Shown: piece by piece, positions 1 to 64,000 of the stretch | How the letters are laid out: each line of letters begins with the position of its first letter | Position numbering within the stretch: the first letter of the stretch is position 1 | Assembly (NCBI GenBank): GCA_037447655.1 | Contig: JBBHKE010003077.1 | Span: 82,696-146,695, forward strand | Reading direction: 5' to 3' | Origin: Zygnema cylindricum | Taxonomy: Eukaryota > Streptophyta > Zygnematophyceae > Zygnematales > Zygnemataceae | Length of the DNA stretch: 64,000 nt | Made by a program: the position numbers and the translations under genes | The notes under the pieces: model-generated | Seen by the model: only the letters and a program-made list of their open reading frames with translations | What the model was told of the DNA's origin: nothing | The model's database searches: none

Positions 1-3000
1 TATAATTTTCCTTTTTCTGTCTCTCTCTACTTGAATTCCCAAAATATATCTTGCTTGTCCCATATCCTTCATTTCAAATCTCCCCTTAAGATCGGTTTTC
101 AGTTTGTTAATTTTTTCCATTGATTTACTTAAAACAAGCAAATCATCAACATAAATTGCAATAAATATAAAACCTTCCTCATCTTCGAAAACATAGATTG
201 AGTGATCTGAGCTGATCCAAATATATCCCAGACCGGTAAGAAACTCATCAAGATTCTTATTCTATTGTCGAGATGCCTGTTTCAAACCATAAAGAGATTT
301 AATCTGCCTGCATACCTTACTCTCCTCTCCTTCCTCCACAAAACCTTCGGGTTGTCGCATGAAGATCTCCTCTTCCAATTCTCCATGCAAAAAGGCTGTC
401 TTGATGTCCATCTGATGCACTTCCATGTCTTCCCCCGCTGCTATACTGAGAAGTATGCGGACGGAGGGAAATCTGACGACCGGGGCAAAGGTTTCCTCGT
501 AGTCAATTCCTTCCTTTTGTGTAAATCCCTTTGCCACTAATCTGGCCTTGTAACGCTCGATTGTGTTATCTTGGTTCAGTTTTAGTTTGAATACCCACTT
601 ACAACCGATTGGTTTTCGGTTAGGTGGACAATCCACCAGCTCCCAAGTATCGGCTGCCATAATTGAGGCCATCTCCTCATTGATCGCTGTCTTCCACCGG
701 TTTCTTTCTGGACAAGTCATCGCCTCTCCATAAGTTTGAGGTTCATCTTGATAAGATAGTTTAGTTACCTTGTTATTAATCTATTTTTCTTGCAGTCTTT
801 TGCTACTTCTCCTCCCCCCCTCAAAATTTGAGGCTGGAATAGATGGTTCTCGTGGATTCTTTCGAACAAACTCGACTTCTCCCCTATCCCTTGATTCCGA
901 ATCAATTTCCACCACGTCTTCCGCTTCGAGTAGAGTTGTCACTGGAGTTTCCACAGCCAAGTCCTTTTCGTTCTGATTTGTACCTGCAAGAATGTCATCT
1001 TCTCTAAAACCTGGATAGTTAGGAAGCTCAAAGTCATCGGAATTTTCTGACTCAAATCTGATTTTTACTGACTTCGTATATTTGAAGGGATCCACAGACT
1101 TTCCTTCATCCATAACTACTAGATGCTTTACTAAGATTATATCTTCCCTTTTTAGATCATAAACTCTATATCCTTTAACATCTTCATCATATCCTAATAA
1201 GTATCCCGGTTTTCCTTTAGGATCTAGCTTCCAATTGGACCGATCAGTATCTAGACTGAACACTTAACTGCCAAAAACCTTTAAGTGAGATATGTCTGGT
1301 TTCCGGCCTGTCCATCTCTCATAAGGTGTTTGATCTTTTATAGCTGAAGTAAGAACTCTATTCTTGAGGTAATTAGCACAGTTCATTGCTTCTGCCCAAA
1401 ACCGTTTTCCTATCTTTTTATCTGACAACATACTTCTAGCACTATCACTTAGTGTTCTATTTAACCTTTCAGCTACCCCATTCTGTTCCGGATTTTTTGG
1501 AACTGTCTTTTGGTGTTGAACCCCATCTTCCCTAAGAAAATCCTCAAACTGGTTAGAAGTATACTCTCCACCATTGTCACTCCTTACTCTCTTGATTGGA
1601 GTTTCATGGAGTTTTTCGCTCCATGCTTTATATTGTCTAAAGCAATCCTCAGCTTCGGACTTGTTTTTCAAAAAATACACCCGGGAATACCGAGACCAAT
1701 CATCAGTTAAAGTCATCATAAATCTCTCCCCCCCCGGTGAGGGCACTTTAGCCGGTCCCCAAATATCTATGTGTACTAGATCTAGAATTTTTTCTCCCTT
1801 ATAGGTGGCTGATTTAGGAAAGGGTAATCTGTGTGCTTTACCTTGAGCACATCCACTACAATCACTTATATCATCACTCTCATTGAACTGAATCCCTTCC
1901 ACCACTCCCATCTTTTTCATCTCTCTTAACTTATCTAGATTCACATGCCCAAGCCTCTTATGCCACATCATAATATCATGAACACCAGCATAATAAAGTT
2001 TCTTCGTTTCATTACTTAAAATTAGCCTAAACATCCCATGGCTACCTTTCTCAGCAATGAAATAGACATCCTCCTCAAAACTAGCAGTAAAAACTCCTTC
2101 CCTAGTGCTAGTGAAAAAACCCTTATCATCTAATACTGATGTAGAGATACGATTTTTGTTCAGCTCCGGAATAAACAATACATCGGAGAATGTTAATATG
2201 GATGTTTTTCCTTCTACTAACACTTTCAGATCTACCGATCCTACAAGAGTAGTGGTGACTATCCTCCCATCCCCGTACTCTATCTCTACGATGGGAATCT
2301 TTCTTATCTTAGTGAACAGGTGCCTATCCTTACACATGTGCATTGAGGCACCTGAATCTATAATCCAGCCTGCTTCACCTTTCAATCCACCGTAAGCACA
2401 TTTCTGCCTTCGTGGAATTTCGACCTCATTTTTCTCCTCCAACTCCTCATCCAAAAGGAACTCATCGTCCTCGTCCTCGGATTCCGCCTCAAGTACCTGT
2501 GTGACAAGGGCCTTTTTCTTTCCTCTCGGGGTACCACCGGTCTGCCCCTCCTTTAACCGAAGCTTGGTTAGCTTAGTGCACTCTGCCATATAGTGCCCCG
2601 GTTTTTTACAAAAGTGACATAAACCTTTGGGAGCCCTTGGATCGAACTTGTCGGCCTGTTTTTTCTGCTCCCTACCCCCATAGTTTCCGACCGGTTTTCG
2701 GGAATCCTTGTTCCTCCAATCAGTCGCTGTTGCCAAGGCTTGGCCACTCTTTCCTCCCCTTCGGATCGCAATTGTATTCTCTTGAACGAGAATCATCCCT
2801 ACCACTGAGTTCCATATCCACCTTGAGTCAGGCAAGTCCTGCACACGGTAAACTATGTTCACAAACTCATCAGGTAACTTCATCAGTAAACAGTTAACCT
2901 TTTCTTTTTCACTAAAATCTTTTCCCGCACTGTGTAGCTCCATGCAGAGTGTAGCAAGCTCATTGCAAAAATCCAACATATTTCCCCCTTTGCATACATA

Positions 3001-3492
3001 CTCCTTAACTTTTTGATCAGCCAACTGTTGTTGCTGAATCGTACCACTTCGGTACATCTCTATGAGAGCCATCCAAAGATCGGATGCCCTTTCTACCTGT
3101 AAATGAGGACATGCAAGTCCTTGAGTGAGATGGCGTAGGATGAAGTGCTTTGCCGCCATATTGTTGAAGTCCCAGGTTTCAGTATCATTCTCCTCGTTCC
3201 TCGGAATAGGTGACATGAATGTCAAACCAGTTGCTATTGGTGTGGTCGTCTCCTTCTCCTTTCCTTTGTCCACCACCTCTCCTTCTGTTGTTTCCTCCGT
3301 TGAAGGTGGATCCTCTTTCCTGGTGAATCTGGTTCCTCCAAACCCTGGAGGAATTCGAAGACTTGATGGACGCCCCAACCGTCCACTCACTATCCCCAAA
3401 AACCATTTTTCGCATAGAGCTCCTATCATCATACTTTCCCAGTATATGAAGCCAGTTCCATTAAAAATTGGTACCTTAGAGGGTGGGCCCAT
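1..3492 (-). pseudogene. Copia-1 Gag-Pol polyprotein, nearly intact, cut by window edge
   Basis: Ty1/Copia polyprotein (capsid, protease, integrase, RT) read leftwards. Counting from an upstream in-frame Met at 3516, it shows a CCHC zinc knuckle (C300, C303, H308, C313), a protease IDSGAS motif (387-389), the integrase HHCC (H519, H524, C553, C556), and integrase D584, D647 and E683, that is DD35E spacing. RT follows from about 720 and runs off the left edge with its VDD motif present; RNase H would lie outside the window. One frame runs the whole way with only three stops: TAA at 1264, TAG at 781 and TAG at 262. Compared with the related copy at 21527-25863, the last two are CAG to TAG and probably TGG to TAG. 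I chose the ATG inside the primer site (3490-3492) as start; the Met at 3516 lies in the LTR. A few single-base changes separate it from an open frame, so it is fairly young. Confidence 0.92.
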
Positions 3493-3496
3493 AACC
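3482..3496 (-). other. Copia-1 primer binding site (initiator tRNA-Met half)
   Basis: On the minus strand it reads GGTTATGGGCCCACC, directly after the LTR terminal CA. This is the complement of the anticodon stem-loop of plant initiator tRNA-Met (GGTGGGCCCATAACC), not of its CCA end. Drosophila copia is known to prime from such a 5' half-tRNA. The ATG in the site is the likely Gag start. Confidence 0.85.
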
Positions 3497-4546
3497 TGAA
3501 AATTTGAGACCTCCATAAGTCCTCAGAGTGGACAGCTTCGAAGAAGCCTCTATGATAATCCTGACCCCTTTGTGTTTCAGGAAAAAATAATTGCCACCCT
3601 AGCAATCAAAAACCCTGACTACTTGCACCCCTGTGAAGGCAAGACTCCCTTGAGTCGATAGCAAAAAGAATCTCTGAATTTGCTCCCCTGAGCAATAAGT
3701 TATGGAGGGTCAAAGTTGACCTTTTGTACAGAAGCTCTCTGGGAGAGGGGGTCCTATCTTCTAATTTTTCTAAGTCCTATCTCTCTCACAGACTCTATCT
3801 ACTGATTTACGAAACCAATCAAAATTGAGTTCCGTACGCAAAAGTACAACTGCCGATGTAGTTTAGGTACAGACATTGTACGACATGGCCCAAATGTCGA
3901 CACATGTCATATCCGGATTCGGTGCCATAATCTCCGGAGATTCCACGATCCAACCTAATTTCGCCACGCGTCATCCGATGTGGCGATGGCCACAAACCGC
4001 CGAAATCGTCCTCCGCGATCTCAGCGCTAATTGCGGCCGTCCGATTAGAATCTAATTTAATCGTAGCTGTAATAAATACATGTGCGGTATTTGTTTCGCT
4101 TACGAAACAAATGCGCGGTATTGATTTTCTGTCCGTACCGTTATCCGTACTTTATATATTACCGGATCTATGTATCCCGTAATCTATTTTAGTTAAATGA
4201 ATAATGGTACGTATACATGTTTAAATAATTATCAAACTATATACTACGTAATATTAATTCTAGACTTAACAGCTATGGCTACCGGCTATTTCATGTCTAC
4301 CGGCCGGTAGGTACAAGGATCAAACCCTGCCGCCGGCACATACCTATTACATAAATAAATCCTAACTAATATAAATTTCCCGTAAACCTCAGGATAGCCA
4401 AGGTAGCCATGGCTCTAGCTTCCTCTCCAATTTCTCAGTGACTGCGACAAGTTTGAGAGTTGGAGAGAGAAGTTAGAGATAGACTGCCTCGGCTTCTTTA
4501 TTTCTTTTCAGACCTAGAAAATACTTAAAAACCATTAGTTTCTACA
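3497..4546 (-). repeat. Copia-1 5' LTR
   Basis: 1050 bp with terminal TG...CA. Read on the minus strand it starts TGTAGAAACTAATGG and ends TTTTCA just before the primer site. It is clearly related to the LTRs at 20451-21522 and 25878-26953. Near the primer site are three hairpins: GACTC-GAGTC at 3643-3656, TGCTC-GAGCA at 3681-3694 and GGTCAA-TTGACC at 3708-3721. The matching 3' LTR is outside the window. Confidence 0.88.
4266..4340 (+). other. tRNA-like segment antisense within Copia-1 LTR
   Basis: The plus strand shows a box-A-like TGGCTACCGG and a T-arm-like stretch with loop ATCAAAC between imperfect stems. It lies 206-280 bp from the LTR start and opposite to the element's direction, like the clearer copies at 13441, 16539, 27476 and 30749. 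It is degenerate on its own; the call rests on the shared position. Confidence 0.5.
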
Positions 4547-5158
4547 TTATGGTTATTCTTAAGGTCCTTCTTACTCATGAAATTCCACGCCGGGTGTGAC
4601 GGCACATCGGCGGGGATATTAATGGGGTCCCCAGGTTTTTCAGTGCGTCACTCTTCGGGCCACTCCAAAGGATCCTAATAAAACCGCTTAGCCAAGTTGA
4701 AAGTTCGGTCCGGATGGTAGGTGTTGATAGGAAGTGGAAAGAGATAATCGGGGATTTCCTCTCATATTTCACTCTCCTCGCCCATGTCCCTTTGATCCCC
4801 TCGAAGGAGAAATACATCATCTCCGCTGGGGTACTGCGCTTCCGCCTTTTTTTCTGCGCTTTCTGAGGACTATTCATCTTCGGTGCTCTCCTTATTCGGG
4901 TCCCTCATCGTCTCTAGATCAGAGGCACGCTCCTCAATTGGTGGAGGTGTTTGTTCCCGCTCTAGCTCCTCAGCGTCCGAGATCTCATGATCTTCCTCAT
5001 CTTTTCGCTCCTCCTCCTGGAGTGGGTTATATTCGAGGTCCTATGAATTTTTTGACCCCTCCCCTCCACTGTTTTCCGCCGGTCTTGCCTCGCTACTGGC
5101 TGTCTCCTCACGCTCCGGCCTTGCTTCTACCTCCCTCCTCCGGTGTGCCTCTACCATG
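4547..5158 (-). pseudogene. Decayed acidic coding frame, interrupted by Copia-1
   Basis: One minus-strand frame gives about 200 codons of protein-like sequence with five stops. It has a Glu/Asp-rich half (EEERKDEEDHEISDAEE and similar) followed by a Pro-rich, more structured part (YHPDRTFNLAKRFY). It ends exactly at the Copia-1 LTR, so Copia-1 probably inserted into it. The acidic composition would fit a retroelement Gag or linker, but I recognise no domain and assign no function. Confidence 0.4.
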
Positions 5159-5624
5159 ACCTCCGCCGCCACTAATAATCTGTTCGGGCAGGGTATATCC
5201 TTCTACTCTAACCGTACAAGTCTCCTCTGTTTCAGTGGTGGAGGGGACGACGATGCCATAGATGGTGTCGTGCAGGACAATTCAGGTAAAAGAAGTGAAG
5301 GTAAGCTGGCCGTGCGGAGCAAAACGCTATCCAAACTGCCTTGATTGGGTTGGTTGCGATGGTTGATGGCGGCTTTATCAGAGAGGGTTGAGGGTTTCAC
5401 GATTGGAGTCTCCAGGCGTCGCAAGGTACGAGGGTATCGCAGTGTCCAACATTTAATAACCTGCGCCGCTGCGACGAAACCGAGGGTTTGTCGTCACCAA
5501 TGTGGTGAAACACAACTACGCCGTTGCGATTTCCTGTCACCGCAGTGATGGCGATGCGATTCTCTGACGGCACCGCAATTATGCTGCGTTTCGGTGGCTG
5601 CACAACCATAGCACTTCGGTTCGT
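5159..5624. other. Non-coding stretch downstream of the chromodomain element
   Basis: I see no convincing gene here. By position it should be the 3' untranslated region or LTR of the chromodomain gypsy element on the minus strand. With no second LTR copy in the window, its ends cannot be set. Confidence 0.3.
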
Positions 5625-6848
5625 TTACATTACCGCTGCGCTTCTTCGCCGCGTCCCTAATATGATCGCGATGGTTGCGATACCGCGATTCGTTCCTTTA
5701 TCGCGTCCTGCGATATTGCGATTCGTTCCTTTGTCGCGTCCTGCGATAGTGCCATTCGTTCGGTTATCGCGTCCGCAGTGATTGCCCCTCCAGTTAAGCC
5801 GAGTGTCCGCACTCTGCGTAAATCGGCGCAGTAATTCAGGGGAATGGAGATCCTCCTCGTTCACCCAAGAGTCGTCTTCAACGCCGAAGCCCTTCCAACC
5901 CACCAAATATTGGGTGGAGTTAGAATTCCGAGAGCGACGCGACTGAAGGATTTACTCAACCTCGTACTGGTCTGATGTACCCTGAATGGGCGGTAAAGGG
6001 GTATTATGCAGTCGATTGGGAAAAATTGAGTCGCGGTCGTGAAACTGTTTGAGTAGGGACACATGGAAGACATTATGGATATGCCAGTCTGTCGGTATAT
6101 CCAACTTATAGGCTACTTCCCCCACCTTTGACATAACAGTGAACGGGCGCGTGAATCTCGGTGCCAATTTCCTAGAGAGGGCACCTGGTAATGACAAGTT
6201 TGCTATATTTAGGCGAACCTTATCACCCACACAAAATACGATGTCCTTCCGGTGAGCGTCGGCTTGCAACTTTGGACGATCTTTTGCAAGCTGGAGTGCC
6301 TTCGCCGCCTTTTCTGGATTCCCGTGCAGCGTATTGGCAAAATCTAGAGCTGCGGGTGTAGAGCAATCTACCGCCAAAAAATTTTGGTGGAGGGTGGGCT
6401 GTCGTCCATTGAGGATAAATGGCGTAGCATTTGTGGATGAATGCGCCGCACTGTTGTACGCCACCTCAATTGCTGTCAAATGGGTCACCCAATCCGTTTG
6501 GTGCATCGACACATAAACTCGCAAAGCCTCTTCTAAAGTCCGATTCACCCTTTCGGTCTGACCATCGGATTGAGGGTGATAAGTTGTGGACATGGCCAAT
6601 TACGTTCCACATAGCTCGAACAAACTTCTCCAAAGGTGGCTCACAAATTTTCGATCACAGTCGTTGACGATCCTCTTCGAAAGTCCGTGATGGCGGAATA
6701 TCTCCCAAAAGAATAAGTCTGCCACATCCCGCGTTGTGGTTGTGGCTGTAGTGGGTAGGAAATAGGCCATTTTCGTCAAATAATCCATGACGACAAAGAT
6801 GGAGTCATAGCTTTCCCGAGTCAACGGGAGAGCAACGATGACATCCAT
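5625..6848 (-). pseudogene. Ty3/gypsy chromovirus: integrase core and chromodomain
   Basis: One minus-strand frame carries the integrase core: first Asp in MDVIVALPLT, second in IVNDCDRKF, Glu in HPQSDGQTERVNRTL. A GPF-like module follows (KLAPRFTRPFTVMSKVGEVAYKL), then a chromodomain (YEVE, then QYLVGWKGFGVEDDSWVNEEDL). Integrase inserts the cDNA; chromodomains of chromoviruses are known to bind modified histones and guide insertion to heterochromatin. TAA stops at 6600 and near 5952 break the frame; both sit where related proteins have Lys. After the chromodomain a 10-residue repeat (IAGRDKGTNR) matches a 30-bp DNA repeat around 5680-5770. It continues upstream in the features at 6888 and 7113. 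Confidence 0.88.
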
Positions 6849-6887
6849 CGAAATCGCTTCCCAAGGAACATATGGTATCAGAAAGGG

Positions 6888-7070
6888 CTATAATAGACCT
6901 TTTTGACCCGATTCCGATTTATTTCTATTACAAGAGTCACACGTCCGGACATACTCCGCAATGTCCCGAGTAATGTTCGGCCAATAATACGCTTCAAGGT
7001 TACGTGTAGTTGTTTTATCCTGCCCAAAATGGCCTCTGAGCGGCTCGTCATGACCAATTTTAAGGATCAA
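6888..7070 (-). pseudogene. Chromovirus integrase zinc-binding domain
   Basis: Same minus-strand frame as the integrase core. It has the H2C2 pattern: H and H in GHDEPLRGHFG, then CDSC, with the usual AYYWPNITRDI between. It is separated from the core by an in-frame TAG near 6888 and from the RNase H part by a TAG near 7113. It belongs to the same dead polyprotein. Confidence 0.85.
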
Positions 7071-7112
7071 ATGACGTAACTCCTGGTTTGTCGGGACGTA
7101 TAGTCTAGTTGT

Positions 7113-7806
7113 CTAACACGGTCTGTACCCCCACATACCATTGGCGGTTCGAATTAATGCCTTCCGTTTGACAAGTTCCTTGATTGTTTTGTCTTCGTCG
7201 TATGCGGCCTTAATCTTGCTTAGCCACTGGTCGTCTACTTGTACCATACTAGTCACTGCGCTGAGTTTTGGATCCTGCGCTCTATCCGACGCTACGGTGC
7301 TCATTTCCACAAAGCGTACGTTTGCATCCTGCGATGTTTGCGATCGTTGATCCGTCACTAGCGCTGCTACTCCAGGTCTTCTCGATAGCGCATCCACCGG
7401 GTTCGTCTTGCCCGGCTTATACTCAATAGCGAGTTTCGGCCCGAAAGTCTGAAAAAACGTCATCCATCACACCAGTTTCTTTTACAACTTTGGCTTATCT
7501 GAAGATACTGTAGGGCGTGATGAGCGGTGATTATCGTGATCCGCTTTCCTTGAACGTAACACTTCCAAACTTCCAACGCATTAATAATTGCGATTGTCTC
7601 CTTTACATGGGTGGCCTAGTTAAGCTCCGCTACCTTTAGTTTTCGACTGTCGAAGGCAATGGGTTGAAGGCCTTTTCCTTGATCGTGCATAAGGATTGCT
7701 CTAATAGTCGTATCGCTAGTGTCGATGATTATCCTCCAAGGTAATTCCAGGTCGAGGACAGCTAACACAATGGCGGTAACCAACCGCTCTTTTAGCGTGT
7801 TAAAGG
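7113..7806 (-). pseudogene. Chromovirus RNase H, truncated by element Y LTR
   Basis: Minus-strand RNase H of the same element: FNTLKERL, IIDTSDTTIRAIL (first catalytic Asp), KETIAIINALEVWKCYV (Glu), IITAHHALQYL, then IEYKPGKTNPVDALSRR. The Asp expected in the TDHHAL motif is Ala here, so catalysis would be lost. A stop and a frameshift lie between 7463 and 7620. Upstream sequence (RT, protease, gag) ends abruptly at 7806 where a Copia LTR begins, and it is not found on the far side of that element. Confidence 0.82.
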
Positions 7807-8731
7807 TATTGGTTTTTGAAAGCTTAAGTCTCAGCAAATTTATGTGACGGCGGGAAAATTGTGCTTCTTGTGACACACGTCGTCACTAGAAGCACAATGA
7901 AAGTTTTAATGTTACCGACACCAGTATTCTAACAACGCAGTTGCGACTCAAATAGAACAAGCGTAACTTTGGTAATGTTTGATATGGTACGTCCAGACCA
8001 ACGCAGTTGCTACGCAACAAGACAAACGCAGTTGCGGCTATTTTTGGTATGGGAAAATGCAGGTGCGACGAAGCTGCGGATATTCGAATATGATCTGGAA
8101 CTGGACTGCGCTGCTACGGTTGAACAGAATCGAGTCAACGGACGAGATTCACTGGTGACTTACTAACAGATGTCTTTACAACAATTGAGTGCACATATCT
8201 AGACAAACGTGACTAGCCGGCGGCGAGTATTTGTACAATCACTTAGTACAGATTCTCAGTAATGTGATTGTACAGTGGTAAATTAGTTTTAGTGTGATTA
8301 GAAGTAATTAGATCTCAGTGGTAGTTTTGTGTTTTGGACATATCTCTTAGGAACACCTGTATCGACGGTGCAGTATTATGTAATAAGACAACTAAAAGTA
8401 GATACTCACTAAGAGTATAAGAGTTAGGACTTAGAATGTTTTTTTGTATCCAGGCTTCCAAGTAGTAAACTGCAGACAGTTTTTGGGAAACTTCTGAGTA
8501 TTGTATCTTGAGTGTTGTCGGGTCAATTGAGCTGAAACTTTGGGAGTTGTCATTGTTTCTGATACTCTATATTCTGATAGAGTTTTGTGAGGTTTGGATG
8601 CTTGTATAAGATTTGGTGAGCACTTGAAGACTGTTGTATGATAAAATTCTTGATAACTTTTGAGAGTACTTCATGTCTACTTCTACTACTACTGCTGCTC
8701 CTCCGCCTGCACCGATGGTCGTAGAACAACA
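7807..8731 (+). repeat. Copia-Y 5' LTR
   Basis: 925-bp direct repeat matching 17259-18182. It starts TATTGGTTTTTGAAAGC and ends GAACAACA just before a primer site. It is rich in CGCAG/TTGCG motifs. A possible Gag start at 8673 (MSTSTTTAAPPPAP) lies inside the repeated part, so the LTR may encode the first Gag residues. Its left flank (AAAGG) does not match the right flank of the partner LTR. Confidence 0.85.
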
Positions 8732-8746
8732 AGTTATGGGTCTGTC
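8732..8746 (+). other. Copia-Y primer binding site (diverged half-tRNA type)
   Basis: AGTTATGGGTCTGTC follows the LTR end. GTTATGGG matches the complement of the initiator tRNA-Met anticodon loop; the rest has diverged from the other families. ATG at 8736 is in frame with Gag. Confidence 0.6.
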
Positions 8747-11700
8747 ATCAAGAATTTCTATCTTTTTTGGTGAAAAGTATGTCTACTGGGCGGATATGGT
8801 GGAGATTGTCCATCACTTGGACATATTGGATGATTCTCTGGATGAATCTGATCCGTCATGGTCTAAGAAAAATATACAAGCTCGTTCTATTCTTAAATTC
8901 TGTATATCTGAGGACTTAGCTATGTCTCGAATAAAAATGAAAAAAGCAATTGATATTTGGAAGTCTCTTAAAAATGATTATGAAAAAGCTAATGTCCAGA
9001 AAGAACTATTATTGGCCGGAAAATTTGTGACTATAAGTACACTGGCGGTACAATGGCTGAATATTCTAACAAGTTTCGCATCCTTGTAGATGCACATGCT
9101 TGTGCAGGTGGGGAGTTTCCTCGGTTTCAGCAGGCAACATTGCTCATGAGGGGTCTCCCTCATAGTATGGAAGGAGCATCTGATATGCTCAAACAGGAAG
9201 ATAAAGCTAGCTGGACTTTACAGTTAGCTTGCTAGAAGAAAAAGCTACATCTAATATACTCAATGTTGAGCAGGTAGAGGCTTTTAATTCAGACTTTGAG
9301 AGGAAAGGACAGTTTAATCAGCAAAGAAATCAGTCTAATCAGTTTAGACAGTTTAATCAAGGTGGAAATACACAATCCAACAATGCATGTTTTTATTATA
9401 GTGAGAGAGGTCATTGATACAAATTTTGTCCTAAGCTTAAAAAAGCTAACGATACAGGTCTATACAGGCCGGGATGGCAACAATGTCAATTTTACAAAAA
9501 TTTCATGGGGCCTACACCTCGTGGAAATGCACTGTTTTCAGCGTCTTCATCACTCCATGATGAGACTCTGACATTTTCTAAGGAGGATGACACGGATCTA
9601 TTCGCTATGGCGACAGCGATGGAGGGCGGGAAAGACCATGGATGGATAATGGATACAGGAGCGTCAGCCCACATGTGTTGGAACAAAGCCATCTTCAAAA
9701 ATCCGAAAACAACGCCGGAGAAAAATATTTATTATGCTTGTGGAATGAGTGTTCAGACTCGTGCTGTGGGTGATGTTTCTTTGCTAGTGGATGTGGAGGG
9801 CAAAACAACTAAAAGGACTCTTCACAATGTCTTATTTGTGCTTGACTTTAAGAAAAATCTGTTTTCTACGTCATTGGTAGAGAGTAAAGGCTTTGAGGTT
9901 AATTTGATAAATGGTAGGCAGGTTGTTAGCAAAAATGGCAAAGTCGCAGTTACAGGTACTAGAGATAATAGCAAGATGTACCGAATGGATATGGCTAATA
10001 CCAAGGAGAATGATGTTCTGTACTCCGGTGTTTTGTATTCAGATGAGTTGTGGCATAAAAGATAGTTTGAGAAAAATGGTCTTTGCTGGAAAAATAGAGG
10101 GTGTCTCAATCACAGATCAGCCGGTCAAAACATGTGATGGCTGCGCTTTGGGCAAAATCCACAGACTACCATTTCCTAAAGAGACTAAGCATCGTCCACG
10201 ATACTTTTGCAACAAATCCATCAAGATGTTTTTGGTCCTGCGAAGGTTCTATCTGCCGGGGGAATGAAATATATGGTCACTTTCACAGATGATTTCTCCA
10301 GGTGTACAAAAGTTTACTTCATGAAGGAGAAGAGTGAAGTATTTAGTCACTTTAAGCACTATAAAACATATGTTGAAAAACTTCATGATTTACCTATTTT
10401 GCAACTCACATCGGACAATGGTGGTGAATATACATCGAAAGAATTTGAAACCTTTTTACTTGACGGAAGTATAAGTCATCTACTGACTGTTCCATATTCA
10501 CTGGAACAAAATAGGGTGTCGAAAAGACTAAATAGAACTCTCACGGAGAGCTTTAGGTCGATGCTCGCAGATAAAAATGTGGATCCAAAATTCTGGGCTG
10601 AGGCTCTAAATTGTGCAGTTTATATTAAGAATAGGATAAGATCAAGATCGGTAGAATCTACTCCTTACGAGATTTGGACAGGTAGCAAACCTGATGTTAG
10701 CCATTTTAAAGTCTTTGGTAGTAAATGTTTTATCTTCGATACATCTACGGACAGATGGAAAATGGAAGCGAAGGGATTACCGGGTATTTTGTTAGGATAT
10801 GATGATCACTCAAAAGGTTACAAAGTCTTTGTGTTTGTGGGCAAAAAATAGTTGTAGCAAGGAATATCATTGTTAAAGATGAACTAGACGTGATAGATTT
10901 ATTTCAAATGACAGAGCAGCAAAAGAAGCAAAAAGTACAAGAGTATGTCATTTTAGATTGCATGCAAGAAATTGTCCCGCAGGTGCAACGGTCTCCGGTG
11001 GTAACTCCGGAGTCAGACCCTCTCCAACTTCCTCAACAAGTTCAGTTCCAATCGGACCAATTATAGTCAATACACGAGGATCGCAACCAGCGCAATCAAC
11101 TACACAGTGATCGCAACCAGCGCAACCAGCGCAATCAACGCAATGCACGGCATACGACGATCTCAACCTCAATTTTCCGAAGGGAAGAAGATCCAACAGC
11201 CTCCTTTTAGCAAGCTCTCACTTTGCCTACTCGGCAGCCTCACGGGAGCCCTTGACCATCCAAGAGGCCTTCTCTTCACTAGAGCAAAATCACTGGATCC
11301 AGGCAGCAAACGACGAAATGAAGTCGATCATGGAGGCCTAAACATTAGAGCTTGAGGAACTTCCTCCAGACCGAAAGGCGATCGGCAGCAAAGGGGTATT
11401 CAAGGTGAAGTTAAATCCCAATAACACCGTTGAACGATATAAGGCCAGACTTGTGGCAAAGGGTTATAATCAAAAAGAAGGAATCGATTTTGAAGAAACA
11501 TTCTTTGCGGTTCTAAGATTCCCGACAGTTAAGATTTTGTTGTCCCTAGCTGCTATAGAGGATATGGAAATACATTAGATGGATGTAAACACAACATTTT
11601 TGCATGAAGAACTAGAGGAGACCATTTACATGCAGCAGCCTGAAAAGTATGCAGAACCAGAATAATAACACTTAGTATGAAAGTTGCTAAAATCTTTGTA

Positions 11701-12605
11701 CGGCCTAAAACATGCCCCAAGACAGTGGAATCTGAAGCTTGATGAATTCCTAACTAGCCTAGGATTTCAAAGGATAAGTTCTGATCACTCTGTCTACGTT
11801 TTAAAGGGTGAAAATCGGATAGTGTATATAGCAGTGTATGTAGATGATTTACTATTAATCAGCAAATTCGTGGATGAAATCAACAAAATCAAATCTGCTT
11901 TAAACTCACGATTCGAGATGAAAGATCTCAATGAGGCAAAATACATTTTGGGTATTCAGGTAAAAAGGGACAGAAATAAGAAAGTAATAAAATTGATTCA
12001 AAAATAGGCTATTGGAAACATGTTAGATGAGTATGGAATGCGTGGGGCAAAAGGATGTCTAACTCCAATGGAATATTGGCAGAAGTTGGAGGGAGAAGAG
12101 ACAGAACCAGGTGTCATTATTAGCGAGTATTCAGAGTCAGGGGAGAATGATTCTATGACACAAATACCTTACAGACAGATAGTGGGAAGCTTAATATATT
12201 TCATGAACGGTACCCGTCATGACATTGCTGCAGCAATCGGGGTACTGAGCAGGAGTCTAGTGAATCCAAGAAAATCTGATTTTGATGCAGCAAAGAGAGT
12301 CTCAAGATATTTGGCAGGGACAAAAGACATAAAACTCACACTAGGCGGAGGAGAAGTGAAGTTGCAAACGTGGAGTGATGCAAGCTATGGCGACATGCCA
12401 AGCCGAAAATCCACCACGCGATTCGTTTTGCAGATTGGGAACGGAACGTGCTGCAAGAGCAGCAAACTTCAAAAGGTTACAGCGCAGTCGACAATGGAAT
12501 CATAATATATGGCAGCAAGCTCGACCCTCAAAGAACTCTTATGGGTAAAATCCATGTTGCAAGAACTAAGATACATGCAGGTTGGGCCACAGGTGATCTG
12601 GTGTG

Positions 12606-12610
12606 ATAAC
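12606..12610. other. Target site duplication of element Z, left copy
   Basis: ATAAC, identical to 16810-16814. Joining the flanks without Z restores the RNase H codons WCDNQAAIA of element Y. Confidence 0.93.
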
Positions 12611-13712
12611 TGAAATTCTATGGGCTCCATTGCCCACAGAATTCGCAGATCCAAAAGAAGCTAATCTAGATAGTGCCGACTCCAAGTTGATATAAACCCA
12701 AATAAATGATCCCTTGACAATAAGAACCCCAATATACCTTCACCCGTGTGAAAAGAAGACCTTCTGTGTGCTCAGTTCCACCACAAAATGCAAAGCTTCA
12801 ATATGTGTTTTGGACAATATTCCCCACTTTGACTTTCCCACTGAATAAGTGCCACCCTGGCACGCAAAGACTCTGACCGACTACACCCTTGTGTAGCTTG
12901 GACTCCCTTGAGTCCGTAGCAAAAAGAATCACTGAATTTGCTCACCCGAGCAGTAAGTTATGGCTGGTCAAAGATGACCTTTATAGTTACAAGCTCTCTT
13001 AGAGAGAGGTACCGAAATATCACTAAGTCTTAGTCTGCCTACTCATGACTACCTACTACTAAACCCTAGTCCAATAGGAACACTATATAGTACAAGAAGG
13101 TACGATGGGCGATGTACTTATTGTACGGCCATTGTACGACATGGTCTACAAGGTGACATGTGCCAAATCGGGAGCCATGGTTCCTCCTCCCATCTTCTCC
13201 GGTGTCAAATAATGTGGCGCCACGTGGCACCGCGTGACGCTATCCCCAAAGGCCGCCGAAAGCTTATTGCGGGTGGCGGCTGTAATGGTGGCCGTCCGAT
13301 CAGTTGTATTTATACGGCTTCGATTCGCTTCCATGCATGAATTGATTAATGCGCGTTTTCGTTAGTCTGCTGCGAATTAGTCCTTTGAATTTCGTTAATA
13401 TTTATAGATTTATGAAACCCGTCACGTGTATCGTTTCATAAGTAACTTAATGGATAAGGCGTTGGTCTATCTAGTAGCCTACAAACCCCGGTTCAAATCC
13501 GGCGTGCGGCAGTATTTTGCTAAAACTAGTAAAATACTTTCTAATTCATTATTCCTCCTTCTTGATGATGCGGCAACCATGGCGTGCCTTTGGTCCTCTC
13601 TTTCTCTCTCTTTACATTCTAACTAAAATATAGAAGTGAACTATTAGTCACCTCTTTTCAACACTCTATTTATATTTCTAACACAGACCTAGAAAATACA
13701 TAAATTTCAACA
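12611..13712 (-). repeat. Element Z 3' LTR
   Basis: 1102 bp, nearly identical to 15717-16809. On the minus strand it starts TGTTGAAATTTATG and ends GAATTTCA. A polypurine tract ending AATAAGGGGAG lies next to it at 13713-13733. The high similarity of the two LTRs means recent insertion. Confidence 0.92.
13441..13510 (+). other. tRNA-like segment antisense within element Z LTR
   Basis: It has a box A like ATGGATAAGGCG, then TTGGTCTA, then box B GGTTCAAATCC with a 4-bp T-stem and loop TTCAAAT. This resembles the D- and T-arms of plant tRNA-Arg(ACG) (CAATGGATAAGGCGCTGGTC). The anticodon and acceptor stems do not pair well, so it is not a working tRNA; a Pol III promoter remains possible. Confidence 0.75.
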
Positions 13713-13733
13713 CTCCCCTTATTTTCTAGTCTA
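13713..13733 (-). other. Element Z polypurine tract
   Basis: On the minus strand, TAGACTAGAAAATAAGGGGAG directly precedes the 3' LTR. The same tract precedes the LTRs at 25878 and 27270. Confidence 0.8.
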
Positions 13734-13751
13734 CTTTCTTTTCAACTCCCA

Positions 13752-14753
13752 CTAAACACAATTTTTTTTTTTCCTCCTTTTTCTTTTCTCCTCATTAAAC
13801 TCTAAGTGAATACCCTTGTATTTAAAGAAGTGTGTTAGATGAACCGAAATAATAATTACATCACAAAATTTATTTTGCATGCCATTTTTTATAAATCCGA
13901 GAAAATACTTTATCCACCTCATTTCTTTTCCATCCTCACTAAATCCAATTTCCCTCTTGCAACTCAAACAGCCAGCCCCATCTCCAATCTGCAACACACA
14001 CCCAGATGCTAACCCTCTTACAGGCACACCTTCATAAATGCCATCACTCTCATTAGTGATGTCAAACCCATTACTCCCCATATTTATCGTTATATCAAGA
14101 TTCCCCACTAAGTTCCTCATAAAATCTACATCTTGCGAGCTCATATTTTTATCCATGATACTCACCCCATTTTCTGAATTTTCCTCACTCTCTCCCATGG
14201 AATTCTTTCCACTATCACTTTCTATAATGATTCCCAAAAAGTATTTCTCCTCCCTTAAACTTTTCATTAAATATTTCTTTTCTCCCCTATTCTTTAAAAA
14301 CCCCTCTAGTTTTACTTCTCCCCTTTCCTCCAAATCCGTTGAAGTCACACTTTCCAACCAGTTTTCTATTTCCAAAATATTTATAAAATTATCCTCATTA
14401 TTTTTATTTTTCCCTTTTTCATTTATGTATCCTAGATTTGACTTTCTCATTTCTAAGTCATACTTTTTACACTCTTTCACATCCTCATCATTTCTAACTC
14501 CCTCAAGTACCTCCCTTCCTCTTACTTCCCTTATACCTCCAAAAGCACATCGTTGCTTCCGTGTAATTTCTGTGTACTTCTCTCTCTTCTCCATTCTACC
14601 GATGTGAAGAAGCTCCAAAATTTCTTCATCCTCTTCATCCTCTTCCCTTTCTTCCTCCTCATCCACATTCCAACTTCTAAGTTCTTCCAAACAAGGGCAT
14701 TCCTCTATATAATGACCCGGTTCCCTACAAAAGAAGCAAACACCCTTTTTCAA
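13752..14753 (-). CDS. Element Z second ORF: zinc knuckle plus remnants of RT/RNase H
   Basis: 333 codons. It starts with a CCHC knuckle (CFFCREPGHYIEEC) and continues through an acidic stretch like other Gags (ELLHIGRMEKREKY...KQRCAFGG). Instead of protease and integrase it then has shortened echoes of RT and RNase H: EKYFLGIIIESD, MSSQDVDFMRNLVGNL, GCVLQIGDGAGCLSCKRE and MRWIKYFLGFIKNG match YILGIQIERD, MSPQEREFM, GYVLYVGDGACCWSSK and MWVKSLLGELG of the full elements. So Z arose by internal deletion and has no enzyme. It overlaps the first ORF by four bases; the frame change sits just before the knuckle, probably a frameshift inside Gag. The open length suggests little decay. Confidence 0.75.
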   Translation of the reverse strand: MKKGVCFFCREPGHYIEECPCLEELRSWNVDEEEEREEDEEDEEILELLHIGRMEKREKYTEITRKQRCAFGGIREVRGREVLEGVRNDEDVKECKKYDLEMRKSNLGYINEKGKNKNNEDNFINILEIENWLESVTSTDLEERGEVKLEGFLKNRGEKKYLMKSLREEKYFLGIIIESDSGKNSMGESEENSENGVSIMDKNMSSQDVDFMRNLVGNLDITINMGSNGFDITNESDGIYEGVPVRGLASGCVLQIGDGAGCLSCKREIGFSEDGKEMRWIKYFLGFIKNGMQNKFCDVIIISVHLTHFFKYKGIHLEFNEEKRKRRKKKNCV

Positions 14754-15712
14754 AGCTCCCCTTTCTTTTCCTCTCCCTCTCTTTCCACCAAAGTTCCGAT
14801 AAGGTTTACCTTCGTCTTTCTTCCTCTCACACGCTTCCGCTCGTCATCGCTGTTCCTCTCATCACGCTTCCGCCAATCACCACCGTTCCTCTCATCACGC
14901 TTCCGCCAATCACCACCAGCTGTAAAGGCAGTTACCCTTTCAGTTCCCCTACGAAGCTCCAAAGTGCTTTCCCTCACAAGAATTATCCCCATGGTAAAGC
15001 TCCAAGTCCATGAGGAGCCATCCATTGCCTGCATACGATTAATGATGTTTTCGTACTCATCTGGGAGTTTCATGAGTAGTGTATTGATCTTTCTCTCCTC
15101 AGATTCTACATACCCCGCACTAGCAAGCTCAACATATAACGCAGCAATATCATTGCAAAACTCTATCATGTTACCGCCTTTATAAACATAGGCCTCTATT
15201 TCCTGTTTTACTAACTGCTGCCTCTGAATAGTCTCACTCTTATAAATCTGCCTTAGTGTTTCCCATATTTCCGAAGACTTAGTAAGACTTAAAAGAGTGA
15301 TAGCTATGGACTTAGACACATATCTAAGTATGAGATGTTTTGCTATAGTGTTTTTATACTCCCAAATTTTACTATCATTTTCTTCAGTTTTACTTATAAC
15401 CCCTCTAAGTGGAGCTGTGGCGAAGAGCATAGCTCCCCTCACCATAAGTGTCCCTTTATCATTCTCCCCTTTTCCCCCTTCCATCACAATATTTTTCCCT
15501 TCACCTTTCGTTGCATCTGAACTCCGGTTGAGATTCTGGGCAGCCTCAGATGGTTCTCCACAGTAAGCTCCTCCAAAGCCAGGTGGCGGACATCTCACAT
15601 GTCCCGAAACAATTCCCCATAAGTGCTTCTCGAAAAGCAATCCCTCCATAATAAACTCCCAATAAGTGAAGTCTGTTCCATCGAACATAGGCACCCTAGA
15701 TGGTGGGCCCAT
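14750..15712 (-). CDS. Element Z Gag
   Basis: Copia Gag of a non-autonomous element. I start it at the ATG inside the primer site; an upstream in-frame Met at 15760 lies in the LTR. It matches Copia-1 Gag along its length: MGPPSRVPMFDGTDFTYWE, KHLILRYVSKS, MKLPDEYENIINRMQ, SWTWSFTMGIILVRESTLELRRG. It also has a short Arg/Asp repeat (GDWRKRDERN twice) from a small DNA duplication near 14870-14910. It lacks protease, integrase and RT, so capsid and nucleocapsid would be its only products and the enzymes would have to come from another Copia element. Confidence 0.82.
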   Translation of the reverse strand: MGPPSRVPMFDGTDFTYWEFIMEGLLFEKHLWGIVSGHVRCPPPGFGGAYCGEPSEAAQNLNRSSDATKGEGKNIVMEGGKGENDKGTLMVRGAMLFATAPLRGVISKTEENDSKIWEYKNTIAKHLILRYVSKSIAITLLSLTKSSEIWETLRQIYKSETIQRQQLVKQEIEAYVYKGGNMIEFCNDIAALYVELASAGYVESEERKINTLLMKLPDEYENIINRMQAMDGSSWTWSFTMGIILVRESTLELRRGTERVTAFTAGGDWRKRDERNGGDWRKRDERNSDDERKRVRGRKTKVNLIGTLVEREGEEKKGEL

Positions 15713-15716
15713 AACC
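15702..15716 (-). other. Element Z primer binding site
   Basis: Minus strand GGTTATGGGCCCACC with one further matching A: the complement of the initiator tRNA-Met anticodon stem-loop. It abuts the LTR end and contains the Gag ATG (15710-15712). Confidence 0.87.
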
Positions 15717-16809
15717 TGAAATTCTATGGGCTCCATTGCCCACAGAATTCGCAGATCCAAAAGAAGCTAATCTAGATAGTGCCGACTCCAAGTTGATATA
15801 AACCCAAATAAATGATCCCTTGACAATAAGAACCCCAATATACCTTCACCCCTGTGAAAAGAAGACCTTCTGTGTGCTCAGTTCCACCACAAAATGCAAA
15901 GCTTCAATATGTGTTTTGGACAATATTCCCCACTTTGACTTTCCCACTGAATAAGTGCCACCCTGACACGCAAAGACTCTGACCGACTACACCCTTGTGT
16001 AGCTTGGACTCCCCTGAGTCCGCAGCAAAAAGAATCACTGAATTTGCTCACCCGAGCATTAAGTTATGGCTGGTCAAAGATGACCTTTATAGTTACAAGC
16101 TCTCTTAGAGAGAGAGGTACCTAAATATTACTAAGTCTCGGTCTGCCTACTCACGACTACCTACTATTAAACCCTAGTCCAATAGGAACACTATAAAGTA
16201 CAAGAAGGTACAATGGGCGATGTACTTATTGTACAACCATTGTACAACAAGGTCTACAAGGTGAGACCTGTCATATCGGAAGCCATGGTTCCTCCTCCCA
16301 TCTTCTCCGGTATCAAATAATGTGGCGCCACGTGGCACCGCGTGACGCTATATCCGTATGCCGCCAAAAAGCTCACTTCGCGTGGCGGCTATAATGCCGG
16401 CCGTCCGATCAAAACATATTTTACACGGTTCAGATTCGCGTACATGCAGAAATTGCTCCTTTTGGTTAGTCTGCTGTTAATTAGCTGTTTGTTAATATTT
16501 ATAGATTTATGAAACCCGTCACGTGTATCGTTTCATAAGTAACTTAATGGATAAGGCGTTGGTCTATCTAGTAGCCTACAAACCCCGGTTCAAATCCGGC
16601 GTGCGGCAGTATTTTGCTAAAACTAGTAAAATACTTTCTAATTCATTCTTCCTCCTTCTAGATGATGCGGCAACCATGGCGTGCCTTTGGTCCTCTCTTT
16701 CTCTCTCTTTACATTCTAACTAAAATATAGAAGTGAACTATTAGTCACCTCTTTTCAACACTCTATTTATTTTTCTAACACAGACCTAGAAAATACATAT
16801 ATTTCAACA
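15717..16809 (-). repeat. Element Z 5' LTR
   Basis: 1093-bp partner of 12611-13712 with terminal TG...CA. Hairpins near the primer site are GGACTC-GAGTCC (16006-16021), TGCTC-GAGCA (16045-16058) and GGTCA-TGACC (16072-16085). Confidence 0.92.
16539..16608 (+). other. tRNA-like segment antisense within element Z 5' LTR
   Basis: Identical over its length to 13441-13510: box A ATGGATAAGGCG, box B GGTTCAAATCC. It is 201-270 bp from the LTR start and opposite to transcription of the element. Confidence 0.75.
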
Positions 16810-17030
16810 ATAACCAAGCGGCCATTGCCATTTCCTCTAACCTAAGTCACTACTTCAAGAGTAAGCACATGGATGTACAATAACACTTTGTAAGAGAAAA
16901 AGTGTTCTCTAGGGTGATCAAATTATGATATCTGCCAGATGCAAGAATGGTTGCTGATATGCTTACTCTAGCTCTTCCTGCTCCCAAGCTGAACTATTGT
17001 AGGAATGTAGTGGGATTGGGTGAATAGGTG
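16810..17030 (+). pseudogene. Copia-Y RNase H 3' end (after Z)
   Basis: Continuation of Y: NQAAIAISSNLSHYFKSKHMDVQ, HFVREKV, ARMVADMLTLALPAPKLNYCRNVVGLGE. It has two stops. It begins with the right copy of the ATAAC duplication (16810-16814), which proves Z is nested in Y. Confidence 0.9.
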
Positions 17031-17258
17031 ATTAGCTCCACTGCGATACTGCCATGCTGCGATAGCCCAAAATTAGGAAATAGTGGACCCAAGTGATTAG
17101 TTGGTTTGCTGCACTGCTATGTTGCCATGTTGCGCTATTAAAGCTGGGCTGCTATGTTACCATGTTGCGCTGCTATGGCTGCGTTGCTATGCTGCCATAA
17201 TGCACTAAGTACGACATCGCAGCTGCGCTTATACACTGAGTCTAAAGCTTTAGGGGAG
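17031..17258 (+). repeat. Imperfect GCTGC/TGCCATG tandem repeat plus Y polypurine tract
   Basis: Variants of GCTATGCTGCCATGTTGCGCT occur many times between 17039 and 17230. The tract GCTTTAGGGGAG at 17247-17258 precedes the Y 3' LTR and is its likely plus-strand primer. Confidence 0.7.
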
Positions 17259-18182
17259 TATTGGTTTTTGAAAGCTTAAGTCTCAGCAAATTTATGTGAC
17301 GGCGGGAAAATAGATCTATAGGGACACGCGTCGTCACTTGAAGCACCATGAAAGTTTTAATGGTACCGACACCAGTATTATAACAGCGCAGCTGCGACGC
17401 AAATAGAACAAGCGCAGCTTCGGTTATTTTTGATATGGTCCGTACGGACCAATGCAGTTGCTACGCAACAAGACAAACGCAGCTGCGGCTATTTTTTGGT
17501 ATGGGACAACGCAGCTGCGGCGAAGCTGCGGATATTCGAATATGATCAGGAACTGGACTGCGCTGCTACAGTTGAACAAAATCGAGTAAACGGACGAGAT
17601 TCACAGATAACTTACTAACAGATGTCTTTACAACAACTGAGTGCACATATCTGGACAAACGTAACTAGCCGGCGGCGAGTATTTTTACAAACACTTAGTA
17701 CAGATTCTCAGTAATGTGATTGTACAGTGGTAAATTAGTTTTAGCGTGATTAGAAGTAATTAGATCTCAGTGGTAGTTTTGTGTTTTCGACATATTTATC
17801 AAGAACACCTGTATCGGCGGTGCATCATTATGTAATAGGACAACTAAAAGTAGATACTCACTAAGAGTATAAGAGTTAGGACTTAGAATGTTTTTTGTAT
17901 CCAGACTTCCAAGTAGTAAACTGCAAACAGTTTTTGGGAAACTTCTGAGTATTATATCTTCAGTGTTGTTAGGTCAATTGAGCTTAAACTTTGGAAGTTG
18001 TCAGTGTTTGTGCTATTTTATAATCTGATAGAGTTTTGTGAGGGTTAGATGTTTGTATAAGATTTGGTGAGCACTTGAAGATTGTTGTTTGATAGAATTC
18101 TTGATAGATTCTGAGAGTGTATCATGTCTACTTCTACTACTATTGCTGCTCCTCCACCTGCGCCGGTAGTCGTAGAACAACA
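17259..18182 (+). repeat. Copia-Y 3' LTR
   Basis: 924 bp, partner of 7807-8731. It includes the same MSTSTT Gag-start segment at 18124. The right flank is the integrase of element X and does not match the left flank of Y, so no target duplication is visible. Confidence 0.87.
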
Positions 18183-20450
18183 ATGATGACAATAACCGTT
18201 GACTAGTCTAAATACTTTAGAGTATACTTTCTTAAAACAAAGTCTGAAGCATCAACTTACTTCAAAGAATATAAAACCTGGAGTGAGAAGTTGCATGAAA
18301 CCCCCATTAAGAGGATAAGAAGTGATAATGGGGGGGGAATATACCTCTAACCAGTTTGAGGAATATCTTAGAGATGAGAGAATGCAGCACCAGAAAACTG
18401 TACTATATAACTCGGAACAAAATGGGGTAGCTGAGAGATTGAATGGAACATTAGGCGAAAGTGCATGCATTATGTTGGCAGACAGGAAAATAGGAAAGAG
18501 ATTTTGAGCAGAAGCAATGAACTGTGCCAACTACATTAAGAATAGAGTCCTTACCTCAGCTGTAAAGGGAGTCACACCTTATGAGAGATGGGTTGGAAGG
18601 AAACCAGATATCTCACACCTTAAAGTATTCGGTAGCTAGGTATATAGTTTTGACACGGATAGGAAAAACTGGAAACTAGATGCTAAGGGAAAACCTAGAT
18701 ACTTTGTGGGATATGATGAGGATGTTAAGGGATATAGAGTTTATGACTTAGCAAAGAAAGATATCATTCTGGTCAAACACCTAGTTGTCATGGATGAAGG
18801 GAAGTCATTTGACCCCTTCAAATATACAAAGAAGATAAGAATCAAATTTGACTCCGAAAGTGAGGAGAACTCAGTCGTTCCGAAAGGGACATGAGTGAAA
18901 ATGTGATTCCATATTCAGGGGAGATCTAAGATACCAAAGACTCACCGGAAACCTCACATACTCCTATGGACTTTGAGGAGATAGAAGAAGTGGGACAAAA
19001 ACCGGCTTCCATGGACGAGGAGCGGATGAGACAGTTAGAAGAAATCGAACACTTCTATCCATTCCAGCTTCGGAGTTTGAGGGAGGAAGGAGGAGAAACA
19101 AAAAAATACAAGAAAAACAAGCGGCTCATAAGGTAACTAAGCTATCTCACCCAGATGAGCCTCAGTCTTACTCGGAGGCAATGAATAGTCCAAAGAAAGA
19201 AAGATGGATTAGAGCCATAAATGATGAGATGGATTCTATCACGGAAGCAAATACTTGGGAACTAGCGGATTGTCCTGCAGACAGGAAACCTATTGGGTGT
19301 AAATGGGTATTTAAATTAAAACTAAACCCAGATAATACCATTGAGAGATATAAGGCTCGATTGGTAGCGAAGGGGTTCACCCAAAAGGATGGGATTGACT
19401 ATGAGGAGACCTTTGCTCCAGTTGTTCGGTTCCCATTAGTAAGGATTCTCCTCAGTCTGGCAGTAGCGGAAGACATAGAAATACACCAGATGGACATTAA
19501 GACTGTTTTTCTTAATGGTGAGTTAGAGGAAGAAATTTTCATGAAAAAACCCGAGGGGTTCGTGGAATAAAGAGAAGAGAGCAAAGTATGCAGGCTCATA
19601 AAGTCCTTATATGGACTGAAGCAGGCTCCGCGACAATGGAATAAGAAACAAGATGAGTTTCTTACCGGTCTGGGATATATTCGTATCAGCTCTTACCATT
19701 CTATCTATATGTTTGAAGATGAGAATGGTGTCATTTTTATTGCAATTTATGTGGATGATCTGCTTGTGTTGAGTAAATCTTTGGAAAAGATCAATAAGTT
19801 AAAGAAGGATCTTAGAAGTAGATTTGATATGAAGGATTTAGGGGAGGCAAGATATATTTTGGGGATTCAAATAGAGAGAGATAGGGGGAAAAAGGTTATC
19901 AGACTTACTTAGAAGGAAGCAATAGGTAATATGCTTGAGAAATTCCAGTTGGAAAATGCTAACAGTTGTACCACTCCTATGGACTTGAAAAATGTAAGTG
20001 ATGGGAGTGTAGAAGGAGGAGTGATGATCTTAGATGATCAGATGAGTCCACAAGAGAGAGAGTTTATGAAGTCTATCCCTTATAGACAGGTCGTAGGAAG
20101 TTTAATCTATTTTATGAACTGTACCAGACCAGACATAGCAACAAGAGTTGGAGTACTCAGTAGGAGTCTTAATGATCTTGGAAGAGAGACTAGATGGCAG
20201 CCTAGAGAGTCATGAGATATCTGGTGGGAACTGGAGAGTTATGGTTGCATCTGGGAGGGGAGCACACTGACATCACTACTTGGAGTGATGCCAATTTTGG
20301 GGACGCACCTATGAGAAGATGCACTTCTGGGTATGTGTTGTATGTTGGGGAAGGTGCATGTTGTTGGAGCAGTAAACAACAAAAGGTGGTTGCTCAGTCT
20401 ACTATGGAGGCAGAGTACATGGCCTCTTGTTCTGCTGTGAAAGAGTTGAT
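18183..20450 (+). pseudogene. Copia-X Pol, integrase to RNase H, 5'-truncated
   Basis: It starts in mid-integrase (MMTITV...SKYFRVYFLKTKSEA), right after the Y LTR. Integrase SDNGG is frameshifted by an extra G in a run near 18330; the Glu is kept (GVAERLNGTL). RT runs from 19181 with GCKWVFKLKLNPDN and IAIYVDDLLVL; RNase H has TTWSDANFGDAPM and ends at KELI where a second Copia element inserted. Stops include TGG to TGA at 18506, TAG near 18637 and GAA to TAA at 19568. Gag, protease and 5' LTR are missing from the window. The remaining RNase H is at 26954-27256. Confidence 0.9.
20446..20450. other. Target site duplication of Copia-2, left copy
   Basis: TTGAT here against TTAAT at 26954-26958, one difference. 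Removing the insert rejoins the RNase H codons KELMWVKS of element X. Confidence 0.85.
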
Positions 20451-20687
20451 TGTAGAAATTGATGGTCGATTTTAAGTATTTTCTAGGTCGAAATAGAAAT
20501 ACAGAAAGAAACGGAGGCAATCTATCTCTAACTTCTCTCTCCAACTCCCACACTTGTCGCAGTCACTGAGAAGTTGGAGAGGAAGCTAGAGCCATGGCTA
20601 CCTTGGCTATCTAGAGGTTTACGAGAAATATATTAGTTTATTTAATGAATGGTAGTTTGGTAGTTTCTTTACTAAAAGAAATAAAGA

Positions 20688-20770
20688 TGCAACCAAGATT
20701 TGATCTTGGAACCTGCCAGACGTCAGCAAACTGGTAGCCAGTAACCTTATTGGTTAGGTTTAGAGCTAAT
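20688..20770 (-). other. tRNA-like segment antisense within Copia-2 5' LTR
   Basis: On the minus strand a perfect 5-bp T-stem CCAAG/CTTGG encloses the 7-base loop ATCAAAT (20692-20708), with D-arm-like sequence upstream. It is 237-320 bp from the LTR start. The related copy at 26113-26200 has the same layout. Confidence 0.65.
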
Positions 20771-21298
20771 GATACATGATATAAGATGAGATATTTATTT
20801 ATACATTATTACGTAGGATATTTCATTTAACGGAACTGCTTACGGTATACGTAGAGTCAGTTATGTAGAAGTACGGATTACGGTAGAGATAAGAAACAAG
20901 TATCGCGCATTTGTTTCTTTAAACGAAACAAATACCGCGCAAGTATTTATGACGGCTTTGATTGAAATCTCCATTCAATCGGACGGCCGCGAAAAAGCGA
21001 AGATCGCAAAAGAGAATCTCAACGTTTTGTGGTCATCGCCACATCGGATGACACGTGGGGGAATTGCGTTGGATTGCAGCATCTCTGGGTATTACGGGAC
21101 CGAAACCGGATATGACATGTGTGACTTTTAGGCCATGTCGTACAATATCCGAACAGAAAGTACATCGGCAGCTGTACTTTTGTGTCAGAAGAATATTAGG
21201 ATAGGCTCCGTACGTCAGTAGATAGAGTCTGTGAGAGAGATGGGACTTTGAAAAATTGGTAGATAGGACCCTCTCTCCGAGGGAGCTTCTCTACAAAA

Positions 21299-21377
21299 GG
21301 TCAACTTTGACCTTCCATAACTTACTGCTCAAGGGAGCAAATTCAGAGATTTTTTTTGCTATCGACTCAAGGGAGTC
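21299..21377 (+). promoter_or_regulatory. Hairpin series in Copia-2 LTR leader
   Basis: Three short palindromes in a row: GGTCAACTTTGACC (21299-21312), TGCTC-AAGG-GAGCA (21326-21339), GACTC-AAGG-GAGTC (21364-21377). All related LTRs keep these at the same place, with changed but paired stems in some. This suggests a structured RNA 5' end. Confidence 0.65.
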
Positions 21378-21522
21378 TTCCCTTCGCAAAGATTAAGGTG
21401 GTCAAAGTTTTTGTTTGTCAGGGTGGCATATATTCTTGCTGAAATACAAAGGGGTTAGGGTTATCCTAGAGGCTACTTGGAAGCTATCCACTCTGAGGAC
21501 TTATAAAGGTCTCACAGTTTCA

Positions 21523-21537
21523 GGTTATGGGCCCACC
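21523..21537 (+). other. Copia-2 primer binding site
   Basis: GGTTATGGGCCCACC after the LTR end: the complement of the initiator tRNA-Met anticodon stem-loop. The Gag ATG is at 21527. Confidence 0.87.
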
Positions 21538-24500
21538 CATCTAGGGTACCCATCTTTAATCGAACTGGCTTTATATATTGGGAAAGTATGATGATAAGAG
21601 CTCTATGCGAGAAAAGGTTTTGGGGGATAGTGAGTGGACGAGTGGAGCGTCCATCAAGTCTTGGAGTCTCTCCAAGGTTTGGAGGAAGCAGATTCAGAAT
21701 GAAAACATATCCATCTTCAACGGAGGTGACAAAGGAAGGAGAGGTGGTGGAGAAAGGAGCGGAGAAGGAGACGACCTCACCAATAGCAACTGGTTCAACA
21801 TTCATGTCACCTATTCCAAGGAACAAGGATAATGATACTGATACCAGGGACTTCAACAATATGGCGGCAAAGCACTTCATCCTCCGCCATCTTCCTCAAA
21901 GGCTTGCATGCTCTCATTTACAAGTAGAAAGGGCATCCGATCTGTGAATGGTTCTCATAGAGATGTACCGAAGTGGTACGATTCAGCAACAACAGTTGGC
22001 TGATTAGAAAGTTAAAGAGTATGTATACAAAGGGGGGAAGATGTTGGATTTTTGCAATGAGCTTGCTACACTCTTTATGGAGCTAGAGAGTGCGGGAAAA
22101 GTTTTTAGTTAAAAAGAAAAGGTTAATTGTTTAATAATGAAGTTACCCAATGAGTTCAAGAACATAGTCAACCGTGTACAAGACTTGCCAAACTCAAGGT
22201 GGATATGGAACTCATTGGTAAGGATGATTCTCGTTCGGGAGAATACGATTGAGATCCGAAGGGGAGGAAAGAGTGGGCAAGCCCTGGCAACTGCGACTGA
22301 TTCAAGGAACAAGGAGTCCCGGAAACCAGTCGGAAATTATGGAGGGAGGGAGCAAAAAAATCAGACTGACGAGTTCGAACCAAGGACTCCTAAAGGTTTA
22401 TGTCATTTTTGTAAGAAACCGGGGCACTATATGGCAGAGTGCACTAAGCTAACCGAGCTTCGTTTAAAGGAGGGGCAAGCAGGTGGAACCGCGAGAGGAA
22501 AGAAAAAGGCACTTGTGACACAGGTACATGAAGCGGAATCCGAAGACGAGGACGATGAGCTTTTCTTGGATGAGGAGTTGGAGGCGAAAAACGAGGTCGA
22601 AATTCCACGAAGGCAGAAATGTGTTTACAGTGGATTGAAAGGTGAAGCAGGCTGGATTATACATTCAGGTGCCTCCATGCACATATGTAAGGATAAGCAC
22701 CTGTTCACTAAAATAAGAAAGATTCCCACCGTAGAGATAGAGTACGCGGATGGGAGGATAGTCACTACTACTCTTCTAGGATTGGTAGATCTGAAAGTTT
22801 CAGTAGAAGGAAAACATCCATAGTAACATTATCCGATGTATTGTTTATTCCCGAGCTGAACAAAAACCTCATCTTTACGTCTGTATTAGATGATAAGGGT
22901 TTTGATACTAGCACGAGGAAAAAAGTCGTTAATGCTAGTTTTGAGGAAGAAGTTTATTTTACTGCTTAAAAAGGTAGCTTAGGGATGCTTAGGCTGATTT
23001 TAAGTAATGAAACAAAGAAACTTTATTATACTGGTGTTCATGATATAATGATGTGGCATAAGAGGCTTGGGCATGTGAATCTAGATAAGTTAAGAGAGAT
23101 GAAAAAGATGGGAGTGGTGCAAGGGATTCAGTTCATTGAGAGTGATAATATAAGTGATTGTTGTGGATGTGCTCATGGTAAAGCACACAAATTACCCTTT
23201 CCCAAAACAGCCACTTATAAGGGAGAAAAAATTCTAGATTTAGTACACACAGATATTTGGGGACCGGCTAAAGTGCCCTCACCGGGGGGGGAGAGATTTA
23301 TGGTGACTATCACTGATGATTGGTCTCAGTATTCCAGGGTGTATTTTTTGAAAAACAAGTCAGAAGGTCAGGATTGTTTAAGACAATATAAAGAAGGAAG
23401 CGAAAAAACTCCATTAAACTCATATCAAGAGAATAAGGAGTGACAATGGTGGAGAGTATACTTCTAACCGGTTTGAGGATTTTTTGAAGGAAGATGGAGT
23501 CCAACACCAAAAAAACAGTTCCAGAAATCCCGGAACAAAATGGGGTAGCTGAAAGGTTAAATAGAACACTAAGTGATATTGCTATAAGTATGTTGTTCAG
23601 ATAAAAAGATAAGAAAAAGGTTTTGGGCAGAAGCAATGAATTGTGCTAATTACCTCAAAAATAGAGTTCATACTTCACCTATAAAAGATCAAACGCCTTA
23701 TGAGAGATGTACAGACCGGAAACTAGACATATTTCACTTAAAGGTTTTCGGTAGTCGAGTATTCAATTTAGATACAGATCAGTCTAATAAGAAGCTAGAT
23801 CCTAAAGGAAAACGGGGATACCTATTAAGATATGATGAGGATGTTAAAGGATATAGAGTTTATGATCTAAAAATGGAAGATATAATCTTAGTATAACATC
23901 TAGCATTTATGGATGAAGGAAAACCTGTGGATCCCTTAAAGTATACAAAGTCAGTAAAAATCAGATTTGAGTCAGAAAATTCCGATGACTTTGAGCTTCC
24001 CAACTATCCAGGTTTTCGAGAAGATGACAATCTTAAAGATACAAATCAGACCGAAAAGGACTCGGCTGTGGAAACTCCAGTGACAACTCTACCCGAAGCG
24101 GAAGACGTGGTGGAAACCGATTCGGAATCAAGGGACAGGGGAGAAGCCGAGATTGTTCGAAAGAACCCATGAGAACCATCTATTCCGGCCACAGATATTG
24201 AGGGGGGAAGGAGAAGTAGCAAAATATTGCAAGAAAAACAGGTTAATAACAAGGTAACAAAACTATCTCATCAAGAAGAACCTCAAACTTAAGGAGGGGC
24301 GATGACCTGTCAAGAAAAGAACCGGTGGAAGAGAGCCATCAATGAGGAGATGGCCTCAATAATGGTAGCCGATACTTAGGAGCTGGTGGATTGTCCACCT
24401 AACCGAAAACCAATCGGTTGTAAGTGGGTTTTCAAATTAAAACTTAACCCAGATAACACGATTAAGCGCTACAAGGCCCGATTAGTGGCAAAGGGATTTA

Positions 24501-25863
24501 CACAAAAGAAGGGAATTGATTTCAAGGAAACCTTTGCCCTGGTCGTCAGATTTCCCTCCTTCCGCATACTTCTCAGCCTGGCAGCAGCGGAAGAAATGGA
24601 GGTGCACCAGATGTACATAAAGACAGCCATTTTGCATGGAGAATTGGCAGAGGAGTCTTCATGCAACAACCCGAAGGATTTGTGGAGGAAAGAGAGGAGA
24701 GTAAGTTATGCCGGCTGATTAAATCTCTTTATGGTTTGAAACAGGCGCCTCAACAGTGGAATAAGAAGCTAGATGAGTTTCTTACCGATCTGGGATATAT
24801 CCAGATCAGCTCAGATGACTTAATCTATGTTTTTGAAGATGAGGAATGTTTTATATTTATTGCAATTTATGTTGATGATTTGCTTGTTTTAAGTAAATCA
24901 ATGGAAAAAATTAATATACTAAAAACCGATCTAAAGGGGAGATTTGAAATGAAAGATATAGGGGAAGCAAAATATATTTTGGGAATTCAAGTAGAAAGAG
25001 ATCGAAAAAGGAAGATTATAAGATTGAATCAAAAGGAAGCAATAGGGAACATGCTTGAAAAATTTCAGATGGATAAAGTTAATAGTTGTACAACTCCAAT
25101 GGAGTTAAAAAAGGGAAGTGAGGGAAGTGAGGAAGAATGAGTCATAGTCTTAGACGAGGAATTAAGTCCTGAAAAACAGAAGTTCTTGCAGACTATTCCA
25201 TACATGAAAGTAGTGGGAAGTCTAATCTATTTTATGAATTGTACCCGGCCAGATTTAGCTGCAGCTGTAGGAGTGCTGAGTAGAAGTCTAAATGCTCCCA
25301 CTAAGAGGGATTGGGAGGCAGGTAAGAGTGTCCTTAGATATTTGATAGGAACTAGGGATCTATGATTGCATTTGGGTGGGGAGAATAGTGCCATCGCTAC
25401 TAGGAGTGATGCCAGTTATGGTGATGCTCTGATGAGGAGATATACTTCTGGATATGTATTATATGTGGGTGATGGGGCTTGCTGTTGGAGTAGCAAAGAG
25501 CAAAAGGTTATTGCTCAGTCCACCATAGAGGCAGAGTATATGGCCTCTTGCTCTGCTCTAAAAGAATTGATGTGGGTCAAGTCTTTGCTTGGTGAGCTTG
25601 GTCACCTTAAGAGTGGTGTGCATAATTTTTTTTTCGATAATCAAGCAGCAATCGCTATTTCTGCCAATCCTAAACATCATTTTAAAGCGATACACGTGGA
25701 CATTAGAGTAAGTTTTGTTAAAGAGAAAGTAGAAAACAAAATAATCAGTTAAGAGTACAGACCAGATAGCGAGATGGTTGCAAATATGATGACCAAACTT
25801 GTGCCTTCCCCTAAGCTCATTTTTCTGCTGGGAGAAGTGTGGTCTAAAATTAAAAATTGACTA
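21527..25863 (+). pseudogene. Copia-2 Gag-Pol polyprotein, decayed
   Basis: Complete domain order: Gag, CCHC knuckle (CHFCKKPGHYMAEC near 22410), protease with IIHSGASMHIC at about 22655 (catalytic Asp changed to His), integrase zinc domain (MWHKRLGHVN...CCGCAHGK) and core, RT (GCKWVFKLKLNPDN, IAIYVDDLLVL near 24870), and RNase H to about 25850. Many stops break it, among them TGG to TGA (21946), CAA to TAG (22007), CGA to TGA (24171) and TGG to TAG (24377), judged against Copia-1. It is the same family as Copia-1 but older. Confidence 0.92.
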
Positions 25864-25877
25864 GAAAATAAGGGGAG
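25864..25877 (+). other. Copia-2 polypurine tract
   Basis: GAAAATAAGGGGAG lies just before the 3' LTR, and is the same as in elements X and Z. Confidence 0.8.
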
Positions 25878-26953
25878 TGTAGAAATTGATGGTCCTTTTT
25901 AAGTATTTTCTAGGTCTAAATAGAAATACAAAAAGAAGCGGAGGCAGTCTATCTCTAACTTCTCTCTCCAACTCCCACACTTGTCGCAGTCATTGAGAAG
26001 TTGGAGAGGAAACAAGAGCCATGGCTACCTTGGCTATCCAAAGGTTTACGGGAAATAGATTAGTTGATTTATTGAATGGTAGTTTGGTAGTTTATATACT
26101 AAAAGAAATAGTGATGCAACCAGTATTTGATCCTGGAACTTGCCGGACGTCAGGAAACCGGTAGCCGGTAACGTTATCTGTTAGGTCTAAAACTAATGAT
26201 ACATGATATAGGATTTCATATTTATTTATACATTATTACGTAGGATATTTCATTTAACGGAATTGCTTACGGTATACATAGAGTCAGTTATGTAGAAGTA
26301 CGGGTTACGGTACGGATAAGAAACAAGTACCGCGCATTTGTTTCTTTAAACGAAACAAATACCGCGCAAGTATTTATGACGGCTCTGATTGAAATCTGCA
26401 TTCAATCGGACGGCCGCAATGAAAGCGGAGATCGCGGAAAAGAATCTCGGCGGTTTGTGGTCATCGCCACATTGGATGACACGTGGCAAAATTGCGTTGG
26501 ATCGTGTTATCTCCGGGAGTTACGAGACCGAATCCGGATATGACACGTGTCGACTTTTTGGCCATATCGTACAATATCCGTACAGAAATTATATCCGCAG
26601 CTGTACTTTTGTGTACGGAAGTGTAATATAATTGGCTCCGTACGTCAATAGATAGACTCTGTAAGAGAGATATGAATTAGAAAAAATTGGTAGATAGGAC
26701 CCTCTCTCCCATAGAGCTTTTGTACTAAAGGTCAACTTTGACCCTCCATAACTTACTGCTCAGGGGAGCAAATTCAAAGATTCTTTTTGCTATCGACTCA
26801 AAAGAGTCTTGCCTTCACAGATGTGAAGGTGGTCAGAGTTTTTGTTTGCTAGGGTGGCAGTTATTCTTGCTGAAATACAAAGGGGTCAGGGTTATCCTAG
26901 AGGCTTCATGGAAGTTGTCCACTCTGAGGACTTATGGAGGTCTCAGAATTTCA
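25878..26953 (+). repeat. Copia-2 3' LTR
   Basis: 1076 bp, TGTAGAAATTGATGG to AGAATTTCA, followed by TTAAT of the target duplication. It holds an antisense tRNA-like segment and the hairpin series as in the 5' copy. Confidence 0.92.
26113..26200 (-). other. tRNA-like segment antisense within Copia-2 3' LTR
   Basis: Minus strand CCAGGATCAAATACTGG forms a T-arm with loop ATCAAAT and mostly paired stems. It has the same position and direction as in the 5' LTR. Confidence 0.6.
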
Positions 26954-27256
26954 TTAATGTGGGTTAAATCCTTGCTGCAAGAATTAGGGTATATGAAGGA
27001 GCGAGTGTATGAAGTGTTTTGTGATAATCAAGCTTCCATTGCAATTGTAGCTAATCTAAAACATCATTTTAAAGCTAGGCATATGGACATAAGATTGAGT
27101 TTTGTGAGGGAAAAAGTTGGGAATAAGATTGTGAATCTTGTATATAGATCCGATGAGGAAATGGTGGCTGATATGATGACAAAACCAGTGCCCTCTCATA
27201 AATTGAAATATTGTAGAGAAAAATGTGGACTAAAACTAAAGGTAAAATTAGACTAG
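26954..27256 (+). pseudogene. Copia-X RNase H end
   Basis: Open frame MWVKSLLQELGYMKERVYEVFCDNQASIAIVANLKHHFKARHMDIRLSFVREKV...VADMMTKPVPSHKLKYCREKCGL: the conserved C-terminus of Copia RNase H including CDNQ and HIDI-type motifs. It follows in frame from the part before Copia-2. The stop is natural and is followed by the polypurine tract (27256-27269). Confidence 0.9.
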
Positions 27257-27269
27257 AAAATAAGGGGAG

Positions 27270-28295
27270 TGTTGAAATTTATAGATTTCTAGAGTATTTT
27301 CTAGGTTTAAATATGTTAGTATAAAAAGAAAAGAAAAAGACGGACAACCTACCTCCACCTCCTTTCTCTAGCCCCCATACTTATTGTAGTCAGTGAAAGA
27401 TAGAGAGGGTGGTTGATCCATGGCTGCCTTAGTTAAACAGGCATTTATTTGTAGTAGGTTACTAAAAATATACCTGACGGACCCGGGATTTGATCCAGGT
27501 ACCTGCTGTTTGTCAACATGGCCGATAGCGGTCAGCTTTATCCTATTAGACTAGGACCAATGCTAAATGCTATAGTATGTGATAAATATATATGTATTTA
27601 GGAGGGAACAAATTCATTTAACTGAAACTCGATACACCATGCATTGATACAGTTTTATAAAGTACAAAGTACAATACTATTTTGAAATGGATACCGCACA
27701 TTTTGTTTCAACAGCGAAAAAAATATCGCGCAAGTATTTATAACGGCTAAGATTGCATTTCGAGTCAAATCCAACGGCGCACATCATCTTAGAAATCTCA
27801 GAATATTCACTTTGGCATTTAGTGACGTGGCATGACCTGGCGCCACATGGAGAGATAACATTCGGTCGCGGGAATTCCGAGGATCGTACGGACGAGTGGA
27901 AAATGGACACGCGTCTGCTTAATGGCCTTGTCGTACAAAAAGTATATCGCAGTAGTAATTTTATGTACTGTACAGTATTCTGATTGGTTCGTAGAGTTAG
28001 TAGATAGGGGTTGTGAGAGGGAGCTATGACTTAGAAAAATCTGGTAGATGGTCTTCTCTCTCTTTGAGAGGTTGAATAAATTTGCATTTTTGGCTGCCTA
28101 TAATTTATCGCCTGGCTGGGCGTTTTCAGAGATACATTTTCCTACGGACTCAAGGGAGTCCACGGTGCACAGGGGTGTAGTCATATTGTCTGCTTGTCTT
28201 CTTGGGTAGCAGTGGTTTCCATTGAAAGTGGGTAAGTTAATAACTATCTAGAGGCTTCCTGTACTCTATAGTCCAATGGAGGACACACAGTTTCA
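27270..28295 (+). repeat. Copia-X 3' LTR; first half of a 1.9-kb repeat unit
   Basis: 1026 bp, TGTTGAAATTTATAG to CAGTTTCA, next to the X polypurine tract. A near-identical copy of exactly the same length is at 30543-31568. Hairpins are CGCC-GGCG (28109-28122) and GGACTC-GAGTCC (28146-28161). Confidence 0.85.
27476..27562 (-). other. tRNA-like segment antisense within Copia-X LTR
   Basis: The minus strand shows TAGTCTAATAGGATAAAG (D-arm/box A like), the hairpin GACCG-CTAT-CGGCC, and a T-arm with loop ATCAAAT. The loop starts with A, as in initiator tRNA, where elongators have T. It is 206-292 bp from the LTR start. Confidence 0.7.
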
Positions 28296-29182
28296 ACTGA
28301 GGGATAGAGAGGGTGACTGAGCCATGGCTGTCCTAGCTTAAGCAAGTAGGGCTAAAGAGTGACTTATGTCACTCTCAACAAAAGGTTGAGTTCGGCAAGA
28401 CTCCAACCTCCGACCGGCAGAGCGCTGCGTAGCCGTTAGCTCTAGCCAGTCTGTCGTAGAAGTCTGTTAGGATATATTAGGTTTGATATATGTTTAAACA
28501 GTGTTATTACCATGAATTCGATTAACGGAATGACGAACGAAGGAACATAAAACCAAGAATTATATAGTGCGAACATTATCTCGCGCGAAAATAAATGAAT
28601 CGGACATTTGTTTTGACGGCGGACATTTAATGTCGGATTTAATCCGACGATGTATATCACTGCCGAGATCGCGGAATGGTCACTTTGGCGTTTATGGACG
28701 GGCATGACGTGGCGCCACGCGGAGGATGACATTTGGTCAAAGGAATTCCGGGGAACATAAGGACAAGTTAAAAGTGGACACGCGTCCACTTAATGGCGTT
28801 GCCGTACATAGGCTGTACAGTAAGTACATCAGCCATAGTACTTTTCTGTACCCTACAATGATCTGATTGGTTCTTACTTCAATAGATAGGGGTTGTGAGA
28901 GGGATTTAGGACTTAGAGAATTTGGTAGATAGGTACCTCTCTCCCTTTGAGAGTTTGTATAAAAATGGCATTTTTGCCGACTCATAACTTATCGGCTAGT
29001 TGGCCGTTTTCAGTGATTCATTTTGCTACGGCCTCAGCGGAGTCCAGGCTGCACAACGGTGTAGTCAAATTTCAGTTTGGTTTCTTGGACATCAGTGGTT
29101 GTGGCTTGAAGTGGGTTAGTTATATACTATCTACAGGCTTCCTGTATTCTGTAGTCCAATGGAGGACACATAAATTGCAGTA
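28296..29182 (+). repeat. Second LTR-like half of the 1.9-kb unit
   Basis: It resembles the preceding LTR from about its base 130 onward (GGATAGAGAGGGTGAC, CCATGGCTG, hairpins, GTAGTCCAATGGAGGACACA) but is strongly diverged and lacks the LTR start. TATAAAAA at 28959-28966 is a likely TATA box about 30 bp before hairpins CGGC-GCCG (28993-29006). It is repeated at 31569-32455. Confidence 0.72.
28381..28450 (-). other. Degenerate tRNA-like segment in second LTR half
   Basis: Minus strand TGGCTAGAGCTAACGG, then GCTCTGCCGGTCGGAGG and GGTTGGAGTCTTGCC, resembling box A and a damaged box B. It has the same order and direction as the other LTR copies. A second copy is at 31653-31722. Confidence 0.4.
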
Positions 29183-30542
29183 CTGCGCCGGCCGTGTGAA
29201 TTGTTTTATTTTTTATGACGGTCGACGTTCGCAAGCGCGACACTTTATTAACCGCCGTTACAATATTTCGCCAGTCAAATTTGTTCGACGGGTTGACCGT
29301 CAAATCTGAGATCAAAGGTACGTAGCCTGCACGAAACTGTACTTCAAATGTACAATTTCTGACAACTACCTGCGCGCAGCAAAAAACGTCTCTGCGATTA
29401 GCAATTCCCAACAAATATCATAAGTTTCGAAATCGCCAAAAAGGCAGCTCCATCGGGGGTTGCAAGAAATTGAACCTCTTCTTATCAATTGAACTGGAAA
29501 TTTAGACGGTGGTTCCATTAGGCTGCGCCAATAAATGTTAAAATGCGTTAACTGATGCCCTTCGTTCCATTGTGAAGGCCATCGTTCCATTATGTCGGGT
29601 CGATAACCGACCTTTTTATTGCGTGGCACATGTTGGTTGGCTCCACTATTCCGATCGTGCGAATCTATATAAAATCTTTGACAACAAATAGGTGATAACG
29701 CAATATCTGTACCACCCGAGGGAAAGTGAATCGTACAACATTGAATAAAATATGTACGAGCGCATGAAAGTGTACGTACAGTGCACATCAAACGATTTCG
29801 GAATTTTAAAAATTTGTACCTCATTTTGATTTTCAAGTTTCAAAATTTTTAAATATTCAATACCCTGAAAAACTGAAAAGTGCAACGAACAACGACGGAA
29901 TTTACATCGTCTCCAACGGCGGCTTCTTTTTGAAAACGGGGTGGAGGACGGATAAAAATACGCGCGTGCAAATGAAGCAACGTTCTTTTTTATTACGTAC
30001 GTACAAATTTTCGTACAGTGTGAAACGTACGAAATTTTGCGAAACCTACTGTGTAGTTTTTCAGGAAAAAATTGAAATTCGTACGAATTGGACAACTATC
30101 GTACGAAAATGCCAGAGTCGTCAGTGGATGGCAACAGGAGCATGAAATAATATCCTCTATCAAATATTTTGTCACGGCTTCCGGTGGCGTTACATCCACC
30201 CTGGCGCAAGGCACAAGTCATATGCGATGTGTAGGCACCCGATTGCGCGTTCATCGTGGATATTTTATCACTTTTCCACGAGGCGCAGTGCCATACGTTC
30301 GGGTTCTCACAATTGACCTCATTCATGTCACTTGTTACAAACCGAAACTTTCGACCCGATTGCGTACATGATTCTACGTTTAACAGTCAAGGTTTACGTC
30401 CATAACATTAAAGAATCGAGTCAGTCATTAAATAACTTTTTTTCTTACAAGTTAAAATAAAATGGTACGGGACTGTACGAAACAGTAAGACATATAGTTA
30501 ACAACCTTATTTTTTCCTTAAATGGAACTTCACCCTTACTGG
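29183..30542. other. Non-coding spacer holding an inverted dispersed repeat
   Basis: 1360 bp between the two 1.9-kb units. I see no convincing gene. Ends near 29503 (GGTGGTTCCATTAGGC) and 30535 (minus strand GGTGAAGTTCCATTTAAGG) form imperfect inverted repeats, so a roughly 1-kb DNA transposon is possible. The part 29810-30110 is the reverse complement of a family also present at 32580-32830 and 33110-33290. Confidence 0.45.
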
Positions 30543-32455
30543 TGTTGAAATTAATAGATTTCTATAGTATTTTCTAGGTTTAAATATGTTAGTATAAAAG
30601 GAAAAGCAAAGGACAGACAACCTGCCTCCACCTCCTCCCTCTAGCCCCCATACTTGTTGTAGTCATTAAAGGATATAGAGGGTGGTTGATCCATGGCCGC
30701 CTTTGTTCAACAGGCAGTTATTTTAAGTAGGATACTAAAAATATACCTGACGGACCCGGGACTTGATCCCGGTACCTGCCGTTCGTCAAGTTGGCCGATA
30801 GCGGTCAACTTTATTATATTAGACTAGGACCAATGCTAAATGCTATAGTATGTGATAAATATATATGTATTTAGGAGGGAACAAATTCATTTAACTGAAA
30901 CTCTATACAGCATGCATAGATACAATTTTATAAAGTACGAAGTACGATACTACTTTGAAATGGATACCGCACATTTTGTTTCAACAGCGAAAAAAATATC
31001 GCGCAAGTATTCATAACGGCTAAGATTGCATTTTGAGTCAAATCCAACGGCGCACATCATCTTAGAAATCTCAGAATATTCACTTTGGCATTTAGTGACG
31101 TGGCATGACCTGGCGCCACATGGAGAGATAACATTCGGTCGCGGGAATTCCGAGGAACGTACGGACGAGTGGAAAATGGACACGCGTCTGCTTAATGGCC
31201 TTGTCGTACAAAAAGTACATCGCAGTAGTAATTTTATGTACTGTAAAGTATTCTGATTGGTTCGTAGAGTTAGTAGATAGGGGTTGTGAGAGAGAGCTAT
31301 GACTTAGAAAAATCTGGTAGATGGTCTTCTCTCTCTTTGAGAGGTTGAATAAATTTGCATTTTTGGCTGCCTATAATTTATCGCCTGGCTGGGCGTTTTC
31401 AGAGATTCATTTTCCTACGGACTCAAGGGAGTCCACGCTGCACAGGGGTGAAGTCATATTGTCTGCTTGTCTTCTTGGGTAGCAGTGGTTTCCATTGAAA
31501 GTGGGTAAGTTAATAACTATCTAGAGGCTTCCTGTACTCTATAGTCCAATGGAGGACACACAGTTTCAACTGAGGGATAGAGAGGGTGACTGAGCCATGG
31601 CTGTCCTAGCTTAAGCAAGTAGGGCTAAAGAGTGACTTATGTCACTCTCAACAAAAGGTTGAGTTCGGCAAGACTCCAACCTCCGACCGGCAGAGCGCTG
31701 CGTAGCCGTTAGCTCTAGCCAGTCTGTCGTAGAATTCTGTTAGGATATATTAGGTTTGATATATGTTTAAACAGTGTTATTACCATGAATTCGATTAACG
31801 GAATGACGAACGAAGGAACATAAAACCAAGTATTATATAGTGCGAACATTATCTCGCGCGAAAATAAATGAATCGGACATTTGTTTTGACGGCGGACATT
31901 TAATGTCGGATTTAATCCGACGATGTATATCACTGCCGAGATCGCGGAATGGTCACTTTGGCGTTTATGGACGGGCATGACGTGGCGCCACGCGGAGGAT
32001 GACATTTGGTCAAAGGAATTCCGGGGAACATAAGGACAAGTTAAAAGTGGACACGCGTCCACTTAATGGCGTTGCCGTACATAGGCTGTACAGTAAGTAC
32101 ATCAGCCATAGTACTTTTCTGTACCCTACAATGATCTGATTGGTTCTTACTTCAATAGATAGGGGTTGTGAGAGGGATTTAGGACTTAGAGAATTTGGTA
32201 GATAGGTACCTCTCTCCCTTTGAGAGTTTGTATAAAAATGGCATTTTTGCCGACTCATAACTTATCGGCTAGTTGGCCGTTTTCAGTGATTCATTTTGCT
32301 ACGGCCTCAGCGGAGTCCAGGCTGCACAAGGGTGTAGTCAAATTTCAGTTTGGTTTCTTGGACATCAGTGGTTGTGGCTTGAAGTGGGTTAGTTATATAC
32401 TATCTACAGGCTTCCTGTATTCTGTAGTCCAATGGAGGACACATAAATTGCAGTA
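30543..32455 (+). repeat. Second 1.9-kb unit (LTR plus LTR-like half)
   Basis: 1913 bp, the same length as 27270-29182 and differing at only a few bases. It contains an LTR (30543-31568) and the second half (31569-32455). The two units behave like LTRs of a non-autonomous element or like a recent segmental duplication. No clear primer site or polypurine tract borders the spacer. Confidence 0.85.
30749..30832 (-). other. tRNA-like segment antisense within second unit
   Basis: Minus strand CCGGG-ATCAAGT-CCCGG is a perfect 5-bp T-stem with a 7-base loop. It is preceded by CTAGTCTAATATAATAAAG and a GACCG-CTAT-CGGCC hairpin. This is the best paired T-arm of the set. Confidence 0.7.
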
Positions 32456-34810
32456 TTACCTGAACTTACTTTGTCTTTATCAATAAAGGTGAAATAGAAT
32501 TGTCCTACTTTGTATTAAAGACTCCAGGAGTTGCTTGTAAACTGTACGGATGACATTAAAAGCAGTATAGTAATTCATAGATGTCGAATTTATACGGATT
32601 TGGACTTTTTTACGAAAACTACGTAGTATTCGTTTGTTTCGTAGCTTTCGTAAATTTCGTACGTCTCAACTGTACGAAAAATGTACGGACATTAAAAATA
32701 AACTTTGCTTCATTTGCGCGCGCTTATTTTTTATCTTGTCCTCCACTCTGTCTTCAAAAAGAAGCTGTCGTTGGAGACGTCGTGAATTCCGGCTGCCGCC
32801 GCTAGTTCCCTGCACTTATCAATTTTGCAGTTTTGCTTCATTTACGCGCTCGTATTACTATCTGGGCGGCGCGCCGCGGAATTTATGGCTTCTTGCACGC
32901 GTATTTTTATCTGAGCGGCGAGCTGTGGAATATATGGCACCTCGCACGCGTATTTAATTTGAGCCGCGAGCTGCGAAAATTATGGCGTCTCGCACGCGTT
33001 TATTTATTTGAGCGGCGAGCCGCGGAACTTATGGTGTCTCGCATGCGTATTTTTATCTGAGCGGCGAGCCGTGGAAATTATGGTGTCTCCAACGACAGCT
33101 TCTTTGAGCCGTTTTTCTTCATTTGCACGCACGTATTTTCATCTGTGCTCCAATCCGTCTTCAGAAAGAAGCCGCCGTTTGAAACGCCGTAAATTCTGTC
33201 GCTCACCTTTAGTTTGTTGCACGTTTCAATTTTTAGGTTTTTCAATATTTAAATATTTGAATTTGAAAAGTACAAAAAAGTACGAGTATTACCTACGAAT
33301 TTTAAAAGTTTGAAATTATTTTATGCGCACTCTACGTAGTATTCGTTGGTTTACTCCGTGCGTTTCATGCGCATAGGACATCTATGCAGTAATTCTCAGC
33401 TAATTTTCCATTACGTCGTGACAATAATATAGTACAGTATAGTACAGTTGAGTACACACTGGCAAACGTGCTTTATTTTGAATGGTGCTGCCTAGAGTAA
33501 TTTTTTAAAAAATAGGTTGCCACATAGACTGTAAAGTGTGAGTGTACGATTTGTACCTACGTACATTCTCATGCTACGATCTGTATGTTACAGTACTGTA
33601 GTGTTTTTAAAGCCCGAAATCCCCTCCCAAAATTGGAAAAAATAATCAAAAATTCAAGCAACCTAAGAAAAAAGAAAAACAAGCGCAGCAAACCCTAAGG
33701 GTGAAGTTTCATTAGGCGGTCCCAGTAAATGTACGGACAAGTCTACTAAGAGCGTTTATGTAATAGGATCTCATACCTCTCTAAAAATCCCATTACTACA
33801 ACCAATTCAACCACATATTCCACACGTTGGAAAAATACGCATCCACATTGGAAAGCACTCACAAAAGGAAAAACTTTAATTTAGAATAAGCTTCTGTCCA
33901 CATAACATTAGCTTCGTCTTTTGCCCTTGTGACTCAACCCTTCTTTCTAAAATCTTTTCCACAGCACTCCACTCTTAATAGTTATATCTCTTAACTAGTA
34001 AAACACTACTTAGATTGTAAGAGATTTTAGTGCCAAAATGCCAATGCTCCAATTTGGTTTTAATTGCTCAAGACCAAGATCAGTCACAATTTCCACAAAT
34101 TTTTCCAAAGGAAAAAATGTTTACTCTTCTCTTAGACTTCACTATTTATCCATCATCCGCGTAGACTCACCAAGCCAAAGTTAACGCTCCGTTGAACAAG
34201 TTTTACTTGGGCCTATAAATGATCAGCTAGGACTCAGACTGACTAGTGCAAAAACGTGCAAAATCTCTTACTCACTATGTAGCATTTACCAACCAATCAA
34301 AAGCTAAGTTTCACTACGTAACATTTACGTGCAAAAGTGGGAGCCAAAAAAAACGCGACTTCGCACGAACGTGCGTCGCAAATTTCGCATGCGAAACTAC
34401 CTACGAAATTCCATTAAGTGAAAGTGACGTTTCGTACTAAATAATTGTACGAAACGAACCATCTTGCGCACGAAACGACTTAATTTTTCATTAGTACTTT
34501 ATGAAACGTACACGCAGAATTCGGTACTAATTTGACCCTTAACCCGTTTCAATGATACGCACTTGTTAGTTTGACATCGTGTTTTCACCTAAATACACCC
34601 ATCGCTATTTCTTTTGAATTAAAACTCCAAATCGCGCGATTCTTTCACGGACGTCTACCAAATTCACAACTTTATATTCCTAACTTTTAAATACCCATTT
34701 ACGACCAAGTTCGATCCACTATTAGTGTTACACCATCCCCTCCTTATTTTTAACTAACCTCAGTTAAGACACATTTCATTCTCAAGACGGGACTTCTATA
34801 TTATTATCCC
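32456..34810. repeat. Non-coding dispersed repeats, no gene seen
   Basis: AT-rich sequence with many TTCGTACG-type motifs. The parts 32580-32830 and 33110-33290 are copies of one family, separated by a minisatellite. Near 33695, GGGTGAAGTTTCATTAGG matches the end motif of the spacer element at 29503-30535. The open frames across it are not protein-like. Confidence 0.5.
32860..33105 (+). repeat. 49-bp minisatellite, five copies
   Basis: Copies start at 32864, 32913, 32961, 33010 and 33059 with GAGCGGCGAGC and continue through TTATGG, TCTCGCACGCG and TATTTTTATCT. The period is 48-49 bp, so it is not a multiple of three and is not coding. Confidence 0.9.
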
Positions 34811-35915
34811 TGTCATGCTGTAAGACGTAGGCGTGTATTTTTACGTAATCTTATACTAACTGATGGTTAAGTGACGTGACAGGTTCATATTCGGTAGTAA
34901 AACTGGAGGTACGATCAAGACAAAGATTTTTTACGTAATCTTATACTAACTGATGGTTAAGTGACGTGACAAGTTTATATTCGGTAGTAAAACTGGAGGT
35001 ACGGACGGGACAAAGACCAGATTGTACTCACGTACGGCACAATGTAAACGCGATTTGAAATCAGCGTGGAACTGGACCGCGGTACGGCATCAGACGTCAG
35101 GAATTTAAGCGGCTACAAACCTGACAGATGTCCGAAGTCATGAACCCTTGAAGGTTCATGCATTATTTTTGCTTAGCTTAGGGAGGGTTTTCTACCTCGC
35201 GGTGTAGATGTAAGGCACAACGAGGCGGCCACGCAGCGGTCGTCTCCAAAAACTGGCAGCGTTTGCACATGGAAACCTGCAAGCTCAAAGACACATATGA
35301 ATTAGTGTAGCCGTACGGATTAGTGAAAGCATAGAATAAATGCCATATAGCGAGATAGTAACTTTTGCAAATTAAGTACGGGAATCAAACATTGGAAGGT
35401 TGTCGTTTTCTAACAAGTATTATTCTCGAGATTTGTCGAACTCTATTGTTAGGGTTTCACCTAAATATTTAGTGACTAGCTAGTTTTTGAGTTAGGGTTT
35501 TTCCTTTTTCAGACCCATAGTTTCATGCTAGTAATTGTCTCTGAGCTTCTCCTTTTCTTTGTATTAAGACCTTACCTAATCTACCGGCGCAAGCCAGCCT
35601 GCAAGGTTTCCCTCCAGACTATGTTCTACTTGTCGTGGTGAACGAATTGTGTTGTGCGGATTCGGTGTTTTCTTGCTAGGTTTCCCTCCAGACTGTGTTC
35701 TACTTGTCGTGGTGAACGAATTCTGTTGTGCGGATTTGGTGTTTTCTTGCTGTCAGAGCGCTGACTTGGTGGTCTGGTTCCAGTTCTGTCTGGCTTTGTG
35801 GGAATACCGGCTATTTCGGCTCTTTCAACCGGTTAGGGAAGGGTTCAGGTCCGCTGGTTGGACTCCTGTAGGGAATATTAAAAGACTTCAGAGCCTAGTG
35901 GCTACTGTCGCAAAT
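34811..35915 (+). repeat. LTR-like module A of the methyltransferase gypsy element, 5' copy
   Basis: It starts TGTCATGCTGTAAGACG and is related over about 0.9 kb to 42600-43533 and 45782-46716. It carries a conserved palindrome CATGAACC-AGGTTCATG (about 35148-35169). It differs from the other copies by a 90-bp tandem duplication near 34838-35018 containing GTGACGTGACA. The similarity ends at GTCGCAAAT, so the true LTR 3' end is uncertain. Confidence 0.7.
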
Positions 35916-37109
35916 ATTCCCGTACTTAATTTGTTTCTTTTCTAATTTTCGTTATTCCTTGTGGCAATTTGTTTTCTTCGTGACGACTTATTGTAATTTG
36001 CTTTTCTTTTTCTGTCAAGCATTTATTAGTTGTTTGTTTTCTTGTCTAGTCTAGTGGTTTTCTTTGGATTGCTTTAATCTGTTTTTACTTTCAATTTTTA
36101 GGGTTTCGTTGCTTGGTGGGCTTTGGGTTCGATTTTTTTGATTTTTTCTGTAAATCCGGTATAGTTTCTCTTTTTGTCTGCCTACCGGATTAACTCACTC
36201 AAAAAACTTAGTAAACCTAAAAATTTATAAAAAATATATATATATATTAAAAACCAAGAGAAAAAAATATATATATATATATTTAAATATATAAAGTAGG
36301 TTGCACGAATTATCAAATAAAATTATAACTGCTTTAATAGTTGGGTAGAGCGTGGCTTAAAGCTGATACGCGTACCTTAACATGCTACTAACTACGTTGG
36401 TATTTTGAGCTATGATCTCTTCTCGACAATTCGGTCTTAGAGGGAGGTTGGAGCATCGCTAGAGACCTTACAGATCGCTCCAGGTGAGTAATCGGGTCCT
36501 TGTGGTTGCAGGCGCGTGATAGGTTGTTAAGCGCGATAACCTAGAGGGGTTAGGATCCAACCGAAGGCTGTGCCTTCCTTTTCGCATAGGCAATGTGGTT
36601 GCCATTTCTTTAGATCAGACCGTGATCAGTCTTGGATAGCGACTTCTTGCCTATTACACTTGGCTTTGTTTGGCCAAGATAATTTCTTGTTTTATTACAT
36701 CTGGCTTTGTGGGCCTTGGTTAGTTTCCTGTTTACTACATCTGGCCTTGTAGGCCTTGAATAGTTTTCTGTTTTATTAAATCTGGCCACAAGTGGCCTTG
36801 CAAAGGTGACATGTTTCTTTCTGGAGTGGTTTGAAGTGACTTGTTATGGTATTGCTTAGATCTGGCTCTGAAAAGCCTTGGTAGGGGTATTCACGATTAG
36901 ACTAACCCTGGTGATACAGAATAGATCAAATCGTTTACGGGGGTGTTTATTTGCGTGGGTGCTTGTTTGCGTGGGTGCTTGTTTGCGTGAATTTGAAGAC
37001 TTACTGTGTGATTTGATTATAAGATCTGGCGGCGGGCATTTGCACGCTGACCCTGAGTAGGGTCTTGCATCTAGTTGCATCCGGATAGGACGACTGTCTG
37101 TTTACATGC
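35916..37109 (+). other. Leader region with microsatellite and 40-bp minisatellite
   Basis: There is no recognisable gag frame where gag would be expected. It holds an AT run at about 36226-36290, a 40-bp repeat (four copies at 36645-36805, each with TTTATTACATCTGGC...GGCCTTG), and a small repeat GCGTGGGTGCTTGTTT at 36953-36985. Confidence 0.55.
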
Positions 37110-37254
37110 TGAAACTCTGAGACCTCCATAAGTCCTCAGAGTAGACAGCTTCTAAGAAGCCTATAGGATAATCCTGACCCCTTTGTGTTTCAGCAAAAAT
37201 AACTGCCACCCTGGCAGACAAAAACCCTGACCACCTGCACCCCTGTGAAGGCAA
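37110..37254 (-). repeat. Fragment of a Copia-1-type LTR
   Basis: TGAAACTCTGAGACCTCC to TGTGAAGGCAA matches the primer-site end of the Copia-1 LTR (3497-3641). It begins with the LTR terminal TG and stops exactly before the protease motif of the gypsy element. So it replaced, or joined across a deletion of, the gag-to-protease region. Confidence 0.85.
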
Positions 37255-37255
37255 A

Positions 37256-37546
37256 GATACAGGCGCAAAGCCAATTATCCTCAGTTTTGATTTTGCCATC
37301 AAAATAGGTCTTACATCAGATAAGTTACAACCCACTACCACACGTCTATTGACTGCCACAGGTACCACAGAGCTAGTCCTCGGTATTACGATTGAACCCA
37401 TCTGTTTTCAGTTTCAGAGTCAGTCAGCGATAGATTTCGCAGAAATTTATGCTCACGCCTTGGTCACCAAGTGTAGTGACTATGAAAGTTTGGTCGGTCA
37501 AGATGTTATTTTTCGAGTTGGGGGGGGGGTTGATATGCATGATTAG
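37256..37546 (+). pseudogene. Aspartic protease of the methyltransferase gypsy element
   Basis: 97-codon frame beginning with the catalytic DTGA (37256-37267), then IILSFDFAIKIGLTSDKLQPTTTRLLTATGTTELVLGITIEP and ESLVGQDVIFRV. This is the usual retropepsin order: active site, flap region, then a YDVLLG-like motif. The N-terminus is lost to the Copia LTR fragment. A G10 run at 37520-37529 and a TAG follow. Beyond the stop, TFSYRPNNFPERKI in the same frame looks like family sequence, so the stop is probably a mutation. Confidence 0.8.
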
Positions 37547-37662
37547 ACATTTTCGTACAGACCGAACAATTTTCCGGAACGTAAAATTTGCTTACCCCTT
37601 ATCTCGGCCCGACAACCCATGCCTACTACGGCCCATTCGGCGCTGATCTTGCCAGCCTAGGC

Positions 37663-39202
37663 CGAAGTTGGCATAGGTGCAGACATCCTTGAATCTCTAA
37701 CAGCAGATGAAATCTCACGAGATTTCTTGGGTTTACCAGAATTATTTAGTACACCGGGATATATCATAAACTCTTCGGAGTTTGACCAGCTTTATAAATT
37801 TACTATACCAATACTTTTATCTAGTATTCCAAATCCACCCTCCATTACAATGGATCCGTCTGGGTTCCTGCCTATTAAATGGACACCAGTCAATTTACAA
37901 CCTCACCAAAACGGTCTCGTTATCTTCGACCTTTTTGCAGGAATAGGGACTTCACTTCTCTCTTGCCTTCGAAACAGTCTTTTTATAAAGCATTACTATG
38001 CCGTAGATATTGACCCTTTGGCTAGACGCGCTCAGTTGCACCACTGTCAAGTCTTACACGAACAGTATCCTCATCTCTTACCTCAGTCTGCTTTTCACAA
38101 TATGCATTCGGCGTTGCCACAGGATATCCGGCTAATAGGAAATCATCATTTAATAGAATTGGAACCAATTGATCTCCTCTTTGCCGGATGGGAATGTCAG
38201 GGTATGTGTAGGGCCGAGAAAGGTTTAGGTCTCGCAGATCCACGTACTAAGTTGTTTTTCGAGGTGGTGCGTCTTATCCACTTCTTCCAAAAACTGGACC
38301 GTCCTTTTGGATACATCTTAGAGAACGTCGCAGCTTATAATGACCCTCGACCTACGGTTCTCGCAGATTATAAACGCATTGAATCATTAATTGGACCACC
38401 ACTGATCATTGATGCCGCACGCCACGGTTCGCTTGCCCACCGAGTTCGTTCCAAGTGGACTAACCTGGTGGACATGGGTCGGCTCCGAGAGGCTAACCTC
38501 GCTGTCCGACCACCTAACCTTTCCATTCAGGATGCACTTCTTCCATTTCATAAAGTCCAGACATGTATACTGACAGACTATCCTCCTGCATTTGGTCTTA
38601 ACATCCCGGGCCAGCCACTACGTGCACTGCCTACACTAGTTGCATATCCACACTCTCACGCATACTCACATAATGGACCGGGCATGCTTCAGAATACTCA
38701 TACAGGCAGCTTAGAAGAACCTACTGCCACAGAACGAGAACATCTTTTACATTTCATCTCAGGCACCACTACAGCTCCGGGACTCACTAACAGGCAGCGG
38801 TGCACCTTACTTGGTCGTGTCATTGATCCCCAATCGGTGTCATTTGTTTTAGGCATGGGGTTCGCAGCTGGTCGATACGCACAGAACCATCCGTCTCAAT
38901 CAGCAGGGGGGGGCATACACCATTTAAACATAAACCATTTAAACACACAACTTCCACGTCCTCACCTTCTCTTCGGGGCACAACTTTTCAGCTTGCTCTT
39001 TTTCCTTTCCCCGCTCAATCTGACACAGATCACACTATTTATGATTTTTTGGAACCTAGTCACAAGAGTTGGTCTCTCCCAGCATACACGGCCGCTAGAT
39101 CTCAGGTACCGGTACGGGCATCACCACACTAGACAGCTGCATTTCCATCGAAAGTTGGCATCACGCAGTAAATTGTTTGCATCAGCTTCCTGTCAAGTAT
39201 GA
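37663..39202 (+). CDS. C5-cytosine DNA methyltransferase domain in a gypsy polyprotein
   Basis: Open frame of more than 500 codons; numbering here is from codon 37727. Motif I FDLFAGIGTSL (67-77, AdoMet binding), motif II YAVDIDPLA (91-99), motif IV AGWECQGM with the catalytic Cys157, TKLFFEVVRL, motif VI ILENVA (197-202), motif VIII HRVRSKWTN (238-246), RALPTLVAY and LLGRVIDPQSVSFVLG (motifs IX and X). The enzyme would methylate cytosine in DNA, perhaps the element's own cDNA. The motif order and LFFEVVRL resemble the DNMT3 group and green-algal retrotransposon methylases as I recall them. The usual PCQ is ECQ. After a G8 run at 38906-38913 the frame seems shifted: the alternative frame gives DHTIYDFLEPSHKSWSLPAYTAAR, so the last 95 or so residues are probably artefact. 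It was once one polyprotein with the protease and RT; no own start codon is evident. Confidence 0.9.
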
Positions 39203-40320
39203 GTTGGGTCACTCTTTGATAGCAGATGAACAGCTGGCATTTGCACAAGCCATGGAAGCTATGACCATTAACACGCCTGAAAAACCGACATGGAAATTCG
39301 GAACTGGACTGACAGAAACTGAACACGAACTGTTAAATGAAGTCATAAACCGAAACGTAGACGCATTTGCTTTCTCCATGAAAGACTTGGGTCGACACAC
39401 CACTTACAAAATGTCTTTTGACCTGGAAGATGACAGACCTATATTTAAGCCCAAGCATCGTTTATCCCAAACTGAATGGGAATCTGTAGACAAACAATGC
39501 GCGGAGTTAGAAGAGGCAGGTCTGATTTTATAGGTCCGATTCCACCTTTGCGGCGCCCACCGTCATGCCTCGTAAAAAAGATGCGGAGGGGAATTTTACA
39601 GAACGTCGCATGTGTGGGGACTATAGAGAACTGAATGCACGTACAATCCAAGACCGACATCCAATGCCATTGGTTGAGGACATTTTTGATCATGTTGGGG
39701 GAGCTAAATATTTCAGCATCCTAGATCTGCGACAAGGACTTAATCAAATCGAAATAGAGGAAAAAGATCGACACAAAACTGCTTTTTGGGGTAGTGACGG
39801 ACGTTGGGAATGGGCGGTTATGCTCTTTGGACTGAAGAATGCACCGGCAGTATTCCAGAAAGTCATGGACTCAGTCTTGGGGGGGTGTGAGTTTGCCCGT
39901 TGCTATATTGTCAATCTAATCATCGTTTCAGCTTCTATAGAGGAAAATGCATTGCATATAGAGTGGGTGTTGAAGGAATTAAAAAAAGTGGGACTTAAAT
40001 GTCATCCTGCCAAATGTACCTTTGGGGCCGAAGGGGTCCCATACCTTGGGCATTTTATCTCATCTGAGGGAATTACTCCGCTAGAAGTCAAAGTGGAAGC
40101 AATTAATAAACTACCGGCTCCAACTGATTTGACTAGCCTGCGTGAATTTTTAGGGTTAGCCAATTATTACCGGCGTTTTGTTCCTAGTTTCAGCACACTT
40201 GCATCTCCATTAAATGAACTCTTGAAGAAATCAGTCCCGTTCACGTGGGGACCCTCTCAGATTGAGGCATTTCAGGGATTAAAGGACGCACTCTCCACCG
40301 CTCCTATTCTTCGCCCCCCC
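39177..40320 (+). pseudogene. Reverse transcriptase of the methyltransferase gypsy element
   Basis: It begins with the connector (LTETEHELLNEVINRNVDAFAFSMKDLG) and RT fingers (KPKHRLSQTEWESVDKQCAELEEAGLI). A stop and frameshift at 39533-39545 follow, then STFAAPTVMPRKKDAEG, MCGDYRELNARTIQDRHPMP, FSILDLRQGLNQIEI, FGLKNAPAVFQKVMD, and thumb/connection LGLANYYRRFVPSF. The catalytic box reads CYIVNLIIVS: the two aspartates of YIDD are Val and Asn (39910-39915). The first Asp of LDL is kept. So this copy cannot polymerise, even apart from the frameshifts. Confidence 0.92.
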
Positions 40321-40328
40321 ATCATAAG

Positions 40329-41162
40329 TTGCCATTTTGCCTACAGACGGACTTTGGTAAGCCCGGTATTGCAGCCATCCTAACTCAGCGTGAACTCACA
40401 GGTGAGGAATATGTGGTGGTTTATGCCAGTCAGAGCAACAATCAAGCGGAGTCAAATTACAGCAGTTACGAGGGAGAATGCCTCACCGCAGTTCGGGGTA
40501 TTGTGCATTTCCGACATAATCTCTATGGCAAGCCTTTTACTCTCCTTACTGACCACCAACCATTGCATTGGCTCATGACCAATGACAAGCTATCCGGCAA
40601 ATTAGCCCGTTGGGCTCTTATTTTGCAAGAATATGACAGGGAAATAATCCATCGACCCGGGCTCCTCAGTTTGAATGCCGACGGCATCTCCAGGAACCCT
40701 TTCCCCCACTCCAATGATAATGGTGTACGACAAGATTTTGATGACGAATCGGTTGCCTCCTTATCAGCTGGAGCACATCTGATTTACAGTTTTGCAGCAC
40801 CTACAAACCACAAAACCGAACACAATCCATGGCGGGACAGTGCTTTAATTCTTTTTCTCTCTACTCAGTATTTTCGGGATGGCACCCTACCAATGGAAGA
40901 AGGGTGTGTTCGTAAGAGAGCCCAAAGTTACCTATGGATGGGGGGCTCACTTATTCGTCTTCTCTCAGATGGAACTCACTGGCATGTCCCACGGACGACG
41001 GAACGACTATCACTTATCAACCAAATTCATACTGACCTTGGACACTATGGCACCAAACGGACTTTGAGTTTGGTACAGGCACGATATTGGTGGACACTAT
41101 GGCACCAAACGGACTTTGAGTTTGGTACAGGCACGATATTGGTGGTCCGGCATGCAGGCTGA
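40329..41162 (+). pseudogene. RNase H and integrase zinc region of the gypsy element
   Basis: RNase H: LPFCLQTDFGKPGIAAILTQ (Asp), YSSYEGECLTAVRGIVHFRHNLYG (Glu), LLTDHQPLHWL (Asp), IIHRPGLLSLNADGISRNP. The integrase zinc domain starts INQIHTDLGHYGTKRTL. It is out of frame with RT at a C7 run near 40315. The frame is then ruined by an exact 52-bp duplication at 41040-41143. Confidence 0.9.
41040..41143 (+). repeat. Exact 52-bp tandem duplication
   Basis: 41040-41091 equals 41092-41143. The unit starts GGACACTATGGCACC and ends ATATTGGT. Since 52 is not a multiple of three, it shifts the integrase frame. Confidence 0.97.
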
Positions 41163-42119
41163 TGTGGCGGCTGTGTTGCAGGAATGCAATACATGTGACC
41201 GGTTACGAACTTCATTTTCTAACCGACAGACCTCTCTTCAACCATTGTCTATTCGCGGTCTCTTTTACAGGTGGTCGTGTGACTTGGCTGGTCCCTTTCC
41301 AATCTCGCGAAGGGGCAAGCAGTACATTATAATTATAATCTAGAATTTCAGCAAATGGGTGGAAGTTGTGGGCCTCTCGCAGAAAACCGCCAAACTCACC
41401 ACTGCAGCTTTCAAACAGCATGTGCTTCTCCGATACGGAGCCCCCGCAAAAGTACTCACCGACCAAGGAATCGAATTCCGTGGCGAATTTTAGGAGATGC
41501 TGGACGAAGCATTAATCGATCACCGGCGGACGAGCAGAGATCATCCTCAAGCAAACGGTTTGGCAGAGAGAGCTGTACAAACCTTTAAGCGTGCTTTGCG
41601 TAAACATTGCTTAGAAAAACAGATTACGTTGTGGGATGAATCATTGGGATATATTGTCATGGGTTATCGCATGTCTGTACAGGCCAACCTGGCAAATTTC
41701 AGCCCCTATTATGTGTTGTTTGGTCGAAAACCACTACTAGGTAGGAATGTATAGAAAGCCGCGAGCTTACCTCTACCTCTTATGTCTGATTCTCAGTTTT
41801 TGGAAGAACTAACTAACCGAGCATTGCTTTTCGCTAGAGAAATGCCCATTGATTTTGAAAACTTGCAGATTGCCCAAAATCGCGACTCCTTACGGTTTGC
41901 AACAACTCGCAGTGGCAGTTACCGGCCACAACAAAAACCCTTCCGGGTGGGGGATTACGTTTATTTGCGACGGCAAACTTTTGATACACTCGACACGGAT
42001 GTTTCAGCTCACATCTTGAGGATAACAAAAATCGACCCGAATGGATTATTAAGCCTACAAAGGGCCGACAGCATTCAAAGAATTGTGCCCCCTGCTATCT
42101 ACCCGATCTTTCCCACAGC
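41116..42119 (+). pseudogene. Integrase of the methyltransferase gypsy element
   Basis: LVQARYWWSGMQADVAAVLQECNTC completes the HHCC zinc site. The core has the first Asp in WSCDLAGPF, the second in VLTDQGIEF and Glu in HPQANGLAERAVQTFKRAL, all kept. In-frame TAGs interrupt at about 41341, 41491 and 41752. The C-terminal part (FRVGDYVYLRRQTFDTLDTDV, ILRITKIDPNGLLSLQ) is the usual SH3-like DNA-binding region. The frame continues uninformatively to 42243, overlapping the PHD finger in another frame, so a frameshift lies near 42110. Confidence 0.9.
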
Positions 42120-42335
42120 ATGGACCCGTGGCGGATGCCGATTACCGAGGCCATTGAGTGCCAATTATGCCGGCGATCTGATGGAGAAACAACAATGCTC
42201 CTCTGTGACTATTGCAATCTGGGATTCCATATGGAGTGTTTAATTCCACCTCTGCACACTATCCCGGCTGGACAGTGGTTTTGCCACGGGTGTCGCGACC
42301 TACCGGCTGTCCTTACCAGCTCCCCCGCAGGCTAA
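42120..42335 (+). CDS. PHD finger at the end of the gypsy polyprotein
   Basis: 72 codons carrying a complete C4HC3 zinc pattern: C14, C17, C29, C32, H37, C40, C55 and C58, with MLLCDYCNLGFHMECLIPPL and GQWFCHGC typical of PHD fingers. PHD fingers bind histone H3 tails, so this may steer integration or cDNA to certain chromatin, taking the place a chromodomain has in chromoviruses. It was probably the C-terminus of the integrase polyprotein. The ATG at 42120 may not be a real start, since the integrase frame just upstream looks shifted. Unlike its neighbours it has no damage. A stop is followed at once by a G14 run. Confidence 0.88.
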   Translation: MDPWRMPITEAIECQLCRRSDGETTMLLCDYCNLGFHMECLIPPLHTIPAGQWFCHGCRDLPAVLTSSPAG

Positions 42336-42355
42336 GAAGCTGGGGGGGGGGGGGG
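42336..42355 (+). other. Polypurine tract candidate with G14 run
   Basis: AAGAAGC, T and fourteen Gs (42342-42355) directly after the PHD frame. It could prime plus-strand synthesis if the LTR begins with module B at 42356. The length of the G run may be unreliable. Confidence 0.45.
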
Positions 42356-42599
42356 ATTCCATACTTACTTACTTGATCTTGCTTTGTCTTTTTTTTTTCT
42401 TGCTATGTCCATGTGTTTGGAATAATTTGTTTTTCCGGGCAGATTCATTTATTGTTTTTTGCGTTATATATGCTTTGTACTCCTATTGTGGTCACAAATA
42501 TTGTATATATGCAATGGTCATTCATTTTCTGGTGTTTATCAGCGACCCACACTGGTTGTTATGCATGCCATTCACGGTTGTACTGCCATGCACGACAAC
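42356..42599 (+). repeat. LTR module B, first copy
   Basis: ATTCCATACTTACTTAC to CATGCACGACA plus AC; the same module occurs at 43534-43711 (truncated) and 46717-46975. It is T-rich with no gene. Confidence 0.75.
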
Positions 42600-43711
42600 T
42601 GTCATGCCGTAAGACGTCAGCGGGTATTATGATTTATTTGTGTACTAATTCATGTTTCGGTGACGTGACAGGTTCATATCGGAGAGTACAACTAGAGATT
42701 CGTACGGGACAAAGGTTGGAATATACTCTCGTACGGCGCCACGGGAACACGATGTGAAATCAGCGTGGAACTGGACCGCGGTACAGCATCAGACGTCAGG
42801 AATTCAAACGGCTACAAACCTAACAAGTGTCTGAAGTCATGAACCATTGGAGGTTCATGCATCATTTTTGCTTAGCTTAGGGAGGGTTTTCATCCTCGAG
42901 GTGTAGATCTAAGGCAGTCCGAGGCGGCCACGCAGCGGTCGTCTCTTGAAACTGGTAGCATTTTGACATAGAAACCTGCCTGCTCAGAGACATGTAGGAA
43001 TTAGAGTAGCCATACGGATTAGTGAAAGCATAGGATAAATGCCATTTGGCGATATAGTAACTTTTGCAAATTAAGTACGGGAATCCAACATTGGAAGGTT
43101 GTCGTTTTCTGGCAGGCTTTTTCTCGGGATTTGTCGAACTCTATCGCTAGGGTTTCACTAATTTTCACCTAAAATTTAGTGACAGGCTAGTTTTTGAGTT
43201 AGGGTTTTTCCTTTTTCAGACCCATAGTTTCATGCTAGTAATTGTCTTTGAGCTTCTCCTTCTCTTTGTATTAAGACCTTACCTAATCTACCGGCGCAAG
43301 CCAACCTGCAAGGTTTCCCTCCAGACTGTGTTCTACTTGTTGTGGTATACGAATTGTGTTGTGCGGATTTGGTGTTTTCTTGCTGTCAGAGCGTCGACTT
43401 TGCGGTATAGTTCCAGTCCTATCCGGCTTTGTGGGAATACCGGCTATCTCGGCTCTTTGTGGGTTCTTGTCCGTTGATTGGACTCCTGTAGGGAATATTG
43501 ATGACTTCAGGGCCTAGTGGTTACTGTCGCAAATGGGGAATTCCATCCTTACTTACCTTATCTTGCTTTGTCTCTTTGTTTTCTTGCTATGTCCATGTGT
43601 TTGGAATAATTTGTTTTTCTGGGCAGATTCATTTATTGTTTCTTGCGTTACATATGCTTTGTACTCCTATTGTGGTCACAAATACTTTACATATGTAATG
43701 GTCATTCATTT
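42600..43711 (+). repeat. LTR copy: module A plus truncated B
   Basis: Module A (42600-43533) starts TGTCATGCCGTAAGACG and is nearly identical to 45782-46716. Module B follows at 43534 but is cut at 43711. Only two bases (AC) lie between the end of the preceding B module and this LTR start. Confidence 0.78.
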
Positions 43712-45321
43712 ACAGGATGTAGAACCTAAGGTTTTCACGAACCAGCATGTGATGGACGCCATGTCTCCTCCTCCTCACATGGCTTCTTTCCCACCTTCTC
43801 ACTAACAGTAGAAGCATCTGGGTGAACATAAACAGTGTCATGGCGTTCAAGAGAAACAAAACTAGAAATCGAATTATACGAACGAAGTGATATTCTGTAA
43901 GCATAGAGAGGTGTACTTCCGGTTGAAATCCTGCAAAAAGGTTCAAGAAGTGACTTTTTGACTGAGTATGGACTTGATGGCGGAAGCAGAGGTTCATCAG
44001 CTTGCAGCATGCATATCATGCCATGCCTGGAATTCCGACCTTACATGTGCGGAAACCTTGCAGGAAACCCTGCAGTTTCTACTTTCCTATGTGTTTTTTT
44101 TTGTTTTTTTTTTTTTTTGGTTTTCTTTTTCCTTTTATTTTGCCTTTATATCTTCATTTCCTTCATTAACATTATTCGGTAGTACAGAATTCAGAACAGA
44201 GGTACAGATTTTGGCACATAGTATGGTTAAAAGTTTGATAAAAGCATTTCGGTACAAGTTCAGTTCAGTAAAAGTTCGGCAAAAGTTTGGTAAATGTTCG
44301 GTAAAATTTCGGTAAAAATTTGGTAAAAGGTTGGTAAAAGTTTGGTAAAAGTTAGATGAAAGTTCGGTGAAATTTCAGTTCAGTAATAGTTCGGTGAAAG
44401 TTCGGTATTGGTAAAAGTCGGTAAACTCGGTAAAGTTCGGTAAAAGTTCGGTGAAGGTTCGGTAAAAGTTCGGTGAAGGTTCGGTAAAGGTTTGGTAAAG
44501 TCGGTGAAGTTTGGTAAAAGTTTGGGTAGAAGTTCGGCAAAAAGTAGGGTTAAAAGAAGGGTACAAAGATAGGTAACCAAGTCCGGTAAAATGTTTGGTA
44601 GAAAGAGGTTGTTTGTGGAGATCATGAGACTGAAAATAGATTCCATGCGATACTTTAGTAGTGACGAGAAAGCCCTTCATACTGAATACAACCATGAGGA
44701 TTTTAGTGTTTTAAGTTTCTACATGTTTCTTGGAAACCCTGACGAGCCTCGGCTCCTTTTTAAGTCCCTTCCTCTTGTTGGTGGGTCACTTAATTGGACG
44801 TATCTGAGAGAGAGAAGAGGACTTTATCAAGGAAGCATGGTGGTCAACGACATGGGAACAAGAAAAAAAGAGTACGCCAAAAACAAAACGGAAAAACGGA
44901 ACGGAAAACAGACCAAACGGGCCAAATGGAGCCCCCTGGCCACTCGTGCTTCGCCATACTATTTTGCGACTGTCGAGGTTCTTCTAGCTCGTCATAACAC
45001 TTTTAGAGGGGGGGGTAGAGGGGGAAAGAGGAGGAGAGGGGGGGAAGAAGGAAGAGGGAAGACTGGCCCATCACATAAGTGGATACAAGGAAAAAGTAGT
45101 GTGATTGCAATAAGAGCTGAAAAAATGACGACAGTCCATTGTCACAAACATGAATAAGTGTGGATATGATTCGCCGGCAAGGATACGGTAAAATGTGATT
45201 TTAGCTCTTTTTTTTGTGTGTGATCCTCTCTTCTAACTGTTGTTACAACGAACTGTTTTTTTTTTTTTTGTGCTTTTATGATTTTTACGAAACTTTCCTT
45301 CAGGATTTCATGTTGAATAGT
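43712..45321. other. Unassigned stretch between LTR copies
   Basis: No gene recognised. A minus-strand frame at 43735-44019 (LLPPSSPYSVKKSLLEPFCRISTGSTPLYAYRISLRS...VYVHPDAS) is more protein-like than random but matches no family I know. The frame at 44591-45157 looks fortuitous, being Lys/Arg-rich from low-complexity DNA. A purine-rich tract lies at 45004-45063. Confidence 0.35.
44255..44590 (+). repeat. 10-11-bp minisatellite
   Basis: Dozens of variants of GTTCGGTAAAA (also GTTTGGTAAAA and GTTCGGTGAAG). On the minus strand this gives the pseudo-protein repeat FTELLPNLHRTFTE, which I do not take as coding. Confidence 0.9.
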
Positions 45322-45781
45322 AGTGTTGCAAGGTTTTGCCAATAACCGATCTGTGCCATTTTTTGGCTTTCCAATAATCGATATATTGGCACGATATATC
45401 GAAACCGGTGCAGCCACCGATAAGAAATCAATAATATCGGTTTTTTATCGCGATAACACCGATACCGATAACTATCCACGATAACTGTACGGTTCGTACC
45501 GTACAGTTGTACGGTTTATCCCGCCGTACGGAACTGCCGTTATTACGTTACACAGGGTACGGAACAAATTGTTACAAGTGGCATGCCACGCTATATACGG
45601 TGACAATATACTACAGTATATTGTAAAGTACTATTATTTGGCGTACTATATTTTTTCTACTTATCGCCGATAAAGGAATTTGATGGTCTCGGAGCGATAT
45701 ATCGAGACCCTTGACCGTTAGATCACCGATAACTATCGGTAGCGGTGTTATCGCGATAAATTTCTTGCCGATACACAACAC
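45322..45781. mobile_element. Palindrome-rich element with AGTGTTG ends
   Basis: Short inverted ends AGTGTTG and CAACACT enclose about 460 bp full of CGATA/TATCG palindromes (for example GATATATCG and ACGGTTCGTACCGTACAG). It is MITE-like. Its right end touches the next LTR start, so the boundary is ambiguous by one base. Confidence 0.45.
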
Positions 45782-46975
45782 TGTCATGCCGTAAGACGTC
45801 AGCGGGTATTATGATTTATTTGTGTACTAATTCATGTTTCGGTGACGTGACAGGTTCATATCCGAGAGTACAACTAGAGATTCGTGCGGGACAAAGGTTG
45901 GAATATACTCTCGTACGGCGCCACGGGAACACGATGTGAAATCAGCGTGGAACTGGACCGCGGTACAGCATCAGACGTCAGGAATTCAAACGGCTACAAA
46001 CCTGACAAGTGTCTGAAGTCATGAACCATTGGAGGTTCATGCATCATTTTTGCTTAGCTTAGGGAGGGTTTTCATCCTCGAGGTGTAGATCTAAGGCAGT
46101 CCGAGGCGGCCACGCAGCGGTCGTCTCTTGAAACTGGTAGCATTTTGACATAGAAACCTGCCTGCTCAGAGACATGTAGGAATTAGAGTAGCCATACGGA
46201 TTAGTGAAAGCATAGGATAAATGCCATTTGGCGATATAGTAACTTTTGCAAATTAAGTACGGGAATCCAACATTGGAAGGTTGTCGTTTTCTGGCAGGCT
46301 TTTTCTCGGGATTTGTCGAACTCTATCGCTAGGGTTTCACTAAGTTTCACCTAAATATTTAGTGACAGGCTAGTTTTTGAGTTAGGGTTTTTCCTTTTTC
46401 AGACCCATAGTTTCATGCTAGTAATTGTCTTTGAGCTTCTCCTTCTCTTTGTATTAAGACCTTACCTAATCTACCGGCGCAAGCCAACCTGCAAGGTTTC
46501 CCTCCAGACTGTGTTCTACTTGTTGTGGTATACGAATTGTGTTGTGCGGATTTGGTGTTTTCTTGCTGTCAGAGCGTCGACTTTGCGGTATAGTTCCAGT
46601 CCTATCCGGCTTTGTGGGAATACCGGCTATCTCGGCTCTTTGTGGGTTCTTGTCCGTTGATTGGACTCCTGTAGGGAATATTGATGACTTCAGGGCCTAG
46701 TGGTTACTGTCGCAAATGGGGAATTCCATCCTTACTTACCTGATCTTGCTTTGTCTCTTTGTTTTCTTGCTATGTCCATGTGTTTGGAATAATTTGTTTT
46801 TCTGGGCAGATTCATTTATTGTTTCTTGCGTTACATATGCTTTGTACTCCTATTGTGGTCACAAATACTTTACATATGTAATGGTCATTCATTTTCTGGT
46901 GTTTATCAGCTGTTTATCAGCGACCCACACTGGATGTGATGCATGCCATTCACGGTTGTACTGCCATGCACGACA
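45782..46975 (+). repeat. Complete LTR: modules A plus B
   Basis: 1194 bp with matching inverted ends: TGTCATGC at the start and GCACGACA at the end. This is the best evidence that the LTR is A followed by B. The same palindrome CATGAACC...GGTTCATG is at 46020-46041. There is no internal region beside it, so it may be a solo LTR. Confidence 0.72.
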
Positions 46976-47008
46976 TCACTAATAAATAGACAGCGTTGGG
47001 GAGGGGAG

Positions 47009-47048
47009 TGACGTCAGGTGCTGGAGGCGTTAGCTTTTTGTGACGTCA
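47009..47048. promoter_or_regulatory. Two TGACGTCA palindromes upstream of the DUF674 gene
   Basis: TGACGTCA at 47009-47016 and 47041-47048, 32 bp apart. This is the core bound by bZIP factors (TGA/CRE type) in plants. They lie about 600 bp before the TATA box of the gene. Confidence 0.5.
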
Positions 47049-47274
47049 GCAGTGCTTTGAATACTTCCGTAAAAATTAGTGCATGCCACGCGGCTTGCTT
47101 GGAAACACGACGCGTCGGATGTTCAAAGCGCTTTCGAGCCACAATTTCGTTCGAAAGTGCGGACATTTCGTACGAATAGGCATATCTTTTGAAATTACGA
47201 TTCTTTGCTATTTTACCTTTTGTTTATTCCTTTGTTATGTGGTTTTTCAGTTTTAGCAATGCTACTTCTTTTTG

Positions 47275-47345
47275 TTCCTACGGACTCAGATGGTTTACCA
47301 TCGCGCTTTTTAATAAAGTCGGCCCCCCTTTTTTTTTTTTTTTTT
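47275..47345 (+). repeat. Dispersed repeat with T tail
   Basis: GGACTCAGATGGTTTACCATCG, then GCTTTTTAATAAAGTCGGCC and a T run. The reverse complement is at 63930-64000 at the window end, also next to a homopolymer run. It may be the tail of a retroposon. Confidence 0.6.
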
Positions 47346-47645
47346 ACCATAATATAGCCGATATACGTGCCTGTACGTGTTTTAATATGTTTTGTGTTTA
47401 GTACGGAAACTTAATGGAATTGATTTTGATGTCAAGCTTCAAAGTCCAAAATTCCGACGGGTGCCACAAACTGCCGGCTTACAACTTTGTGAACGTCCTT
47501 CAACGACAATGGTAAACGGAAACTTGCCGGCGGCGTTTCTAGATTGCAAAAATGACGCTGGTCGTTTGGTGTAAAAAGGCAGACGAGTAACTTTGGCAAG
47601 GAAATGACAAAAAAAGTTTACAGTCTGGAAGAGTTGTGAACCACG

Positions 47646-47652
47646 TATAAAA
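47646..47652 (+). promoter_or_regulatory. TATA box of the DUF674 gene
   Basis: TATAAAA lies 61 bp before the first in-frame ATG (47707) and 127 bp before the ATG chosen here (47773). A start of transcription near 47680 would fit both. Confidence 0.5.
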
Positions 47653-47772
47653 ACCTAAAAGTGTATTCAATATGCTACTGTAGCAAATATTCTGTAAGAG
47701 AAAAGGATGCATCCAATCAGGAACGTCGGTCTAATATTTTGCAAAGAAGTTCAGTTGCTCAAACGGTTCAAG

Positions 47773-49386
47773 ATGGCTGCAGAAGAAACGCCCTTAGCAG
47801 TATTTCAACCACAAATAAGCTTCACTCTCTATGGTAACAAGGTACTTCAATTTTTTTCTGTTTGAGAGCAAATATTGAAGTTTAGATGCATGCACTTTCT
47901 GTGTTGCAATTGCTTTTTGAATTCGTTTTAAGGTTTGCAGGTTCTGTAGCAATCTTTTTTATGAACTATTTTTATGTTGACAAGTTACTAACGGACATAC
48001 TGAAAAAAGGTATACCATAATAAACATCTATTTTTCTGCTCATTTGAAATTTGATGACGTAGTATTCAAATCAAAACTACACTGCCCATGGTTATTATAG
48101 CTAGTAACACTATTTCGGTCGCGATCTTTTTTGGCCGAAATCACAAAATAATGTTAACAAAACTATTAAAGGGAGTGGATTGCAGTATGCCACGTCTACT
48201 TGCACTAAATTAGTATTTTTATTCTAATTTCACGTTAACACTAATAAAGTCTTAACGCTAATAACGATAGGCAGTGTAGATAGTGCCTAGTGAAACTGAA
48301 TTTTTTCTTAACTCATTGCATCCTAAATCCTGACTTTTTTTCCGTTTTATTCTCCAGAAAACCGGAAAAATCATATACTTGGAGGCTGGTAAGGAATTCG
48401 TCGATCTTCTGTTTTCTCTACTCCTCCTGCCGCCAGCCACGATATTCAGCCTATTGGCTGATAGCATTCCTCTTAGTGATGCCTTTGGATCCGTACAGAA
48501 TCTGTACGAAAGTGTATTCAAACTGCATTATCAGTACTTGCTGTTCAACAAAACTGAACTGACTTCCATAAAACTTCCTGCTCGTGCAGCTACAAGTGCC
48601 ATGGCCCAGTTAGGGAGTAACTGTACAGTCAACGATCTTGCAAATGGACAGTTTGTATATTACAAATGTGCCCGTTGTCCGAGAATAAGTACTATTCCTA
48701 ACAAATCTTGTACAAATTGCAATAATATTCATAACCAGAGACTTCAAATGGAAAACGACAATCCAAAAATAACTCCTGGATTCGTCAAGGAAGCAGTTCC
48801 GTTTATCGTAACTGACAGTTTGAATGTTCAACCGAGTTCTATGTCGCTAGCTTTTAAACTCTTGCAAGATGAAAACGTCGAAAACATAGGACACGTGGCG
48901 CAGCTGGACGTTGTGTTGGATATGAAAGAGGTAAAAAATATTTGGCAGTAAGTTTCAGTTTTGTCAAAACTATTGGAAGACAAAATATGTGCAATGGATA
49001 GGTGATTTTCCGATTTAGAATATTGTTTTGCTGATGATTAAAGATTGTAAATTCAAGAGTGTTTCTAAAATAGATATTATTTTTTTATGTTTTTACTAAT
49101 CGTTTTCTATCGTTGTTTTTTTAACGATTTTCATCAGGTAACAAATTTTTCACAATTGAAAGATTATTCAACTTGATTTTCAATGTTTTCATAGAGCTTA
49201 GGAACACCACAAAACCTTGCAAAACTCATCACAAGGTTTAATGCACCTCTTTCTTTATTTATTTTTTGGTTTCAGTTTCTTCAACTTGTGACGTCAGCAC
49301 ACAACAGTAAAATGGTTCTCAACGATGTTTTTGGCCAAAAGTTTCGTGATGCCAACCTAGATTTGCTCAAAGAAGTAAAAGAGTAA
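47773..49386 (+). CDS. DUF674 family protein (three exons)
   Basis: Exons 47773-47841, 48358-48930 and 49276-49386 join in phase 0 with GT-AG introns and give 250 residues. The protein starts MAAEETPLAVFQPQISFTLYGNK, then KTGKIIYLEAGKEFVDLLFSLLLLPPATIFSLL, the DUF674 signature; NLYESVFKL, a CPRI/CNNC cysteine region, GFVKEAVPFIVTDSLNVQPSS and DMKEFLQLVTSAHNSKMVLNDVFG also match the family in order. DUF674 proteins are plant proteins of unknown function; one-repeat members are about this long. An in-frame ATG at 47707 would add 22 residues, but family members start close to the conserved block. The end is less sure: the stop TAA overlaps a strong donor (GTAAGT), so another exon may exist. The gene converges with the RLSRG gene. 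Intron 1 holds a MITE. Confidence 0.85.
48080..48276. mobile_element. MITE in DUF674 intron 1
   Basis: 197 bp with inverted ends CACTGCCCATGGTTATTATAGC and the matching GCTAATAACGATAGGCAGTG, flanked by TA on both sides (48078-48079 and 48277-48278). Terminal repeats plus TA duplication suggest a Tc1/mariner (Stowaway-like) non-autonomous element. Confidence 0.82.
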
Positions 49387-50410
49387 GTAGTGGCCCAACC
49401 CTAAATATTTGAGAGGACACAATATAAAGCTACATAGAAAACATTTTCCAGTATGGCGATGGTGATGGTGATATCCATATAGGGTTTTATTTGGTTCAAC
49501 TCTATGTTTTAAGAAACAGTGAGAATTTGTATTCAAAAGAAAAACTGAAGAAAAAAAATTGATGGATATACTCTCACAGTGATAGGGTTTTTTAGGCTTT
49601 TTTTGGGGTGTCTTAGTCTATTTTAGGATTTGTATGCGATTGCAAACCATATAATACTAAATTGAACTATAATGCTTTTCACCAAAAGGACTTCAATGAG
49701 AACTTGATGAATTTATAAAATTGCGCATCTTTTGTAGTGTGTAAACGTATCACAAAATGATGTAGAGTGTCAACTTTCTGAATTAATGCCTCTGTGAGGA
49801 GAATAAGTCTTTTTCCAATAAGGTAAAGGAGTGAACATCCTGTATGGTGACAAGGAAAAGTTCGACATAAATTCATTTGGATGGTATGAACAATTTGTGC
49901 ATTTTTGTTCATTTATAGGTGAAATTGGTCATTGTTGGTCAATGTTATCTATAACACTAGTGAAAACACATGTACTTTTTCTCCTCAAACTTAGTTGCTG
50001 TGGATTTTCTTAATATTTCAATTTTTTGCATTTTCAAAGCTTAGGGTACATACTTAGTTGTTTTACATATGAAAGTAGCAATTATGGCATCTTCTATTCG
50101 CGAAATAACTAATTATTTTAAAGTTCAACTTGTTAAAAAATTTGGATAAGTACACTTGTTTCAACTTTTGCTTTTGTACCAATAGTTTCCTTTTTATTCT
50201 TTCCGATTTTTGTATTTGGTTAGAAATTGCTGTTAATTGTATTTCAATTTGTGCAATAAAAGGAGATTAAAAGAAGAACGTGAAATGCAAAAAGAAACAT
50301 GTTTAGAGGCAATAAAAATAAGATGCTCGTCAAATATCACATATTCTAAATTACTTGAAACATAAATATACATTTTTTTTTTGGTTTTGTAAATCCATCA
50401 ATCATAGAGT
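49387..50410. other. Intergenic region between convergent genes
   Basis: AT-rich; no gene, RNA or clear repeat recognised. It should contain both 3' untranslated regions. Confidence 0.4.
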
Positions 50411-53400
50411 TCATACTGTCAACTTGAACCCCTTAACATTTTCTTCGCAAACTTTAACCACTCTCTTCGCCAGTTCTTTCGCATACTGTCGATTTCCCTT
50501 AAAGAACAATATCTTTTTGGAGTCACTCATTATTCCTAATTCTTCTAACCCTCCATCTAATTCATCTCCTTCTTCCTCTAATTTGTCTCTTTCTCGCTGT
50601 AATTCGACTCTTTCTCCCTCGATACTCCCATCTGTTACTTTACTCTCCAAACTATTTTTATCACTCTCATTGACTTCAACATCAGAATCTGAAGATTCGT
50701 CTCTTACTCCGAAAGGCTCTTCAAAACTTTTAGGTTGTGGATTTATCAACAGTGTTTGCGACAATAAAGAAATTTCTCGACTCAATGTCTCCAAAGGAGG
50801 CCCGTCGATTCGAAGAGTGGACAAGTCAACGATTAAAGCGTCCTCAAGACCAGATTCTTCCTGGAGAGGGGGAGGGAGAGGTGGGGAGAAAAAGAGAGAG
50901 TGTGAGAGAGAGATATGTCAAGAAAATAGTAAATAAAACATCCTCTGTTAACATTAAAACACATTTACATTGAAAATGGTCCCAATTTTGTAATAAAGAT
51001 CTCTTCATTCAACTTCATTTGGAACACGGTTCAGGAATTCAGAAAAAGATAAAAAACATGTGTCAATGGCTGAGTAGAAAGTATACTTTATAGTACAAGT
51101 GAACCAAAAACCACACCCGAATGAAGTACAGGGATAATAAAAGTATTAGAATTGCGTATTGAGGAAAAAAACACAATATTTAAATAGGATACATACCAAC
51201 GTGCGTAGCATACCATAAAATAGACAACTGGAAAAATAAAGGTACAAATTACAAACGCCGTCTACAATGTCAGTGAATCGTACCGTTTCCTGTCGAATTC
51301 GAAGAAATTTGTACTTTTACGCTTTGAGTTATACCAGCGTATAGGTAACCGAAAACAGGTATAGAATGGAAAAGTACAGATTACTTATACTTTATGAAGT
51401 ACAATGTATCAAAAACCGTGATACAAATTGCATATCACAACAAAATATCTTCCTAAAGCGATACACTACAGACCTGTAATGTATCAACAAATACTGTCAG
51501 TTTTGCGATACCAGGGCAAATTAGGAAAATTTAGAAGGGTTTAAAGCAGGTTTTTTTACCATGTGACTTTTGTTCCCACAAGACAAAAGAGAAATTTTGT
51601 ACACATATGATATGCACATAATATAGTACCTCACCGAACACACCCCAATTCCACATCCGCATTGTCATGGTGTGACGAATGACTATGACTCCAGACGACA
51701 AAAGGTCAAACATTTCTTCCACTAAATATTCAAGATGAAGTAATGTTCGCGGGTTACACCAAATTTCTTTATTTTTCTGACTGAAAAACATATAAATTTT
51801 TTTACGGCCTATGGCACTTGACCTGCGTAACTTTTTTTGGTTTTTTGGTCAGCAAATTTTTAACAATAAAAGGACAAAATGTACTGTTATGTAACTCCAT
51901 TCTAATTGAGACACGAGACATCCGTCAAATTTGTGTCTCGATCTTGCCTTCTGAAACTGATATGTGCAATCCATATTTTTGGTTTTGTTTGATATTTACT
52001 ACATTACAATATGCATATCATATGCCCAATTGTGAACATATAGTTGAGCTATGGAAAGTATATTAAGGTAAAAATTAAATGTGTTTTCCCATAATTGTTT
52101 AAACCAATTTCAAGATCGAAATGACCTTTTAGGGAGGCAAAAATACTACTGAACAGCTGAACTTTTGAAGTACTGAAAGAATGAATTATTGAAGGACTGA
52201 AGCATTTACGTACATTCTCTGTCATTATTGCTGGAGTTAATAACACTAATTCAGTCACCACTTTATCTGGCCGAAAATCATAAAATAGTGTTAACAACAC
52301 CATTTAAGGGAGTGGACAACAATCTGCCACGTCTCCTTGCACTAAATTAATATTAAATATTACAAGTTCAGATTAACACTCATATACCCTTAACGCTAAT
52401 AACGATGGGCAGTGCACTGAAGTACTGAGTTACTGATTTACTGAATTACCAAATTGCTGAAGTAGCGAATTACTCACTTGCTCAATTCGAACATTGGGAT
52501 AGCCAATTGCATCACATAAATTGCGATATGTGTTCACAAGAGGATAAATCCTCGACCGTACTTTAAGTACCACATATCCTCTTTTCTTTGCAAGATCGAA
52601 TGCCTGAACCATAAATGAACAAACAAACACAACAAATCAATAAAGGAAACCATAAGTAAAAAAAAACTGAGTCGAGAAGATCACTAGTAACACCCATGTA
52701 AAAGGTCAAAGTACATTGTGGAGCTCTAAAAGAATACGACAAGGTGTAACATCACTTTAAGGTGTTGAAACCCAAAGAATGAAATTAAAGACCTAAGTAG
52801 TTGATCTAACCACACCGTGTCACTGTTAACGTTAAGAAATAATTAGCATGAAGACTTTTCCAGAGCTAATCGTAATATTTGCAGTATGAATAACAAGGAC
52901 GATTGTGAACCGCAAAAAGAATTAGTACTTAGAAAAAAAACAACGAGTATCATCAAGGCTATCTTACGTTCAAGGGCTAACAAAGAAAAAATGGAACCAA
53001 ATTAGTGTTGATAACACTGCAGAGTTGAAATCTGACAATGCAAGAGGATATGTCCTTGATAAACTTTAAGAACCACATCCTCCCTTATTTGCAAGATCAA
53101 ACATCTTCCCCGCATCCGTTTCCATAGCAAAAAACGACAGTGGAAAGCTCTATCAAACTTAATAGAGATAAAATCTCACTGGACGTGAGTAATCAGAAAT
53201 AATTAACTGTGATAACTATAAGTTAATCTTACTACTGCAAGAGTCAACAATTTGACTGTTGACATTTAACATTTTGGCTTTACAATTTTCCCTCTTAAGC
53301 TGCATACATACAGAGTCACCAACCAGAGCTGCCTTGTTTAAAAAAATAAATATCATATTGACAACATAATTCTTTACTTTATATACCCTACAAAAATTTT

Positions 53401-54524
53401 GCAAAATTTCCATTTCGTGACAGAATTGGTATTTAAGTCACATTAGAGTAAAGAAATTATATGCACAGGGCTTACACAAGTGTTACTAAATCTGATTCCG
53501 TTTTGAAATCCAACTGTTAAGAATTAGAGACAAAAATGAAAACAACTACTGCTATTAATGCTATTTTATGGTCAAAGAATAAAAAAAATGGCAAAGGAAT
53601 GGTGGAATAATCATTGATAGCGATTCAGTGTACCATAATACCGCTAATTGTGTACCAAAAACAATTTCCACGTCGAACTAAAATTATTGGAATGTCATCA
53701 AAGGTCAGATAGAATTCAATCTGACTCGCTAATTTTATACCAAACATATCCAATCAAACTTTTCAACATAAAAGACATTTTAACATAAACCGTCTTTCAA
53801 TTCACACTCCAATCAAAATTCTAGAATAGAAATGTCACAAATACCTTTCTTTCTTCAGCAGAGAGACGGTGAGGCACTTTCCGACTACCAATTTTTGACT
53901 TTGAGGGCTGTCCTCGAGAGAGACGATGTACATCGTCCAATGAAGGTCTAAAAAACTCTCCTTAAAATGAAAAACAAACAACAAGGAGATGAAAAAAAAA
54001 GCAGAATCAGTTTGGTAATTTATCAGTTTGTTTTTTAGTTATCATTCTCACCAAATTAAATACGTCTAGCAGTCAATTAGTCAGAAGAACGAAAAAATCC
54101 AGAAAAAATCTACAACTGCTTTGTAAGAGTCTACAGCAGTTGCATGATACGGTTAAAAGATGTCGATAAGGATCTTCAGGAAACTCAAAAAGGATAATGA
54201 ATTGGTAAAAAAAAGTAACGGTATACATATAGAGGGAGAGGGAGAGGGAGAGGAAGGGTGAGAGGGACAGGAAGGGGGAGAGGGAGAGGAAGGGGGAGAG
54301 GGAGGGAGAGAGAGGGGGGCAGAGAGAGAGGGAAAGGGAGAGGGAGAGAGAGAGGGAGAGTGAATGGTGAAATTTTGCACTCTTGTACTGTTTCCTCACC
54401 TGTCAGTGTAGGCTGGTCCCAAAGGTTTCGAGCTTTTGCAAGAAACCAAAGGAATTTTATCTTTTGGTTTGTTCAAAATCTGGCAAAAACTGGCTCTATC
54501 CACGAAATCCTTCCACACTGTTTT
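50411..54524 (-). CDS. Plant RLSRG-block protein, 3' four exons (N-terminus not found)
   Basis: Exons on the minus strand: 54524-54400, 53947-53845, 52603-52478 and 50860-50411. All junctions are GT-AG and phases agree. The protein reads KTVWKDFVDRASFCQIL...KPLGPAYTDR, PSLDDVHRLSRGQPSKSKIGSRKVPHRLSAEERK, AFDLAKKRGYVVLKV...PLVNTYRNLCDAIGYPNVRIEQ, EESGLEDALIVDLSTLRI. It ends with an acidic, coiled-coil-like stretch and KKILFFKGNRQYAKELAKRVVKV. Plant proteins of unknown function share RPS-DDV-RLSRG, GSR-VPHRL and VDLSPLR in this order (from memory). Function is not known to me. The first exon or exons upstream of 54524 were not identified. Intron 52604-53844 contains a broken copy of the third exon. 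Confidence 0.82.
52213..52414. mobile_element. MITE in the intron of the RLSRG gene
   Basis: Same family as 48080-48276: it shares GGCCGAAA, ATAGTGTTAACAA, AAGGGAGTGGA and CCACGTCTCCTTGCACTAAATTA, and the right end GCTAATAACGATGGGCAGTG. The left end has diverged, so the start is approximate. Confidence 0.7.
53036..53110 (-). pseudogene. Relic duplicate of the RLSRG gene third exon
   Basis: Minus strand TTTGATCTTGCAAATAAGGG...CATATCCTCTTG matches exon 52603-52478 over about 70 bp but carries TAA where the exon has Leu (GTGGTACTTAAAG against GTGGTTCTTAAAG, frame lost). It lies in the intron just upstream of the real exon and lacks good splice sites. Confidence 0.72.
54231..54360 (+). repeat. 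GGGAGA purine tract
   Basis: About 130 bp of almost pure purine, variants of GAGGGAGA, in the intron of the RLSRG gene next to the donor of its first known exon. Frames across it are low-complexity and not genes. Confidence 0.92.
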
Positions 54525-54629
54525 CTGTAAAAAGCTACTAATTGCTGCATTTTCTCTCTCACTTTTTTTTATTCCTAAGTAAGAGTTAAATGCTTTGGAT
54601 GGCGAATAAGAGGAAATTGAGTTGGAATA

Positions 54630-54709
54630 GAGAGAGAGAGAGGGAGAGAGAGAGGGATAGGGAGAGGGATAGGGAGAGGGAGAGGGAGAGGGAGAGGGAG
54701 TGAGAGAGG
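54630..54709 (+). repeat. GGGAGA purine tract
   Basis: 80 bp of AGAGAGAGAGGGAGA-type repeat, upstream of the first recognised exon of the RLSRG gene. Confidence 0.9.
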
Positions 54710-55336
54710 ATTTTTCGGAAAATAGAAAAACGTTTTTATTTGCACATGGAAAGATTGGAAATATATTAAAACAATTTCTTGCTGAACATTTTGGTACAAA
54801 GTTTGTTGGAAAATTCATCTGAAAATTCATTTAAGCGATGAAAAATCAGTTGCAAAATTAAAACGTTTAAAATAACCTTGAAAAAACCTAAAAAAGCCTA
54901 AAGAGCCTAAGAAAAACCATAGAAAAACGTAAAAAAACGATATAAATGACCCTTCAAAACCGATAATTCCACGCGCGACTGAAACAGTAATATTATTGAG
55001 TAAATTATTCGAGCAAAAAAATGAAAATAAAAACGATTTTTTTTTGCAAACGAAAATTACATTGTAATGTCTTACAAAAAAAGTTGACAATTAAATAAAG
55101 GTCGGATTACAAACGGAAAAGAAATGCAATCAGGTGTTTAAAATAAGTGATAGCAGAGAGAGAAGCACTATTTAGTATTTCATCATCCGTGGCTTGGAAT
55201 TGGTAATTACAGGAACAGAAATATCAAATGCACACTAATTATGTTTAGTGCTCACAAAAAACGGTGACGTGCGGCTGTGCAGGCGCCACCGCTGCACTTT
55301 TTGAAACTTCAAAAACGACGCGTGGCGCAGTGTTTC

Positions 55337-55580
55337 CCCTGCACAGGTCGCACTTTAGAATATGTAATAACTATTAGGGGAAATCGCGAAACGTGCGACT
55401 TTCCGTGCGGTTAGCACTTTTGGGGTGTACCGTACACTATTATTTAGGGTGTCTTCCATTGAGCTCCGTTTTAGCTGGAAACGGTTTCTCGGATGCTTTA
55501 CTTACATTGAGTTTCCATGATGCCCAGGTTTAGAACTGAGAAACTGACAGGTGGTGATTGTGACCATTTTCTACTGGTCC
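55337..55580 (+). repeat. Dispersed direct repeat, copy 1
   Basis: CCCTGCACAGGTCGCAC to TTTCTACTGGTCC. It is clearly similar to 56096-56349: it shares GTGCGGTTAGCAC, GTGTACCGTACACTATTATT, GAGCTCCGTTT and GATGCCCAGGT. Confidence 0.85.
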
Positions 55581-56095
55581 ATACATCTGGTTGCAATGCC
55601 GTATACGGTCGTTTATAAACGGTGTACAGCTCGTGGATGCGTGTAATTCCATTTTATTAAAAAATTGGTGTTAAAAATGTTAAAAATGCACATTACAATA
55701 ACAACTGCATTGGCTGTCTACTTTTTGAAGCAAAACAACTTTCCGAAAAAGCTATGAACTGTCCGTACTCTCTCTCGTCGCACTCTCACCGCTCTCCACC
55801 GCGCTCATTTTAACTCCATCGCAATTATTTCGAAATTTTGTTTGGTTGCCCGTCCGTGTTTTTTTTCTTTTCCCGGTTTTTTTTTCCACGGAATGTCATC
55901 CTACGCCGTGTCAGTTCGCTAAAAAAATTCGTCCGGCGGCGTGCGCTGTACTTTGATCTTACGTCAGATTCGGACGGTCGTACAGGAGTGTGCACGACGC
56001 ACACACATACAGTATGCCTACGTTGCGCGAGTTTTGTGCAAAGTTTTGTGCGCCTACCAAAGGCCTACCATAAAAAAGCCTACTTTTAAACTATG

Positions 56096-56349
56096 CCCTG
56101 CACAGGTCGCACTTTAGAAAATGTAATAGCTATAGCGGTATAGCCCATAGGGGAAATTTTGAAACGTGCGACTATTTCGTGCGGTTAGCACTTTTGCGGT
56201 GTACCGTACACTATTATTCAGGGTATTGAGCTCCGTTTCAGTTGGAAACGGTTTTTCGGCTATGTTGCTTAAATTGAGTTTCCATGATGCCCAGGTCTGC
56301 AATTGAGAAATGAAGACAGGTGGTGATCGTGACCACTTTCTACTGGTCC
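56096..56349 (+). repeat. Dispersed direct repeat, copy 2
   Basis: Second copy of the repeat at 55337-55580, with small insertions and deletions. No coding capacity seen. Confidence 0.85.
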
Positions 56350-58237
56350 AAATATTTGGTTCACAAATTTACAATGCTTTATAGCTCGTGCATAAACCGT
56401 GTATAGCTGTACTTCTATGTTTATTTTAACAAAAAAAATGGTTTAATTGGTTAAAAGTAATCTGGTCATCGGCTTATTGGTCACGTTATATTGTCTAACA
56501 ACGCATTGGCCACCGACATTTTCAATCACTGCCCAATGAAATGATTCAAGTTTAAAATTTTGCTCCAAATCTCAAATTCAAGGTCAGTTCTCTACGGCAC
56601 CGTCTCCATGGAACATCACGCTGTTCTGAAATTGAGTACGAGTGTACGACAAAGTGGCACACCGTCTACTTGCTGTCCCTCCTGCTGTACGGATGAGAGA
56701 GTGACGAGGAGAGAGATTTTCCCTCGATGGAGCCTATTCTGATCCACCTCTGGTAAGCACTACAGTATTTAGTATTTACTTTTTTAGCGTGCAATAGCAT
56801 TAGACCTCTCGCGTGCGCACTTCAGTTTAGTGCGCACATGATGCGTTTAGTGCGACATTTAGTGTGAGTGAAAGGAACGGTTGGAACAAAATGTAACTAA
56901 TTTAGGTGTCATGAGCTTGACTGTCACGTGTCAATAGTTTTAATTTTTGAGTGTTTTTTTAGGGTTGGTTTAGTGCATAAACGTTAAAACTATGACACTA
57001 TTTTTTCATTTTCAAGCGTGATATTTGAAGAAAGAGGGAGAAATAATGCTTGTGAAGGTGGGAGAGAATATGAGAAATTGAATAATTAGGGTTGCTTCTT
57101 GAAAAGGCTTCTTTATTGGCAATTATTTGGTGGAATTTAGAATTGCAAATGTTGGATACTGTAACTCATTAGGTATGTGAGTAATTTGAGAAGAGGAAAG
57201 AAGAAAGGAAAGCTATATTTTTGCTCGCTGCTCTGTTTTGTCAACTGCTGATGAAAATTAAGAGTTTTGTAGGGTTTTTGAGGTATTTTCCTCGAGATTT
57301 TATTATATTCAAAGTAAATTTATTGATTAGAGATATAATCTGTAGCTAATTGTTAATAATAAGTATTCTTTAGTATCAAAATTGGCTTAAAAGCGGAGGC
57401 AAGACATGATTCTTTCCATTCGTTGCAATTGGATTTTTTTTTTATGCGAAAAGCTATAATGAAAGATAAAATTTATGCATAATTTTGGCACACATAGTGC
57501 ATTGCTTCGAACTATTATTCAGGACAAACTTTATCATCAATTTTTTTATGATCGAGGTTGCTAGAGACTCTTACAAGCTTTCTTGTTTGGTTGAACAATT
57601 GCGTTTCTAGCTGGAAATTAACCATAGTATGAGCAACCATCATTGTTTAATGTAGTTTTCTGTAAATTATTTGTTCACAAGATCACAAAATCATGCATTT
57701 TTCTTATTAGCTAGAGACATGTGGATGTTTCTAAAATGTCGCACACCGTGGATTGTTATTAGAGTCAAGGAATTATTAGCGTGGGGTTTATGTTAATGTT
57801 ATCAATTCTTATACAGTTTCGAATGACGTGGCTGCTTTTGAACCGTTAAATTTAAGAAAAAAACAATTGGTGGCATTGACACTATTTTAGTTCGAAGGGT
57901 AAACTTTAGGGGCGCTGCTATAGTGTCATTGACGCTAATAACAATACAAGTTGCAGCGTTGTTGTGGCTGTCTAAACTCTTTTTTTTTTGGAGCGCGGGA
58001 ACAATTCATAATGTTGAAATGATTGATTGCATAAAGTTGTGGTTATGAATGTTTTGACAATCGGTTGTGGGTGAAAGTATGTGTTTTTTTTTAAATGTGC
58101 AGCTTTTGGGGGAAATTTATGTTTGAAGTAATCACATTACTCTCAAATCATTAAATTTATGGATATCTGGTCACTAGATAATAGTGACCAGGTCTTGTCA
58201 AAAAAAAGAGAATGTTTTGTTTGCTGAGACTATGTAC

Positions 58238-58407
58238 AAGAGAGAGGAGAGGGGAGAGAGGGGAGAGGGTGAGAGGGGGAGAGAGAGGGAGAGGGGGGGA
58301 GATAGGGGGAGAGAGGGAGAGAGGGAGAGGGAGAGAAGGAGAGAAGGAGAGAGGGAGAAAGGGAGAGAGAAAGAGAGGGAGAGAGGGGGAGAGAGAGATA
58401 GGGAGAT
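58238..58407 (+). repeat. GGGAGA purine tract
   Basis: 170 bp of variants of GAGAGGGAGAGG with no pyrimidines except a few T. Not coding. Confidence 0.92.
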
Positions 58408-59316
58408 GGTGTTTAACGTATAAAATGGACATGAAGCATACGTGAGGAGCTCAATGCAACCAAAAGTAACTGTTTTCTTGTAATCACTCTTTTCATCCAC
58501 TCGGTGGAACATATATCAGTTGCTAAGATTCAGTTGGTATACAGAGACTACAAAGCTCAGAGTGACATGAGAAGTGATAGCTATCTGTGTAGAATTTGGA
58601 TTTAGGAGACGGTGTTTCGTGTTTTAGTTTTGAACAGCCAAACAAGTCAGCAAGTAAGGCTTGTTCTCAGAAACCTTAAAGCTGTCGTGGTAAGGATAAT
58701 CATCTTAACTTGTTTTCTGCAACCTTAGCAATGTGTAAATCTTGATTTTAGGGAAGGAGACTAAGGCGACTACATTTGTGGGCGCATCAGTTTGTCAAAA
58801 TCATTTTTTGTGTGGTCTATTTTCCACTATGACGGTTTTCTTAGTCTCTTATTTGTAAGACAGTTGAAAACTGTTGATTACGTCATTGCTATATTCCATT
58901 TTCTGTGAATTTTAGACTGCAAAGCTCATCGTGACGGGACACGATGTGGGTGACTGTCAATACTGTCTGCTGATTGTGGTCCCTAATTTGTTGCTTTAAT
59001 TTTAGAGTTCCTAGTGTTCCTAATCTTTGGTTTTGTGAATTCAACAAACCATCAACCTCGTGGTCGAGAAAGTCAACAAGGAAGGCCTTCGTCAAGAATC
59101 CTACTTGAAAACTGCTGCGATGTATTTTACATTATGCTGGATCATGGCGTTTGTCAGAGTACATTCCCTTTTTTTGTTTATTCCGCAATCATTATGTTTT
59201 TGATTTTTTTTTAGTAATTACATAGGCTTTACATTGGCTCGTCTCTCATGAATGATATTATTGCTGCGTACATCTTCTTATCTTCTGGAGCTCCACTGTT
59301 AAACATATAAACTCTA
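58408..59316. other. Non-coding stretch, nothing recognised
   Basis: AT-rich sequence between purine tracts. I see no gene, RNA or clear repeat. Confidence 0.35.
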
Positions 59317-59537
59317 AGGGAGGGGTGGAGAGAGGAAGAGGGAGAGAAGGGGAGAGGGAGAGGGGTAGAGAGGGAGAGGGGTTGAGAGGGGGAGTGGGGG
59401 AGAGGTGGAGAGGGGGAGAGGCGGTGAGGAGGGAGGTGGAGAGGGAGAGAGGGGGAACGGGAGGGGACGACGTGGAGGTAGGAGAGAGACGGAGGTGGGA
59501 AGTGAGGGGGAGAGGGAGAGGAGAGGGACAGGGGGCA
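59317..59537 (+). repeat. GGGAGA purine tract
   Basis: 220 bp of GAGGGAGAGGGG variants, the longest of the four purine tracts. It is followed by a T-rich stretch at 59588-59690. Confidence 0.92.
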
Positions 59538-59775
59538 TGATAAGAAGTTTAAAACCAGTAGTGGAAGGTTTCCACTAACTTTTTATTCGCAATGTTTTTT
59601 GTTTTGTTTTGTTTTTTTCTTTTTTTCGGTTTTTGTTTTGTTTTGTTTAAGTTTTCTCTTTTGTTTTTTTTTTTTTTTCTGATCTTGTTTGACGTTCTTC
59701 ACTTAGTTTCTCCTTTCCCTCGGTATTTAAGCTTACATTAAAAATTTAATTGTTTTTTTTTTTAATTGATTTTAA

Positions 59776-60037
59776 ATTTGTGATAATGGTTTCCGATTCC
59801 GGTGTGTATGCAAAGGGAGTGGGAGTGTAAAGGATAATGTTGATGATTTTGTTAAGTTTTTGGATAAATTAGAGAAAATTGAGGTCTTATTAAAGTCTTA
59901 TTTAAAGAAACGTTTTAAGGTGACAAATATGGGTGAAGCTAAGAATATTTCAAGCATTGAGTAGACATGAATCCGGTTGTATTAACCTTAGTCAAGAACA
60001 GTATTATAAGGAATTTTTGGCTCTTCTATTTATGGTA
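59776..60037 (+). pseudogene. Old Copia RT relic, left part
   Basis: DDFVKFLDKLEKIEVLLKSYLKKRFKVTNMGEAKNI, then after a frameshift HESGCINLSQEQYYKEFL. This matches the Copia RT end (EIEELKKKLSERFKMTDLGE..., LSQEKYIEKVL). It is a different and much older lineage than the elements at the left of the window. It is cut by a MITE at 60038. Confidence 0.8.
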
Positions 60038-60254
60038 CACCGTGAATCACTATTAGTGTTAATGTTTTTTTCGTCCCTTAAAACATATTTTCTCCGTACA
60101 CACAAGTCGGATTCTGGATTTGACGCTTGCTATTTGAAGGTAAGATTCTCAGCTTCCAATTGGCGGTCTTAAATTGAAAATTGGACAAATGTGTACGGAG
60201 AAATGATGTTTTCAGTGGCGAAAAAAATATTCACACTAATAGTGATGCACGGTG
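60038..60254. mobile_element. MITE with CACCGTGAATC ends
   Basis: 217 bp. Left end CACCGTGAATCACTATTAGTG and right end CACTAATAGTGATGCACGGTG are near-perfect inverted repeats, flanked by TA. It interrupts the Copia relic. A partial relative lies at about 60700-60890 (GCCTTCCGATTGGC, GTGGGCGAAGAAA). Confidence 0.87.
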
Positions 60255-60570
60255 TAGATTCTGAGCCCTAGTACATCTCTTGACCCAAAATTACACCTTA
60301 GCAAATTTGCAAATTTACGACTGAGATTTTTTTTGATGTACCTTAAAGAAAGGCAATTGGATGCTTAATGTATGCTTAATGGAAGTGGAATACATGGCGA
60401 TTTGTCATACGACTAAAGCTTCAATTTGGATTAAGGAGATGTTAGTGATTTAGGAAATTTTGTAAAATGTATGAAGTTTATTCAAATAGTATTTGCTATA
60501 TTGTTGTATCGAAGAATCCCGTGTTTCATAAAAAGACGCGGATTTAGTGGCATTTTGTGAGAGATTTTAA
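60255..60570 (+). pseudogene. Old Copia RNase H relic, right part
   Basis: Frames give VEYMAICHTTKASIWIKEML and KNPVFHKKTRI...HFVRDF, the end of Copia RNase H (AEYMA...A.KE.IWL, NPV.H.RTKHIDI.YHFVRE). Several stops are present. It continues the relic at 59776 across the MITE. Confidence 0.75.
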
Positions 60571-61043
60571 GTGCATGCAAACAATGCATGGTGTTTTTGC
60601 AACAGGAAGGCTTAGGCTAAATTTATTTTGAGTCTTTTGAAGAATTAGTGTGGATTCCCAACATGGAGAGAAAGAATATTATGATCTGCAATGTACTCTG
60701 TCAATGCCAACTCAGGAAATATTATTTTCGTGCAGATAGGTTTGTCTGTTAATCCGACGGTTGCCGATTGGAAGGTAATATTCTCGCCTTCCGATTGGCA
60801 TTCTCCAATCGAAAACTGAACAAGTATGCACGGAGAAAATATATTTAAAGTGGGCGAAGAAAACATCACACTATTGGCGACTAACGGTGTGTACTACATT
60901 ACTAGAGTGTGCACGCTGTATTTTTTGGCCGTCCATACTCCCCGCCGTCGATTCACCAATTTGAATCGTTTGCATTCTCATTTATCTTTCATAAAATTCT
61001 TTATAGTTTTATATCTATTTTAATTTTATCTCCACAATCACTC

Positions 61044-61381
61044 GCGCGCTTGGTGCAGTGGTAGCACACCGTCTTACCAGCGTCACTAACCGCTGGTAAG
61101 GTTGCGGCTTAGCTTGCTTTGAGGAGCACGAATCCCTATGGTGGGACGTGCTCATTTCCCCTATGGTGGGGCCCCTATGGTGGGGATTGTGGCCAATCAG
61201 AGTAATGGGCTGGTTGGTGTCGGAGACGTCCGACATATGTGAGTGGCTGATAAACGTTGAAATGCGACTGCATGGGTCGCCCAACGCAGCTGAAAGTTGT
61301 CGCAATGCTAGCCGTGACCGTCAGACCAGTTGGGGCGGGGTTGGTAAGATGGAGACCCGGGTTCGAACCCCGGAGCGTGCA
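61044..61381 (+). tRNA. tRNA-like gene with about 265-bp insert in the anticodon arm
   Basis: Acceptor GCGCGCT (61044-61050) pairs with AGCGTGC (61374-61380, one G-T pair), followed by A. D-arm GTGC-AGTGGTA-GCAC is perfect, and T-arm CCGGG-TTCGAAC-CCCGG is perfect. The anticodon region CCGTCTTACC pairs with GGTAAGATGG about 250 bp downstream (10 bp). So all arms are kept although the halves are far apart. A T run follows the 3' end. It could be a tRNA with a very large insert or a SINE; the anticodon cannot be read. Confidence 0.55.
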
Positions 61382-61540
61382 CATTTTTCCACTTTTTAGG
61401 TCTTTTTGTCTTTTTCAATCTTTTTTGTCCCGCCTAAGTGATGTTTTCATCTTACCGTTCATTGAGTACGGCAGAATGCAATTACGAACGGTCCAGATGT
61501 TATTTGAGGATCTATAATAATGAGTTGGGGCGGGATCGGT

Positions 61541-61576
61541 AGATGGAGACCTGGGTTCGAACCCCGGAGCGTGCAA
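61541..61576 (+). other. Isolated tRNA 3' half
   Basis: TAGATGGAGACC, T-arm CTGGG-TTCGAAC-CCCGG and acceptor strand AGCGTGCA followed by a long T run. No 5' half lies beside it. Same family as 61343-61381. Confidence 0.7.
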
Positions 61577-61641
61577 TTTTTTTTTTTTTTTTTTTCTCCC
61601 GCCTTTTCTCCTTTATGTAAAAGAAGATGATAAGTACAGTA

Positions 61642-61849
61642 CACCGTGAATCGTTAATAGAGTTTAGGTACTTTTTTTTTTAAATTCTCAAAAATAGAAT
61701 TATTCAAACTATTTAAAAAAAAACCCTAATTCTTAATTAGAGTAAACGATTTCTTTGAAAATTTCCAAATTCCCAATTAGCGATATCGCCTTATCGGTAA
61801 TTATTCCTATACGCTAAAAAAACTTGTACTCTAATAACGATTCAAGGTG
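61642..61849. mobile_element. MITE with CACCGTGAATC ends
   Basis: 208 bp, TA on both sides (61640-61641 and 61850-61851). Ends CACCGTGAATCGTTAATAGAG and CTCTAATAACGATTCAAGGTG. Same family as 60038-60254. Confidence 0.82.
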
Positions 61850-62138
61850 TACTGTAATGTTTTCGTCTTACCGTTCGTTGGGTACGGCAGACAATATTAT
61901 GGACAGTCCAGATGTCATTACGTAGATCCGGTCGGGCTGTTTGTCCGGATTCGGTAAGGCGGAGGCACGGCTTCGCTTCCCGGAGGCCTAGAAAGTATAT
62001 TGTACGATAATTCTGTCTTTTTACGCCGTCCGTACTGTAAAAGGATTATCTGTCGTGGATTGGTCGGTTTGAATTTGCTATCCAGTAAAAGCTTTATAAA
62101 TATATAATTATATATTTAAATTTGCTCGAATAACGTTT

Positions 62139-62345
62139 GTGCGCTTGGTGTAGTGGTAGCACATCGTCTTGCTGACGTCACTAACCGCTGGGTTGTGAGT
62201 TGGTACCCCTCACACTTTGCATAGTCCGAAGACATGCAGTGAATTTCAGAAATTGATTCCAAGTTCTCTATTGGGATCGATTCCTGACTGCCAGTTGGGA
62301 GGGGGTCAGTTGATGAAGACCTGGGTTCGAATCCCGGAGCGCGCA
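62139..62345 (+). tRNA. tRNA-like gene with about 135-bp insert
   Basis: Acceptor GTGCGCT (62139-62145) pairs fully with AGCGCGC (one T-G), then A (62345). D-arm GTGT-AGTGGTA-GCAC; anticodon stem CATCG with TGATG; T-arm CTGGG-TTCGAAT-CCCGG. It is followed by TCTTTTC and by two more 3' halves. Confidence 0.55.
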
Positions 62346-62375
62346 TCTTTTCATCCTATTTTCTCTGTTTTTGAA

Positions 62376-62472
62376 GATGAAGACTTGGGTTCGAACCCCA
62401 GAGCGCGCACTTTTTCATTCTTTCTTTCTGTTTTTGTAGATGAAGATCTGGGTTCAGATCCCAGAGCGCGCA
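62376..62472 (+). repeat. Two further tandem tRNA 3' halves
   Basis: 62376-62409 and 62439-62472 repeat the 3' half of 62312-62345 (GATGAAGAC, T-arm, AGCGCGCA), each followed by a T run. The spacing is 64 and 63 bp. T-stem changes are paired (TTGGG-CCCAG and CTGGG-CCCAG), so structure is kept. Confidence 0.75.
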
Positions 62473-63478
62473 ATTTTTCGTGTTGTTCGTTTTGAATTTT
62501 GGCGGGGGAATGCGGGATCGAGCGATGGAATTCCATCGATAACTTTTATTTCTATTTTTCTATCTTATTTCCCGCCTTTTTTTCAAAAAAAGAAAATAAA
62601 TAGATAATAGTTCTAAAGTCCGTTGAGTACTACGACACAAATCGGTTGTGAACGCTCCAGATGTAATTTGACAAGTCTCTATGATATGTGGAGCATAGAT
62701 TTGGTCTCTCATGTGAACAATGCGCTATCCGTACACTACTTGTACGGAAAGAGACCTCGTGCTAACCGAGTACCTATGACATGTGAAGTACAGATTCAGT
62801 CTCTCATGCCGAATTTGAAAAAAACTGATTTTATTCCCTTAGCCAATGAAATCATCCGATTTGATGATTTCAAATGTTTTATAACCACCATTCTATTTTT
62901 CGTGTCCTTTCTATCGCATTGTCATTTTTTTTTATTATTATTTAATTGCTTATTGATTTGTTTTAGCTTTTTTACATTTTATTTTGTTTTGTTTGTGTGG
63001 CATCCATCTTTTGCCTTATTTCTTTGTTTTCTTAGTTTTTTGCTTTTTATTTTGTTTCTACAATTTGGACGGTTTTTAAAGACTTTAGTGTAGGAAATGT
63101 GTCAGTCCGTACTAAAACTGCTCATTATTTTTGTACAATCGTACAAAAGAAAGTGTCAAGTAAAGGCGTCGACACTAAAAAGCGCACTCACATTTGATTC
63201 CCAGTCATAAAGAAAGGGGAAAATCAGCAACGTTTCACATGTTCAACATCAACTATGTGAACACAGGCTATAGCGGCTACAATATGGGAATGTGTATCCA
63301 CATTAGTGTTAATTGTTGAAACTAGCGTTTTTGTTGGCGTTAGGCCCTTAAACCCAAAAAAGAGTTAATAATACTAATTGTTCCTTTACACTAATTCTTT
63401 CTTAACACTAAAAGCGATTCACGGTGTACTACAACCAGTACACGCTACGGCGCATCGGCCATAACTTTTTGTAAGCTA

Positions 63479-63898
63479 CACCGTGAATCGCTTATGGTCT
63501 TAATAACACTAAACCTGCGCCACTGAATTTGACCATTAAACCTTAAATTAATTCAATATAGATACGTTCTAATTAGCGCCACTGACTCTAATTATCGCAT
63601 AAAAGTGATAAAATTACCAAGTAGGGATCGATAAAAAAAATCGGACCAAGCGTCAAATTCTCATTGGCTGACGTGTAATAGCTAACAATTCAATTGGGGA
63701 GGGGTCAACAGATGAAGACATGGATTCGAACCCCAGAGCGCGCACTTTTATGTTCATTATTCATTTTGAATTTTGGAGCGGGATCGGGAGGTGGATGTCC
63801 TACGTTCCCGATTCTAGGGTTCGAATTCTAAGGAGTAAACTTTTCCAAAAAGTCGACACCGAATTAGTGTTATTTAACTCTAATAACGATGGTCGGTG
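63479..63898. mobile_element. Large MITE enclosing a tRNA 3' half
   Basis: Left end CACCGTGAATCGCTTATGG after TA; right end CTCTAATAACGATGGTCGGTG. 420 bp, about twice the size of its relatives, because a tRNA 3' half (63711-63744) and a second degenerate T-arm (63818-63838) lie inside. A related right end (GATTCACGGTG, then TA) closes another copy at 63426. Confidence 0.65.
63711..63744 (+). other. Isolated tRNA 3' half inside a MITE
   Basis: GATGAAGACATGGATTCGAA followed by CCCCAGAGCGCGCA. It is the same unit as 62312-62345, with a slightly damaged T-stem. Confidence 0.65.
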
Positions 63899-63929
63899 TT
63901 GTAATGCTAATTAATTACTAATTGTCAGT

Positions 63930-64000
63930 AAAAAAAAGAAAAAAAAAAACGGGCGGACTTCGTTGAAAAGCCCGATGGTAAACCATCTGAGTCCATGGGA
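63930..64000 (-). repeat. Dispersed repeat, inverted copy at window end
   Basis: On the minus strand it reads GGACTCAGATGGTTTACCATCG, GGGCTTTTCAACGAAGTC, then a T run. It is the same repeat as 47275-47345 and may extend past the window. Confidence 0.6.

Follow-up and report, generated by a model that had tools for sequence, protein, structure and literature searches.

The 64,000-nucleotide stretch of Zygnema cylindricum DNA analysed here, referred to as the window, carries at 34811-43711 a dead, gag-less Ty3/Gypsy-type retrotransposon copy composed of a protease remnant, a Dnmt3-like C5-cytosine methyltransferase (DNMT), a reverse transcriptase (RT), an RNase H, an integrase and a PHD finger (Table 1). 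The initial annotation had listed these domains in this order and confined the element to 37256..42335; domains and order are as claimed and lie there, with a weak match for the protease, while the element itself is larger, its split repeats running from 34811 to 43711. The reading frame switches six times between 37256 and 42323, in-frame stops are present, and the RT active site reads YIVN in place of YIDD (39904-39915). The protease region falls within a stretch 92.8% identical to the frame of the copy C1344 described below and aligned to it in frame. As to the 146-bp repeated stretch, some of its other matches in the window adjoin Copia-type frames.

Table 1. Features of the retrotransposon copy in the window and of a nearby repeat unit.
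Feature	Position	Strand	Evidence or remark
Split repeat A1, left	34811..35915	+	begins TGTCATG; 85-87% match to A2 and A3
18 nt in A1, perfect complement of primer-binding site	35368..35385	+	putative RNA 5' end
Self-complementary primer-binding site, directly 3' of A1	35916..35933	+	complementarity with A1 segment
146-bp stretch repeated in window; gag missing here	37109..37254	+	matches at 3496, 21523, 26953; 53 bp at 12844
Aspartic protease, decayed, DTGA retained	37256..37543	+	PF13975 E 0.007, below cut-off
Dnmt3-like C5-cytosine methyltransferase	37850..38959	+	PF00145 E 9e-10; Dnmt3 matches
Reverse transcriptase, frames 3 then 1	39150..40320	+	PF00078 E 2e-21
RNase H and beginning of integrase zinc domain, frame 3	40314..41096	+	Pfam: RNase H E 2e-30, zinc domain E 1e-14
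52-bp tandem duplication, two copies, breaks integrase frame	41039..41142	+	window sequence
Integrase (H2C2, D-D-E core, C-terminal domain), frame 1 with stops	41080..42072	+	Pfam; frame alignment to C1344
PHD finger, eight zinc ligands, extreme end of Pol, frame 3	42159..42293	+	PF00628; stop codon 42333-42335
Polypurine tract, C and T at 42340-42341	42336..42355	+	similar tract at same place in seven other copies
Split repeat B1	42352..42597	+	ends GCACGACA; repeat comparison
2-nt B1/A2 spacer	42598..42599	+	AC in window; GC in C1344, C829, C449, C1407
Split repeat A2	42600..43534	+	repeat comparison
Split repeat B2, truncated	43535..43711	+	repeat comparison
Separate A3-B3 unit (TGTC...GACA), solo remnant or duplicate	45782..46975	+	99% identical to A2-B2

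Many copies of the element family, young ones included, were found in the source genome (352.8 Mb). In the young copy C1344 a single open frame, 2395 amino acids long, spans DNMT, RT (with YIDD), RNase H, integrase and PHD, the PHD end immediately preceding the polypurine tract. Pfam identifies RT, RNase H, integrase core and PHD in the later 1073-aa part, with the DNMT in the same frame; a chromodomain is not detected in this part at E <= 0.01, the PHD being found instead. The upstream part carries a CCHC knuckle (21.0 bits, cut-off 20.8) and a protease below the cut-off with DTGA present. A second lineage, with a DNMT 36-44% identical, terminates in a PHD-like finger, which was present in 6/6 of the copies whose integrase end was recovered (6 of 8). 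In its copy C1374 a single 1520-aa frame covers both the DNMT and the finger, and no repeats were found over 4.9 kb on the upstream side and 4.0 kb on the downstream side.

The five methyltransferase motifs claimed for the window copy could all be located; they are motif I DLFAGIG (at about 37928), motif IV GWECQG with Glu where Pro is usual (WECQ 38189-38200, catalytic Cys 38195), motif VI ENV (38321), motif VIII RVRSKWTN (38441-38467) and motif X LLGRV (38807-38821). All 29 PDB sequences matching the window DNMT at E <= 0.01 are Dnmt3, and so are 50 of 50 among the PDB matches listed for its predicted structure (pLDDT 79), with a TM of 0.77-0.82 by isolated Dnmt3 domain length and of 0.56-0.65 by query length. 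The domain thus combines the catalytic Cys, ENV and RxR motifs with Dnmt3 as nearest fold. Motif IV reads ECQ in the six fetched first-lineage copies, which renders catalysis uncertain, and the Pro of PCQ is retained in 23/23 of the second lineage. By its kinship to Dnmt3 it is a putative methylase of the de novo type. The DNMT domain is under purifying selection (dN 0.15, synonymous sites saturated). Phage, giant-virus and ranid herpesvirus C5-methylases are among the matches named in a viral fold library, their TM being weaker than that of Dnmt3, with a close best E-value. In viral contigs the DNMT alignment matched 19 loci, which cover a portion of the domain with identities of 25-31%, and the PHD and RT pieces had no match there. 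The sole locus inspected out of the 19 (L001) appears phage-like.

The CpG observed/expected ratio is 0.77 in the coding part of the window copy versus 0.82 for the remainder of the window. Across three pieces of C1344 it is 0.81-0.92, i.e. no depletion; these values give little sign of strong self-methylation of the element. When C1344 is compared with the window copy, transitions towards the latter occur most often at CG (48/496) and CHG (41/513), as compared to CHH (66/1385) and A/T (95/2556), an excess which host methylation could explain too. The slight or absent CpG depletion is in line with a DNMT employed for counter-silencing or defence, competing with or misdirecting host methylation or protecting the cDNA, while the PHD would be a nuclear or chromatin tether without site choice. 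An anti-viral role proposed for transposon methylases in the sections of PMC6338049 covered here points the same way, and conservation in two lineages shows that the domains matter, not how. This alternative is nevertheless rather unlikely, given that the enzyme is of the Dnmt3 type and that retrotransposon DNMTs are capable of CG methylation de novo, according to the part of de Mendoza 2018 (PMC5890265) considered.

The eight zinc ligands claimed for the window PHD are all present, forming a complete Cys4-His-Cys3 set with the spacing C-x2-C-x11-C-x2-C-x4-H-x2-C-x14-C-x2-C, and PF00628 matches with E 3e-11 and 43.7 bits against a cut-off of 24. Purifying selection acts on the domain, with omega values of 0.05 (L050/L057) and 0.04 (L058/L060). 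The second-lineage finger has an altered ligand spacing (C-x3-C or C-x5-C) and weak Pfam scores of 21.2, 25.2 and 26.6 bits in the three copies scanned (cut-off 24), as could be expected if the PHD were a structural zinc finger that touches RNA, DNA or protein within the intasome, with no histone reading. The first lineage speaks against this, its PHD matching those of PHF12, KDM5, BAZ2B, KAT6A and DPF3 (E 9e-17 to 2e-11) and keeping all eight ligands in 8/9 fetched copies, with one ligand lost in the ninth, and a purely structural role is in our opinion improbable. A structure predicted for the PHD without alignment had a pLDDT of 39 and was discarded; the histone specificity proposed below is therefore a prediction from sequence. 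A separate homologue search for the PHD returned 6 candidates, none of them scored, which is implausibly few for a PHD, and was given no weight.

The split order A-coding-B-A-B is found in the window, C1344, C829 and C449, and B-A-B in C1407. The repeats are near-identical in C1344 (A1/A2 100% over 931 bp, B1/B2 99.6%) and in C829 (A1/A2 99.6%, B1/B2 99.5%), and these two young copies are flanked by 4-bp target duplications, TTGG and AAGG respectively; in C449 the flanks differ by one mismatch (TCAT/GCAT). Ends were sought in seven copies and both were located in three. The order might be an accident, a solo repeat unit beside the element and not a replication feature: in the window A2-B2 is closer to A3-B3 (99%) than to A1 (85-87%), so that conversion or duplication must have occurred here, and C2577, C783 and C750 (3/7 other copies) show no split repeats within the stretches examined. 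The recurrence of the order with near-identical repeats and target duplications elsewhere in the genome, and the same order published for KnitGypsy-Dnmt3 (PMC5890265, in the part considered), make such an accident very improbable. Dating of the window copy by A1/A2 identity was dropped, the 99% identity of A2-B2 to A3-B3 making that value unusable for age. The self-complementarity of the primer site co-varies in four copies, window included: in C1344 a base change is compensated by its complement, and in C829 (21 nt) and C449 (15 nt) the letters differ while complementarity is preserved.

Methylase and PHD, claimed to belong to one Gypsy family, are held together across its copies. Of the RT matches, 14 lie in a stop-free open stretch of at least 900 aa, and both domains accompany 12 of these; in the other two, both broken copies, the PHD was not found. 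At least 38 of 111 scored DNMT matches are followed on their own strand by a listed PHD at a distance of 3-6.5 kb, as compared to 0 at the mirror position and 0 on the opposite strand; these counts are lower bounds, since 111 of 1873 DNMT and 150 of 823 PHD candidates were scored. Nine of the 73 DNMT matches without listed PHD were fetched, of which two have a decayed PHD and seven no family integrase end in the stretch. Ten of the 112 PHD matches without listed DNMT were fetched as well, and comprised six with DNMT remnants in the right orientation, one with a DNMT in the opposite orientation and three without any. As to the concern that other copies might lack one of the domains, the integrase C-terminus is always followed by a PHD or PHD-like finger, in 17/17 fetched copies with that end from both lineages. 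That the domains are chance neighbours, the PHD being an unrelated gene landed by the integrase or the DNMT a stray host gene, might be thought because the PHD and the integrase end do not share a frame in the window copy, but is hardly credible and was ruled out by the single frame shared with DNMT, RT and integrase in C1344, by the many copies, by the 150 scored PHD matches, all with at least 60% identity, and by the set distance and the constant finger just described. Copies from two lineages retain both parts, so that the pair is a stable property of the element and did not arise by chance at the window locus; both domains are under purifying selection and are standing parts of the polyprotein.

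In terms of classification, the element has the Ty3/Gypsy order RT-RNase H-integrase, a DDE integrase, a protease in front (below Pfam cut-off, with DTGA) and a short integrase-type target duplication (C1344, C829); it has split repeats instead of a single LTR at each end. It is not of the DIRS/PAT type, which has a tyrosine recombinase and no target duplication, since it has a DDE integrase and 4-bp duplications. Chromoviruses are Gypsy elements with a chromodomain, a chromatin reader, at the integrase C-terminus; the Zygnema element likewise has a putative reader there, with a PHD for the chromodomain and a DNMT in addition. CR1-like elements with a PHD are non-LTR retrotransposons without integrase and without DNMT. 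They were reportedly described by Kapitonov and Jurka in 2003. Proteins of Closterium sp. NIES-68 (P0006), Mesostigma viride (P0003) and an ENA record (P0001) carry a GWECQG DNMT 33-48% identical (P0001 48%), compared by the DNMT part alone as the gene models stop within or shortly after it. P0006 has a zinc knuckle and a protease in its Pfam list, P0003 a sub-threshold protease match and P0001 protease-like letters. The DNA transposon Ginger1-9_HM (PMC2836005, as far as considered) shares a Gypsy-like integrase with a PHD among its C-terminal domains and differs by its Ulp1 protease domain and the lack of RT and DNMT. SymbioDIRS-Dnmt3 and SymbioLINE-Dnmt of Symbiodinium likewise join a retrotransposon to a C5-methyltransferase and are of other classes, with tyrosine recombinase or endonuclease and not a DDE integrase (PMC5890265, sections covered). 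The precedent of methyltransferase retrotransposons, which the initial annotation had quoted, is real: KnitGypsy-Dnmt3 of Klebsormidium nitens has Gypsy domains, a Dnmt3-related DNMT in the Pol frame and under purifying selection, and a DIRS-like repeat order, all as in Zygnema (de Mendoza et al. 2018, PMC5890265, in the part considered). Gypsy elements with a DNMT are already known; the PHD partner may be an addition, since the main text of PMC5890265 makes no mention of a PHD, and the predicted self-priming and the target duplications likewise do not appear for KnitGypsy-Dnmt3 in the parts of that paper covered.

We conclude, with a probability of about 0.8, that the element in the window is a degenerate member of a large Ty3/Gypsy-type family, some copies of which are young, and that the polyprotein of this family has the order CCHC knuckle, protease, Dnmt3-like DNMT, RT, RNase H, DDE integrase and PHD. 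In Tf1 reverse transcription is self-primed by the RNA 5' end. Similarly, the RNA of the Zygnema element would start within A1, and the 5' end of this RNA would serve as primer for reverse transcription beside A1. The plus strand would begin at the polypurine tract, so that reverse transcription would yield B-A repeats, and the ends would then be joined at an A2|B2 joint. Judging from the repeat order alone, the integrase would open the B|A junction GACA-GC-TGTC, thus giving the insertion ends TGTC...GACA.

As to the function of the pair, we tentatively suggest, along the lines of the writer and reader proposed in the initial annotation, that the DNMT may methylate the new cDNA or fresh insertion and hide it among silent repeats, and that the PHD, fused to the integrase like the chromodomain of chromoviruses, may bind the tails of histone H3, most probably those whose K4 is unmodified, and steer insertion to silent chromatin. 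The full combination, in which a writer methylates the new copy and a reader of unmodified H3K4 inserts it where host Dnmt3-type silencing acts, in a Gypsy/DIRS hybrid with self-priming and a circular two-repeat intermediate opened by the DDE integrase at GACA-GC-TGTC, is a speculative and quite unlikely scheme when taken as a whole.

DNA methylation and histone marks are the means by which hosts silence retrotransposons. A Dnmt3-like methylase and a PHD, both retained while synonymous sites became saturated, suggest that this family exploits such marks and does not merely flee them. The split repeats, the integrase-type duplications and the self-priming raise the question of how the DNA of the element is completed, and on this family one could test directly whether a retrotransposon imposes silencing on itself and selects sites that are already silent.

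The decayed Gypsy-type copy of the window was described in the initial annotation as coding, in this order, for a protease, a C5-cytosine methyltransferase (DNMT), RT, RNase H, an integrase and a PHD finger. Translations, Pfam scans and a PDB sequence search bore out this order, the protease being a remnant; DNMT motifs I, IV, VI, VIII and X are all present, and so are all eight zinc ligands of the PHD, which scores 43.7 bits against a Pfam cut-off of 24. The window copy is dead. Against the frame of the young copy C1344, which is open, it shows six frame changes, its RT reads YIVN in place of YIDD, 52 bp are duplicated, and it is without gag; a 146-bp stretch adjoins its coding part on the left. 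This stretch, at the expected place of gag, recurs at 3496, 21523 and 26953 and partly (53 bp) at 12844, one recurrence being at the start of a Copia-type frame. The window also holds several Copia-type elements, recognised by open frames, a second Gypsy-type stretch, in which a Tf2-type SH3 domain was recognised without any PHD match, and a fragment (E 1e-23) of a gene of DUF674, a family of unknown function known from plants.

Coordinates of the features in the window and in two other copies of the same genome
Feature	Sequence	Position	Strand
Copia-type element	window	262-3522	-
Second Gypsy-type stretch	window	5952-7052	-
Copia-type element	window	9418-12505	+
Copia-type element	window	13752-15766	-
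Copia-type element	window	18977-27256	+
A1 repeat part	window	34811-35915	
Primer site, 18 nt	window	35916-35933	
Complement of primer site	window	35368-35385	
146-bp stretch	window	37109-37254	
Protease remnant to PHD	window	37256-42335	
Six frame changes	window	37256-42323	
DNMT motif IV	window	38189-38200	
52-bp duplication	window	41039-41142	
B1, spacer, A2 and B2	window	42352-43711	
Isolated A-B unit	window	45782-46975	
DUF674 gene fragment	window	48334-48951	
DNMT	C1344	90357	
PHD	C1344	94452-94718	
DNMT and finger frame	C1374	26816-31375	
Middle of this frame	C1374	29066-30223	

The whole genome (352.8 Mb in 2689 contigs, the window lying within contig C2310) was searched for further copies. 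C1344 has DNMT, RT, RNase H, integrase core and PHD in a single open frame of 2395 aa; in its upstream part a CCHC knuckle scores barely above cut-off, and a protease match that retains DTGA stays below threshold. These are preceded by a 455-aa piece with no Pfam match. At least 38 of 111 DNMT protein matches (best 111 of 1873) are followed on the same strand, 3-6.5 kb downstream, by one of the PHD matches (best 150 of 823), with zero cases at the mirror position and zero on the opposite strand; for the DNMT profile the figure is at least 22 of 123 (best 123 of 782), again with zero in the controls. These are lower bounds, because only the best candidates were scored. The PHD lies directly behind the integrase in eight of ten first-lineage copies fetched with the expected integrase end (minus one ligand in locus L055), and in the remaining two (L052, L053) the integrase end is absent or incomplete in the stretch fetched. 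Both domains are present in 12 of the 14 RT matches (best 136 of 3671) whose frame runs on for 900 aa or more uninterrupted by a stop (C561, C1344, C1407, C449, C1063, C2234, C2495, C2602, C2577, C750, C1506 and C1915). As for the other two, C1112 has no PHD in the expected stretch, which is occupied by a foreign RT in opposite orientation, and in C846 no PHD was seen, DNMT and integrase both being partial. None of 19 seemingly unpaired matches showed the family integrase C-terminus without a PHD.

Thirty DNMT loci were fetched, of which six belong to the first lineage, the window's own (74-94% identical), 23 to a second lineage (36-44%), and one gave no match. Eight second-lineage copies were sampled and the integrase end was recovered in six; in five of these a finger follows in frame, by eye with eight ligands at slightly altered spacing, and in L063 a match lies behind the integrase in a shifted frame. 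Three of these fingers, scanned with Pfam, gave 21.2, 25.2 and 26.6 bits for PHD (cut-off 24). C1374 joins DNMT and finger in one 1520-aa frame, its middle being taken from the frame length listed. As the pair is present in both lineages, it is older than their split, or was acquired twice.

Selection was estimated on open-frame stretches of nine PHD, seven integrase, four DNMT and three RT. Omega for the PHD is 0.05 (L050/L057) and 0.04 (L058/L060) between close copies and ranges from 0 to 0.25 in further pairs that differ little; between sublineages dN is 0.08-0.17 with saturated synonymous sites. For the DNMT, omega is 0.21 (L044/L048) and 0.32 (L034/L035, two changes only), and dN 0.15-0.16, synonymous sites again being saturated. 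RT and integrase show a similar pattern. These substitution patterns indicate that DNMT and PHD are retained for use.

The DNMT is of the Dnmt3 type in all 29 solved matches of the PDB sequence search. A structure modelled by AlphaFold2 on seven sequences (pLDDT 79 and pTM 0.81 for the best of five models, pLDDT 58-59 for the other four) matched Dnmt3 in all 50 PDB rows listed (of 184 at E <= 0.001), with TM 0.77-0.82 by isolated Dnmt3 domain length and 0.56-0.65 by query length. Motif IV of the window copy reads GWECQG, with the catalytic Cys retained and the preceding Pro replaced by Glu. This replacement is found in 6/6 fetched first-lineage copies (a stop interrupts one of them, and another has Ser in place of the Trp); all 23 second-lineage loci have PCQ (WPCQ). 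The closest named relatives are from Mesostigma viride and Closterium sp. NIES-68, both Streptophyta. Together with the DUF674 fragment they point to a likely streptophyte host, probably an alga. WECQ also occurs among streptophyte and metagenome DNMT proteins (P0001, P0002, P0003, P0004, P0006); P0007 has SPCQ and P0008 FPCQ.

The repeats are split into two parts, A and B, and the window order is A1, coding part, polypurine tract, B1, spacer of 2 nt, A2 and B2, the polypurine tract following immediately on the stop codon of Pol. The arrangement A-coding-B-A-B is also found in C1344 (A1/A2 100% identical over 931 bp, B1/B2 99.6%), C829 (99.6% and 99.5%) and the older C449; C1407 has B1, A2 and B2, its left end being outside the stretch, and no split repeats were seen in the stretches examined of C2577, C783 and C750. 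The spacer is a constant GC in four copies and AC in the window. Both ends were found in three of seven copies, flanked by TTGG/TTGG (C1344), AAGG/AAGG (C829) and TCAT/GCAT (C449). Insertion, most likely via the DDE integrase, thus uses TGTC...GACA ends. The family thereby combines split repeats with 4-bp target duplications of the integrase type. An isolated A-B unit with such ends, two kilobases off and 99% identical to A2-B2, may have arisen by recombination between A1 and A2, or it may be a duplicate.

Directly behind A1 is a site perfectly complementary to an A1 stretch about 470-570 nt upstream. The complementary stretch measures 18 nt in the window and likewise in C1344, where one base has changed on both sides; C829 has 21 nt and C449 has 15, in both cases with quite different but still complementary letters. 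In a random control in the window 3 of 3000 positions had an upstream match of at least 16 nt, some perhaps the primer site itself. The site changes in step between copies over 15-21 nt (window; L069 1271; L075/L101; L077). Self-priming anatomy of this kind is that of Tf1, and by its anatomy the family would be a Gypsy element with Tf1-like self-priming and DIRS-like repeats. By the order of the repeats, reverse transcription would make B-A ends, and insertion uses A and B ends; a putative step in which the ends are joined and the B|A junction is then opened would account for the repeat order.

DIRS-like repeats and a DNMT within Pol are described for KnitGypsy-Dnmt3 of Klebsormidium nitens in the main text of PMC5890265, in which, figure and supplement apart, PHD has zero occurrences. 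A 2025 survey places some Dnmt3 members within retrotransposons, named Copia and DIRS; the sole match for "PHD" among its passages lies in the funding text. According to a passage of PMC2836005, the integrase of Ginger1-9_HM is Gypsy-like and is accompanied by Ulp1 and PHD. Among the titles and passages of the literature searched, no description of a PHD at the integrase end of a Gypsy element was found.

The abstract of de Mendoza 2018 (PMC5890265) credits retrotransposon DNMTs with the ability to methylate CG de novo. CpG depletion is slight in the window copy (0.77, the remainder of the window having 0.82) and absent from the C1344 pieces (0.81-0.92). Transitions from C1344 to the window copy amount to 9.7% at CG, 8.0% at CHG, 4.8% at CHH and 3.7% at A/T, a pattern that host methylation would also give. 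The closest solved relatives of the PHD include those of PHF12, KDM5 (Lid), BAZ2B, KAT6A, DPF3, WSTF and PHF21A, several of which bind unmodified H3 tails. The window PHD is without the Trp that, two places before the His, belongs to the H3K4me3 cage. Given this missing Trp and these relatives, our best guess is that the PHD is a putative reader of unmodified H3K4; whereas chromoviruses carry a chromodomain at the integrase end, here the PHD takes that place.
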